This document shows positions 1 through 64,000 of a stretch of DNA of 64,000 bases, one piece after another. Numbering within the stretch: position 1 is the first letter of the stretch; each line of letters opens with the position of its first letter. The stretch lies in the NCBI RefSeq assembly GCF_029168945.1, contig NC_083608.1, positions 14,464,136 to 14,528,135 of the forward strand, given 5' to 3'. Both the position numbers and the translations under genes were made by a program. This DNA comes from Cannabis sativa. Its lineage: Eukaryota; Streptophyta; Magnoliopsida; Rosales; Cannabaceae. The notes under the pieces are model-generated. The model had not been told where the DNA came from, did no database searches, and saw only the letters and a list, made by a program, of their open reading frames with translations.

Positions 1-1302
1 TGACGGTGGCTTTATAATGAGCAGATGAGATTAGCATTGTTAAAATTCATGACTTCTGGTAGGCTGATAGTGGTAGCTTCTTAGGAATACTTGTACACAT
101 TAATTTTAATTTTGCTCTGTTTTTGACTCCATATCTAAGATTTCTCCTTGGTAGTGAGAATGTTCCAGTGTTAGGCAATTCTTGGTTTAACGATTCTTGG
201 TTTAACGATTCTTTTTTTTATTTAACTTAACAGACTGTTAACGTTAAACGTTAACAAATAAATAAACCCAATAATTAAACCAAAAAATTAAACAATCTTT
301 TTTTAAATTAAAAAAAAATATCTTACCCACATATCTCTAACAAATCCTACCATTTTTGAATTTTTTTTACACGGATACAATCTTTTTTTTTTAAATTAAA
401 AAAAAATATCTTACCCATATATCTCTCTAACAAATTCTATTGAAATTTTTTAGACGGCTTCATTCAAATTTTAAAAAATAAACCCAATAATTAAAGCCAA
501 AAAATTAAATAATATTTACGATTAACTTACATATTTCTCTAACAAACTACAATTTTTGAATTTTTTTTTAGCTTCATTCAATAAACCCAATAATTAAACC
601 AAAAAATTAAGCAATCTTTTTTTAAATTAAAAAAAATATCTTACCCACATATCTCTAACAAATCCTACCATTTTTGATTTTTTTTTACACGGCTACAATC
701 TTTTTTTTAAATTAAAAAAAAAATATCTTACGAAATTTTTTTACACGGCTTCATTCAAATTTTAAATAATAAACCCAATAATTAAACCCAAAAAATTAAA
801 TAATATTTACGATTAACTTACATATCTCTCCAACAAACTACAATTTTTGAAATTTTTTTAGCTTCATTCAAATTTCAAAAAATAAACCCAATAATTAAAC
901 CCAAAAATTAAACAATCTTTACGATTAACCCATTCATCACCCATACAGGCAAACACATATTATTACTATATATCATCATGATCTCACCCAATGCATATAT
1001 TTATTAATTAAACCCAAAAAAATTAAACAATCTTTGGTCCAAATCTCATGATCTCACCCAATGCATATATCTAATACTTTATTTTCCACGCTTTGGAAAT
1101 TTCTCATCACATATTATTACTATATATCATCATATTATAATAATTAAAAGTGTCCTTCTTACCCTCCAAATCTCTTCAAGTAACTCTGTAAATATAATAA
1201 ACCATATACCTATTTCTTTACGTGAAAACTTCTCTCTATAATATAAACTACAAATTATAGTACTTCATTTCTTTTCCAAGAGATCGATCCATATATGTAA
1301 AT

Positions 1303-1548
1303 ATGGCAGGGATTCATACTCATCAAGTTCATCCTTACAATGATGATGAATTCGATTTTGATCAAGAAACTGCTTCGACGATTTCAGAAAATTCCAAGGA
1401 GTTGCACTACAGGAAAAGACTGAGACGATTATATTTGGTGGCAGTAATCGTATTATTCTTAACAGTTGAGATTTTGGTGTTTTCAATAACAGGCAATCAT
1501 CGGATGAAATTTTTATACTTCTTTGTTACTTTTGTTGTGCTATTTTGA
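1303..1548 (+). CDS. Small single-pass membrane peptide ORF, copy 1
   Basis: An 81-residue ORF that I do not recognise. Residues about 1-42 are hydrophilic with an acidic patch (DDEFDFDQE). A basic stretch (KRLRRL) then precedes a strongly hydrophobic segment at about 46-62, fitting one membrane helix with the N-terminus cytosolic. The tail is also hydrophobic. A TATA-like box (ctataatataaa, about 1236-1247) lies about 60 bases upstream, giving a plausible 5' leader. The ORF stops exactly where the next tandem unit begins, so the original protein may have been longer and truncated by the duplication. It could also be exon 1 of a spliced gene. No family assignment is offered. Confidence 0.5.
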   Translation: MAGIHTHQVHPYNDDEFDFDQETASTISENSKELHYRKRLRRLYLVAVIVLFLTVEILVFSITGNHRMKFLYFFVTFVVLF

Positions 1549-2519
1549 GTGACGGTGGCTTTATAATGAGCAGATGAGATTAGCATTGTTAAAATTCATG
1601 ATTTCTGGTAGGCTGACAGTGGTAGCTTCTTAGGAATACTTGTACACATTAATTTTAATTTTGCTCTGTTTTTGACTCCATATCTAAGATTTCTCCTTGG
1701 TAGTGAGAATGTTCCAGTGTTAGGCAATTCTTGGTTTAACGATTCTTTTTTTTATTTAACTTAACAGACTGTTAACGTTAAACGTTAACAAATAAATAAA
1801 CCCAATAATTAAACCAAAAAATTAAACAATCTTTTTTTAAATTAAAAAAAATATCTTACCCACATATCTCTAACAAATCCTACCATTTTTGATTTTATTT
1901 TACACGGCTACAATCTTTTTTTTTTAAATTAAAAAAAAAATATCTTACGAAATTTTTTTACACGGCTTCATTCAAATTTTAAAAAATAAACCCAATAATT
2001 AAACCCAAAAAATTAAATAATATTTACGATTAACTTACATATCTCTCCAACAAACTACAATTTTTGAAATTTTTTTAGCTTCATTCAAATTTCAAAAAAT
2101 AAACCCAATAATTAAACCCAAAAATTAAACAATCTTTACGATTAACCCATTCATCACCCATACAGGCAAACACATATTATTACTATATATCATCATGATC
2201 TCACCCAATGCATATATTTAATAATTAAACCCAAAAAAATTAAACAATCTTTGGTCCAAATCTCATGATCTCACCCAATGCATATATCTAATACTTTATT
2301 TTCCACGCTTTGGAAATTTCTCATCACATATTATTACTATATATCATCATATTATAATAATTAAAAGTGTCCTTCTTACCCTCCAAATCTCTTCAAGTAA
2401 CTCTGTAAATATAATAAACCATATACCTATTTCTTTACGTGAAAACTTCTCTCTATAATATAAACTACAAATTATAGTACTTCATTTCTTTTCCAAGAGA
2501 TCGATCCATATATGTAAAT

Positions 2520-2768
2520 ATGGCAGGGATTCATACTCATCAAGTTCATCCTTATAATGATGATGAATTCGATTTTGATCAAGAAACTGCTTCGACGATT
2601 TCAGAAAATTCCAAGGAGTTGCACTACAGGAAAAGACTGAGACGATTATATTTGGTGGCAGTAATCGTATTATTCTTAACAGTTGAGATTTTGGTGTTTT
2701 CAATAATAACAGGCAATCATCGGATGAAATTTTTATACTTCTTTGTTACTTTTGTTGTGCTATTTTGA
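2520..2768 (+). CDS. Small single-pass membrane peptide ORF, copy 2
   Basis: An 82-residue near-identical copy of the ORF at 1303. The only protein difference is one extra isoleucine before TGNHRM, from a 3-base in-frame insertion; a synonymous change lies in the N-terminal half. The upstream TATA-like box and leader are duplicated too (about 2453-2464). In-frame indel plus silent change is compatible with purifying selection, but two copies are too few to say so. The function is unknown. Confidence 0.5.
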   Translation: MAGIHTHQVHPYNDDEFDFDQETASTISENSKELHYRKRLRRLYLVAVIVLFLTVEILVFSIITGNHRMKFLYFFVTFVVLF

Positions 2769-2835
2769 GTGACGGTGGCTTTATAATGAGCAGATGAGAT
2801 TAGCATTGTTAAAATTCATGACTTACGAGTAAAAT

Positions 2836-3039
2836 TTGGCAGGTGGTAGCTTCTTAGGAATACTTGTACACATTAATTTTAATTTTGCTCTGTTTTTGAC
2901 TCCATATCTAAGATTTCTCCTTGGTAGTGAGAATGTTCCAGTGTTAGTTATTCTTAATTTTGTAATATTTGTAATATATATATATCTAAGATTTCTTCTT
3001 GGTAGTGAGAATGTTCCTTCAAGTGTTAGTTATTCTTAA
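2836..3039 (+). other. Open frame in the third partial unit, with an internal 12-residue repeat
   Basis: A 67-codon open frame whose translation repeats YLRFLLGSENVP twice, because about 35 bases of DNA are duplicated (about 2905-2940 and 2985-3017). The same DNA in units 1 and 2 (about 65-165 and 1618-1715) is closed by stops. The frame begins near tttggcag, which could be a splice acceptor. I see no recognisable domain. It is more likely 3' flanking DNA of the repeat unit than a gene. Confidence 0.3.
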
Positions 3040-3040
3040 T

Positions 3041-4305
3041 TTTGTAATATTTATTTTTCCAGGTCAAAGATGTTCTTGCTACTATTATTGGAACAAATGC
3101 AACATATATTATAACCTTATTATTATTGTTTCCCATATATTTTTACTAACATTTGTAGTTTAATTTAAACTCCATTATACTAGACATAAAAGTTTAATTT
3201 AAATTTATTATTCAAATCTCTCTAAATTAAATATTATTTATTTTTGATTCATTTATTTCCTTCCGAACTCATAATATAATACTTAATATAAAACATAACA
3301 TATGTGCATCGCACGTAACAGTATACTAATATATATATATATATAGAAACAACCACATATACGTACGTACTTTCATTTTAATTGAACTATATTAATCAAA
3401 CATATTAATTCCCTAACAAAAATCGAAGAATAATATTTACATGTATGTTATTACATGTTCTATTTTTAGAATATAATATACTTATCAATAAGATATTTTG
3501 AGTAATATGTATAAGGATATTCGGATAAGTGAGTTTATCAACTAATTAGATTGAGATGATAACAACATATATTCTATCATTATACAAAGTTTTAGACATA
3601 CATACCATCCATGAGTAAAAATAAGTCATAATCTTTTTATATTATAAAATTATGTGTGATTATATTTATATAATTTTTTTTTATATATTTTATGAAATAT
3701 TTAATATTCATCAATTTTTTTTTCTACATTTTATAAGGTTTCTTTTGGTAGAATGGAAGTCACAACTCTCAAATTTAAAGTTTTATCATATTATTGTCTA
3801 CTTTTTGTATAACGTGTTATTTTTGTTATTTTAACTATTATCAATTATCAAAATAACAAAATAATTATATAATCTTGCTATAAGAAAAAAAGAAATTCTA
3901 TATATTAACTAAGATCCCTTAAATATAATATTTTTTTGGAGATTTTGGGAACTAGATTCCGATATGTATTAAGCCAAGACTGTCATTTTCTCCAAATCAA
4001 ATACGATTCAACTTTTTTAAAGATACGTATATTAAAAGAATTAGTTAAAGTGAATATTTTCTTTTGGGGAATTAAAGTGAATATTTATAATATGTCAAAT
4101 ATATATACATATTTATTAATCGTCAATAACTATCTATATATAATTAATATATATTCTAGCACATGATAATTTTGGTCTATCTATTTCCCTAACTTTATTT
4201 ACTTTGCTAAATATGATCTTTATCTTTATTGTAATAACATTCTTCTTTTATTAATTAACATCTTTTATTTTTTTTGTCTTTTAATTTTCCTCTAAAATAT
4301 CTCAT
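3041..4305. other. AT-rich intergenic DNA, possible Helitron 3' end near 3304-3330
   Basis: No credible coding frame. A short hairpin (gtgc-atc-gcac, 3304-3314) is followed 11 bases later by CTAA then T (3326-3330), the arrangement of a Helitron 3' terminus. No 5' end was identified. The rest is A/T-rich sequence with short ORFs of low-complexity composition. Confidence 0.4.
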
Positions 4306-4422
4306 TATTGTAGATATATTGTCCCACATTGAATAAATAGTAAAGTATTAAATCATATATAAGAACATGCTACTCCACTTATTACCAATTAGTTTTGAGA
4401 TGAAATCCTATAATTCTCAACA
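4306..4422 (+). mobile_element. Solo LTR of the TRIM family seen at 6208-6641
   Basis: This 117-base block is the reverse complement, with scattered changes, of the TRIM LTR at 6208-6325. It starts TATTG and ends CAACA, and shares the internal phrases ttgtcccacattg, catatataagaacatg and ctactccactta. It stands alone with no internal region or second LTR, as a solo LTR would. The flanking pentamers (ctcat and cgtat) do not match, so its target duplication is lost or decayed. Confidence 0.7.
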
Positions 4423-4496
4423 CGTATAAATATATTGTGAGGGTAATTGAAAAATGTTATATAAGAAAGGTAATTTTATAAAAATGAATATAAAAA

Positions 4497-4605
4497 TTAG
4501 TATTTTTATAATGTGCGGTACAAAAATTTAAACTACAATCGCACTGCAAAGAATTTCAAACTGCATTATTTTTGCGGTACGGACAATTTTAGCGAACACC
4601 CCCAG
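4497..4605 (+). mobile_element. Truncated copy of the GC-word hAT MITE at 10460-10951
   Basis: About 105 bases match the right end of the 10460-10951 element. They share tatttttataatgtgcggt, then aaagaatttcaaactgcat, a gcggta block and a terminus ...gcgaacaccccc. Only the right portion survives. It sits just upstream of a LINE-like 3' tail at about 4620-4697, as the intact copy sits inside a LINE fragment. Confidence 0.65.
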
Positions 4606-4619
4606 TTCTAAGTCCTAGT

Positions 4620-4697
4620 GCTGATTTATTTGTATATGAACAGTATGATGTAATTGAATGTTTGAGCAATACAATTTCCTTATTCATAAAAAAAAAA
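4620..4697 (+). mobile_element. Probable LINE 3' terminus
   Basis: The segment ends gcaatacaatttccttattcat followed by a short A run. The same tail form (gcaatacttatcttattcat plus A run) ends the better supported LINE fragment at about 11500. No coding sequence remains. Confidence 0.4.
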
Positions 4698-4883
4698 TCG
4701 CCCAAGTAGACATATTGCCAACCTCAAAAATTTCAACTAGCAGTTTAGAAGAAGTCTTCTAAAATTCGTCCGAAATTCAAAAAACTTAATAGTAATAGTT
4801 CAAATTTTTTTTAATAACTTGAAAAATTCAATAACATAATTTAATACATGTAAAAGTTAAAAAAAAAAATACCTAAAAATATA

Positions 4884-5336
4884 GAGCTTGTTTGGCTGTG
4901 TTTTCAGTTTTCAGTTTTTAAAATTATGTTTTTAAAAGTGAGAATAGAAAACAGTTTTTTGTCATTTTAAAAATTTAATGGTGTTTGGCACAAATTTTTA
5001 AAAACTGTTTTTAGATATTTTTTTACGAAAAAAAAATCAATATTTTAGCACCATACCATGACATTAACCCATCCGGGTCTAAGTTCGGGTATGGTTTCGG
5101 GTCTAGGATCCGAGTATGTGAGCAAAATATAAATAATAATATGTTAGACAAAAAAAAAGTGTTTTTGAAAATTGAAAACAGCATTTTGATATTTTCTGTT
5201 TTCTAGTTTTTTAAAACTGAATTTTTAAAAAATAGTTTTTAAATTTTTTTCCAAACGACTCATAATAATTTTTAAAAACTGTTTTCATTTTTAAAAAACA
5301 GAAAACAATTTTTAAACTATAAAGCCAAACAACCTC
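4884..5336. mobile_element. hAT-like MITE, copy 1
   Basis: A non-coding element of about 450 bases. Its inverted ends read GAGCTTGTTTGGCT on the left and, reverse complemented, GAGGTTGTTTGGCT on the right. The middle holds a GC-richer core (gggtctaagttcggg..., about 5070-5115) flanked by runs of Ttt/Aaa complementary arms. The same plan, GTTTGG ends plus a ggtctaggttcggg core, is present at 30409-30895 and 36906-37374. A clean target duplication is not visible. Confidence 0.6.
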
Positions 5337-5727
5337 ATAACTTTTTTTTTTTTAAGTTAGTTATACGTTGTTGTGGCTAACATATGGCTAATTGTGCGAT
5401 TTCTGGTTCGTCCTAATAATTTACATGCAAAGAAGGAAAGTCTAGATATTTCTATACATAAATACAGGTTTACATATGATCAAAATACTCATCTCTATGA
5501 CTAATCTTAGACTTAGATACACATTCAAATTACTCAAAGCAACTTAATTATTTGGATGGCTTTTTTATATTATTATTATTTTGAAAGGTGAGAATCTGAT
5601 GATTTAATGGTGGGACATATATTATTATATTATGATCACATACCTTTTTATGATATGGACCTGCCCTGGCCTATCTGAGTAGTTAGCTACTTGAAATGGT
5701 AACACAAAATAATTACGGTCACAAGCA

Positions 5728-5760
<33 letters not shown>

Positions 5761-6202
5761 GCATATAACGCTGTCGAGCAAGTAAATAAGCCACGCCTAT
5801 ATATATGGTTATATATATTTTGGTCCTCAATTTGATCCATAGGGCTGCTCCACACTTATATACCAATTGTTGTTATTCCTTTGGCAAGTACCTTAAACAT
5901 GTATATACAAATATATCGAATGAGAATTTTTAGAGAAGAAAAAAAATTAAAATAATAATTAATATATACAAGTACGTACATTATTTACATGTACTGATGT
6001 ACAGTTTTACAGAGTAATTATAATGTTGTATTTATATATAATAAAAATTAAGATAATCAAATGAACTCAATTAATCCCAGCATTATTATTCAAATATATA
6101 TATTGGATGTCACGAAGTCTGATCTATTTATGTATACTTTACTTGAATAAAAATATATATATATATATATATGATAGATATGGCTGATCATCATCTTCAT
6201 CG
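5337..6202. other. Intergenic DNA with an (ATT)n microsatellite
   Basis: No gene is seen. An (ATT)n tract runs about 5728-5760 and short (TA)n tracts occur throughout. Confidence 0.6.
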
Positions 6203-6207
6203 AGTAT

Positions 6208-6641
6208 TGTTGGAAATTATGGGGTTCTATCTCAAAACCAATTAGCAATGAGTGGAGTAGCCCATGTTCTTATATATGACTCAATACTTTCACATTTAAT
6301 CCACGTGGGACAATATTCTCCAATATCATGGTGGCTATTTTTACTCACCAATCTTGAATCACCTTATCTTAAGTAGTACCACTCGCTTATTTTTTTTTTT
6401 TTATTTTGCGGTTGGGAATTCTATTTGCTCGCTTAATCTTGTTCGCGGTTGGGAGTACTATTTTGCTCGCTTGCGGCTGGCTAACTCTTTGATAAGTGTG
6501 GATCGAAAGCTCACTAGGGATATGGCTCTGATACCATGTTGTGAATCATGGTGTTCCATCTCAAAATCAATTGGCAATGATTAGCAATGATATGAGTCAA
6601 TACTTTCACATTTAATTCATGGGGGACAATATTTTCCAATA
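6208..6641 (-). mobile_element. TRIM-type miniature retrotransposon
   Basis: Two short LTRs (6208-6325 and 6537-6641) flank about 210 bases of non-coding DNA. The right LTR is directly preceded by ggctctgatacca (6524-6536), which on the minus strand reads TGGTATCAGAGCC, the initiator-Met tRNA primer site. The element therefore runs on the minus strand. A 5-base target duplication AGTAT flanks it (6203-6207 and 6642-6646). The LTR ends in element orientation are TA...CA, a non-canonical type. At 434 bases with no ORF it is a terminal-repeat retrotransposon in miniature. The ORF at 6354-6584 overlaps the element and is not a gene. Confidence 0.85.
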
Positions 6642-7294
6642 AGTATATATATATCTATTAATTATGTGATTATTACCTTATATATATAAATATATAGATA
6701 GATTCGTATATTATTAGAATATATTGAAATTATTATAAGAAGGAAAAAAAAAAGAGATGATATTTAATAGAGTATATATGGTGAAGCTTATAAGTCGTGG
6801 CTATATATGTGCCTATAGATGTGCTGCAGTCACGTCCATGCAAACACTGAATATATATATAACATATACTGCTTTTTATGATTGATCATATAATAATTAT
6901 TTGAAGCAGTTATATATCTTCTATGTATATACAAAAAATCATATATGAGAATGAGAGAATCTTATAATTAATGGTGGGAGCATGAGACATTAACGTACGT
7001 ACTTTATGATGGACCCGATTCCCATTAATTAATAGTTTTGATTCAAAAGTAAAAAAGCAGAAAACGCCAAGGCCACAACTCTAACGCTGTCCATCAATCA
7101 AATTAGCCACGTCCACTACATATACTCTCCATCCTCATCACTCTAAATCTGATTCTGTATAGTGCTAGCCGATTTATATTTTTAAAATATGAATTTTATT
7201 GTTTCGGGCTATAAAAAATATAAAATTGTATCATATCGGGTCGTAAAAAAATATAAGTCGTGTTCTTTTAGACAATAATTTTATAAGATAAGCA
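6642..7294. other. Intergenic AT-rich DNA
   Basis: No coding potential seen. The stretch 7160-7294 belongs to a degenerate family of short words (cgggctataa, cgggtcgtaa, cgtgttc) that reappears at about 8930-9330. Confidence 0.5.
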
Positions 7295-7757
7295 TGACAC
7301 GTTCTGCAAGCTCAGTAATTTTATATTGTGTTCAAATTTATATCTTACTTTATACGAGCCGTTATATTTATTTAATATTTTTCTTAAATAGACTAATCTA
7401 TTCTTTCACTACTATAAAATTAGTTTTTTCCAACGGTTTATAACTGTCTTTTATACTATTTCCCAACGGTTCTTAAAACAGTTGGCTATGTGGGTGTCAT
7501 AAAAATATGAAACTTTAAAAGACGATTTATAACTGTTGGAAAAAGTTATTTTAAATGACAGTTTATAACTGTTGGAAAAAATCTTTTTAAATGACTGTTT
7601 ATAAGTATTATATAAATTAAAAAAAATGACTACATATTATATGTATGACATGTTCTGCAAGCTCAGTAATTTTATATTGTGCTCAAATTTATATCTTACT
7701 TTATATGAGCCGTTATATTTATTTAATATTTTTCTTAAATAGACTAATCCATTCTTT
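7295..7757. repeat. 112-bp direct repeats flanking a CACTA-ended insert
   Basis: Copies at 7295-7406 and 7647-7757 (gacacgttctgcaag... and gacatgttctgcaag...) match closely. Between them, starting at 7407 with cactactataaaattag, is DNA with repeated ttataactgttggaaaa phrases, typical of CACTA-type MITEs. The expected right terminus ...tagtagtg is missing, so the insert is truncated. Confidence 0.6.
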
Positions 7758-7865
7758 ATACCGGTTTATATTTGTGCTTTGTATTTTTATATTTTTATTA
7801 TAATTGATGAGCTAAATATTATATGTATTTTATAATTTTAATTACTTTTATCTTTTTTCAACAAT

Positions 7866-8807
7866 GGAAGAGGTTTCAATGGTTACATTTTTATTGTAAC
7901 CATCATGGTTACATTTTTTTAAGCCATTGGATTACTATTAAATGGTTGTGATTAATTTGGAAATTAAATAAAAATAAATAATAAATAACTTGTAACCTGA
8001 AAGTGACCTAATCATTTATTTCCTTATAAAATTTTAATTAAGATTAATTATATTTTAAAATTAAATTAATTATAATTATTAATTAATTTTTTGCAATTTA
8101 TTACTGTATAAGGATCTTTTAGCAATTTATTTTTTTATACTTAAATTATTTAAAATTTTATAGCAAAACTTTTTATAATTTAAAATTATACACATATAAT
8201 TTCATAATTTAAATTTTATTATACTTGTAATCTTAATTTTAAATTATTAATTATTTAATTTTTTTATTTAAATATTTAAAAAGTAAAAAAAGAAATAAGT
8301 TGAAGGATTTTTTTTAAAAAAAATGGCTGCACTTGTTATTGATTGATTAGCTTGAGGCCTCATACTTAGTTCATATAATTGTAACAAAATAATTAAATAT
8401 CATTTAAAAATAATTAATTATTTGAAAAATTATTATAAGAAGATAATTTTAATTTGTGTCAAAAGAAGTTTAATTTTTGTAAAAAAAAATAAATTTTATT
8501 GTAAATATTATAATTAAATGGCATAATTATTAAAATAATTTAAGTAAGGATTTAAATATAAATATTAATTGCTAAAAGATGTCTTGTTAAATATTTAATT
8601 AATTATTTTAAGAAAATAGTTAATTATAATTAAATAATTCTAAAAAAGGAATGTCTACTATTTAATTAATTATTTTAAGAAAATAGTTAATTATAATTAA
8701 TTAAATTTAAAAAAGGAAAGTCTACCTATTAGTAACCTGCTATTACAGGTTAAAGAAAAATGTAACCATATGGTTACAATAAAAATGTAACCATTGAATA
8801 GTCACCC
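7866..8807. mobile_element. Mutator-type MITE with 10-bp target duplication
   Basis: A 942-base non-coding element. Its left arm contains ttcaatggttacatttttat then tgtaaccatcatggttac. The right arm is the inverted counterpart (about 8740-8798). TTTCAACAAT flanks both sides (7856-7865 and 8808-8817), a 9-10 base duplication as made by Mutator-like transposases. The arms are themselves palindromic around GGTTAC. The interior is plain AT-rich sequence. Confidence 0.75.
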
Positions 8808-8817
8808 TTTCAACAAT

Positions 8818-10451
8818 ATATTAAAAAATAATTATAATTAATAGTATGTGAATATTACTATTATTTTAATTGATAAATAAATATTTAACATTTATTATTA
8901 TTATCAAATTATTGAGGTTTTTAATGTGTCATATTTTCGAGCTAATTAATTCGTGCTTACGTCGGGCTTGCCATTAGTGGTGGACCCAGTAGTTGGTAGG
9001 ATTAAAACATTTGACCTCTAATATATATATGCAATATAGCTTAACTACTACACCAAAACTAATATTATGTCCATAAATATTATCTTTTATTATAAATATA
9101 TGTTATAATTAACTAAAATATATATACATTTTAAGATTTTTTAGAGGGCAGGTTCAATGAGGGTCAGCTTGTCCACCGTATCGTGCCTAAACCTATATTT
9201 TCGTGTTGTCTGATGCCAATTCACAATATCGTGTCATTTTGTGTTGTGTTTAAGCCCATATTTTTCCGCATTGTGTGCACATATTTTTTTGTGTTAGGTT
9301 GTGCTTGTGCCGGTTTCATGTCAAAAAGTTCGACCCATATTTACAGTGTTAATCTTGATCTTGAACTATTTTCATAATATATTTAGAGTATTGTTATTAG
9401 ACACCTTAATGTGATGACCAACACTATAATATAATACGTTAAGTAGTTAGTAATTTTTTATATTATTAATTTAATTAAGATATGTTAAATTTGATAATAA
9501 ATGCACTAATAATAACGATATTAAGCACTAAAGAAACCAATCTTAAAACTACATGGTATAGATTTTTTTTACCTACACATTTTCATATATATATATATAT
9601 TATATAAATTCGCAAAAAGTTATCTACATCAATTCATAATTTATCTTAATCTGTCACTGATAGGTTATTCCACTTCTTTTTTAGATATAAATGTGCATTG
9701 ATAAAATTAAACTTTGTGATCATTATAAAAGATGTTTGTTGGAACGGAGGATATTGATAAACAATATTATTGTGGACAATGTCCACTCTGATACGGTTCA
9801 AGATTGATGAGCAAAAAATAAAGTTCTTTTATCATATTATGGGCAATAAAATTACCAATTTTACTAATATTAAAATAAACAACCAACAAAATAAGAAATA
9901 TTCTTTTACAAAATGAAAAATAGTTCACAATCTTTCATCTAGTCTCCTTGCCATTGAGAGTATTAATCATTATCTTAGAGTCGCTCTCCATAATAATAAA
10001 TTTAATACTTAATCATAATTAAGTTATATAAGCAATAAGTAGTTTTATTATTATAATGTTCAAAATTTATTGTTAAAACTTCTTTATGGTAAAAAATATA
10101 GGAAAAATACATAAAAAATTTCATATAAAATTCATTGTCTACCTATTAAGTTACTCTATTTGGGTCGGAAAAATTGCGATGCAAGATCAACATGAGAGAA
10201 ATGCTCTAAAAATAACTAAGCTGTAAAACTTTAAAAGACTCCAACTAATCATTAAAAACTTGAGTCAAATTTCGTGCACCACAGACCAATTGACCTAAGT
10301 AAATTTTAACTATAATAAAATTAAAATAGAGATAAATTTGAAGTTGAAAGTATCTAGTCAAACTTAATTTGTCTAAGAATATTAACAATATGAAGAAACT
10401 TAAAACTATCTTTAATATGTCCTGGAGCAAACTTTGAGAAAGGCAAATCAC
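8818..10451. other. Intergenic DNA with degenerate cgtgtcgtg-type words
   Basis: Between about 8930 and 9330 the DNA contains many variants of cgtgtt/gtgccg words, a common plant repeat style. The 64-codon frame at 9183 lies in it and is not a gene. The remainder is featureless AT-rich DNA. Confidence 0.5.
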
Positions 10452-10459
10452 CTCGAAAG

Positions 10460-10951
10460 TAGGAGTGTTCGCGGTGCAGGTGGTGCGGTTTTTAACTATT
10501 TTTTCAAACCAACCTGCACATGCGGTTTTTCCAATTTTCAAACCGCATCCGCACCGCGAAACTAAAAACCCGCAAAAACCGCACCGCAAAAAATAGTGCG
10601 GTGCGGTGCAATTTTTGTGTTTTATGCGGTTTGGACTATCACTAATACAACAAACTTTAACCATAAGGCTTGAAAATAAATATGAAAAAAAAAATTAAGT
10701 GCCAACAATACAATAATTAGTGGACTTTGAGTTGAACATTCACATATTAGACCTAAATAAATATAAAAATTCGTATTTTTATAATGTGCGGTGCGGTGTG
10801 GTTTGAACCGCATATTAACAATTCAAAACCGCAAACCGCACCGTACCACATAATTTAGGAAAAATTCAAACCGCGACCGCACCACAAAGAATTTCAAACC
10901 GCATTTTTTTTACGGTGTGGTGCAGTGCGGGTGGTTTGATGAACACCCCTA
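10460..10951. mobile_element. hAT-type MITE rich in gcggtgcggt words
   Basis: A 492-base element with inverted ends TAGGAGTGTTCGC and, reverse complemented, TAGGGGTGTTCATC. It is flanked by a perfect 8-base target duplication CTCGAAAG (10452-10459 and 10952-10959), diagnostic of hAT transposition. Both arms are built of gcggtgcggt and aaccgcaccgc words and would fold into a long hairpin. Open frames on the minus strand across it (10245-10664 and 10622-10813) are products of this repeat. It interrupts a LINE fragment. Confidence 0.9.
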
Positions 10952-10959
10952 CTCGAAAG

Positions 10960-11500
10960 CATAGATTTATCGTGTGGCTGGTTATGTGAAGAGACTTAAC
11001 ACAAAGGATCGTATTACTAAATACTCGATTCATCCTTGAATCAACTTTGTTTGTTGTGTGGGGAAGACAATGAAAACTTGAAACACTTGTTCTTTAAATG
11101 TATATACAAGAGGTGCTTGGAATCTATTAAAACATGGCTCAATTGGAAGGTGAAGATAGAGTCGATAGCACACTTGTTGAAATGGTTGTCCAAATCAAAA
11201 AGCATATCCAGCAATTAATCCAAAAAAGATTATTATTGCAATAATGGCAGCGGTTGTATATAATTTTCTGAGGGTATAAATTGTTTTATGAGAACAAAAA
11301 CTTTGGCAGATTATAACACGAGATTATAGGTTGTTTTTTGCCTTATAACATGAGATTATAGGTTGTTTTTTGCCTTATAAAATTTCTGTTGAAGATAAAA
11401 ATTGGGTTGCAAAATTAGGAGTATAGTATACCTTTTTTCAAAAATTGAGATGTAATAGCAGTAAATATTTTGATAGTGCAATACTTATCTTATTCATAAA
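10960..11500 (+). mobile_element. LINE retrotransposon 3' fragment (zf-RVT region)
   Basis: The frame at 11036-11218 encodes CLLCGEDNENLKHLFFKC. This is the Cys/His cluster at the C-terminus of plant L1-type LINE ORF2 proteins (zinc-binding region after the reverse transcriptase). Upstream, in other frames, residues like YRVAGYVKRLNTKDRI match the usual preceding sequence, so the copy has frameshifts. The 3' part holds a 32-base tandem duplication (11311-11342, 11343-11374) and ends in an A run at about 11499-11512. It is non-functional. Confidence 0.7.
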
Positions 11501-11512
11501 AAAAAAAAAAAA

Positions 11513-12452
11513 TTAATATATATATATGCATGTGTTTCACATATATATATATGTACGTCGTCGACAATTGTTTCTTGATTATATAAATATGCATATATAA
11601 TAAATTAAAAAATATATATAATTATTATTATGAGGTGATCCGAGTGCCGACTTTCTCTATCATAATAAGATTATTACATTTGAGATTGAACATTTGTAAT
11701 TGTAACTCCAATAATAATAACTACTGAAACTACGTACCACGTGCAATTATAATTATGCCTTTGAAATCGACCATTTTCTTTTAAATGAAAAATAGACTAC
11801 TCCACCCATTATTTAGTTTCCTATATTTTTATAACTTAATTATATAATAATAATAATCTTTTTTATTTAGTCGGTCACTAATTTTTCTGGTTGTGGACCG
11901 GCCGACTCCATTATCATCTTTCCCTAAAAAAAAAGAGAAAAAAAAGAAGAATATATATATATCGATCTATAATGTGTAGATTCTGTACTTATAAAGATTG
12001 ACTATTTAAATTAAATAATGTACTTGACATAATAATTATTAGTTTATGAAAATTAGTAACAATAACACTAAAGATAGACAAATAAACAAAGAAGAACTTT
12101 TACATGTTCTTGCTAATTTGGAAGAATATTTTTCACATGTGTTACTAAATAGAAATTATATGCAGATCCATCTTAATACTTTCTGAACGTATTAATTTAT
12201 ATAATTGCCTATTATATATAGCTTAGAAATAATAATAATAATAATCGAAGAAGTATACTTCTTTAAGCTAAAAGGTTTATCGTTTCACTTGGGTGTGTTT
12301 GGATAGTTATATGAGAATTGAAATTTGATGTAATTGAAAGTTATAATTTTAAAATAACTGAATTTTACCTCTTTTGGCACTAGTCATGAATATGCCATAA
12401 TATTATTATAAAATAAAATGAATAAGATATGACTCAAACAAACTTTGAGGAT
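11513..12452. other. Intergenic AT-rich DNA
   Basis: No gene or clear element ends seen. Short (TA)n and (AAT)n tracts are present (for example about 12229-12244). Confidence 0.5.
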
Positions 12453-12455
12453 AGT

Positions 12456-12776
12456 CATTATAAAAATTTTTACTTTTAGTCACAACAAAACTTGTGGCTA
12501 AAAGTAAAAAAGTTATGATTAATTATAAATTATTATTCTTATGTTGTGACTAAAAGGTCCGCGGCTAAAGGTATTAGTTACAAAAATTATAAATTGTTGT
12601 GACTAAATTTATTTTTAAGTATTATGACTAAAACTAAATTAGTGACAACTTGTGTCTAAATGCAATATTTTAGTTACAAATAATTTTTTGTTGCGACTAA
12701 AAGTCACATTTAGTCACAAAAAATCTATGTTGTGACTAAAAAGTTGTCACTAAAAAAGTAGCAATTTTTTGTAGTG
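12456..12776. mobile_element. CACTA-type MITE with AGT target duplication
   Basis: A 321-base element. Its right end reads, reverse complemented, CACTACAAAAAATTGCTACT; its left end is CATTATAAAAATTTTTACT. The interior repeats gtgactaaa/ttagtcac words in both orientations. AGT lies immediately on each side (12453-12455 and 12777-12779), the 3-base duplication expected of CACTA elements. There is no coding capacity. Confidence 0.8.
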
Positions 12777-12779
12777 AGT

Positions 12780-13411
12780 ATTATGAATTATTACAGTTTG
12801 ATTGAAAAGAATAAAAATATAGGAATGATGATAGAAATAGAATGAAATTAAATTTAAAATACATAAAAAAAAAATCTCATTTTAGTTGAAATAGTATTTC
12901 CTTCTAAATTAATAATATGGGTTTAATAATATGGTATTAATTCTCATACAATTATTTATTAAATTTTGGAAAAAGAGAAAGTAGTGAGGCACATCCAAAT
13001 AGCGAGAAAATAAAAGCAAATATTCTCCCCCATTTTTACAGGGAATACCTTTTCTTTTCCTAACTTAGTTTATTTTAATTTTAATTTTATTAATTAAAAA
13101 TAAAAAAGATAAATATACCCTTTAAAAATTTATAAACATAAAATAATTACATGTTCTGATAATAGCAATTTTATCAAATTAAAGCATTCCGATTACCTTT
13201 TTTAGTTATGTAAATAAAATAATATGATTCTATTTTTCTTTCTGAACAGTTCAGTAAACAGCATAATAAAATATTATTTTTCGATTATTTTCTATTTTAA
13301 ACCGATTCATTTCTTTTATTGATTATTCTGATTCTAGTTATAGTTAATTAGTAAATGTGCCATTAGTAAATAATATAAGAAATTTCTATAAACTTTACTA
13401 AATGATCGTTT
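12780..13411. other. Intergenic AT-rich DNA
   Basis: No coding frame or clear repeat structure recognised. Confidence 0.5.
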
Positions 13412-13748
13412 TGGTATATAGACTCTTAGTCTATTTTAACATTTTTAGAAAACTTTTTTAGACTAATATTTTTTTTTTTTATAATTATATATGTTGTAGC
13501 TAATTTAAGACTATTTGTAAATTTTTAAAAAATTTTAAATAGTTTACGAAGCTGAAAATAAGATTTAAACAGTTACTTACTAACAAGCAGTTAAAAAAAC
13601 AGTCGCTCGTACAATAAAATATGTAAATCTTGTTTTTATCATTGTAAACTACTCGATTTTTTTTTGAAAATTTACAGATTGTCTTAAATAACTACAACAT
13701 ATACGATCATAAAAAAAAATTTAAAAAAAAAAATTTAGATACCGAAAT
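13412..13748. mobile_element. Foldback MITE with arms over 100 bp
   Basis: The left half (phrases tatatgttgtagctaattta, gactatttgtaaattttt, aaaataagatttaaa) is matched in inverted order by the right half (tagataccgaaat end, actacaacatatacgatcat, tttacagattgtctt). Together they form a near-complete hairpin of about 340 bases. The ends are roughly tttggtatatagac and tttagataccgaaa. No target duplication was clear. Confidence 0.6.
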
Positions 13749-15435
13749 AAATAAAAGTGTATCAAAACATCTAAAAATGTATTATAAATTTACACAATAA
13801 TATATACATATATTAAAATATTCATATATGATAGTAGGTATAGGATCAAATCAACTATCTCTTTTGTTAAACCAATTATTTTAAGTTGAAATTTGAGACA
13901 TAAATATCTTTATTATGAATTTATTTACTAATCAACAGTAATGTATATGTATGTATATTATATAAAATTATTCCACCTCCCGACATGGGCCTTCCATTTC
14001 TTAAAGAAATTATTATTTAAAGTGGGTTGGTTTGATATATGATTATTATACCTATTTATTTATATATTTTTAGAAATATTTTATGTATATTAAAGTATAT
14101 ATTTTTCACTTTCAGTTGCTAACAACAAAATTCTCCTCCAAATGGGGCCAACAACATGTGCCTGTCTTTCCAAATATGTATATAAATTAAATGGTTTGAA
14201 TTCAATTGTGTTAGTATTCTACCAATAATCAAACATGTGCATGCAACCAAAAATTGAAAATAAATAAAACCATGGACTTCTGATTCTTAATAAATTGCTT
14301 ACCAATTTAATATATTTTTCTTTTTGAAAATGTCTGCATTTAAGTTAACAAAAAGAGAGAGAGAAAGAGCAATGGATTATAAATTAAATTAATTATTCTC
14401 TTTGTTATTATTTTTTATTTAAGAAAATGAATTAATGTTTGTGTATATTTTTATATGTATAGTTGAAGCCGTTGAACTAGAGCATCTGATACCAAATTTT
14501 TAATTTAGGAAAGCCGACTGCCGATTGGTTCCCTTGCATTATTCAATGCATGTGTGGAAATGAAAATTAATTAGTAAATAAAGGTATTACATTTATTTAT
14601 GCTTTATTATAAATAAATATAATTACCATATATATAAATATAGCAATATATATACTCTTTGAATATTTCATAATAAAATGTTTATTCTTTTTCTTACAAA
14701 ATCAAATAATCAAGTCCATCAGCATATTTTGAATAAAATTATGACTAGAAATATAACTAATAATTCTATTAATTTAAATCACAATAATAATTTTGAAAAT
14801 TTTATTATATCATTGTAAAATTATTATGTTTGATAATGTAACCAATTATGTAGGTTTTACGTATCGAAATTACACCTTCAACTTTTGATATGAATATTCC
14901 TACACTTATAATATCTTCTAATTTTTAGATGAATAGAATAAAATAAAAATAGTTACTCTTTTATTTGGTGTTATTAAAAATCAAAATAAGTATAACATAA
15001 TATTTGAGGACTAGCCAGTACCTTATTATATAAAAAAATGTTATGTGTAAACACTACAAGATTTGACATATTTTTATTGATACATTTTAATATCACGCTC
15101 TACATATTTTAATTTAATAAATAATATAAAAAATTACTAATCAATTATAAAGCGAAATGCTCAGCTTAATATATATGATTTTGGTAACTAAAATAATATT
15201 AATAATATAAAATATTTGTTTCACCATATAGGAATTGGACGTATACATAATTACTAAAACTTTTTATTTTAGATATTAATTATTAAATATTATTATTTTT
15301 CTATGTAATTATCACATCATCACATCTAAATACATATTGTATGTATTTAAAATATTAATGTGAAATTATTAAAAGATATATAAATGTTAAGTAATTACAT
15401 AATAACTTTCAAATATGTTCTTCAATATTAGATTT
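13749..15435. other. Intergenic AT-rich DNA
   Basis: I see no gene. The stretch is AT-rich with short homopolymer runs up to the Copia insertion site. Confidence 0.5.
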
Positions 15436-15440
15436 ATAGC

Positions 15441-15759
15441 TGTTAAGGAATAGCAAATTACCTACAGTGCACCTCTGTTCTATATCCTGCACCAGCAACT
15501 TGTTTTCCATCAGCATCAGCACGTGTGCAAATTCCTTCTCCTCAAGGATTGCTGACCTGTACAATTCTGTTAGGATTTATGATTGTGTAATCATTACAGG
15601 ATCAAGGTTGTTAGAATATTCTCTCTGTATTTGTGTCCAGCTGTATTGAGCCGTTTGGCTCCTTTCTCTGTATTCATCTTTTCCTATATAAATGAAATAC
15701 TGAGCAGCCATTTCCTTGAGCTGCATTTACTAAATACAATACCTGCATATATTTAAACT
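15441..15759 (+). repeat. 5' LTR of the Copia element
   Basis: Starts TGTTAAGGAA and ends TTTAAACT. A TATA-like box (cctatataaatg, about 15683-15694) is the likely promoter core. It differs from the 3' LTR at two sites (cctctgTtct and gagcaGccat here). Confidence 0.95.
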
Positions 15760-15786
15760 TGGTATCAGAGCACTCAGGCCCGTGCC

Positions 15787-16713
15787 ATGTCTACCCCTAC
15801 CAATCAAGATGGAGGAAACAACGCAGCTCCGACTGCTGCTTCTGAAGAAAGCTCTGCAGTCCAGGGACCTACATCCAACAGAAATGGTGGTTCGTCTTCT
15901 CAAAACACACACACACATCTTCCTCCACTCACAACCCTCAATCAGCCCTTTTCCCTAAAACTCGATCGAAATAACTACACCCTGTGGAAGACTATGGTTT
16001 CCACGATCGTTCGGGGTCACAGACTCCATGGCCATTTAAATGGCACTCAGCCATGTCCTCTGGAATTTCTACCAACTGAAACCGTCACTGTCGATGGCGT
16101 CTCCAGAGAAATCATACAAGTTAACCCTGAATTCGAACACTGGATCATTAATGATCAATTGCTCATGGGCTGGCTTTACAGCTCCATGACAGAAAGCATA
16201 GCCACCGAAGTAATGGGCTCAGCCTCTGCTGCAGATTTGTGGCGTGACCTGGAAAGCTTATATGGAGCATACTCAAAATCGAAGATGGACGACACCAGAA
16301 CTCTGATTCAGACGGTTCGAAAGGGATCGACACCCATGACGGAATACTTAAGACAGAAAAAGAATTGGGTCGACATACTCGCGCTTGCTGGAGACCCCTA
16401 TCCCGAAGCACACCTTGTGGCTAATGTGCTATCGGGCCTTGACGCTGAGTACCTTTCCATTGTTGTTCTAATCGAAGCTCGACCCAAAACAACTTGGCAA
16501 GAGCTGCAGGATATTCTCCTCAGCTTTGACAGTAAAATCGAAAGATTACAGACCTTGAACTCAAACAACAAAGCCTCTGGTGCTGTTCCACAAGCAAACA
16601 TGGCTGCGAAAACCAACTCAGGGCACTCTTCTGGACGTGGTCGTGGTGTTTTCTCTCATCAGAATCAAAACTACAGTGGAGGAGGAGGTAGATACTGCGG
16701 CGAGAGGTGGTAA
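15787..16713 (+). CDS. gag: Copia gag (capsid part)
   Basis: A 308-codon frame starting 28 bases after the primer site. The LDRNNYTLWKTMV and DLWRDLESLYGAYSKSKM regions are typical of Copia UBN2-type gag, the capsid protein that packages the RNA. It ends in a glycine-rich stretch and stops at GERW. The CCHC knuckle CQVCGKYGHTAAVC that should follow lies in another frame (about 16763-16804), so a frameshift between about 16680 and 16740 separates capsid from nucleocapsid. Confidence 0.85.
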   Translation: MSTPTNQDGGNNAAPTAASEESSAVQGPTSNRNGGSSSQNTHTHLPPLTTLNQPFSLKLDRNNYTLWKTMVSTIVRGHRLHGHLNGTQPCPLEFLPTETVTVDGVSREIIQVNPEFEHWIINDQLLMGWLYSSMTESIATEVMGSASAADLWRDLESLYGAYSKSKMDDTRTLIQTVRKGSTPMTEYLRQKKNWVDILALAGDPYPEAHLVANVLSGLDAEYLSIVVLIEARPKTTWQELQDILLSFDSKIERLQTLNSNNKASGAVPQANMAAKTNSGHSSGRGRGVFSHQNQNYSGGGGRYCGERW

Positions 16714-17587
16714 TCCCTGGAAGATCTCGAGGCGAGGACGTACAAATGGTCCAAGACCCACTTGCCAAGTTTGTGGCAAGTATGGACATACTGCTGCTGT
16801 GTGTTACAATCGCTTTGATGAAAGCTTTATGGGTTCTGACCCCAACAATTCTCAGCCTCCAAGCAAACAACCTCAAAACAGTCACAATGCCTTTATTGCT
16901 ACCCCTGAGATATTGGAGAGTGACGCGTGGTTTGCCGACAGTGGAGCCAGCAATCACATTACTTCGGATGCTTCAACCATGAGTCAGAAACAAGACTACA
17001 ATGGTAAAGAAAAGGTCACAGTGGGTAATGGTAATAAACTTAGAATTTCACATGTTGGAAATGGCTTTCTAAACACTAAAATAGGAAATAAGCGGTGCTT
17101 TGAAAGATATCTTTGTTGGTTCTGATATAGCCAAAAATTTGATTAGTATTTCTAAACTAACAAATGACAACAACATACTAATCGAATTTTATCTTTGGTT
17201 TTTGTTTGGTGAAGGACAAGGTGTCAAAGAAGGTCTGCTTCAAGGGGTGCTTAAAGATGGGTTATATTGGTTTCACCACGAGTCTCGGTCGTATTTTCCT
17301 TGTTTTCTTTCCACAAAGTCCGATTTACATCGGACAAGTCCCCGTTATGCTTTAAATCCGCTATAAACCAGTGTGTTAATCGGTCTAATGTTAGTAGAAA
17401 TCGTGTCTCTAAAGTTGATGTTTGGCATAGGCGTTTAGGCCATCCATCAACTCGTGTGTTGAGTCAAGTTTTAGAGTCAAGTCATGTAAGAATTTCTAAG
17501 AATGAAATGAAAGGCTTCTGTGATGCTTGCCGACGGCAAAGCACACTCCCTTCCTTATAATGTCTAATTCTAGAGCTAACTCTGTTC
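16714..17587 (+). pseudogene. Copia nucleocapsid, protease and integrase N-terminus, frameshifted
   Basis: The zinc knuckle (about 16763-16804) and aspartic protease motif DSGAS (from about 16937) share one frame, which ends at 17125. The next part (SDIAKNLISISKL, from about 17120) is in a second frame. The integrase zinc-binding HHCC region (WHRRLGHPS to CDACRRQ, about 17425-17540) is in a third. At least four indels fall within about 900 bases, between an open gag and an open 2.7-kb pol. True decay confined to this section is odd for an element with near-identical LTRs; recombination with an older copy or local assembly errors would also explain it. Confidence 0.8.
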
Positions 17588-20260
17588 TTGATCTTATACA
17601 TCGACTTATGGGGACCAGCCCCCATCTCTTCCAATGTAAATCACAGATTCTACATACACTTTGTAGACGACTATAGCAGATTTACATGGTTCTATCCTCT
17701 CAAGTTCAAATCTGATGCCTTAAATGCCTTCCTTGAATTCAAAGCCTTAGTTGAAAATAAATTTGACAAGAAAATCAAAAGTATCAGATGTGACTCAGGA
17801 GGAGAATACAAAGCTTTCTCTGACTTTGTCAAAACTCATGGCATTGAGTTTCAACACCCTTGTCCTCACACCTCAGCCCAAAATGGTCGTGCTGAGAGAA
17901 AGCATCGACACATTGTTGAAATGGGCTTGACCTTACTTGCTCAAGCTAAAATGCCCTTAAAATATTGGTGTGATGCTTTCACCACTGCTGTCTTTCTCAT
18001 AAATAGGCTGCCAACACCAACCTTACAACACTTGTCACCACATGAAGTCCTTTTTAAAGTCAAACCCGATTATAAATTCCTCAAGGTGTTCGGTTCAGCA
18101 TGTTTTCCATGTATTAGACCGTATCAGTCACACAAATTTCAATTCCACTCCTTGAAGTGTGTCAACCTTGGTTATAGCACCTCTCACAAAGGATACAAAT
18201 GCCTTACTCCAACTGGAAAAATTTACATCTCTAGAGATGTAGTTTTCAATGAACTTGAATTTCCCTTTGAAAATGGTTTTCTAAACAATTTTCAATCACC
18301 ACAACCAGTTGTGATTCACACATCATCCTGGTCTCTCCTTCCCACTTTTGCCACGGATAATGAACCCTCCATTCCAGCAGCTGATACTGCCACACAAGCA
18401 CTCAGTGAAGCACACCCTCATGCACCTCTGTCACCATCACAACAGTCTCATTCCTCTGTTTCCAGTAGTGCTTCAGGTTTAGGAAGGGAAGCTCATTACT
18501 CTACTGATGATGAAAATACTGGTATGAACATCGATCAGTTTTATGTCACAGATCCTGAACCAGAAAGCATTGATTCTCCACCAAGATACGTCCTGACGGA
18601 AAAACCAGCACCAGTTACTCACCACATGGTGACTCGAGGCAAGGCTGGAATATTTAAGCCTCGAATCTTCCTAAGTCAAAGCTCACATTCTCTCGACAAT
18701 ACTGAACCTAATAGTGTTGCTGCTGCTCTTCAACATCCAGGATGGTCGAAAGCTATGGATTGTGAAGTCGTAGCACTTAAAAGGAACAACACATGGGTGC
18801 TGGTGCCTTATTGCAGCTGGATGAATTTGGTGGGAAACAAGTGGGTTTATCGGATTAAAAGAAATGCTGACAATACCTTTCAAAGGTACAAAGCAAGGCT
18901 TGTGGCAAAGGGTTTTCATCAAAGGCCAGGTGTGGATTATGGAGAAACATTTAGTCCAGTAATAAAGGCTGCTACTGTTCGAATCATACTAACTTTGGCT
19001 GTATCAAGAGGATGGGATATAAGGCAACTAGATGTCAATAATGCCTTCTTGAATGGTGATCTTGAAGAAGATGTGTACATGGTACAACCTCAAGGTTTCG
19101 AAGAAAAAGGAAAAGAGAATTATGTGTGCAAATTGAACAAATCTCTGTACGGTTTGAAACAAGCACCTCGAGCATGGTTTGACAAGCTCAAAAGTGCATT
19201 GCTGAAGTGGGGATTCAAAAACTCAAAGTCAGACACTTCATTGTTCTTCTTCGAGTCAACAAGCTTCATTCTCTTTGTCCTAATATACGTCGACGATATC
19301 ATTATTACAGGAAGTGACACTACAAAAATGACAAGCTTTATTTCAGAACTGAACAAGCAGTTTGCCTTGAAGGATTTGGGGCCTCTACACTATTTTCTTG
19401 GTATTGAGGTGTACAGAGATGAATCGGGACTTTATCTAACTCAAACAAAATATATTGAAGACATCCTAGAAAGAACCAACATGAGGAACTTGAAGCCGTG
19501 TCCTACTCCAATGACAGCAGGGAAGCCTATGTCAATAAAAGATGGTGAGCCAATGGTAAATCCCACAATTTACAGAAGTACAGTTGGAGCCTTGCAATAC
19601 TTGTGTCACACTAGGCCTGACATTGCCTATGCTGTGAACAAGCTCAGTCAGTTCTTACAGCAGCCAACCAATACTCACTGGAGTGGAGTTAAACAAGTGT
19701 TGAGATACCTACAAGGCTCCAAACATCTTGGTTTGCACATCACCTGCAGCAACAAACTAACCATAAATGGCTTCTCAGACGCTGATTGGGCTTGCTGCCC
19801 AGATGATCGAAGATCAATAGCTGGTCATTGCGTCTACTTGGGTGAAACTCTGGTCTCGTGGTCATCAAAGAAACAACAAGTGGTATCAAGATCAAGTACC
19901 GAATCGGAGTATAGAGCGCTTGCACATGTTGCTGCAGAAATTTCCTGGATCGAGTCACTCCTCAAAGAAATTAACTTTCCTCTGATTGCTCCCTCGGTAA
20001 CATGGTGTGACAACTTGAGTGCAAGTGCTTTGGCCTCTAATCCTGTGTTTCATGCAAGGACGAAGCACATTGAAATAGACATGCACTATGTAAGAGATAA
20101 AGTCCTTCAGAGACAATTGGAAGTAAGATACATCCCCTCACACGATCAAGTAGCAGACTGTTTAACAAAGGGTCTCTCTCATTCTCGGTTTGCTTTCCTT
20201 ATTGACAAACTTGGTGTGAGGAACTCACCCTTTCGTTTGAGGGGAGCTGTTAAGGAATAG
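17588..20260 (+). CDS. pol: Copia pol: integrase core, reverse transcriptase, RNase H
   Basis: An uninterrupted frame of about 890 codons with no own ATG at its start. The integrase core shows DLWGPAP, VDDYSRFTWFYPL, RCDSGGEY and SAQNGRAERKH, supplying the D, D and E residues. The RT begins around NKWVYRIKRN with RYKARLVAKGF and has the active-site YVDD at 19286-19297. RNase H shows SDADWA and STESEYRAL, ending near HIEIDMHYVRDKV and the QVADCLTKGL tail. Integrase before RT marks Ty1/Copia; an Ale/Retrofit-like lineage is plausible but not proven. In an intact element it would be translated as part of a gag-pol polyprotein. Confidence 0.95.
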   Translation: MILYIDLWGPAPISSNVNHRFYIHFVDDYSRFTWFYPLKFKSDALNAFLEFKALVENKFDKKIKSIRCDSGGEYKAFSDFVKTHGIEFQHPCPHTSAQNGRAERKHRHIVEMGLTLLAQAKMPLKYWCDAFTTAVFLINRLPTPTLQHLSPHEVLFKVKPDYKFLKVFGSACFPCIRPYQSHKFQFHSLKCVNLGYSTSHKGYKCLTPTGKIYISRDVVFNELEFPFENGFLNNFQSPQPVVIHTSSWSLLPTFATDNEPSIPAADTATQALSEAHPHAPLSPSQQSHSSVSSSASGLGREAHYSTDDENTGMNIDQFYVTDPEPESIDSPPRYVLTEKPAPVTHHMVTRGKAGIFKPRIFLSQSSHSLDNTEPNSVAAALQHPGWSKAMDCEVVALKRNNTWVLVPYCSWMNLVGNKWVYRIKRNADNTFQRYKARLVAKGFHQRPGVDYGETFSPVIKAATVRIILTLAVSRGWDIRQLDVNNAFLNGDLEEDVYMVQPQGFEEKGKENYVCKLNKSLYGLKQAPRAWFDKLKSALLKWGFKNSKSDTSLFFFESTSFILFVLIYVDDIIITGSDTTKMTSFISELNKQFALKDLGPLHYFLGIEVYRDESGLYLTQTKYIEDILERTNMRNLKPCPTPMTAGKPMSIKDGEPMVNPTIYRSTVGALQYLCHTRPDIAYAVNKLSQFLQQPTNTHWSGVKQVLRYLQGSKHLGLHITCSNKLTINGFSDADWACCPDDRRSIAGHCVYLGETLVSWSSKKQQVVSRSSTESEYRALAHVAAEISWIESLLKEINFPLIAPSVTWCDNLSASALASNPVFHARTKHIEIDMHYVRDKVLQRQLEVRYIPSHDQVADCLTKGLSHSRFAFLIDKLGVRNSPFRLRGAVKE

Positions 20261-20566
20261 CAAATTACCTACAGTGCACCTCTGCTCTATATCCTGCACC
20301 AGCAACTTGTTTTCCATCAGCATCAGCACGTGTGCAAATTCCTTCTCCTCAAGGATTGCTGACCTGTACAATTCTGTTAGGATTTATGATTGTGTAATCA
20401 TTACAGGATCAAGGTTGTTAGAATATTCTCTCTGTATTTGTGTCCAGCTGTATTGAGCCGTTTGGCTCCTTTCTCTGTATTCATCTTTTCCTATATAAAT
20501 GAAATACTGAGCAACCATTTCCTTGAGCTGCATTTACTAAATACAATACCTGCATATATTTAAACT
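20248..20566 (+). repeat. 3' LTR of the Copia element
   Basis: 319 bases, near-identical to the 5' LTR. The pol frame runs 13 bases into it before stopping at 20258-20260. Confidence 0.95.
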
Positions 20567-20571
20567 ATAGC

Positions 20572-21554
20572 TGAGGATATATGTAGATATGTGAAAATAA
20601 GGACACGAAAAAATTGGAAATTTTCTCCCAAAAAAATACAAATAAAAAGAGAGAAAGAAGATCGAAGAGCATAGTATGTAAAGTCATCAGTATATTCCCT
20701 TAAACAAATAACAGAAAAATAAAGGTAAATATAAATAGTATATATTTTTGTTGGTTTTCGCCTATTGTTATTTGTCTTCTTGTTGGGATTTTATTTTTAA
20801 ATTTTAAGGCCTGGTATTTGATTTGAAAGATCATTATTCCCAATAATCTTTATAAAAAATTATTTGAGTTTTAGCATGATTCGAGCTTGGGTTTGGTTGA
20901 AAAGACATTTAGATAATCATTCTATTAATTTAAATTAATTGTAGGTAATGCCTTTTGTACACATTTTTCTTTGTCTTTAATCAATGGACTATGTAAATGT
21001 ATTGTCGGTCAAGTAAAGTACCAGTCAAATTCGCTTAATCCACTTTATTAATTAATAACATATGGTTTTGGCCTTCCAATTAATAATTATGATGTTAATT
21101 AAGATCTTATTTTATTTATCATGAATTTTTATTCTTCAACATGGAATGTTATTAAAAGTTATGAAAAGGGTTAATAAAAGAGCAAGACTAGAGAGTACTA
21201 CCGGAGTGACTTAGCTGGAAATATATATGTCTCATTTTCGACACTGGTAGTAATGTTCAAATTTATAGAATGAATATTTTTTTCTTCTCAAAATATATTA
21301 AATATATATTTTTAATGTATATTACTTTACTATTAAAAAAAATGTATATTACCCTTAAAATATATTTGCAGTTAGTGTCTTCTGGGCGGTTCTGTGTCGA
21401 TTCTAATCAATTAATCTCTTATTAATTTTGGGTCTGTGTCGATTCTAATCAATTAATCTCTTATTAATTTTGGGTCTCATTAATTACTTATAAATACACT
21501 TTCTTCAATGGCTTAGCACATGCTTTCACGGGCTTCACAAACACTAACTATTTC

Positions 21555-21600
<46 letters not shown>

Positions 21601-22063
21601 TTCATTTATTAATTAATAATAATGTATTAATTTGTTAGAAATTCCTTTATGATCTCTTTTACATAACATTATTTTACCATAATGAATGTTATATTTATTT
21701 TTCCATTTAATAAGTAAGTTGTTCAAACCTGAATATGTGGAGTGGAGTTCTATATAACCTAAAGTTATAACCCTTTCAAATAAATAAATAAATAACGTAT
21801 GATACTTTTGAGTTGAGTTAGTTGAGAAGGTATTCAATTAATTCTTAACTATATATATTCTTCCCTACAATTTGAGTAGGTATATGGTGGTTAGTCTATA
21901 TATATATATATGATTTAATAGAGAATAATAGGACAACATGTAATGTACAACATATCATTGTTACAACATTTAACTAATATAATTCTCTTTAAAAGCTTTA
22001 ATATTAAGTTTGTAGTTACGATGAAATAATTAATTATTTACTTATGTAGATTGATAATTAAAA
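20572..22063. other. Intergenic DNA with a 42-bp tandem pair and (ATT)n tract
   Basis: A 42-base unit (tctgtgtcgattctaatc...) is duplicated head to tail at 21391-21432 and 21433-21474. An (ATT)n microsatellite follows at about 21559-21600. No gene is seen; the 74-codon minus-strand frame at 21613 lacks support. Confidence 0.6.
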
Positions 22064-22482
22064 AAAGGGAAATTTTATTTACACCCCAAAAAGTTCTAAA
22101 GGCACCCCATTTTGATAATTTTTATTTTATATAAAATTTATATTTTTAATTGTACTACTTTTTTTTAACTTTTTTCTTTCAATTCATATTTTTAAAAAAT
22201 ATACCTATCAAACAAAAATAAAGTGTATTTTAAATATTATGAAAAAAAATTAAAATAAAAAATTATGTGATATTTTTTAAGAAAAAAAAAAAAAATACAC
22301 ATGAGTTAGAAAAAATTATGAAAATGAAATCAAAATAAGTATTGAAATTAACATAAAATAATGTGAAGAAAAAATTTTAAAAAAATATTAAGAGTAATTT
22401 TTAAAAATTATTTAAGTTTATATTTTTTTTAATAATGGGGTGTATTTATAAGTTTAAGGGGTGCAAATAGAGCTCCCCTTAA
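22064..22482. mobile_element. MITE with AAGGGGA...CACCCC inverted ends
   Basis: Left end aagggaaattttatttacacccc; right end, reverse complemented, AAGGGGAGCTCTATTTGCACCCC. Length is about 420 bases and non-coding. The exact edges are blurred by flanking A runs, so the target duplication cannot be read. Confidence 0.65.
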
Positions 22483-24090
22483 AAAAAAGATTACGTGGTG
22501 CAAATTCTTTTTTTGTCCTTTCGATATTTTAAATAATTTTGGGAACCATGTGCTTAAACACATCGTACACTTTGAGAATTTTTATTCCATTAAAAATGAT
22601 ACTGTCACAACAAGCTAACCTCTCAAAGAGTTAAATATAATCCTCATGAGAAGATGCAGTGAGATTCGAACCCTTAACTCAAGTAAGTAAGAATACCAAT
22701 AAAAATATTCTTATAATTCCACCACACAACACGTGATTCCAATAATAATAAATGAAGAAGCTAGTCACTTAAAACTTGGCCGATTTTCCATAATGCCATT
22801 GCCATGGATTTCTCAACCAATAATTGTTTATCAAGAGAACTGTTTTTAGAACTTATCTTATTTTGAGTAAAAGAGTAGAAAATGGGAAGAGAAAGGGTAA
22901 AGATATTAGCCGAAAGATAAACAGTCAAAATGTGTGGAAGAGAATTTTCAAGTGTAAGAAGATTTTTTTAAATGTGGCACAATCCAATCCCAAGAATCTA
23001 TATATGAGGAATAATAAGTCAAGCTATAGAGTGTGAATGCGTGAGAATATATGGTTGCACTTGCACATATTAAAAATGTGATGATAACTTTGTGAGCTCA
23101 CTTTTACTGCGGTAGATTAGATAAAACACAATTTGAATTTTACAAAATTTACAGTGAGATGTACTGATGCTTTATTCTTTTTCGATATTTAAAATTAATT
23201 GTAGTTATTTAAGATATTTAGTAAATTTTATTATCTTATATTGTTAAAATACAAAAAAAAAAAAATAAAAAATGTATCTATATAATCTTTTAGTTAATTA
23301 AGATTTTTATCTTTAAATTTTGACATTTATCAAATTATGCTTCTTAAATTTTTAAGGTCATTAAAAATATCACCTGAACGATTGAGATTGTTGGATTTAA
23401 GGACTTTTGTCTAATTTTAGTAAAAAAAAATCTAACATGAATCAAAGTTAAGGGAACATGATTTAGTATATGTCAAAGTTCGATGGACATAATTTAGTAG
23501 ATATCAAAATCTGAGGAGCATAGTTTAGTACATAAATAATCACTGAAATAGTAAAATTAAATGAAATTAAATAAAAATCCTTCAATTTAACTATCTCAAT
23601 AATTCAAAAAGCATAATTTAATAGATGTTAAAATTTAGAGGATAAAAATTCTAATTAACCATCTTTTTTAAAATGTATTGTAGTAGCACCCGTTCATTAT
23701 TTGAAGAGAGAGAGAGAGAGAGGATTATAGGATCTATTAATTGAGTCCAAAACAAGTCATATCAGCAACAGGGGACAAATTAAGCCATTTGACAAGAAAG
23801 GTGGGGTCCTACCCTCTATTTGAATCAACCTTTTCATGTCGTCAAGAAAGTCAAAAGAGGAAGTTAGGTTTGTATACATCCTTTTTGTCAATTTCCTACT
23901 CAATTTTCCCATCCTTCATTTAATTAATTAATTAATTTAATGTTATTTTTAATTGCTTTCTCTTCGCCAAAAGGATTACTAATATATCATATAGGACTTG
24001 GTCTCTATTTAGAAAAATTCCATTAGAGATGCTCTCCTTGTGACAATTGTCACAACTTAAAACCCCCCCTTTCTTTGTCTCCTTCTTCTT

Positions 24091-24093
<3 letters not shown>
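22483..24093. other. Intergenic and promoter-distal DNA upstream of the GA 2-oxidase
   Basis: AT-rich with no convincing gene. A short (GA)n tract lies at about 23706-23722. The region next to 24 kb probably contains cis-regulatory DNA of the GA 2-oxidase, but I recognise no specific element. Confidence 0.4.

Positions 24094-24141
<48 letters not shown>
24094..24141. repeat. (CT)n microsatellite in the GA 2-oxidase promoter
   Basis: A pure CT tract of about 48 bases sits about 45 bases upstream of the TATA box. GA/CT tracts near plant promoters can bind BBR/BPC factors; a role here is inference. Confidence 0.9.
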
Positions 24142-24145
<4 letters not shown>

Positions 24146-24185
24146 CACACACAATCTCCTTCTTTTTTCCCTCCCTTTACAACCA

Positions 24186-24193
24186 TATAAATA
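24186..24193 (+). promoter_or_regulatory. TATA box of the GA 2-oxidase gene
   Basis: TATAAATA, about 120 bases upstream of the ATG at 24306. This would place transcription start near 24215-24225 and give a leader of about 80-90 bases. Confidence 0.6.
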
Positions 24194-24305
24194 AAGCTAC
24201 CAATCCCTTCATAACCAAAAAAACTACACACCATTTCTCAAGTTTTCACCTTCAACTTGTTCTTCCAACTCTTTTTGCAAAAACAAGTAAGAAAATCATA
24301 TAAGA

Positions 24306-25736
24306 ATGATATACTCTTCTAGCCCACCTCTACTTGATCACTATGGAGCTCTTTTGAGACACTCAAAAACAACAACAACCACCTTGCAGAAAACTCAAGA
24401 GTGCAATAATGGCCACTACTTCAATAATGGAGTGGTCATGGAAGAATGCCAACTTCCATTGATAGACCTCAATGGCTTAAAAAGTCATGACATGTGGGAG
24501 CAGGCAGAATGTGTTAGAGCAATCTCAAAAGCTTCATCAGAATGGGGTTTTTTCCAAGTAGTGAACCATGGAATAAGCCCTGAGTTAGTGAAGAGGATGA
24601 GGGAACATCAAATGAAACTTTTTGAAGCACCCTTTGAACACAAAGCTTCTTCTAGGCTTTTGAATAATTCATACAAGTGGGGGACACCAACTGCTACTCG
24701 TCCTAACCAGTTTTCTTGGTCCGAAGCTTTCCACATTCCTCTCACTAAAATTTCAGATGAATCTTGCTATGGAGAGTTTAGCTCCTTAAGGTAATTGCAA
24801 AAAGGAAAATAGTAAAAACTACACATACCCTTTTGAGCATTATGCAATCACATTTCATGATATAGAATTAGGAGAAAGTACCTACTTGTAATGACACCCT
24901 TTTGGAATGGATGACTAACTGCATTGTTTTCATTTTTTTTTACTCAGGGAAGTGACAGAAGAATTTGCATCAGCCATGTCAAATCTAGCAAGGTTGCTGG
25001 CTGGGATTCTGGTGGAGAACTTGGGCCACCACAGACAAGTTTTGGAAGACATTTGTGAGGAAAGCACATGCTTTCTTCGCTTGAATCACTACCCGGCTTG
25101 CCCAGTTTCTTCAGATATTTTTGGTCTGGTGCCACATACTGACAGTGGCTTTCTCACAATTCTTTGTCAAGATCAAGTTGGTGGACTTCAGCTCATGAAA
25201 GATTCCAAATGGGTATCTGTAAAACCAAACCAAGAAGCTCTTATTGTCAATATTGGAGATCTCTTTCAGGTAAAAACTATTCTATCTGACTATTATTATA
25301 ATGCCTCTTCTAAGATTTGCTCATTTTGTTGACTCATAAAGTCTAAGTTGACTCAATCTGGATTTCCTAATAATATGGTCCATGACATCTTTAATGTAAT
25401 TAATATCATACCATGTTAAAACACAATTAAATAATGAGTTGTTAACAAAAATAATAGGCATGGAGCAATGATGTGTACAAAAGTGTGGAGCACAGAGTAA
25501 TGGCTAGCAAGATGGAAAGATTCTCAGTAGCTTACTTCCTCTGCCCTTCATATGATTCTTTGATTGGGAGCTGCAGAGAGCCTTCAATCTACAGAGACTT
25601 CACTTTTCGTGAGTACAGAATGCAAGTCCAAGAAGATGTTAAGAAGACCGGGCGCAAAGTAGGCCTTTCGAGGTTTCTTCTTCATGATCAAGATCAAAGT
25701 ATGCATACTAGAGTAATGCAGAAGAGGCAGCTTTGA
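24306..25736 (+). CDS. GA2OX8: C20-gibberellin 2-beta-dioxygenase (GA2ox8-like)
   Basis: A three-exon gene: 24306-24790, 24948-25269, 25458-25736. Splice sites are GT-AG and the joined frame gives 361 residues. It is a 2-oxoglutarate/Fe(II) oxygenase. Iron ligands are H225, D227 (PHTDSGF) and H281 (VEHRV); R290-x-S292 binds 2-oxoglutarate. The N-terminal DIOX region includes EWGFFQVVNHGIS at about 80-92. YKWGTP, FSWSEAFHIP and the QEDVKKTGRKVGL tail match the C20-GA 2-oxidase subgroup (Arabidopsis GA2ox7/GA2ox8). Those enzymes 2-beta-hydroxylate C20 precursors such as GA12 and GA53 in the cytosol and so lower active gibberellin. Length and intron positions fit the family. The C-terminus (LLHDQDQSMHTR...) is longer than in the Arabidopsis protein. 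A later in-frame ATG (MEECQLP) exists, but the first agrees with the TATA position. The symbol denotes closest subgroup, not proven orthology. Confidence 0.93.
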
Positions 25737-26478
25737 TAGTCTTGACAAGTCTGTTGCGCGCTTCTATTGAACCGCAGCTGTCCTGCTGCATCGAGTTCTT
25801 CAGAACCTCTCAACTCAGGCTGACCTGCTTCAAGACTTAGCCATGGCTTCAGAAATATTTTCACTGGAAAAGCAAGATAATTATAATACTATAGCATACA
25901 TTATGTATATTTAAAAATCAAAGTACGTATATACTATATAGCTTATGAAAGAGTTGTTCCTGATTGTAAGAGTTGGATATATAATAAAATAATTTATTAT
26001 TTCCTCATTTTGCAGATGTGGATGGTTAAAACTCATATAATATGGCAAATGTCTCTATTGTATTCACCATAGAATACAATTTAACATCTGGGGTGGCAAA
26101 TACCACATCTATTATTAAAATAAGGTCATAATATAATTTTTGGTACCATAACAAATCAGCAGCCTTTCAGTGTTTTACATAAGTGTCTCAGAATTTAGCA
26201 TTATAATATATACAGAAAAATCAACTACATTTCTGAGAATTATGGTGACCAAGATTAGAAGAATACAGTACACTCCCATGGGCTGAAATTCAGAATATAG
26301 TAAAATCTAACTATTTGCACAAATTTGAGAAATATTCAATCAAGGAACATTGCAACCTTGTTCTTTGACAAAAGGACTACTTCTCTAGCTATATCGATCT
26401 TCTTACTTTGTATACCAATCTATTTCATACACTTGGGAAAATTCCATATCCTTAATTACAATCATTTTTCATTCTCCG
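25737..26478. other. 3' flank shared by two convergent genes
   Basis: Between the GA 2-oxidase stop and the stop of the minus-strand gene. It should contain both 3' UTRs; aataaaat-like signals occur around 25981-25990. About 25862-25915 is duplicated, with changes, at about 41472-41530. Confidence 0.5.
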
Positions 26479-27910
26479 CTATAGGTTTCTCAACAAAGGA
26501 CCTAAAAACAGATTTAGCATGTCATGAGCAGGATCCCCTGTTCCTCCGGCTTTAATGACACTTTCTTCTGTTGCAGATGAACTATCGTTCGCTTTGTAAG
26601 AACCACCAATATCATTGGTTGTTGATGTTTGAATGAAAGAGCTAGTATTATCATTAGTGGTTGAGCTTTGCTTACAATCTTCTGAGTTTATACTAGAAGA
26701 TATTGTTGTTAATGGTCTACTTCTCAAATCAAACTTTCCCTTCACTTCTTGCTCTTCCTCCTTATCCTTATTGGCTCTAACATACTGCACACAAATGATC
26801 CAGTCATTAGATTTTTATCAATTATTTTTTTCTTAACTACATTCTGGGATTGAAGAACATCCCAAGAGAGATCCAACTACTGACTGTCATTCATTTTACA
26901 GTTGGTATTCAGTAGTATAATGTTATTCATTTTAACATTGTTTAATTAAGATAAATATAACAAAACATGTCCAAATGAAACAAAAACAATGAAAATGAGT
27001 TATGGAAGAGAAAGTAACCTCTTTAGCAATGGTCAAAAGATCATCAACTGTCAGTTCAAAATCATCACCCTCATTCATAGGCTGGATATCTTCTTTCTGA
27101 ACATCTTCAAGCTTCTTTGTTTTCCGCCTTTTCTGAGAAGAAGGTTTGGACAATTTTCTCCTAGTTCTATTAGACTTATTATCTTGCTCATCTACAGATA
27201 TTTCAGTATCAGAATAGGCATCTACTTTTTCTGCCTCTACTTTTCTTTCCCCGGTCCTACATTTCACAAGAGCATCTGAACTATGCAAGCTCCCTTTTCG
27301 CGAACATTTTGCCAAAGTTCGAGATGAGAGACTTTCCTCTGGTTGCTTTGTGGTTGATTCTGTTGTTTTACCAGACTTCTCCACTGCTTGAACATCAGAA
27401 GAACTTCCCAGCATCCATTGTGGTAAGCGCCGCCCACTTCCCTCCACAAGAGCTCCTCCAACCATTTTCACAGAAAACTGTCATAAACCAAATCTGAGTG
27501 AAAACAAGAAAAGAGTTTGTTTACCATAAAAAGCTAGCTATGAACACCCTCATTGGAATTAAGCGTTGTACATAAATGGACATTACTACCAACCATTGAA
27601 AAAATTACAATAACCACATCCTTAGTTTCATTTATAGAATGAAATTTCACCAACTACCAAAATGATGATCAGATTATAAAATTGAAAACATTGCAGACAA
27701 TTCAAAACTTTAATTCATGAAAAAAGATAAAAACTTTATATTTTTAAAATTCCAAATTTGAACGCCAAGAAAGAACAAATTCAATTGAGTTTGGTAACAG
27801 TAAAAATTACTTAGGCCATAGAAGAGAAGTGAGCATGAATGAACCCTAGGTAATTGTAATTGAACAAATAAAAGAAAGATACCTTGAATTGGAGCCGGGG
27901 AATTCAACAT
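26479..27910 (-). CDS. Uncharacterised Lys/Ser-rich, probably nuclear protein
   Basis: Two coding exons on the minus strand, 27465-27019 and 26784-26479, join in frame to 250 residues. The donor is AAAGAG|GT and the acceptor GTGCAG|TATG. I do not recognise a named family. Visible features are an N-terminal GRRLPQWMLG, an S/T/K-rich middle, a basic cluster at about 104-122 (TRRKLSKPSSQKRRKTKK) that looks like a bipartite nuclear signal, an acidic segment with DDFELTVDDLLTIAKEYVRANKDKEEE, and a C-terminal DMLNLFLGPLL. A leader exon (from about 27960 to 27883) is spliced to the coding exon through an intron ending at 27494. The leader holds a short upstream ORF. The start ATG is 27465-27463; the in-frame GTG two codons upstream is not needed. 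The locus is convergent with the GA 2-oxidase. Confidence 0.75.
27483..27910 (-). promoter_or_regulatory. Upstream ORF spanning the leader intron
   Basis: An ATG at 27910-27908 opens MLNSPAPIQ and reaches the donor at 27882. Joined to the acceptor at 27494, the frame continues DLVYDSFL and stops, 17 codons in all. Its TGA lies two bases before the main ATG (tga-aa-atg), a layout favouring reinitiation control. With the alternative acceptor at 27478 the upstream frame would instead overlap the main ORF. The feature start is approximate; the stop is about 27470-27468. Confidence 0.5.
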
Positions 27911-27976
27911 TGGATTGGCGTTGACGTTGGGATCGTCTTCTTCCTTCTCCTAATTCAGCCACAACCATTTTTATAT

Positions 27977-28233
27977 GGGGTAAGTTGAAAAGTACCTCTT
28001 TTATTCATCAATTAATCAAATTTACCTCTAATTTTATATTTATTTGAAGCATACCTCTTTTTATATGTATTGTACCCAAAATACCCTTACATGTTATAAT
28101 CACATTACAGAGTATCTGCCGACAGTGAAAATTGGTACAATGTTTAAAAAAAGAGGTAAAAATGATAGATTTTAAAAAAGAAGATAAAAATAAAAGAGAA
28201 CAATATAAAAAGGGTATAGAGTGTAATTTCCTC
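27977..28233. mobile_element. 257-bp Mutator-type MITE
   Basis: Flanked by a 9-base duplication TTTTTATAT (27968-27976 and 28234-28242). The paralogous DNA at about 41830-41845 shows the empty site. The ends ggggtaagttg and (reverse complement) gaggaaattacac are weakly similar. It inserted near the promoter of the uncharacterised minus-strand gene after the segmental duplication. Confidence 0.7.
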
Positions 28234-28429
28234 TTTTTATATTTGGAATCAAAATCAAAATCAAAATAGTAGAAAAAGGTTTAATTAGGTTTATACCATA
28301 TTTATTCAAACTATCATATTCAATGCCAAAAATATGTCATTTATTTTACAAATACACATAAAAAGTTCATTTGCGTGGTAGGTCCCAAATTTTACACGGT
28401 TTGATAAATTAGTCCCTAATTATTTTTTG

Positions 28430-28745
28430 GGGGGTTTATGCACCACATATTAAAATTTTTAATTTTTTTTTCACTTTTTTTACTGTAGCATGAATTTTTT
28501 TTAAAAAAATACCGTGTGTTTTTTCTTCAAAAATACTGTATAAATTTTACATTACTTACTGTGTTAAGTTTTCACTGTTGTTCCACGGTTGTTTTTTAGT
28601 TGTTTCACTGTTGTTTTAATTGTTCTGTTTTTTTATTTTACGATTGTATTATAAAAAGACAGTATTTTTGTAAAAAATTTCGTACGGAGTAAAATTATAA
28701 ATTTTTACTCAAAATTTAATATTTTTATAAAAACTCCTTATTTTT
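28430..28745 (+). mobile_element. AT-rich MITE, orientation 1 (pair with 42182-42420)
   Basis: The block with ttaagttttcactgttgttcc, ataaaaagacagta and attataaatttttactcaaa reappears reverse complemented at 42182-42420, inside the paralogous segment but at a different position. It is therefore a separate mobile sequence and not part of the duplicated DNA. Edges are approximate. Confidence 0.6.
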
Positions 28746-29655
28746 TTTAGAGCAACTTGGTCTCTCCTCAACTTCAATTTTACATGAAAATAGACGTAAA
28801 TAAGAATTTTGTTAGTTAAAAAACATTGTGCATTATTTTTTAGAAAAGAAAATATTTATATTTTTTTTTAAAAAAAAAAACAATAATAAATCAAAGAATG
28901 TAAATAAAATAAAGAAACATATAGTTTCAGGATTAATTCGGAAAAAAAAAAAAAGAAAAGAAAACTGAAGACCAACCTAACCCAATCCTAAAAATTTGAG
29001 TGGAACAACCATCCAATCTAACCCAATTATCCGAAAACATGAGCTCAGCAACTTAACCCTATCAAATTCACGGAGGAAATTAGATTTTATACCCTCTTTT
29101 ATTTTTCTCTTTTTTTTTATATATATTTTTTAATCACATCAATATATTAATCAATATATATAAAAGAACGGTGACATAGCAGTTTAAATTAATTTTATTC
29201 TATTCTATTTTTTTTTCTCTTTTTCTCATATTTTTTAATCACATTAAATATTGAATTAATAAAAAACAAATCAACCCAAATACCACGTTTTTCTCTTCTT
29301 CTTTTTTTTTTTTACAAAATTTAACCATATTAAATCAATTTATTATTTGTACTTTCTTTAATTTTTTCACTTTTAAACTTTTATTTCTACTTTTCTTAAT
29401 TTTCTTTTAGTGAGTTTAAAAAATTTAGAAAGAATTAGATATATCTAAGTCAATTTTAATTTTTAAATACCCTCAATCGCACCAACCTAACTCATGTGGA
29501 GTTCTAATTTGGGGATTTTACAAGTTTATCAGAAATTATATATTTTATTTACAAAAATACGATTAGACATATATTTAAACATTTATACAGTTTATGTTTT
29601 GTTTTTTTCATTTTTACTGTAACATTTGGAGAAAGTAAGAAGAAGGAGAAGAGAA

Positions 29656-29661
<6 letters not shown>
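28746..29661. other. AT-rich intergenic DNA; left part is one arm of a segmental duplication
   Basis: About 28746-29065 matches about 42010-42560 (for example ccaacctaacccaatcc and caaccatccaatctaaccc). Beyond 29065 I see nothing but T-rich and A-rich tracts. Confidence 0.55.

Positions 29662-29722
<61 letters not shown>
29662..29722. repeat. (GA)n microsatellite
   Basis: About 60 bases of uninterrupted GA dinucleotides. Frames across it on both strands translate to RERERE or SLSLSL and are not genes. Confidence 0.95.
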
Positions 29723-29725
<3 letters not shown>

Positions 29726-30408
29726 GGAGGAGAACGTGGCTGATTTTTAGAGGTTGGATATTCCGGGGATGGGGTTCGCCTGAGCTCACGGCAGAGAGCG
29801 ACGAGGGTAGACCGTAGAGCTGAGAGAGTGAAACGGAAAGAGAGCTAGGGTCTCCATCGACAATCTGCCATTGTTAACAGTTAGAGAAATAGAGGTCCTT
29901 TATTTAACTTGAATTTTTACATTTTTACTTATGAAGAAATATAATATATATATGGCCAATTATGTAATCCCTCACTAACTTTTTGAAGGATTACACCCCT
30001 CTAATAAGACAAAATAACTATAAGTTGATAATAGTGAATTACATAGATAGGAAACCGGTTGATAATTTAAAATTTAAATATTGAAAAATTAATAAAGTAC
30101 ATTTTTGAGGTCAAACATGTCATTTTCAATTAAGTTTGAGTAATATTGAATTATAGAAAATGGTATAATTGTAATTGTATACTATTCTAATATTTTATTG
30201 TTTGTATTTGGCATAGAGTAGTTTGTATTTTTATAGAAGTGTTTTGTATCAATCACTACAAAATATTGTATCAAGCCATTTCACTAAGGAAAAAAATTAC
30301 TATAATATTGTATGAAGCCAAATGTGACAATAAAAGAGATTATGCTACTTGAACAAAATTAAAATTTATTTAAAATAGATTTTAAAAATGCAAAAAAGAA
30401 CAATAAAA
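29723..30408. other. Intergenic DNA
   Basis: No gene recognised. About 29725-29890 is relatively GC-rich and may be a relic of a gene leader or a transposon; nothing identifies it. Confidence 0.4.
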
Positions 30409-30895
30409 GGTGTTGTTTGGTTACACTTTACTTTTTTAATTTTTTAATCACAAAATAAAAATAAAATTTTTATTTTTAAAAATTTTGTTTTTGAAAAACA
30501 AAAATGCGTTCTGTAACTACTTTTGTTTTTCAATTTTAAAAATACAAAACAAAAGTGTGCTCTGTAAAGTTTATTTTTATTTTTTGATTTTATTTAAGCT
30601 GGGTCTAGATTCGGGATCGGATTCGGATTCGAGACAGAGGTCGGCTTCAATGCCAGGGCAGTGGCGAGGATTTGGATTCGGGTCTGGTCGGAGTCTAAAA
30701 TATTGATTAAGAAAAAAAAATTGTTTAAAAATATATTGAAAGTGATTTTTTTTCTTTTTGTTTTTAAAATGTTGATTCTCAATTAAAAAATTAAAAAGTA
30801 AAAACAATTTTATAGAACATGTTTTTGAAACATATTTTCACTTTTCCAAGTTTAAAAATAGAAAATTGATTAAAAAAGTGTTACCAAACGCCACC
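30409..30895. mobile_element. hAT-like MITE, copy 2
   Basis: Left end GGTGTTGTTTGGTTACACTTT; right end reverse complemented GGTGGCGTTTGGTAACACTTT. A GC-richer core (ctgggtctagattcgggatc... to ggtctggtcgg, about 30598-30692) sits in the middle. Overlapping frames on both strands are artefacts of the core. It is closely related to the copy at 36906-37374. Confidence 0.75.
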
Positions 30896-31385
30896 TAAAT
30901 AATTAACTTTTTTATTTATTGACTAAATCAATAAATGTAAATAATATTGTAATGTTTTTTTTGTAATTTATTTTTTAATAAACTTAATGTTTATTAATAC
31001 GATTATAAAAACATATTAAAATGATTAATGTATGTTTAAGTAATTAATGAATTATTTTAAAAAATTAAAAAATATTTAGTTAGTTGAAACCATTACTTTA
31101 CTTATTTCTTCTTCTCCTTCAAGTTAAAGTTAGATTACAAAATTCACAATTCATTGTATAAAATATACTATTTTTTTTTTTAATTTAAGACTTTATATAA
31201 ATAAAAATACTATTTTTATAATTTAATTTAATGGAAACAAAAAAGTCTAAATTTGGATTTATTTCTATTATAAAGTGAACAAATATTAATCTACTTTATA
31301 TGTTATTTAGACGCAATTTTTTATCAACATATTAGTTGACAGTAGAATCTTGTGAACTAAGTTATTGGCTGGAAAATGAAGAAAT
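30896..31385. other. AT-rich intergenic DNA
   Basis: Nothing identifiable beyond A/T runs. Confidence 0.5.
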
Positions 31386-32198
31386 TATTAGAATTTTATG
31401 CTCTAAATAAAATTTGTTTTAATATAATCTTATTTACTAATTAATAAAAGATCAGAAATTATTTTATTGATCTAATTAACAAATATATTAAAATAATAAT
31501 TTTGTTTGATAAATATTTATAATTATTAAATAGATAAAATTAATATTTAAATAAATACATTAGATGAATGGTATTTTTAAAAAAAAATATAAGTTTCTTT
31601 CATTTAATGAAATAAAGTGACAAAAATCAAAGCCCTAAGGCCTTAGTGTATTTCGAGCTAGGCTTATGGTTTTGGGCTCACTATCTTTTTTCTAGCCCAC
31701 ATAATATAACCCTAGTCCAGTAGAGAGCATATATAAGGAAATAGATGGAGGCTTTGTCAGATAAGTGAGAAAATCTAATTCAAGTGACTTGACCTAAATC
31801 TGACTAGAAAAAACTCTCTCTCTATATATAGATTTATGAATTCTCTCTCTACCATCTCTCTAGAAATCGGCCCTATATTGAGTTGAGTACCGACCCACTC
31901 TATTTAAGATGGTACTCAAATCTTTGTGAAAGACTATGTAGAAAATGAGTTTGCAAATTCAAGAAAGAGACTCAAGTTTATTACTTGGCAATAACCATGC
32001 TACAAAAGAGAATTAAGGGTTATAGTAATTGAATAGAAGGAGACATTTAATTTTGTTGTAACCAAGATAAGGATTTCTAGTATCTTATCTGTTATTTAAT
32101 CGTTTTATGAATTTCATATTTTAGGATGTTAGATTATTTATGTGATAATCAAACATACATGTTAATAAATTAAGACCTTGGTAAAATAAGTTCTAACA
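31386..32198 (+). mobile_element. Decayed, deleted LTR related to the 50726-60607 element
   Basis: The left end (ttatgctctaaataaaat... cttatttactaattaataa) matches the reverse complement of the right edge of the LTR at 58755-60607. The right end (aggatgtta...taatcaaacatac...ccttggtaaaataa.ttctaaca) matches the reverse complement of its left edge. At about 813 bases it is less than half the 1.82-1.85 kb of the complete LTRs, so much of the middle is lost or diverged. A TATA-like catatataagg lies near 31727. No flanking duplication was found. Confidence 0.6.
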
Positions 32199-32469
32199 AA
32201 AACTTGTAATGAATATATAGAAAGTATGAAATAACTTATGAACTTAAAGAAGACAAATGATTTGTAGAGAAAATGGTGCTTGTATTGATAATATGATGTT
32301 CTCTTGCTACAAATTTTTCATCCCTCTCTTTAATGGAGTGAATAGGCATTTATAGTTGAGCTCTATTAGCCTTTCTTACAAGCAGAAGCCTATGTGCTCC
32401 CAATGGAAGACCATGTACTACTCTAATGGAGTCAGGTGGCAGTAGAACAGAAGTAGTGGTGGTTGGGTG

Positions 32470-32860
32470 TCAAGTCGTATGGGCACCACTTTGTGAGCCC
32501 TTGGGCGAGGCACCTCTTTGTGAGGCCCTCAAGTGAGGCACCTCTAGGTGGTTCCCTTGAGCAAAGCACCTCTTTGTGAGGCTCTCGCGTGAGGCACTCC
32601 TAGGTGGTTCCCTTGAGTGAGGCACCTCTAGGCGGTTCCCTTATGTGAGGCCCCTCTTCGTGAGCCCTTGGGTGAGGCACCTCTTTGTGAGGCCTTGAGC
32701 GAGATGCCTCTAGGTGGTGTCGTTGGGCAGGTGACTCATGGTAAGTTGAGGGAGCTCTTAGGCAAGCCTTAGGCTACTTGGGTGAGCCTTGGGTCTCTTA
32801 GCGAATCTTGGATTTCTTAGGTGAGCCCTTAAGTGAGACATGGTATTCTTATGGGGAGTT
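32470..32860 (+). repeat. Degenerate minisatellite of gtgaggcacctctttgtgagg-type units
   Basis: About ten imperfect repeats combine gaggcacctct, ttgtgaggcc, aggtggttccctt and cttgggtgag. Units are mostly 25-45 bases. The block is GC-rich compared with its surroundings. No reading frame spans it convincingly. Confidence 0.75.
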
Positions 32861-32890
32861 GATAAACTAGCTTCCTCTAACAGACATGTA

Positions 32891-33060
32891 GACGGTTTCA
32901 GCAGGAGATGGTGAGGCATCAAAAGTGGGGAACTACCCTCCTCGAGATGGTCACAAACTGGAGGAGAATCATGACGAAAACCTTCTTGAAGAAGATGACC
33001 AAGAAGGTAATGATGAGGACGAAAGGGATGACTACGATAATGACTATGATGATAACTAGA
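32891..33060 (+). pseudogene. Orphan acidic coding-like fragment
   Basis: An open stretch without an ATG encodes a highly acidic tail (motifs GDGEASKVGNYPPRDGHKLE, DDQEGNDEDERDDYDNDYDD) ending at the tag at about 33058-33060. It follows ggtttcag, which looks like a splice acceptor. Codon structure and composition differ from the surrounding DNA. It may be the last exon of a lost gene or a captured fragment. I cannot name it. Confidence 0.35.
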
Positions 33061-33160
33061 GTAATTTGTGACATAAATATCTAAGTTTAACTCTCAGTTG
33101 CAGATAAATACCTAAGTTTAATTTTTAACGGTAATAATACATATTGACCTCATTTTTGGT
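33058..33160. repeat. Diverged terminal repeat related to the 43153-44693 element
   Basis: gagtaatttgtgacataaatatctaag followed by cagataaatacctaag and a ttaacggtaataat stretch resembles the terminal inverted repeat that opens at 43153. No partner terminus was found nearby. Confidence 0.5.
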
Positions 33161-33224
33161 AAACAACGTGGAGTCAAATAAATGACAATATAAGTGTTTG
33201 AATAATGAAAATAAGAAAGAGCAA

Positions 33225-33289
33225 TAAACAACACAGAATTATCTTTTTTAGGATTAAGATCAATTGGTCTAAGATCAACTAAGTAATAT
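33225..33289 (+). mobile_element. LTR relic, left part (split by the solo LTR)
   Basis: ttaggattaagatcaattggtctaagatcaac resembles caggattaaggtcatttgatctaggatcaac of the LTR at 50726-52543. The sequence resumes at 35290 after the inserted solo LTR. Confidence 0.6.
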
Positions 33290-35284
33290 TGTAAAGACCA
33301 CTTAATTTTAATATGAAAATTTAGCAGATAATTAGGAGTTAAGTATAAAATTAGATTCCTAATTATGATTTATGAATTTATAGAGATTTATTTGAATTCT
33401 AGGTGTGTTATTTATTCTATATATGGAATTTTATGTTTTTCATATTTTATGTCCGACAACATTGGAATGTGATGTTTGGACAATAGAATCATATTTTCTT
33501 ATGGTTTGGCATTTTAGTTTTAGTTAGGAAATATAGTTAGACATTGAGAATGTCGAGATTAGGTGAGGTATTGTGAAGTGACTATTTTACCCCTAGGCCA
33601 CTTTAGTTATTAAGCTTTATGTAAGGGGCATTATTGTCATTTTATTTAAGTGTTGAGGGTTAGGTGGGTCCCTCTCATGTTGGCTGCTGGCCACTTAGGG
33701 ATATCGGCATTATTGAATTTTGTTTCTTTAGTTGGAAATAAGAAGATTTATCAAAAAGAGGAAAAACAGAAAATTGGATTTTTATCTCTCTCTCTCTCTC
33801 TCTCTCTTACTTCTGTTTAGCTGGGAACTAAGGAGGAAATCAGTTTTGTTCTGCAATTTAAGGGGGAAAATAGCAAGGTTTTAGTGATTCTAATCCAATG
33901 TAAGCTCCCATGCTCACCCTTTTGTGATTTCTTAGGTTTCAAGTTAAGTTATGCATGATTTTAGAAGTAGGGTTTTGTGATGTTTAAGGATATTTGATTT
34001 TGTATATAGAACTTAAATTAAAGTTATTTAAGTTGATTTACAATAGGTTTGATGTTTGGTGTGGTGATTGAGCAAGGTTTGAGTTGATGAGCTTAAGCTT
34101 TGCTCTCTAATGGTGATTTTTGCTTCAAGGGTTATTCGTTGGTTTTATTATATGATTTCTATTTATTATGACGTAATTAGGTGTTTTGGAGGTTCTTGTG
34201 AAATTTGGGGTCGAATTGAATTATTTGCAAGGAGTTTTATGTTTCCTGCATTGAACCGGTTGACTAGTTCAGTGGGACCTGTAGGAACTGGAATTCCGGT
34301 TGGTCCCCAAGAAACCACCTCACAGAACTGGACTTTCAGTTGGGGAACCGGTCTGCTGTTTGGGGCAGTTTAGGGAACCCTAATTTTCCCCCCTTTTGTA
34401 ATATTTATGGTATTGCCATGTTATCCATCGATATGGAAACTTTTAGTTTCGATTTTAAGTCTCCGAAAAGTAATTTAGCGTGTCACTCATCAGTTTCACA
34501 AAATATTGTGATTTAGGGGCCTATAAATCGTCGAGCAGCAGTTCCACTCAGGTTGAACGACAGACTTGAATTCAGAAATGAGGTAAGATTAGTGTAATGA
34601 TATGCATGTGTGTTTACATGTTTAGCGTACATGTTTATTAAGCATGTTAGATTACATCGATAGCGGTATCAATATACGTAGATTTATATTGGATGCTGAT
34701 AGATGTATGTTTGGCTTAGATACCGATCGACGCTATCGCATCGGTACGGCTAGAGTATGACTAGCGTACCGAGTGTAGGTTGATAGTATTATCGTACCAA
34801 CGTTTTAGCTAGACTCAGTACTGTGTTGGGCACTGGAATAGGGTTATGGTTGGGTGTATTGGCGCTTGCTTATAATTTGAGTTATAGTTATGTTATTGAT
34901 TATGCTTTTCTTACTCAGTCTGTCGACTCACAGATATTATTTGCATGTGTAGGTAAGGGCAAGGCTAAGGTTGAGCAGTCGTGAAAGCGAGCAGATGAAG
35001 ATTGTGCATGTCGAGGCAGTTAGACTTGGAGCGTACGATCTTTGGGACAACTAGACATATTTTGTATAGTCGTTATGTGGCAACTTTTGTATTAAATACC
35101 AGAAACGGTTGTAAATATTTTATACTCGGGATCTTGGTTATATATATGTTATTTATTTTGGTATTTATAAGTATTTAAATAAGGTTTTAAATATTCACAA
35201 TTTTCAATAAACTCGTTGATTAGCAACGAGCTGCAGAATTATGTTAAAATCACGATAGCACGCCTAAACTAGTAGGGTGTTACA
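33290..35284 (+). mobile_element. 2-kb solo LTR with AATAT target duplication
   Basis: Starts TGTAAAGACC and ends TAGGGTGTTACA, with near-inverted termini of a type common in Gypsy LTRs. AATAT flanks it on both sides (33285-33289 and 35285-35289). No internal region or second LTR is present, so it is a product of unequal recombination between two LTRs. A CT microsatellite lies at about 33787-33808. The 87-codon frame at 34110 lies inside the LTR and is not a gene. Confidence 0.85.
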
Positions 35285-35289
35285 AATAT

Positions 35290-35490
35290 TGATTTGGAAA
35301 AGATATGAAGCTAAGTTTATGATATTTTTTCTACTTTCAATATCGGTTCAGTCCAATGTAAATCTTATATATCTGATCCAAGTTTAGTTTGTTAATGCCT
35401 TGAAAATAACATTCCACTTAGCCAAGTGTAAGTGAACCACATTGCTAATTATCACGTCAGTGTAAGTATAACTGAATATAATTTTTTAGA
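35290..35490 (+). mobile_element. LTR relic, right part
   Basis: Continues the relic at 33225-33289: caatatcggttcagtccaatgta, gttaatgccttgaaaataacatt and cattgctaattatcacgtcagt correspond to phrases at about 52160-52290 in the complete LTR. Confidence 0.6.
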
Positions 35491-36905
35491 AAATAATAAA
35501 AAAAGCAAGTATACTTTTTCTTTTAAACTAAAAATATATACATCTATAACTACTATAAAAAAGAGAATGATTTAGGCTTTTTAAAGTTAAATTACAATAT
35601 TAACCTTTTCTTTAGAGAATAATTTAGGCTTTTTAAAGTTAAATTACAATATTGACATTTTCTTTTTTAAAATAAATTTATTTAAATGCATATAATATTG
35701 ATTTGTTTTTCTCATGCCAAGTGTGCAATTTAATGGAGTAATTTTTTTTCCTTTTCTTTTTTATTAATTTTGTTTTAAAATATATCTTTACTATAATATT
35801 ATTGTCTATAATAGATGCAAAATAGAAGACCAGAATTCACCAGCTTCACTTACTGCAAAAATATTTTAAAAAATTGCTGAATTATTACTTTTTGGCAATG
35901 TAACATTGTTGATGAATGCCAAATCTAATGCATGTATCCTATTTTTAGAAATTGACAAATTATTACATATTTTATTTTTAAATCTTGTCAATCTTCCTAT
36001 ATTGAGATGATACACAAGTAAATGACCCAAAATTATTATGTGCTTAAATTTTGTTGCTTATAGCATTTTATTTATTAACTTTAAAAAAAAAATGTTATAG
36101 TTTGATGAATTTACTTATCTTAAGTTAAGATCATGTGTTTATTTGATTAATAATAAAAATATTGGATACACTACTGTCCAATAAAATTTGTTCATGGCTA
36201 AAATATTCTAATTTATGTCAATTCATGCCTTTTCTTTTCATTTTATGATGTGTAATATTAAATTTGGTTTAGTTGTTTAAATTACTATTTGTATATTTTG
36301 TTACTAATAAATTTTTACAATTGTTATTTTATAGCTAAATGTAATAGAATTTTCATAAAATTTTATGCACTTTCTAAAAATGAAAATGAACATCATTGCT
36401 TGTAAATATATTTTTACTTTTGAGAATACAATCACTACTAAAAATGAAGGAATAGATATAGGTCACAATTATGGAGTTTCGCTCTTGTAACAATAGCAAC
36501 CTTCAAATATTGTTATAGGTATTTATTTTATTTGAGAAAAATACATTGTATGTTTAAATCTTTGAAAGTTTGCAAATAATTTACACGTGCGGAGTACGTA
36601 TACTCTCACTAGTATTATGTTAAAAAAAAAACAAAATTGGGATGCTTCAATAAAATTTTGGAATATTAATATAATTTATTTAATTATTTTTACAAATATT
36701 TAAATTTGCTCATATTTTTCTCATCAATATTTAGATTTGATTATAATTTTTCCCCTATAATTGTTCATTTTTTTTACCATAAAAATTGAAGAAACAATAT
36801 AATTCACATATTTTTGTAAATAGGTGAGAGTCATAAAGATGAAAAATTTCTCTATAATCAATCATGTTACAAATCCCTAAAAATAACGTGAAAGTGATTT
36901 TCTAA
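35491..36905. other. AT-rich intergenic DNA
   Basis: No gene. A short tandem-like pair, tttaggctttttaaagttaaattacaatatt, occurs twice at about 35571-35603 and 35625-35656. A CACTA-like terminus (cactactaaaaatgaagg) is present at about 36432 without a visible partner. Confidence 0.5.
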
Positions 36906-37374
36906 GGTTGCATTTGGTAACATTTTAATTTTTTAATTACAAAATAAAAGTAAAATTTTTGTTTTTAAAAATTTTGTTTTTGAAAAATAAAAATGACATC
37001 TGTAACAACTTTTGTTTTTCAATTTTAAAAACAGAAAATAAAAGTGTGTTCTATAAAGTTAATTTTTTTTTTTTTTGATTTTATTTGAGACGGGTCTAAG
37101 TTTGTAGTCGGATTTGGGTTCGGGTTAGAGGTCAGGTTCAATGCTAGGGCTGTGGGGAGAATTTGGATCCGGGTCTGGTCGGAGTTCAAAATATTAATTA
37201 AGAAAAAAAAAACTATTTAAAAATGATTTTTTTTTTAATTTTTAAAATTTTGATTCTTAATTAAAAAATTAAAAAATAAAAGCAGTTTTATAGAACATAT
37301 GTTTAAAAAATATTTTTACTTTTTTAATTTTAAAAATAAAAAATTGATTAAAAAAGTGTTATCAAACGCCACTT
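36906..37374. mobile_element. hAT-like MITE, copy 3
   Basis: Same family as 30409-30895. Left end GGTTGCATTTGGTAACA, right end reverse complemented AGTGGCGTTTGATAACA, and core gggtctaag...ggtctggtcgg at about 37092-37182. Confidence 0.75.
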
Positions 37375-38229
37375 AAATATTTTTAAAATAAAAAATATAA
37401 TATCCTAGTGTTTGGTTTGATAAATTCAAAAATGTTAACAAAATATACGAGACTGGTTTTGAGTTTAACTATTAATTCGTTATTAATAACATATAACCAA
37501 CAAAATGAGAAAGTGATGATCATTATTTTATTCTAAATTTATAAGATACTATTGTTATTGAATAATCAAAAGAGGAAGAAAGTAAGAAAGAAATAAAAAA
37601 TATATATTTAATATGTACTGGTGATTTCGGTTGCCTGTTTTGAAATAGTAAATGTCCCTATATATCTATTCTAAATTGATCAATGGTCAGATAACTATTA
37701 GTTTTATTTGGATGGCTAAAAATGAATGAGGGATTACATCTTTCATTTTGAACTGAGGAATTACATAAGACCCCTATATATATATATTTATATTGAATGA
37801 GTTATTTATTCTTTCTATGATAATGGCGGGAATGAATAAAATGATTGACTTATTTATGTGTATCTACAAACACATATTATTAACTCTTTTACATGTGTCT
37901 ACAAACACATACATATAATTTTTTTTTTTTTTGAAATTTTAGATCCAAAAGATGAATGGGTCTTTTTGTTTGCCTTTTAAATTATATTTGTTTTTATAAT
38001 TTTTTATCTGTTACTTCAATTGAGTGATTAAAATTATGTTTTAGTTATAACTTAAAATATATTAGAATATGCTTGTATATAATGTGTTTGTTAAAATGCT
38101 TGTGAGAACTAATTTAAAAGTAACATGCCTATTAACACATATACATATATATCATGCTAATTTGTTAAAAATATTTCAGAGTTGCCAAGAAAAAAAATAA
38201 TTATATATGCTTGTTGTTAGATCCATGTG
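37375..38229. other. AT-rich intergenic DNA
   Basis: Nothing identifiable. A short partial duplication of acacatattattaactctttt-like DNA occurs near 37870-37915. Confidence 0.45.
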
Positions 38230-38304
38230 TTTTGGAGTTAATTTCTAGTTGAGTGGTTTTTGTAATACAATTGGTTGATATGTAGGTGATTTGTAGTTGT
38301 TTTT

Positions 38305-38347
<43 letters not shown>

Positions 38348-39800
38348 CTTTTTTTTTTTTATGGAGATTGTATCAATGTTGTTTTTAAGTTGTTTTTGGC
38401 TTGTGTACGTAATGTATTGATGTTTGGATGATTTGTATATTAAAATAGAATTGTATTTTAATTATTTATTCGTTCCTATTTATACAATTAGTAAAATATG
38501 AAATCAAATGATCTTAAATGAGTATATATTTAATATTTTTTTGGTACATATATTTTTAAGTTGATGTACAAGTAATTTTTAGTTTTTTTTAAGGTTATTT
38601 TATTTTTCAACAAAAGAAAAAGTTTTTTTTTTTTCTGAGGTTATTATTTAGTTGTTCAAATAAAAAAAAATAACTTTTTATTTATTTTTTATGGATACGT
38701 ATATATTTTTGAGTTGGTGTACAAGCGTTTTGTTCCTTTTAATATATATTTTTTAAGATTATTGATATTTTTTCTTTGAGTTGATGCAATGTGTCACTTT
38801 ATTTAAAGTGTATATTAAAGTCAGGTTGTTTTTTAGTTGTTTTTACTGTTATTAAGTTGTTTAACTAAGTTAAAAATGATTATGTATTTAGTACTTTATG
38901 GACGTGTATATTTATGAGTTGGTGTTGAAGTGTTTTGTAGTGAGTGAATGCTTTTAAATTTAGTTTAAATGTTTTTTTTTTCTTGGAGTTGATGCAATGT
39001 ATAGAATTATTTTATGATGTCTATTTATTTTGCATATTACAGTACAATTGTTATATAATTATTTTTTTGTTGTTATCTAGTTGTGTTAAAAAATAAAATA
39101 AATGTCTAAACATATTTAGTTTATCATGGACACATATATATTAAGAATGTTATTTTATTATTTTTTTAAAGATTATTTGTGTTTTTTTTTAAGTTAACAC
39201 ACTATGTTGGTGCCTAATAATTTTTCATATTAAAATAGAGTTGTTATCTAATTGTTTGCGCATTATTATTTAGTTGTTCAACCAGGTAAAAACTAACTGA
39301 GTATATATTTTATTTTTCATAGATACATTTTTTTTTTGAGTTAATGCACGAGCATTTTGTAGGTTATTTTTTCGAGATGATTTATGTGTTGTTTTTGAGT
39401 TTCCTTTGAGTTGATGAAATTTATTAATGCCTAATTAATTTACATCTTAATATTAAGTTGTTATCTATTTATATTAAAGTGGGATTGTTATCAAATTATT
39501 TATTACTACATATTTTTTTTGTAATATAGTCATTGTTTTAGTTTTTATGGTACATATTTTTTGAGTTTACTTACAAGTATTTTGTAGTTACTTTTATTTT
39601 TCAAGTTAATTTTGGGTTTATGTGTCTTTATTTTTATGTATGATTATTTTTAGGTTGATTTTAAGTTTATGTGCCATTTTTTTTATATATAATTATTTTT
39701 AAATTAGTTTGGATTTAAGTACATTTATTTTTATATATAATTTTTTTTAAGTTAGTTTTAGTTGTTTTCAAGTTGTTATTTCGTTGCTAATTAGTTGTTA
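38230..39800. repeat. Decayed tandem array of about 200-bp units
   Basis: A phrase like ggtacatatatttttgagttggtgtacaagtgttttgtag recurs at about 38541, 38693, 38899, 39124, 39319 and 39551. It alternates with gagttgatgcaatgtattaatg... and ...tattaaaatagagttgttatctagttgtt phrases, giving a period of about 150-230 bases. Copies are heavily diverged. A poly-T run (about 38308-38360) lies inside the first unit. There is no coding content. Confidence 0.65.
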
Positions 39801-40358
39801 TTGCATTGAGAAAAGAAGTCAAATACACTCAAGTGCACTTTGTCCAAAGTTGACACGTGGCAACCACTGGTACATTCTGATGCTGTAATATTGCATGCGT
39901 CAGTGAACTTTGATGGTTTTGTCCCCTCACTCGCGTGTGAGCCTCACTCGCCTGCATAGTCTACTATTGTGTATTTTACTTTCTCATTTCGCAAGTGGGC
40001 TTTGTCTCCCACCGTATATTTGTAAATAAGAAACTTTGTAAATTGTATTTTTGAAATCAATAAATAACATAAATGTTTATTTTCTCCTTATAATTGTATT
40101 AATGTTTATTTTGGGTAATTTTAGCTTAAAATAGAAAAAAATCCTTCTAATTTATCATTACAAAATAAAATAAATATACATCAAAATAAGATATTAAAGT
40201 TTCTCTTATTAATTGAAAACTCATTAAAATAGCATTATATCAATCAATACAAAAAAGTGTTTGTTAAAAAAAAAAAAAAAAACATTACCGAAAGCGTTCA
40301 TAATATTAATGATGAAAGAAAAATATGTATGATAGGAATATTGATAAAATAATTAAAA
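39801..40358. other. 3' flank of the RING gene
   Basis: Contains a slightly GC-richer stretch (about 39830-40010) of unknown origin, then AT-rich DNA expected to include the RING gene's 3' UTR. Confidence 0.4.
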
Positions 40359-41048
40359 TCAAGAGAAAGTAGTAGTGGGCATTGAGTAGCGGCACAAAGG
40401 ACACAAATGGTTAATCTTTAGCCAAGAAACAATACAATTCTTGTGATAAAGATGAGAACATGGCATCTCTACGATTTTCCAATCTTCAAACAACAAGTTT
40501 TCTTGGCAAATGGTACAATTATTGTTGGTAATCAAATCATCACCCTCCTTAATATTCAGTTCTTTTAGTTTGTTTATAGATTCTTGTGTAGCAGGAACAT
40601 TTGAAATGACATCAAGTGCCTCTCTAAACATACTATCAAGTATCATCGATTCTTGTTCTTGTTCTTCACTAGTGAGAGCAACAATATAAAGGTTGATAAT
40701 AACACACTTAGAGGCCACAAAGGGAATGGTGTTAATATGAGTGTCGATGTAAATATCTATTTGGCTAGCAAGTATAGATCCTGCAGTTGGATTTGTCACA
40801 CCTACTCTAAATAGAATAGTTTTTGTGATGTTAGATTGGTCAGAAAAATATGAGTCGTGACTAAGTATAATTGATTGATTTACATTTTGAATAATTTGTT
40901 GAGAAGGACATATTTTATGGCAAAAGTTTACCATAAACACTAACAACTTATTGTCTTGTTCAAAGTGAAAGCTCTCTAATGGAAGATTATTTGAGCAATC
41001 AATAATTATACTCATATCGTAAATGGTATTTACAGTTGCCATCTCCAT
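40359..41048 (-). CDS. RING-H2 protein, putative E3 ubiquitin ligase
   Basis: An intronless ORF of 229 residues. The C-terminal RING-H2 finger has C178, C181, C197, H199, H202, C205, C216 and C219 (CTICQENLLFEDW to CPLC), with the W of SWLK in the usual place. Such fingers recruit an E2 enzyme for ubiquitin transfer. The N-terminal 170 residues are not a domain I can name. No transmembrane segment is obvious, unlike ATL-type RING-H2 proteins. Two starts are close (M1 and M3). A TATA-like ctatatatatat (about 41131-41144) lies about 85 bases upstream on this strand. Substrate and role cannot be inferred. Confidence 0.85.
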   Translation of the reverse strand: MEMATVNTIYDMSIIIDCSNNLPLESFHFEQDNKLLVFMVNFCHKICPSQQIIQNVNQSIILSHDSYFSDQSNITKTILFRVGVTNPTAGSILASQIDIYIDTHINTIPFVASKCVIINLYIVALTSEEQEQESMILDSMFREALDVISNVPATQESINKLKELNIKEGDDLITNNNCTICQENLLFEDWKIVEMPCSHLYHKNCIVSWLKINHLCPLCRYSMPTTTFS

Positions 41049-41471
41049 GATTAATAATTGAATAAATTCTATAAGAAGAGAATAATATTATTATTTGTTA
41101 TCTAAGTGTTTTGTGAAAATGTGTTATTAATATATATATAGATGAAAACAAAATATCTAATCCTATTAGGAATTAGGATACTTCAAAAAATAATGTAATA
41201 TTATACCTAATCGTATAAGGATAATTAAAGATATAATGTATTTTTTTTTTTTAATTTTAATCAAACAAGAATTTTCGTTAGAATTTAAAATATTTTAATA
41301 CTGTTAGTTTAATCTGTTACCAAAAAGAGATTTAATTGGTTCGATGTTATAGTTTAAAAAATAAAAATATTACTGTTAAGAGTTAAAAATTATTGATCGA
41401 AAAAAAAATCAAAATAATTCATTTATTTTATTTTTTAAAAAAATCAATTTTTTTTTTTTGGCTAACTACTT
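41049..41471. other. Promoter side of the RING gene
   Basis: Contains the RING gene's leader and TATA region, then AT-rich sequence without a gene. Confidence 0.5.
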
Positions 41472-42560
41472 GTAAACTGGAAAAGCAAGATATTTATAAT
41501 GAGACTAGTATTTGGCAAGTTGTGTATACATTATATTTTAATTAATTTTAGAGGGGTCCTAATTACAAGAGCTCCTCCAACCATTTTCACAGAAAATTAA
41601 CTTTCATAAACCTAATCTGAGTGAAAACAAGAAAATAGTTTGTTCACCATAAAAAGCTAGCTATGAACACCCTCATTAGAACTAACTAAACATTGTACAT
41701 AAATGGACATTACTACCAACCATTGAAAAATTTGATACTAACAAAGATCATTCACATAAAAATTCAACATTCAATTGGCGTTGACCTTGGAATCCTCTTC
41801 TTCCTTCTCCTAATTCACCTACAACCATTTTTATATGTGGAAACAAATCAAAATCAAAATAGTGGAAATTTTTTTAATTAGGTTTATACCATATTTATTC
41901 AAACTATCATATTCAATACCAAAAATTTATCATTAATTTTACAAATACACATTAAAAAAAAGCTCATTTGCGTGATAGTTTACAAGGTTTGATAAGTTAG
42001 TCTATAACTTTAATTTTTTAAGCAAATTGATCTCTCAACTTCAATTTCACAAGAGAATATACGTCAATAAGAATTTTATTAAAGTAAAAAACAAAATATT
42101 TTGACTTAAATAAAATAGAAAAAATGTTAATAGTTAATGTTGCCAAAGACATATAGTTTGAGGACCAATTCGTAAACAAAAGTTTTTACAAAAATACTAA
42201 ATTTTGAATAAAAATTTATAATTTTACTATCACACATATTTTTTTTTATTAAAGTACTGTCTTTTTATAAAACAACCGTAAAACAAGCAATCAAAATAAT
42301 AGTGGAACAACTAAAAATAATTGTATAATAACAGTGAAAACTTAATATAGTCTACATTATAAATCTTACATAGTATTTTTAAAAAAAGTTTCTTTCCAAA
42401 TGTACTGTAAAAACTCAAAAAAAAAAAAAAAAAAAAAACTATGAAACCAACCTAACCCAATCCAAAAAAATGGGTCGAGCAACCATCCAATCTAACCCAA
42501 TTATCCAAAAATATGAGCTGAACAACCTAACCCTACCAAATCATGGGCCAAGTGGTTTAT
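41472..42560. pseudogene. Deleted relic copy of the 25.86-29.07 kb interval
   Basis: Collinear matches join aactggaaaagcaagata (41474; cf. 25865), caagagctcctccaaccattt (41570; cf. 27447), the leader region caattggcgttgac (41773; cf. 27913), aggtttataccatatttattc (41880; cf. 28289) and caaccatccaatctaaccc (42480; cf. 29008). The coding exons of the uncharacterised minus-strand gene are missing except for the first few codons around its ATG. The upstream-ORF region has a deletion. It is therefore a non-coding remnant of a segmental duplication. The 62-codon frame at 41693 is not a gene. Confidence 0.85.
42182..42420 (-). mobile_element. AT-rich MITE, orientation 2 (pair with 28430-28745)
   Basis: Reverse complement of the 28430-28745 element: tactgtctttttataaaacaa, acagtgaaaacttaatata and tactgtaaaaactc. 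It interrupts the relic duplication at a site that is empty in the other copy. Edges are approximate. Confidence 0.6.
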
Positions 42561-43143
42561 GGTGTTTATGGGCCTACCTTAATGGGTTGGAAATGAGTTA
42601 GATCCAAATTAAGCCAACCCAATTCAACCAGGCGCAACAAAAGAGTCAATACTAAAATATTTGTGGATAACTGATAATTCTAAGTGAAAATTACACCAAA
42701 TATGGGATTCTACAAAAAAGTTTGATAAATATGGCTTTTTTAAGTTTACCACCCTTATATGGCATTTATTTAAATTTGAAGTTATAAATGGTATTTTCTT
42801 TGCCACATTTTTGTAAAAATAACATTGAAAGCCCATATTATAAGTTTGTGCATTCAACCCATTTATAAAGGGTAAGATTGGAATTTTAAAGTATTTTTAG
42901 TGAACCGTTTATTTGTGAATTTTTTTTCTTTTTTAATTTTTTTTTTTAAAAATAAGGCTTGTCTTTTCATCTTCTGCATGTAATGAGTACCCTGTTACTC
43001 TGCCATTTTCATTTTCCTCTTGGTTGATATTAGGTCCGGTTCCATTCATCCTTTCATCTCCTTTTAGGGTTTTCAATCTCTCTCTTTTTCCTTTGTTTCC
43101 TTTCATCCCTTTCATCCCTTTCATTCCATTCATAATGCTCATA
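42561..43143. other. Intergenic DNA with TTTCATCCC repeats
   Basis: A pyrimidine-rich run with repeated cctttcatccctttcatccctttcatt lies at about 43078-43130. The minus-strand KGMKGMKGMKG frame is its translation. No gene. Confidence 0.5.
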
Positions 43144-43152
43144 AAATAGTTT

Positions 43153-44693
43153 GAGTAATTTGCGGTAAAAATACTTAAGTTTTATCCCGAGTAGCAGATA
43201 AATACCTAAGTCGTATTTTTGGCGGTAAAAATACCTTCTGTCACACTTCTGGAACTTCCGTAGGTACCTCTCCATTATGTACCAAGTTAGTATCTACGTG
43301 TCACTCGTTCATTGGTCCATGTCATTAATTTTTTTTTATTCATTATTTAAATGTTTAAAAATAATTTTAAAAATATAAAAAATAAACAAAAATAAATATA
43401 ATCAATTTTTTTTATCATTAATTCTTATATATTTAAAAATTAAATAAAACTTATTTTTTTAAATTAAAAAAATTACAAAATTAACAAACATATAAAACTT
43501 AAAATCTAATTCCTACAAAACCGATTAATAATAAAAATCATATAAAAATCTAATTCCTACAAAATAATTAAACATAAACACTTAAATTAAATTAAATTCC
43601 AAACCTAGAAAATCTGAGAACACTAAAATCCTGTTCTTCTCCCCCTTCTCTTATGCGATTCAGGTGCAAACCAGAGAACACCCCCATCGTCATCATCTTC
43701 TTCCTCCTCACCAACAACAACCCTATTTCACATACCATATCTCACTATCATGTATAAATCACGCTAAAATTACAGAAAAGAACAAAACCCATAACCTCAA
43801 ATCGTCTTCTCACAAAACTGAAAAAAAAAACCCAGTAAATTTAACCCACAGAAATCCTCATCTAAAACATCTTAGAAAAAAATAAAAAAGGTAAAAAAAA
43901 AATACCTAGAAGCCTTGTGCGATTTTCTTGAGTGCACAGAAGCATCATCGTCTTCCTCTTGTGCGATTGCAACATCATCGTCGTCCTCTTGGCGATTGCA
44001 ACCCCAGCACTCAAGCTTCCCAGATCCAGATGTCGTTGTGCAACCCCAACACTCAAGCTTCCCAGCACTCAACCCCAGCAGAGAGAAATCGAGAAAGAGA
44101 GGGACTGACAGAGTGGATCGAGAAAGAGAGGGACTGAGAGAGTGGAGAGAACTCGAGCGAGATCGAGAGGGAGAACAAGCTTCGGTGTGGTCTGATGCTT
44201 GCAATCTTGGGGGTAGTGGGAATCTCATCCATCGGTTGTGGTGGAATGGCTCACGGAGGTCGGGCGGAGGTGCGCCGGAGAAGAAACCTAGGTCGGGCGG
44301 AGGTGCACGGAGAGGGAACCTGTGAGAAGAGAGAGATGAGAACGAGTTTTAGTTTTAGGTTTGTTTTGATTTTTTTTTATTTTATTCAGTTTAAATTTTT
44401 AATGTTAATTTATTATTATTATTTTGTATTTAAAATTATAATTAGGTTTAATTTTATTTTTATTTAATTTAATTTTTTTTAATTTTAAAATGATTTTTAA
44501 ATAATAAAAATAATAATTAAATGATGTGGACCAATGCGAAGATGACATGTGGACACTTACATATCACTTAACGGAGAGGTACCTACGGAAGTTCCAGAAG
44601 TGTGACGGAAGGTATTTTTACCGCCAAAAATACGACTTAGGTATTTATCTGCTACTCGGGATAAAACTTAGGTATTTTTACCGCAAATTACTC
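43153..44693. mobile_element. Mutator-like element with long TIRs (Pack-MULE candidate)
   Basis: Terminal inverted repeats of about 120 bases (43153-43275 and 44573-44693) start gagtaatttgcggtaaaaat and differ at only about two sites. Weaker similarity continues to about 175 bases. A perfect 9-base duplication AAATAGTTT flanks the element (43144-43152 and 44694-44702). Long TIRs plus a 9-base duplication define a Mutator-like element. It has no transposase. The interior at about 43630-44350 is much more GC-rich than the surrounding DNA and looks like gene leader sequence, so capture of host DNA is plausible. None of its overlapping frames (up to 136 codons at 43915) shows a recognisable domain. 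Confidence 0.9.
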
Positions 44694-44702
44694 AAATAGT
44701 TT

Positions 44703-46436
44703 TAATCTTACCTCTGTATTTTGTTTTTTATCCTTCTTTTTTTTTGTTCTAGCCATCGATTCTCTACTTCCAGGTTGCCGGCAACCCATTTCATTTTGGT
44801 TGGTATTGTGGTTTGAGTTTATCCAAGATAAGTGTATTTTCATCATGCTCATATAATATTGTAATATTACTCTCTGTTTTTTTGTTTTTTTCTTCCTTCT
44901 GATTTCGGCAACCCATTTATTGTTGGGTAGTGTTGTAATATTACTCAATCACTCACAACCATTGCTTGTACTGATATTGGTTGAAATGAAGAAACTGATT
45001 TTAACACGGTTCTCAAAGCAGCAGAGGAGGAAGGGTGGGCGGCTACGACTTTCTTTTCTTTCTTTTTTGGACGTGTGCTTTTATTTTGTTTGTTACTACA
45101 TAACTTAGCTTTCATTTCACTGATAATCAATATGAGAATAGGTGAAATATATTTACTTTAATTTATACACACCTCTTTAGTTGTATTTTCATTGCAGGGA
45201 CTCTTAGGATCAAACTCACAATATGTGTTTCATTTCCCTTGGGAGTAGCTTCTACCAATTAGAACTGAAATTAATTAGTTTAATGAAATATGGGGTCGAA
45301 GATGAGCTTGCTAGAAATTTTATTACCAATTGATTTTGTTTGAATATAATTTATTTTTGTGTTGGTTAGATTGTGGATTTCTTTTTTTAATTTTGTTTTT
45401 GGCATTATTATCCCTCTTATAGATTTCATTATTCTCAAATATTGTTTTTGTTGTTGTGCTGCTATTTTATTTGTCTGATATTCTGCTTGTTTTTATTTAC
45501 TTTTTCATCAAGTTTTGGTGTGAGCTCTTGGCTCTTAGTCTTTTTTTAAGCGTCCTTTTACTGACATTTCTAGTTTTGGTGCACTTAGTTTTTTTTCATT
45601 TTTTTATCATTATATTATTGTTGGAATAAAATGAATCTCACTTATTTTTTGTTTTGTTGTGGATTATCTCTCCCCACCATAACTAGTTAAATACAATATA
45701 ATGATGTCATTTATCTCTTGGTCAAAAATACAAACATGATACGGTTTTCATTTAAAAAAAAATCAGATTGAGCGAACTTAATTGCTCTAAAGAAGTTTCA
45801 ATGAAATTTCTATTTTTAATTTTGATTTTGACATGCCCATCCCTTTTATGTATTTCATCGTTGTGAGGTATTGTTTTTTGTTGTTGTGCTTCTATTTATT
45901 TTGTTATTCTCAATTTAACAGCAAGTATTTTCTTGTACTAATTCTAAAGTATTTTCTGTTTGTTTTCACTTATTGGTGCATGTGTTTGTTAAGAGCAATG
46001 CAGAAAACATTATCAAAATTATTAGTGAGATTGTTTGTTAAGGGAAATGCATGTCTTTTTTTTTTACAAAAAAAAACTCCAATTGTTTGATCAAATATTA
46101 CCTAAACTAGTTTTAGTTTGTGAGTCAATTGGAGATATTGTAGTATAAGGTTAGTTATTAGGATTATGTGTTTATTTTTAAATTTTATTATGCATCTTTT
46201 ATGACATATTTACTTTATTTAAATAATGTATCTGGTTTTAAATGTTTGTAATGTTTTGTAGGGTATACTCTTTTAGAATATATATTTTATTATGTTTATG
46301 AAACTGGTTTTATTCTTCAGTTTTTATTGTTTAAGAGCTTATAAACCGGTTTTATTTATTAAATTTTATTTATTGTGATTGTTATCATCCTTTCTATTTT
46401 ATTTCGTTTTCACTTTGTATTTAAATTTTTTAACAG
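44703..46436. other. T-rich 5' region of the DUF1985/Ulp1-like gene
   Basis: No coding frame of note. A block of about 110 bases (about 45379-45490) is repeated, diverged, at about 45808-45930 (ttgtttttgttgttgtgct and neighbours). AAACYRGTTT-type words appear at 45681, 46104, 46301 and 46343, suggesting that the mobile element hosting the next gene extends at least this far left. Confidence 0.5.
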
Positions 46437-49400
46437 ATGGAACGAGTTGCTGAAACAGGTTCAGTCATTGGCGGTAAAAGAAAATCTTCTTGTAATATTG
46501 GTGGTATATCAAAAAAGGGTAAAGCAAAGAAAAATATGGTATGTTTATACATTTTACATGTTATGTGTTTGTATTATTGTATTAAGATATGCCTTTTTTT
46601 TTTTTTTTTTTAATTTGAATATGTTTCACTATTATTTACATTATTTTTTTGTTAATTTTTAGGAAAAGTTGTCTGATTTCATAGATGATGAGCATATTGT
46701 TGATTTTATAAGTAAAGATAAAAAGAAAACCCTGTTGAAGTCTGTGACAAGAAGAAAGCGCCCGACGGAACCGAGTGGTTCATCTATTCCTGCTGCCCCT
46801 ACGGTAATTATAACAGGAAACTGGTTTCTTTTTGTCAATTGTATATTTTGTTATAATTTAGTTTTATTGTTGTGAAACTGGTTTCTATCCCTTATATATT
46901 TATTTGTAGGTTATATATTTCATTATTAAACTGGTTTTATGTAGATCAAAGTTGTTTTGATTTTTGTGAAACTTTTTTCTTGTTTTTGTATTTATTTGTT
47001 TATTTTTGTTATTTTTGATATTTTAAATTGTTTTTCTGTTTGTTTCTTGAATTTATATCTCATGTATTTTATTTTAAAATTAAACCCAAAAAGAGATTCG
47101 GAGGTGTTGCTCAAGATTTCAACGATACAAGTGTCCTCCTATAATGAAGTTAAGATTTTCACGTGAGCAGGAAAAAATCTTTCGAAAGACGCCATTTGGA
47201 TTTTTGTTTGATATGCATACACTTGTTTTTCAAAAAGAATTGGTGCATCTTATGTTATTAAGGCAACTTAACACGGAGAGGGATGATCAGGAGTGTTGGT
47301 ATAAGATAGGTTCTAAAGCCGTTAGATTTGGAGTAGAGGAGTTTTCCGCTATAACTGGTTTTAATTGTGGTGGTCAATACGACTTGAAACCTCTTAGCAA
47401 AAAGAAGATGTTAAAGTTTAAATCTAGGATGTTTCCTAACTTTGGCATTACTGACAAAGTCACAAGAAGGGATGTGAGAGATGTTTTTCTTGATCAAGAA
47501 TTTTTCATTGATGATGATGATGTAGTTAAGATGGGTGTTGTGTATTTACTCTCTTGCTACTTGTTTGGATTTACACATGACAAAAAGGTAGATAATTTTC
47601 TTTTTGGGCTTGTTAATGGTGATGATTATTTAGATGTTCTAAATGGTTTTGCAATTGGAAAAATACTTTGGGAGAGGACATTCTACTATTTGACAATTGC
47701 TATTAAGGATGGTAATTCTATATTTGATGAACTTGAAGCAAAGGGTAAGAAGTTCAAGAAGTACAAACTTCCTAAATTTGTTGTTCCCTTTCATGTTTGG
47801 CTTTGTGAGATTATTTCTAGCTTGTCCCCTGAATATTGTGTGAGGAAAGGTTCTGAGTTTCGCCGAATACTTAATTGGTAAAGTTTCGATGTTCCTGGTT
47901 TTGGGACTTTACTCGAAAAGGTTTTCAATAACCTTGAGGTATAATAGTCTTTGTACCTGGTTTTACTATTTGATTTTTTTTATTTGGCTTGTTTTATAGT
48001 ATAGAAACTGGTTTTTAACAGGTCATTGTAGATGATTTTTGTCTTACTGATGCTGAGAGACGTAATCGTCTTTTGAAGAATTTTAAGTTTCAAACCGTGT
48101 ATCTTCCTAAGAGTGTGGATGATGAGAAGGTGAGAAACCAGTTTCCAAACATTTTTTTTCACAAATTGTTTTGCTAACATTTGATATTATCTTTTTTAAT
48201 ATTTTTTGTCTTTTGTAGGATTTTGAGGAGAAATTTGAGAATATTTGCAAAAATTTATCATTTATTAAAGATTCTCAAGCATCCATTCGTAATGAGATGG
48301 CAATATTCAAAGATGAGTTTTCTGGGGATTTGGCTAAGTTGAGTGGGATGATTGAAAAGATGAACTCCAAAAACCATAAAAAGATGGACACAGCCGATTT
48401 GTTTGGTGCTTCTGATAGAGAGGTAGATCGTTTATTATTGTTTATATTAACGAAATTATTAGTTTCTTTTAATTTTTATATGTAATTATTCTTTAGTATA
48501 ATTGATTATCACATTGAAACTGGTTTTTTTTTTAAGTTGTTACTATTTTTTGACTAATTTTTCTTTTTGTATTGTATTTTTTTCTTTATGTTTTTTTTAA
48601 GAAACTGTTCTTTTTAAAAAAAAAATTGAAGAATTAGTTTAATTTGTTGTTGATTAAACTAGTTTTAATGTTGGCATCGTTTTTTAAGTTATTTTTTGTT
48701 CCATTATTTTATTTTTTTTATGTTGTTGTTGAAATAGCTTTTTGAAGTTAATATGATTTTTTTAATATAGTTACCCTTATGTTTTTTCTTATTGTTTTTT
48801 GTATGAAACTGGTTTTCTTCTCTTTTAGTCAAAATATTTATTTTTTTTTCTTATTGTTTTGTGTATGAAACTGGTTTTCTTCTCTTTTAATCAAATTATT
48901 TAATTTTTTACAGGCTTATTATCGGGATTTGTCTGATGATGTTGGTGGTCTAGAATTGTCAGTTCCCAGTATTAAGTCTGTGGTACATGTTTTAACCATT
49001 TTTTTGTATATTTTGAAACCAGTTTATGTGATTTTGAATCTTTTTTTCCCTTTTTATATAACTAGTTTCTTTCTGTTATGTATGTTCATGAGGACAATGT
49101 TGATTATGGTCAATATTATTTGTCTCCTGATGTTATGAAAGTTGTTGACAATACAATCAAAGGCGTTTTGTGTTCAAAAGATCAACCTTCTTGTGAAAAA
49201 AATAATAATATGGAAATGGTTGTGTTCGATGATTCTTATCAAACGCCAGAAAACCCAAAGCGCATTCGAAAGGAGAGTTCTATTGTATTGTCTCCTTTTA
49301 TAACTGATTTTGGATCATCTGATTCAGGCAAAGACAGCTTGATGAATATTTTGATTGGAGATAAATTGATAGTTGATGGGCTTAATCCTTTTAAAAATGA

Positions 49401-50725
49401 GAATGGAGATAATAACACTAGTGAGCAGTGTTTGAAGTTCATTCAATGGTTATAGCATAATATAAATATGAAAAGATAATCTAAGTTTTTTAGTTTTTTA
49501 TTTTGCGTTTTGTATATATGTGTTTTTGTTAGCTTTCTAATTTTTTCTTTATTCTTTTATATGTAGCACTAAGAAGAAATACTCCGACATTGATAATATG
49601 ATTGATCCCCCTATGGACTTCAGTTTTATTCAAATTGATGAGAAAATCTAGTTTTACACACTCCAAACTTGTGGGAAGTTCCTTTCAAGATCTGTAAGTT
49701 TTTTTTAATTGTTTTCTTATACATTATATTTTTTGTGTTTGTTGTTTTAATGTTTGTATAAAACTAGTTTTATTCTGTGTTTTATTTTTGAATAACGAGT
49801 TTTAGTTTATTTGTTTAATAACTAGTTTCTTGTGTTGTTTTTTTTTCCCCTGTGTAGCATATGAATGTTGCTTTCTATAATCTGAGAAAGAAAGTTAAAC
49901 AAGATCAATCTTTGAACCAAAGGATAACAACAACCGATTGTGTGTTTGATCAGTTGATTTTCAGTGAATATAACAAATTTTTGAAAAATCATTCCAATCC
50001 GAGCACAATTAATTTTGATAGTGTTATATCTCGCTATATTCTTGGAGAATATTTGTTTTCAAATACTGCTTGGGTTTTCACAGATCATGTTCTTATAATT
50101 GTTCATGTGAAAGATCAATCTCACTGGATTTTGATCCATTTTAGCATCAAGGACAGGATGCTTAATGTTTACAACTCTTTATCTGGGTTACGCAATCAGA
50201 ACAAGGCCTTGCCCCATGTTAAGACATATTCTGTGATGTTGCCTTATTTCTTGGAATTCCTCAACTTTTATGCATCGAGGTCAGATCTTAGCATGGAAGT
50301 TGGTCCATATTCTGTGAGAATTAGGGAGCCTCTTAATTATACCTTCATTAAGGGGCTGCCTACTCAAAAGAAGAGGTAAATTTTCTAACTCTATAATAGA
50401 AACTAGTTTTATTAATACTGTTTATCGATATTCCTTTAATTTTCTTATTATAACCAATTTTATAATATATATTTTATGTTTGATATTTTTATATTTTTGT
50501 TTGTTAAAATTTTTATTAAATACAGTGAGTGTGGAGTTTTTGTGATTAAGTTTGCTGATTTGTTCATCAATGGGAAGATAAATGAGATACCACGAAATAT
50601 GGCTGATAGGATTGCAACTTACAGAGATGATTTGGCTGTTAGTTTATTTACTCATGCTTGGAGGAAACAGATTGGTGGGTATCAGACTGAAGATGATGTT
50701 CAAGTCCAATAGGAAAAGTCAAAGA
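46437..50725 (+). pseudogene. DUF1985 / Ulp1-like cysteine protease gene of a Mutator-like element
   Basis: Exons inferred from GT-AG sites: 46437-46538, 46663-46803, about 47096-47938, 48022-48129, 48219-48422, 48914-48979, 49093-49448, 49567-49693, 49858-50375, 50526-50725. Exons 1-2 give a basic N-terminus. Exon 3 is a DUF1985 domain (FRKTPFGFLFDM, VHLMLLRQL, EEFSAITGFNCGG). The last exons form a C48/Ulp1-type domain with His in SHWILIHF, Asn where Asp is usual (VYNSL), Gln in LPTQKK and Cys in ECGVFVIKFADLF. This pairing is known from ULP-like genes carried by plant Mutator-like elements. Damage: stops at 47879-47881 and 49648-49650 (where Trp is expected), a possible frameshift at about 47150 (upstream residues VLLKISTIQVSSYNEVK lie in another frame), a tag at 50710-50712, and a retrotransposon inserted after 50725. 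Confidence 0.85.
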
Positions 50726-52543
50726 TGTTGGAAATTATTTTACCAGGATCTAGATTTACTAACAAGTATGTTTGATTAACATCCTAATATAAATTCTAAA
50801 ACAATGAAAATAAACACATATAAAGTTAAGAAAACCTTACAGTGGGTGCAGTAAAAAATTATGACTCCTTCCATTCAGATCTCTAGCCCTTGATTCCTTT
50901 CTGTAGCAGAGCATAATCAAGATCTGAATCTGGATCTTCTTTTCTCCTTCTTTAATGCAGAATTTTCATAGTCTTACATACTATGATTGAGGTACCACTT
51001 GATGTGTGTGGGCACTACTCATTCACTCAAAGGTTTCGAAAATAGAAGAGAAGAAAAGAGAGAGAAAGTGGCATGTGGCTTTTCTCTGAAGGAAACAATG
51101 TGTTCAAAGATGTGTGTATTTCCTCAAGCCAACACTTTCTATTTATAGAAAACCCTCTAGGTTTAGGTTAGAATTGTATGTCATTAAAATAATGGAAACT
51201 ACAAATGGAATTTCCTATGCATGTGGCCGACCATACAAAAGGTATTGGGCATCACTTTGCAACTTTCCCATTTTCTTATTTTCCATTTCCATTTTCTCAA
51301 AAATGCCAATTTTCCAATTTAAAAATAATTATTAATTAATATGGCCATTTAATATATTTATTAATTTAGACATATAAAGTCTCTTAATCAATAAATAAAC
51401 CTAAAATCTCTTTTCTTTACAATTTCGCCCTTGCTTAGTGAAAATTCATAAAGTGGACATAGTCTAACTTTTAGAATTATAATTGATTAATCAAAATCAA
51501 TTAACTGAGTCTTACAAGCAGTATGGTCTCAACTAGTATGGGGACCATGGGTCAATATAACCGAGCTTCCAATAAGTCAAACCGAATTTACCAAGTAAAT
51601 TCCCTAACTTATTAATTCCTCATTGAATCCACACTTAGAACTTGGAATTGCACTCTCAGTCATATAGAACGCTCTATATGTTCCATGATATAGACATGTC
51701 ATTAGTTATCCATTGTTATAACCCTGATGTGATCAATGACCCTCTAATAGATGATCTACATTGAAAAGGCACTAGTGTTACCGCTACACCTTCAATGTAT
51801 TTTATCCTTAAAACACTTAGCTCCGTATAAATGATATTTCAGCAAAGTGAAATGAGATCTCCACCATTTATTTCTGTTTAGCCAAGCTCGAAGGATATCA
51901 TCGTTTCACTTCTAAGTTCCTATAGAAGTTGTAGATTCCATCTTTATGGTAGCGCTCCCACTCAATTATACTATCATGTTCCCAAAATGTACGTATCACC
52001 CTGACCCAAAAGTAGGCTTAACTAACAAATCAAAGAACATGTATAGTACTCTTGAGATCGAACCTACCCATATCAGGATTAAGGTCATTTGATCTAGGAT
52101 CAACAGGTGATATTGAATTGAATAGATATTACGGTAAGTTTTAATATATCTAATCAAAGTTCAATATCGGTCCCTTCCGATGTATACTCCATACATCCGA
52201 TACTGGTAAACTTTGCCAATGTCCTGGAAAGGACATAACACTTTTCCAAGGTGTAAGAATACCTATCGCTGATTATACCATGTCAGTCTAAATCCAGTGT
52301 TCTGACAAATCAGGGAAAAAACTTTTGAACATATAATTAAGATTATACTCCACTGTGCTGACAACACTATAATCTTTAACAAACTCATATGTTCTGGACT
52401 TAAAAATAATTCATACATTATATACATATAATCATGAAATAAATCATGTGAACCATGCAACATAAAATGTTATTTCTGATCTTTATTAATAAGTAAATCT
52501 GATTATATTGAAATGAGTTTTATTTAGGGCACAAAACCCAACA
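50726..52543 (-). repeat. 3' LTR (element orientation) of the LARD-like element
   Basis: 1818 bases. It lacks about 35 bases present in the partner LTR near 59352-59386. The 73-codon frame at 51114 lies in it and recurs in the partner at 59143; neither is a gene. Confidence 0.92.
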
Positions 52544-52554
52544 AACTCCCATTT

Positions 52555-55500
52555 GCACTAATATAAAACAAAAAGTGTATTTCAAATAATCATTAACACC
52601 TTGATATACGAATCAAGTGTAGTAGTAGTAAACTCCTCGTAATGGGATCTGACAGGTTCAATTAACAATAACCTTTTCTCCACCATTACTTTCCCTTAAT
52701 CACAAAATCCTTGACATTGTGAAATTCCTCTCTATATGTCTACTCTTTTGGGATACTGGATTCTATACCTTTGGCAACTACTTTTGGTTATTCAGGAAAT
52801 AACACTAGTAGTTAAGACAGGTTGGAACGGTGCCACAATTGTATAGAACTTTCCTTAGACTGAATAAGTATCTTTCCTCCAACTTTTAACATTCAACCTC
52901 TCTCTGGTAGACTAAGAGATTTCAGATAGGTTTTTACACTTCTCCAAAATCACTACTCCATCCACAGAGTAATCACCATCTTATCAGCAGACTTTCTAGC
53001 ACAAAGGCAAGTCTCGAAATCTGATGTGGTGTAGTCTAAGAGTTTCAAAAACACCCTTATTGACTAACATATAGTTCCTCTTCTTAATCTTAAGATTTTA
53101 CTTGATTCTCTTCCAATGTTCCTCTCCTGGATTAATCTGATACCTACTCATTACTCCCACTCAACAGCAGGTGTCTGGTCTAAGGCATACAAAAACATAT
53201 CTGAGACCTCTCACTGTTGATTTAAGAAATTCTTTCATAGCTTTATCTTCTCTGGAATAGTTGAGACTTTTCCTTAGATAAATAAAATCTATGTCTAAGA
53301 AGTTGTGAAGCTTCTATAGATTGCCATTGGAAAGAAAATGCTTCAGCATCTTACTAAAGTAAGTTGCTTGCATTAGAGTAAGTAATTACCAGGTATACCA
53401 CAAGCCATAGGTTTAGATAAACTCAAACCTATAATACTAGGAACAATAAGTTTTGTTAAGTCCATTGAATAGACTTATTAACGAAAATTTCCTTTCATGT
53501 CCTTGTAACAGAAAACTTTAGGTTACTCCATGTGAATGGATCCAACCATAGTTCTATTGGCTTTCTTCTTAGTTTCTTATCTTGACAATCCATTACTTGT
53601 TTAAACTCACAATGGATTTTAATCACTAGTATCTTCCAAGTCATGAGAAGGTAAAGTTCCTTGAAACTCTCCCACTACGACAAGGTACCGTGAATTATGT
53701 CTAAGAAAACTAAATGGTATTGACCTCTTCGGTTGTGTTAAGACAACAGAGGCAGTGGGATCATCTTGTAACGAATAAGATGATAGAACACTTATGGAAT
53801 CAAGAAAAATTATCTCCTTTATTTGCTACTTTATTTTCAGACTTAGTCATTTTCTTAGAAAAGTAGTATTTGTTTTAACAAACACTTTCTTGTCTAATGA
53901 CTATGGGATGGTCCACCCCTAATCACTTAGAATAGCTAACAAACATGCAAACCAGGGTTAGCAGTTCTAGCTTTTCTTAAGATTTCGATTAAGTCATCCA
54001 TGAATCTAGTAATGATTTACATTAAGTATACAACCATTGCATCATTCTGAAATTTTATTTCCATAGAAGGATTTAGGCAACGACTAGTAACTAATCATCA
54101 ATATGCAACTCGAATTTCTGGGGAGGTAAGTTTGGATATAATTCAAAATCAAATTAATGATCTTTGAACTGCATATCTACTAACTTTTTCTCCACCCCTA
54201 TCAGTTCGCAAGATCTTTAACCACTTACCATTGCTAGAAATTCATGAAATTTTTCAAACATTTCAAATTTCTTTTATATAAGGTAAAATCTAGAGTGATC
54301 GTTTTAAGAATACAACGAAAACTCATATCCACCCCTGAATGTTCATCCATCTGCGAATGAGATGAACTTACTTTCAGTGGATATAGGCATATTAACTCTT
54401 TGCAGAAAATGATCTTGTCAAAACCACTATGAACAAGATACAAATGCCATAGATTTATAAAATATATGGTTGTATCTTTTGATGACTTAAGTTTAGTTAC
54501 ATCAAAGAGTTCTTAGAATAGTGCAAGTAGATTCTGGTCACAGAATACTAAACTCATACAGTTTAAATCCATTGAAAGAAAATGGTTATGAAACACTTGT
54601 GAAAGTGTAACTGTATAATTAGTAATTCTTTCTTGGACCACCACTACTAATCTAACTCTATGATTTGCCTATACAAGTAGGAGATTTCTAAGATTGAGGA
54701 TTTTTATTATTTTGGGATAGAATTTCGAGAATATAATCATATGCGTCATTTAATTTCTTAAGAGAAAATATTGAATGACTTTAAATGATTTATAGACCAT
54801 TCATCCAATGATATGTTATTAAGCTGATTCGCAATGAATAAGTTAAGAGAAATTAAGATAATTTCGTTTTAAATAAGAATCCAACGATGCTCCGATTAGC
54901 GAGAGTCAAAGTAATCTAATTTATACAATCTTCTTGTTTCATATTGTAAAATACTAGTCTAAGGTGTCATCAATTGATGAACAGCTAGATGTTTCATATA
55001 CAATATTTATCTTTCGAGATCTAACACTATTATGTTAGTCTAATGGTGAAAATCCATTAGGGATTTATCTCATTAGAAAAACAAACCAAGTTAGACCAAC
55101 AATGAAGATTCGAAATTAAACTACAATTTAATAACAGAAAATAACATGGTTCAATACAAATTCATACACAATTCAGAAATTATTAAAGCATATAGCAAGT
55201 AGGAATGACAAGTGAAAATACTAAAACATACAATCCTAAATAATTTCCAAGGTTTTCAACAAACTGATATCAGTGTCCCGTTTAGGCGAGAGTCAAAGCT
55301 ACCATCCATTGAATAGAGTTGTCAGCTCATCTAAAATGAACAACATTCTAGCAACCTTTTATTCGATCAAGATTGGAATCCGCGTTGTCCCGTTTAGGCG
55401 AGAGTCAAGGCTATTCTATCTTATGAGCTTCCAACATTGTTTCATATTCTTGCAAGTCTTATACAGTCGCCACCATTAGGGTGATCAATACTATATAAAA

Positions 55501-58500
55501 AACTTACAAGATTACTTATCTTTCGAGATTAAACGGTGCTAACTTGCTAATGAACGTTCCTCCATTAGGGAGGATTACTCACTAAAACAATAGCTATGTA
55601 AAACCAACAATGGATATCGAATATCCTAATAATAATAAAGCTCATTATTTAATAAAGGTTGTATTTTCTTCTAATATTTATTTTAATCAATTTATTTTAA
55701 ATATATATTTATTTAATTAAAATTTCCAATTTAGAATTAAAAATTCTAAATATAAATTTTAATGTAATATTTATAAATTATACTTAGATGGATATAAAAA
55801 TAACGTGAATTATTTCCATCTTAGTAATAATTTCCATAAATATTTAGAAAATTATTCAATTTAAGTTGTTTCAAAACTAATTTAAATTAATTTACAACTC
55901 AAATTTAATTTTCTATAAATATATATTGCATTTCGAAAAAGAAGTGTATAATAATACTACTTTCGAAAATGCTTTAAAATAAAATAAAAATAAATTCTGG
56001 AAAATTACTCTAATTTTATGTTGGCCCAAAATTAATAAAAATTAATTTTCAACAAAAAATATAATTTTCCTATTTAATTAAATATCTAAGAAAAATTTCA
56101 AATATTTAAGTATCATGATTAAAAATCAACTTAAATATTAATTTTCTATTTAATTAAATGCACTAGAAAATACTTCAAGCAAAACAGATAATATCTATCT
56201 AGACTTTCATGGACTAATTAATTCAATTTCTAATTATAATATATTTTAGTTCATTTATTTTAATTAATCATTAAATAAAAAATCATTGATTTAAGTTGGT
56301 CCAAAATTAAATAAATAATTTTCAACTTTAATCTATTTTTCAAATAAAATTCGAAATTTCTGCATTAAAGAAATGCAATTTCGAAATTTTGGGAAATGAT
56401 TAATAAAATAAAATAAAATATATTTTGAAAATTATTCAAACTTAAGTTATTCTGAATTAAGATTCCAAACTTAAAATAATTTCCAATTTTAATGTTATAA
56501 CATGAAAATAACAATATTTAAGTATCATGATGAAAATCAACTTAGATATTGAAATTTCAATTTAATTAAATGTATTAAATTCAAGAAATAAATAATTAAG
56601 TATAAAGGAAACTTAATTATTAATTCTAGTTTAATACTAGGAAAATATACTAAACTTAGATTGTACCAAAATTAATTAAGAAACAATTAATTTCACAATC
56701 AATGATATTTTCCTATTTAATATTAGAAATAATAATTAGTAATAGAAATAACTATCTAGAATATATCATTAACTAAGTGTTTTTCTAAAATTAACTTCAA
56801 AATATTAAATGAAAAATAAATTTCATATACTTTAAAAGTTAATTATGTTGCTAATTCAATTTTAATTAGGTTAGACTAATATAATTAACCCAATACAATT
56901 ATTTAAATAAGGCAAATGGGCCTTCACAATTGGGGTAGTTCATGTGAGGGGGAGCTGGGTTCAGTATGTCGTACCCACTTCTATTGGCCCCCAACTCTCA
57001 CACAAGGCCCAAAAGAGAGGAATTTAACCTTTAAATAAATAATTGTTAGTCATTGAATAAGCTCAAATCTAATTGGACCTAAATAAATTTACTTATGTCA
57101 AAATTTATTTTAGCAACCTAGTCCATTTACTTAGTAAAAACTTAAATGGGCTTCCTATATGCATCTAAGCCCAAAAGCAAACATATAGGCTCACACAGGT
57201 CAAATGATTTGGATGGGCCCTATCATGTTACTAGGTTTACACAGATGAAAGAAGTACAAAATTTACCTGTTACAAATTATTTATAAGATCTATCGTCAAT
57301 TGGACTATGATTAAAATCAGATCATTGGATATGTCAACAAGTTAATCATAGCAATTTAGATCAGATAAATAATAGGTTTGTAAAATTTTTTTTGAATAAA
57401 CAATATTAATAAACAAACATTGTCCATGTAATAGATGTAAAAATAAGATATTAATATAATTAAATTATTATTCTTAAACTAACCAAATAAAGGAAACTAA
57501 TTTTAAAGTATCTAGGTTTATTTGAATCAAATTAAATTAAATATCTAATAAGATCAATGATTTGAAAGGAAAGAATCTCCAATATCACTTTCAGATCTTA
57601 TAATTTAATAAAATAAACCAATTTTAAAATAGATTTGGTTAGATAATTATTATTTTAGGAATAAAAGAATAAATGAATAATAATTACCGTAATTATATGT
57701 CAAAATATCTCAAATTAAGCAATATTCAAATTTCTACAAAAATATCTATGTTATTTAAATATTCAAGATATGATTTATAAATTTCCAATAAGAAAAAAAA
57801 ATGATATATATAGAAAAAAATATCATTTTTATACTTATAATTTATAAATAATTAAATATTTAACAAAATAACAAATTTTGAATTTGAAAATATTGTGGTA
57901 AGTATATCTATAAAAATATCTATGTTAATTTCAAATTTATTAATTATTTAATTTGTCATATAAGATAATTTTAATATAATATTTTAAATAAAAAGACAAA
58001 GTTATCTTTAAATTTAAAATATATTAAATATCAAAATATCTAACCTTATAATTAAATAACAAATAAATATTAAAGAAGTTAACAAATTTTTAAATCTGAC
58101 CATAATAAGAAATATTTAAAATTGGAAATATTCCAAAAAGGAAAATATTTAAAATTGGAAAAATTCCAAATTGAAAATATTTCAATTTAGAAATATTTAA
58201 AAAAAAAGGAAAAATGAATTTTGGGAAATAATCCCATGAAAAAATTGGATTTTTGGGGAAAAACTCCAAAAATCACAACTTTTGGGAAACTGCCCAGGAA
58301 TGGGCGTGCAACAGGCTGCACGCAGCCTTCATGCACGCGCGGATCAAAGGGATGCAGCCCCATCTGCCGAGAAACCTCGGGGGGCTGCAGGGTTCCTTGG
58401 GCGAGACTCGTGGGCGCTGGCAGGGTGCACTCGGACGTGTCACGCGAGCGCGATTGAGCACCCATGCATACCCGAAATCTCGATTTTCCAAAATTCATAA

Positions 58501-58739
58501 CTTTTTCAATTTTTATCGGAATCAAGTTCCGTAAAAACCGAAATTACTTAATTTTTCACAAGGAATCCAAATAAAATATTTTGAAAAATCGAAAAAAAAT
58601 ATTTTTCATGGAAAAAGGTACTGTACAACATCAACATTCGTCAAACAACACATAAACTAACATGAAACCATCCAAATCAACACAAAAACATATAAATAAT
58701 CGTTTTAATTCATATTACATGAAAGTAAATCATTACCGT
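52555..58739 (-). other. Non-coding interior of the LARD-like element
   Basis: Contains box sequences with gcgagagtcaa at about 54900, 55285 and 55398 (the last two as tcccgtttaggcgagagtcaa), an AT-rich central part, a short gggggagctggg block near 56950-56965, and a GC-rich island at about 58285-58470 close to the primer site. Frames of 70-110 codons over the island on both strands are products of its GC content. Confidence 0.7.
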
Positions 58740-58754
58740 GGCTCTGGTGCCAGT

Positions 58755-60607
58755 TGTTAGAAATTATTTTACCAGGATCTAGATTTACTAACAAGTATGT
58801 TTGATTAACATCCTAATATGAATTCTAAAACAATGAAAATAAACACATATAAAGTTAAGAAAACCTTACAGTGGGTGCAGCGGAATATTATGACTCCTTC
58901 CATTCAGATTTCTAGCCCTTGATTCCTTTCTGTAGCAGAGCATAATCAAGATCTGAATCTGGATCTTCTTTTCTCCTTCTTTGATGCAGAATTTCCATAG
59001 TCTTACATACTATGAATGAGGTACCACTTGATGTGTGTGGGCACTACTCATTCACTCAAAGGTTTCGAAAATAGAAGAGAAGAAAAGAGAGAGAAAGTGG
59101 CGTGTGGCTTTTCTCTGAAGGAAACAATGTGTTCAAAGATGTGTGTATTTCCTCAAGCCAACACTTTCTATTTATAGAAAACCCTCTAGGTTTAGGTTAG
59201 AATTGTATGACATTAAAATAATGGAAACTACAAATGGAATTTCCTATACATGTGGCCGGCCATACAAAGGGTATTGGGCCTCACTTTGCAACTTTCCCAT
59301 TTTGTTATTTTCCATTTCCATTTTCTCAAAAATGCCAATTTTCCAATTTAACCTTTTAAATGCCAATTCTAATTATTTAATAACTTGAAAATAATTATTA
59401 AATAATATTGTCATTTAATATATTTATTAATTTAGACATATAAAGTCTCTTAATCAATAAATAAACCTAAAATCTCTTTTCTTTACAATTTCGCCCTTGC
59501 TTAGTGAAAATTCATATAGTGGACATAGTCTAACTTTTATAATTATAATTGATTAATCAAAATCAATTAACTGAGTCTTACAAGCAGTATGGTCTCAACT
59601 AGTATGGGAACCATGGGTCTATATAACCGAGCTTCCAATAAGTCGAACCGAATTTACCATGTAAATTCCTTAACTTATTAATTCCTCATTGAATCCACAC
59701 TTAGAACTTGGAATTGCACTCTCAGTCATATAGAACGCTCTATATGTTCCATGATATAGACACTACATTAGTTATCCATTGTTATAACCCTAATGTGATC
59801 AATGACCCTCTAATAGATGATCTACATTGAAAAGGCACTACTGTTACCGCTACACCTTCAATGTATTTTATCCTTAAAACACTTAGCTCCGTATAAATGA
59901 TATTTCAGCAAAGTGAAATGAGATCTCCACCATTTATTTATTTTTAGCCAAGCTCGAAGGATATCATCGTTTCACTTCTAAGTTCCTATAGAAGTTATAG
60001 ATTCCATCTTTATGGTAGCGCTCCCACTCAATTATACTATCATGTTCCCAAAATGTACGTATCACCCTGACCCAAAAGTAGGCTTAACTAACAAATCAAA
60101 GAACATGTATAGTACTCTTGAGATCGAACCTACCCATATCAGGATTAAGGACATTTGATCTAGGATCAACAGGTGATATTGAATTGAATAGATATTACGG
60201 TAAGTTTTAATATATCTAATCAAAGTTCAATATCGGTCCCTTCCGATGTATACTCCATACATCCGATACTGGTAAACTTTGCCAATGTCTGGAAAGGACA
60301 TAACACTTTTCCAAGGTGTAAGAATACCTATCGCTGATTATACCATGTCAGTCTAAATCCAGTGTTCTGAAAAATCAGGGAATAAACTTTTGAACATATA
60401 ATTAAGATTATATTCCACTGTGCTTACAACACTATAATCTTTAACAAACTCATATGTTTGGACTTAAAAAGAATTCATACATTATATACATATAATCATG
60501 AAATAAATCATGTGAACCATGCAACATAAAATGTTATTTCTGATCTTTATTAATAAGTAAATCTGATTATATTGAAATGAGTTTTATTTAGGGCACAAAA
60601 TCCAACA
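58755..60607 (-). repeat. 5' LTR (element orientation) of the LARD-like element
   Basis: 1853 bases, followed on the minus strand by the primer site at 58740-58752. A TATA-like tataaatag on the minus strand (about 59169-59177) may be the promoter core. Confidence 0.92.
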
Positions 60608-60659
60608 AAAGAAACTAAAGGAGAAGAAAAATGCTAAAGGCAAAGGAAAAGAAGTTTGA
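60608..60659 (+). pseudogene. 3' end of the Ulp1-like gene beyond the retrotransposon
   Basis: Past the duplicated target AAAGA the frame left at 50725 continues with a lysine-rich tail (KLKEKKNAKGKGKEV) and a stop at 60657-60659. The tail resembles a nuclear signal. The insertion thus separates only the last residues from the protease domain. Confidence 0.7.
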
Positions 60660-61435
60660 GAAGAGGATGTTGATGTTCTGGAGCAGTCTTTTTGTAAATT
60701 TTTTTTATTTCATTTAGATAACTGGTTTTAGTAATGACAATGATACTTTACGGTTTAAATGTTTTTGTTTCTCTTTTGTTATCTTGGATGTGTTATGTTA
60801 AACACACTATGTTATGGTTATGAATGGAAATTGATGTTATATCGAAAAACTAGTTTTTATAAGTAGTGTTGCGTTAATTTTTTGTATTTTTAAAAATCTA
60901 TTTTTGTAGCTAATTTATTTTTCAGGTAAAACTTGTTTTATAATGTTGTTTATTACTTTTTTAGAAATTTGTGAAAGTAATTTTTTCACTGGTTATGTAT
61001 TGTGGGTGTTTTTTTTTTGTTTATTAATTTGGTTATAACTGGTTTTTTGTTTTGTTTAATGTTGTTTGTAGGATATGGTGTGTTTTGAGGGTACTAGTAG
61101 GCACATATTATTCAAATTTCAAGGTATCTATATTTTGTAATTTTTATTGTTGATGCATAACCAGTTTCTTTAATTTTATTAATATTTATAGTAAATATGA
61201 TAATTATATATTATTTATCTTGGTAAAATCTAAAAAAAATTATTTTTAAGCTGCCTTAATATCAAAACATCTATTTTCCTATCTAAAAAAATCAAATAAA
61301 ATAATAATAATAATAAACAATCTATTTTCAAAGCAATTTTATCAAATGTCATAATAACAAAGTAACCAGTTTGTAGCTTTTGTAACTGTAGTTTTTGAAA
61401 GCTACTTTTTTTTTTCCAAGTGTTTGTTCTATTAC
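60660..61435. other. Spacer between convergent genes of the Mutator-like element
   Basis: T-rich, non-coding. AACYRGTT words are present at 60720, 60847, 61037, 61159 and 61364, plus a near miss at 60929. It probably contains both 3' UTRs. Confidence 0.6.
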
Positions 61436-64000
61436 TTATTGTTGCTTTGTGTCCATCTTCTGTTTCTTCCGATTGGTTTGTTTGTAAATCTGTGGATTGT
61501 TGCATGTTCGTCGGTTGTGTCCAAGCTGTCCACATCTTGAGCATTTCATTACAACTTTTGGTTCTCCTCTAGATCTGATTCTTTTTTTTTTCTAGGTCTC
61601 CCTGAGGTCTTTTTTGTTTTTGGTGGCATCACAATCTTCTCCAAGCTCTCAGGTAGTCTCCATTCACTTTCATTAGGTAGAGGATGTACGGTTGTATCAT
61701 ATGTTGCTCTCATAGTTGATGTTTTGTAGTAGTCAGCCACATAGTCATAAGTTTTTAGTCCTCTTTTAGCAAAAACTGCTATTGCATGTGCACATGGTAT
61801 CTGATCTTGTTGGAACCTTCTACATGTGCATGTCTTGTCAAGTAAGTTTATTGTAAAATCCCCTTTGTCTACCACTTTTACTTAGTATAGTATAGTAGTT
61901 ATTGCTTCAACCTGTTTATATATGAAATTGTAACAAGTAAAAAAAATTATAAGCACATGTTAGTAACTGGTTTTTATGTATTAATATGTATTTTCTTTAT
62001 ATATGTAATAACTGGTTTCTCAACTTATTATAAATATAGTATACATACCTGGTACTTCATTCCCTTAACAAGATTATCTCTAAGTACTGTTTCAGCTTCA
62101 ACAGATTCTTCTGTGAATATTCCATTAGCTTCGTTTCCATTCTTCCACACCCATTTTTGACCTAAACTTCTTAGACATTCAATCATTAATGTAATTGGCA
62201 CCGATCTTGCAGCTGTGATTGCAGAATTGATTGACTCTGCTATGTTTGAAGTCATCATAGTGTACCTCCTTGTTGGGCAGTGGCTTCTAGTCCAAATATG
62301 ATGTCCTATATTTTCCAGGTAAGGTCTTATGCGAATGTCAATTTTGTCTATTTCTGACATGTAATGCTCAAATGAGCTGACCCTGTATGTTTTGGCAGCT
62401 TTCACAAAGTTTATAGTGAGCTCATCTCCATGTCCACCAAAGTTTGATTTGATGTTGTTAAGAAAGTGGAATATGCAAGCTCCATGAAAGTGGTCTGGGT
62501 AAGCATTCTTCACTGTTTTTTCAATACTTTTATGTCTGTCTGATATTATTGTTAATCCTGCATGTTAAAACTGGTTTTAGTTATGTATGACATATATATA
62601 TATATTTGTATTATGTCAGTAACCGGTTTCTTCAACAGGATTAAAAGTGATTAATGATGATTTTTTTTATTGAATTTGAATTTTACTGTAACTTGTTACT
62701 ATTCAAAAAAATATATATTATGTATATATATATATATATATAAATAAACTTAAAACCAGTTTTTGATATTGTACCTTCTCTATCACTAGATGTTTCTCTT
62801 ATTTTGTTGAAAAACCAATCGCAAGAGTCATCATTTTCTGAGTCCCCTATTTCGAATGCCAATATGAAAATGTTGTTGTTTGCATCCATTGTAGAAGCTG
62901 AAAATAAAGTCCCGCCAAATGATGTTTTTAAGAAGGTTCCATCTGTGATAATGACTGGTCTACAATGTTTCCAGCCTCTTATTGAATTTGCGAATGCTAG
63001 AAACAAGTATTTGAAACGATTTTTTGTATCTGTTTCCAAGTGTGTGATTGTTCCTGGATTTGATACTTTCAGCATGTGTAAGTACATTGGTAGCTGTTGA
63101 TAAGAGTCATCTTGTCTCCCTCTTGCCAATTCTAATGCTTTTTCTCTTGCTCTCCATGCCTTTTGATATCCCATTGACACCCCATAATCATATAGTGTGT
63201 CCATTACAATGTCTTTTGGTCTATGTATTCTTTTGATATCCAGGATTTTTTTTTTTTTACTATTTCTCCAATGATATTGCTATTTGCTTGTCTGTGGTCT
63301 CCCATGATTACATCCAATGAGCATTTGTGATCCTGGACATACTTCCTCACTTTGAATGTTGTTGTATTCTTGAATTTTGATGCTCTAAGTAACCAGTTAC
63401 AGTTATCATTAATACATGTAACCAGGTACTCTTTATTTTAAATTGAAAGTTGTGCAATATAGCATAAAAGCATAGTGCACATTTCAGCATCTTTTTTATC
63501 TTTGTAAATTTGCCCTTCTTCAATTTTGAAAACCCTATGATCTGTTATAATCTCCTTCTCTTCTTCATTCCTTTTCTTTTTTGTGTTCTTCTGTTTTCTC
63601 AATTATAAAATCAGCAACATTGTCAGCTACCTGAAATATGTTTGACATTGATAGGAACTGGTTATTTGTTTATGATGCCTCATCTTCATATTCTATGTCT
63701 TGAAATGATGGCTGGTTTGTAATTTGTAAAACCAGTTGTTAAACATCGGTATTTTGTGTTACGGTTCCAGTGTCAGTGAATTGTTGTGGATTTAGTTGCA
63801 TTGCATGCTGTTCAATTCTTGTGATGCAAAGTGGAGAGTCGCTCACTCCAAGCTGCTTCTTTCTTAGTTCAATGTAAAACAATAGTGAGTTGTCACTTAT
63901 GATCTTCATTGGTAATGAACCGGGGCTTAGCTGGTAGTTCATTTCAATTGGTGTGTTGCAGTTGATCTCATTCTTTACCAATTCAACCAATTCTTTCAGA
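61436..64000 (-). pseudogene. mudrA-type (MULE) transposase, decayed and running off the window
   Basis: Exons read on the minus strand: an N-terminal part beyond 63990 to about 63739, small exons between about 63722 and 63423, then about 63382-62775, 62557-62049 and 61911-61436. Joins at 62775/62557 and 62049/61911 keep frame and give GLTIISDRHKSIEKTV. Hallmarks: VRKYVQDHKC, YGVSMGYQKAWRAREKAL, NPGTITHLE, VIITDGTFLKTSFGGTLFSA, SENDDSCDWFF, FHGACIFHFLNNIK, NIAESINS, the SWIM finger CTCRRFQQDQIPCAHAI, and a CCHC knuckle CSRCGQLGHNRRTC (about 61500-61545). It would cut and insert the element's DNA. Damage: an in-frame TAA at 61884-61882, and frame slips at A runs near 63246-63258 and 61585-61594 and near 63570. 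It is convergent with the Ulp1-like gene. Confidence 0.88.

Follow-up and report, generated by a model that had tools for sequence, protein, structure and literature searches.

The word AACYRGTT, repeated through a Mutator-like element of Cannabis sativa, probably marks binding sites of the element family's own VANC-type anti-silencing protein, encoded by gene 1 and combining DUF1985 with Ulp1. In the window, the whole 64,000-nucleotide stretch that was analyzed, 32 copies lie between 45401 and 64000, the element part inside the window. Dinucleotide-preserving shuffles gave 0.7 (1000 per element part; means 0.47 and 0.26, maxima 4 and 3), close to the single chance copy estimated in an earlier, sequence-only reading of this DNA. 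All 31 positions listed there carry the word, some of them marking the start of the 10-mer, one base left of the 8-mer, and 47353 completes the count; the full AAACYRGTTT, of which about 30 copies had been reported, is present at only 18 of the 32. Two further copies beyond the window's right end (extended positions 64191 and 64339) bring the whole element to 34 AACYRGTT in 12,557 bp, retrotransposon subtracted.

The modeled non-coding DNA of the element holds 28 copies in 3,825 bp, or 7.3/kb. The host genome has 67,288 copies in 770.7 Mb, or 0.087/kb, making the element's non-coding DNA ~84-fold denser than the average; equal density genome-wide is thus not what is seen. The word was not chosen beforehand: AACCAGTT/AACTGGTT is the highest-scoring 8-mer of the element, and a TA repeat ranks slightly above the motif word among 7-mers. 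The extended consensus, RWAACYRGTTWY, is dyad-symmetric around a center fixed at 2 bp. Genome-wide, AAACYRGTTT occurs 19,069 times vs 10,660 for the reversed pattern, while for AACYRGTT the reversed pattern reaches 134,610, being the commoner word and therefore no fair control. The left flank (45.4 kb) is at background, with 4 copies vs 4.15 expected (100 shuffles); few copies had indeed been noted there, with 18303 and 24705 missed. The nested LTR retrotransposon has none, as previously observed, vs 0.75 expected, so its absence there proves little by itself.

The element is flanked by a perfect 9-bp duplication, the right copy of which lies beyond the window at extended 65123-65131, and the ends read GTGAAAATTACACCAAATATGGGA... 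(left) and ...CCCATATTTATGTAAATAGCCC (right). These boundaries reach beyond the motif-bearing interval 45681..63737 of the earlier reading and take in the two further copies. Among 40 scored genome matches to the element's first 200 bp (of 275 candidates, itself included), 35 start at element base 1. The element has two convergent genes, one for a transposase and one for a DUF1985+Ulp1 protein, and its ends are degenerate. Its lack of long TIRs, 9-bp target-site duplication and Ulp1 gene opposite the transposase agree with the KAONASHI type. The retrotransposon boundaries were read by eye.

Table 1. Coordinates of the element, its genes and its AACYRGTT copies in the window
Feature	Coordinates	Strand	Remarks
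Left copy of 9-bp target-site duplication, TAATTCTAA	42675..42683		identical 9-mers adjoin both ends
Mutator-like element without long TIRs	42684..64000 (in window)		real right end at extended 65122
Probable nested element	43142..44704		210-nt inverted ends, 84% complementary; zero motif copies
Motif copies upstream of gene 1	45681..46351	+	45681, 46105, 46302, 46344
Gene 1, VANC-like protein	46437..50712	+	10 exons modeled by hand
14 gene-1 intron motif copies	46804..50525	+	46819, 46876, 46929, 48006, 48136, 48518, 48657, 48807, 48869, 49017, 49060, 49762, 49820, 50401
DUF1985 exon of gene 1	47096-47938	+	
Motif word in DUF1985 exon	47353..47360	+	on ITGF codons; probably coincidental
62-bp tandem duplication	48782..48909	+	one motif per unit (48807, 48869)
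Ulp1/C48 of gene 1	49858-50375 and 50526-50712	+	
Nested LTR retrotransposon	50726..60607		LTRs 95.6% identical; 5-bp duplication AAAGA; zero motif copies
Spacer motif copies between convergent genes	60720..61371	none	60720, 60848, 61037, 61159, 61364
Gene 2, Mutator-like transposase	61441..64000	-	N-terminal part runs past window end
Gene-2 intron motif copies	61965..62761	-	61965, 62010, 62569, 62621, 62754
Motif words in transposase coding sequence (degenerate in part)	63391..63737	-	63391, 63656, 63730

By the hand models, 28 of the 32 copies are non-coding, and introns hold 19 of these 28. The other four fall in coding or degenerate coding DNA; the sequence-only reading had placed just one there, at 47353, where relatives encode ITGF, ITGL or ISGL, and the gene models add 63391, 63656 and 63730. 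It had also claimed the word for the spacer, where five copies are confirmed, and for nearly every intron of both genes, which holds for 7 of the 9 gene-1 introns, 46539-46662 and 49476-49566 being empty. Most window copies are dispersed. Tandem-repeat analysis of the window found just two short arrays containing the word, the 62-bp duplication and a 24-bp unit in 2.7 copies at 61960-62020, and one tandem expansion does not explain the accumulation.

The gene-1 product carries a DUF1985 domain (Pfam E=2.1e-17). Compared with the PDB, the single DUF1985 exon matched VANC21 (9lnj/9lnk) at E=1.4e-5, and a 16-row profile of the exon and its relatives matched VANC21 at E=3.9e-23 over positions 4-229 of 237, the sole match up to E=0.1. 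By this profile comparison, the gene-1 DUF1985 protein is homologous to Arabidopsis VANC21. The DUF1985/Ulp1 protein, proposed early on as the motif reader, is the best-supported explanation, while the idea of a parallel, independently evolved VANC analogue is ruled out by that homology; judged by its protein and its word, the element's system is a VANC-type homologue with its own motif. Structure prediction was uninformative: the pLDDT was 40 from a single sequence and 53.7 with 16 rows, and Foldseek against the PDB gave nothing at E<=0.001, with VANC21 absent from the matches listed. A search of viral contigs found no relative of the DUF1985 exon.

Both genes of the window copy are broken, a point on which the sequence-only reading was silent. 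Gene 1 has in-frame stops at 47879, 49453 and 49649, and its intron beginning at 49476 lacks GT; gene 2 has stops and frameshifts. Gene 2 contains MULE and SWIM domains, a DBD match under its cut-off and a zinc knuckle seen by eye. DUF1985 exons 97% identical to the window's and stop-free are present elsewhere in the genome. The window copy is most likely a broken descendant in which the sites remain.

The word is shared with related copies. Four relatives have right-end sequence in common with the element and no match to its exons, and they contain 12 (L002), 13 (L003), 19 (L004) and 6 (L006) motif copies; L002-L006 were chosen for motif clusters, so these counts cannot show how many relatives are without the word. 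Perfect 9-bp duplications flank L003 and L004, and 8 bases are in common at L002. Adjacent distances of <=110 bp pooled from eight stretches (n=48) gave a best period of 10.4 bp in the 6-25 bp range tried. The mean cosine at 10.5 bp was 0.43, reached by 0 of 10,000 jittered sets, and five alternative poolings gave P from 0.0001 to 0.0067. Helical phasing was not seen in the window taken by itself (P=0.44 from 12 distances), in L030 (cosine 0.09, outside the pool), in the gene-1 part (0.10) or in L005 (-0.74, 2 distances). Individual motif sites showed no clear gain in conservation over control words, a comparison that does not support purifying selection on single sites.

The word also follows the DUF1985 phylogeny. 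The genome contains at least 144 DUF1985 exon matches, the window's included, many of them stop-free, and 22 of the other 143 were read for words, many of the sampled loci being near-copies. Eight of nine sampled members of the window's clade carry 11-20 copies per 4-5 kb (18 in the window, then 17, 16, 11, 20, 15, 16 and 16), and the ninth, the fragment L039, has 3. All 14 loci from other clades have 0-2. In a 19-row DUF1985 tree the motif label changes once, with support 94/95; in a 23-row tree the 9-row clade has support 86/90, and L039, labeled as without the word, forces a second change. Sublineages of the window's clade are 42-49% identical to the window in amino acids and show no mutual blastn match at 1e-20, yet they carry 2.7-4.0 AACYRGTT per kb. 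When AAC-N(s)-GTT was counted for s=0-8 in eight motif-rich loci, only s=2 exceeded the highest of 40 shuffles, with 15-25 observed vs 0.8-2.6 expected. When words were ranked more crudely, with ORFs masked, the motif came first in L022, but its score of 11.6 fell slightly short of the best of 60 shuffles (12.0).

At the loci read, 22 besides the window's out of 144, related DUF1985 families carry different words. AAGTAAC(C) and GTAAACH abound in two other clades, AAAGTAACC being the sister-clade word and GTAAACH that of the third clade. A 3-bp-spaced dyad form of the sister-clade word was rejected as too weak (L024 has 5 vs 1.9 expected, L031 5 vs 1.2 and L041 3 vs 1.4). The L026 candidate, AACCGGAATTC, has all six CCGGAATT words within 54 bases. 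The sequence taken for the related loci L033 and L034 is shorter and does not reach this part of L026. No convincing word was found in clades L028/36/37, L035 and L038; L035 has 4 AAGTAAC vs 0.7 expected. We regard it as an even call that at least three VANC-type systems operate side by side in the genome, one word per DUF1985 clade: AAACYRGTTT, strictly a dyad spaced by 2 bp, in the window's clade, AAAGTAACC in its sister and GTAAACH in a third. On this reading the three words, which resemble rearranged forms of a single half-site ((G)TAAC / AAAC), would make evolution of the recognition code readable from the DUF1985 tree.

From these sequences we infer protein binding, paired binding and methylation loss at the motif. 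Intact family members would make copies of the VANC-type protein, which would bind the words located in introns, the spacer and relatives that lack the genes; binding would probably be paired and symmetric, AAC facing GTT. The bound protein would remove silencing marks, leaving the family expressed and mobile. Because the transposase and DUF1985 genes move together, the clade association alone cannot tell which of the two proteins reads the word; a transposase encoded in the same element could produce that pattern as well. Other plant DNA transposons have arrays of transposase sites, and L004 has its last copy ~0.18 kb from an end. Transposase sites are, however, expected near the ends. In the window's element the first copy is 3.0 kb from the left end, the nested element taking up 1.6 kb of this, and the last is 0.78 kb from the right end; in L003 the corresponding distances are 0.32 and 0.69 kb. 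The words also fill gene introns, and the element encodes a homologue of VANC, a family shown to behave in this way. Binding by the transposase instead of the DUF1985 protein is therefore unlikely.

A splicing or transcription signal, either an intron element or a captured host-factor site, is very improbable. The intronic majority of non-coding copies would suit such a signal, as would the skew of asymmetric forms on the sense strand of the gene-1 part (9 CTGG vs 2 CCAG) and the resemblance of AACCGGTT to the Grainyhead site of animals and fungi. However, the forms are balanced in the gene-2 part (6 to 5), the spacer and relatives without a match to the element's exons are also dense in the word, genes of the same type at 14 other loci nearly lack it, and its genome-wide density is low. 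Least probable is a mutational by-product, seeded by local duplication or slippage and kept by drift with no reader: the two arrays, the copies spaced 19 bp in L003 and the absence of clearly better preservation of single sites over control words fit it, but flanks of the 28 non-coding copies have little in common beyond RW...WY, sublineages without a detectable DNA match share the word at similar density, the 2-bp spacer is strict and the pooled spacings are helically phased.

Recognition by a VANC-type protein also agrees with known systems. Sasaki et al. 2022 (EMBO J) reportedly describe VANC systems that arose in eudicots, where DUF1985, DUF287 and Ulp1 were gained and lost, and whose specificity depends on the sequence and density of the motif and on helical periodicity. 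The Cannabis case fits this picture of diversified eudicot VANCs, and differs in presenting three word/clade pairs in one genome, here from sequence alone. In the Arabidopsis VANC21/VANDAL21 and VANC6/VANDAL6 systems of Hosaka et al. 2017, a Mutator-like element likewise encodes a transposase and a DUF1985 protein, a single short word has built up in introns, between genes and in further non-coding DNA, and related families have different words (PMC5735166). VANC6 similarly has targets outside the coding family, there AT9TSD1 (PMC5735166). The VANDAL words, YAGTATTAY and AGTTGTCC/AC, are not palindromic and often lie within tandem repeats, whereas the Cannabis word is an 8-bp dyad with a fixed 2-bp center and is mostly dispersed. 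The same source states that VANC proteins carry DUF1985 themselves and names DUF1985 and DUF287 (PMC5735166), while the Cannabis protein has Ulp1 attached; Ulp1-bearing VANCs of KAONASHI type have been described (PMC13317346). KAONASHI (KI) MULEs share the non-TIR structure and the Ulp1-like gene reversed relative to the transposase gene, but the available text on them mentions no motif array (PMC2528002), which the Cannabis element has.

VANC systems are a clear case of sequence-specific transposon escape from plant silencing. The DUF1985 exon matches of this genome, with their distinct-word clades, offer material for mapping residue-base recognition, with the VANC21 structures as a frame. 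Because it is palindromic, the Cannabis word suggests paired binding, unlike the published words, which are not palindromes. If the genome does run several such systems, the DUF1985 tree could show step by step how protein-DNA recognition evolved, with a change between half-site and symmetric paired binding among the steps. The word might also find use beyond Arabidopsis as a short tag that directs demethylation.

AACYRGTT (full form AAACYRGTTT) occurs 36 times in the window, where AT content is 71%, and 32 of these copies lie in 45401-50712 and 60616-64000. Shuffled sequence gives 0.47 and 0.26 copies in these two segments, bearing out the claim of the sequence-only reading that the word is enriched far above chance. 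The whole genome (770,685,239 bases in 18 contigs) holds 67,288 copies, and 14 arbitrary 10-kb stretches of it hold 11. Gene models built by hand place 28 of the 32 copies in the 3,825 bp of non-coding DNA of a Mutator-like element, roughly an 84-fold excess over the density of the genome. The base on either side of the word is A or T in all 28, and the next position out is a purine before it in 24 and a pyrimidine after it in 25, giving the extended consensus RWAACYRGTTWY. At their centre, 22 of the 32 copies read CTGG/CCAG, 8 read CTAG and 2 read CCGG, the series expected from loss of a central CpG, which is offered only as a suggestion. One copy (48006-48013) is directly 5' of an intron's 3' splice site (AACTGGTTTTTAACAG), and another (47353-47360) coincides exactly with the ITGF codons of DUF1985.

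Features of the window and of the element (extended, window numbering carried on past 64000)
Feature	Position	Strand	Remarks
Copia-type retrotransposon	15787-20260		gag, integrase and RVT_2 domains; one AACYRGTT at 18303
Dioxygenase N-terminal domain	24306-24794	-	host-like gene
RING-finger protein	40359-41048	-	host-like gene; ~1.6 kb from element's left end
Element, left end	42684		GTGAAAATTACACCAAATATGGGA
Probable nested inverted-end element	43142-44704		210-nt inverted ends, 84% complementary
Gene 1	46437-50712	+	ten modelled exons
Nested LTR retrotransposon	50726-60607		5-bp duplication read by eye; LTRs 95.6% identical
Gene 2	runs off window	-	MULE and SWIM domains
Element, right end	extended 65122		GGGCTATTTACATAAATATGGGA, read inward

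The element ends, located first in gene-less relatives and afterwards in the window, are both flanked by TAATTCTAA. Its left 200 bp has 40 scored genome matches including itself, among 275 candidates; 35 of the 40 begin exactly at base 1 of the element. By coordinates, five of the 40 have, no more than 3 kb away, a DUF1985 exon that shares 92-97% identity with that of the window. The gene arrangement is that of KAONASHI MULEs as outlined in PMC2528002. Gene 1 encodes DUF1985 (E=2.1e-17) and Ulp1/C48 (E=9.8e-10) domains; it is broken, with in-frame stops at three points and a faulty splice donor at one. Gene 2 has several stops and frameshifts, and its match to the Mutator DNA-binding domain is under the cut-off. 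The LTR retrotransposon, inserted 13 bases past the gene-1 stop codon, contains no AACYRGTT, as had been noticed from the sequence. None occurs in the inverted-end element either, whose 1.1-kb interior is GC-rich at its core (one step of 300 bp has GC 0.49) and possibly includes captured host DNA; 29-33-bp tandem repeats also lie inside this element.

Five motif clusters from the start of contig 1 (L002-L006) show no gene-1 or gene-2 exon match at E<=1e-4 in 10 kb. The element's right-end sequence is common to L002, L003, L004 and L006; L005, whose limits are approximate, is tied in only via other loci. Perfect 9-bp duplications flank L003 and L004, L002 has 8 shared bases, and no flanking duplication was found for L005 or L006. 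L002-L006 carry 12, 13, 19, 7 and 6 words (3.9-5.6 per kb) and, since they were picked by motif, demonstrate sharing rather than frequency. L002, L003 and L005 are flanked by stretches related to the nested LTR retrotransposon, and the L003 element is inserted into one such stretch.

A genome search for DUF1985 gave 144 scored matches, including that of the window, from 1,483 first-look candidates; 22 of the other 143 loci were compared with the window. In the clade containing gene 1, AACYRGTT counts are 18 (window), 17, 16, 11, 20, 15, 16, 16 and 3, the last in a fragment (L039) with only ~0.9 kb aligning to relatives. The 14 loci of other clades have 0, 1 or 2. Among AAC-N(s)-GTT words, only s=2 is raised in eight loci of the window clade. 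A sister clade instead carries AAGTAAC/GTTACTT (L024, 12; L031, 9; L041, 10; 0.9 expected in each), followed by C in 20 of 31 copies; among the remaining 20 loci, L035 has 4 and all others 0-1. L024 and L041 have just 2.1 kb of DNA in common, and 8 of the 10 L041 copies lie outside it. In a third clade (L025, L032, L026, L033, L034 and L027; support 93/95), whose sublineages are 67-71% alike across aligned DNA, GTAAACH occurs 9-18 times versus 0-3 in the other 17 loci, beating the highest of 100 shuffles in 6/6 loci. When ORFs were masked in a stricter test, the best-scoring word fell just short of the highest shuffle in both L022 and L033. L026, with its gene on the minus strand, also has a cluster of CCGGAATT/AATTCCGG words, six of them in 54 bases (4532-4585 in gene orientation), a part before which the stretches of its relatives end. 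C48 matches were found in 11 of 19 loci, including all three word clades, so the word does not follow Ulp1 presence; L026 and seven 4-kb loci gave no C48 match, their stretches perhaps ending too early.

The sequence-only reading had set conservation of position against turnover at steady density. The window and L021, another DUF1985 locus, keep 9/9 non-coding sites (control words, 79%); the figures are 2/3 (61%) for L022/L029 and 3/13 (15%) for L023/L030. Over all DNA, the three pairs keep 14/15 (82%), 8/11 (78%) and 8/20 (19%), and gene-less pairs keep 11/14 (86%), 0/6 (32%), 3/7 (22%), 1/3 (27%), 2/6 (34%), 3/4 (29%) and 1/5 (27%). Motif sites are therefore gained and lost much like other words. 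Density nevertheless stays at ~3-4 per kb across sublineages with no blastn match between their DNA, which is impossible by loss alone, and we infer that the motif is replenished by selection or local duplication.

For adjacent distances of <=110 bp pooled from eight stretches (n=48), the best of all periods from 6 to 25 bp is 10.4 bp, as expected for sites on one DNA face. The value at 10.5 bp was reached by 0/10,000 jittered sets, and alternative distance or pairing choices gave peaks at 10.3-10.5 with P of 0.0001 to 0.0067, values that are too small because the pooled stretches are partly related. Helical phasing was absent from the window alone (12 distances, P=0.44), and the pooled period was not followed by L005, by L030 or by the gene-1 part when each was considered separately.

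Searched against the PDB, the DUF1985 exon of the window alone gives a match to VANC21, the Arabidopsis anti-silencing protein of VANDAL21, at E=1.4e-5. With a profile built from 16 DUF1985 exons, the match to VANC21 has E=3.9e-23 and covers profile positions 4-229 of 237, and the PDB yields no other hit up to E 0.1. As described in PMC5735166, DUF1985 is present in VANC proteins, and the target of VANC21, bound both in vitro and in vivo, is a nine-base word of non-coding DNA; VANCs bearing Ulp1 are recognised in PMC13317346. The main rival reader of the word is the transposase, which is linked to the same elements; however, the words are mostly distant from the element ends, except in L004, where they come within 0.18 kb of one.

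VANC-type systems are of a known kind. Literature searches by subject rather than by the letters of the word turned up no precedent for the symmetric word or for a single 770-Mb genome with three word/clade pairs, and part of these findings may already be in print. Given the homology of the protein to VANC, the placement of the motif and its association with the clade, the dyads are most likely binding sites of the family's DUF1985 protein, a putative anti-silencing factor. On the model of VANC, the protein of an intact family member would bind AACYRGTT dyads, probably in pairs, and would promote demethylation, freeing both the element and its gene-less kin of silencing marks.
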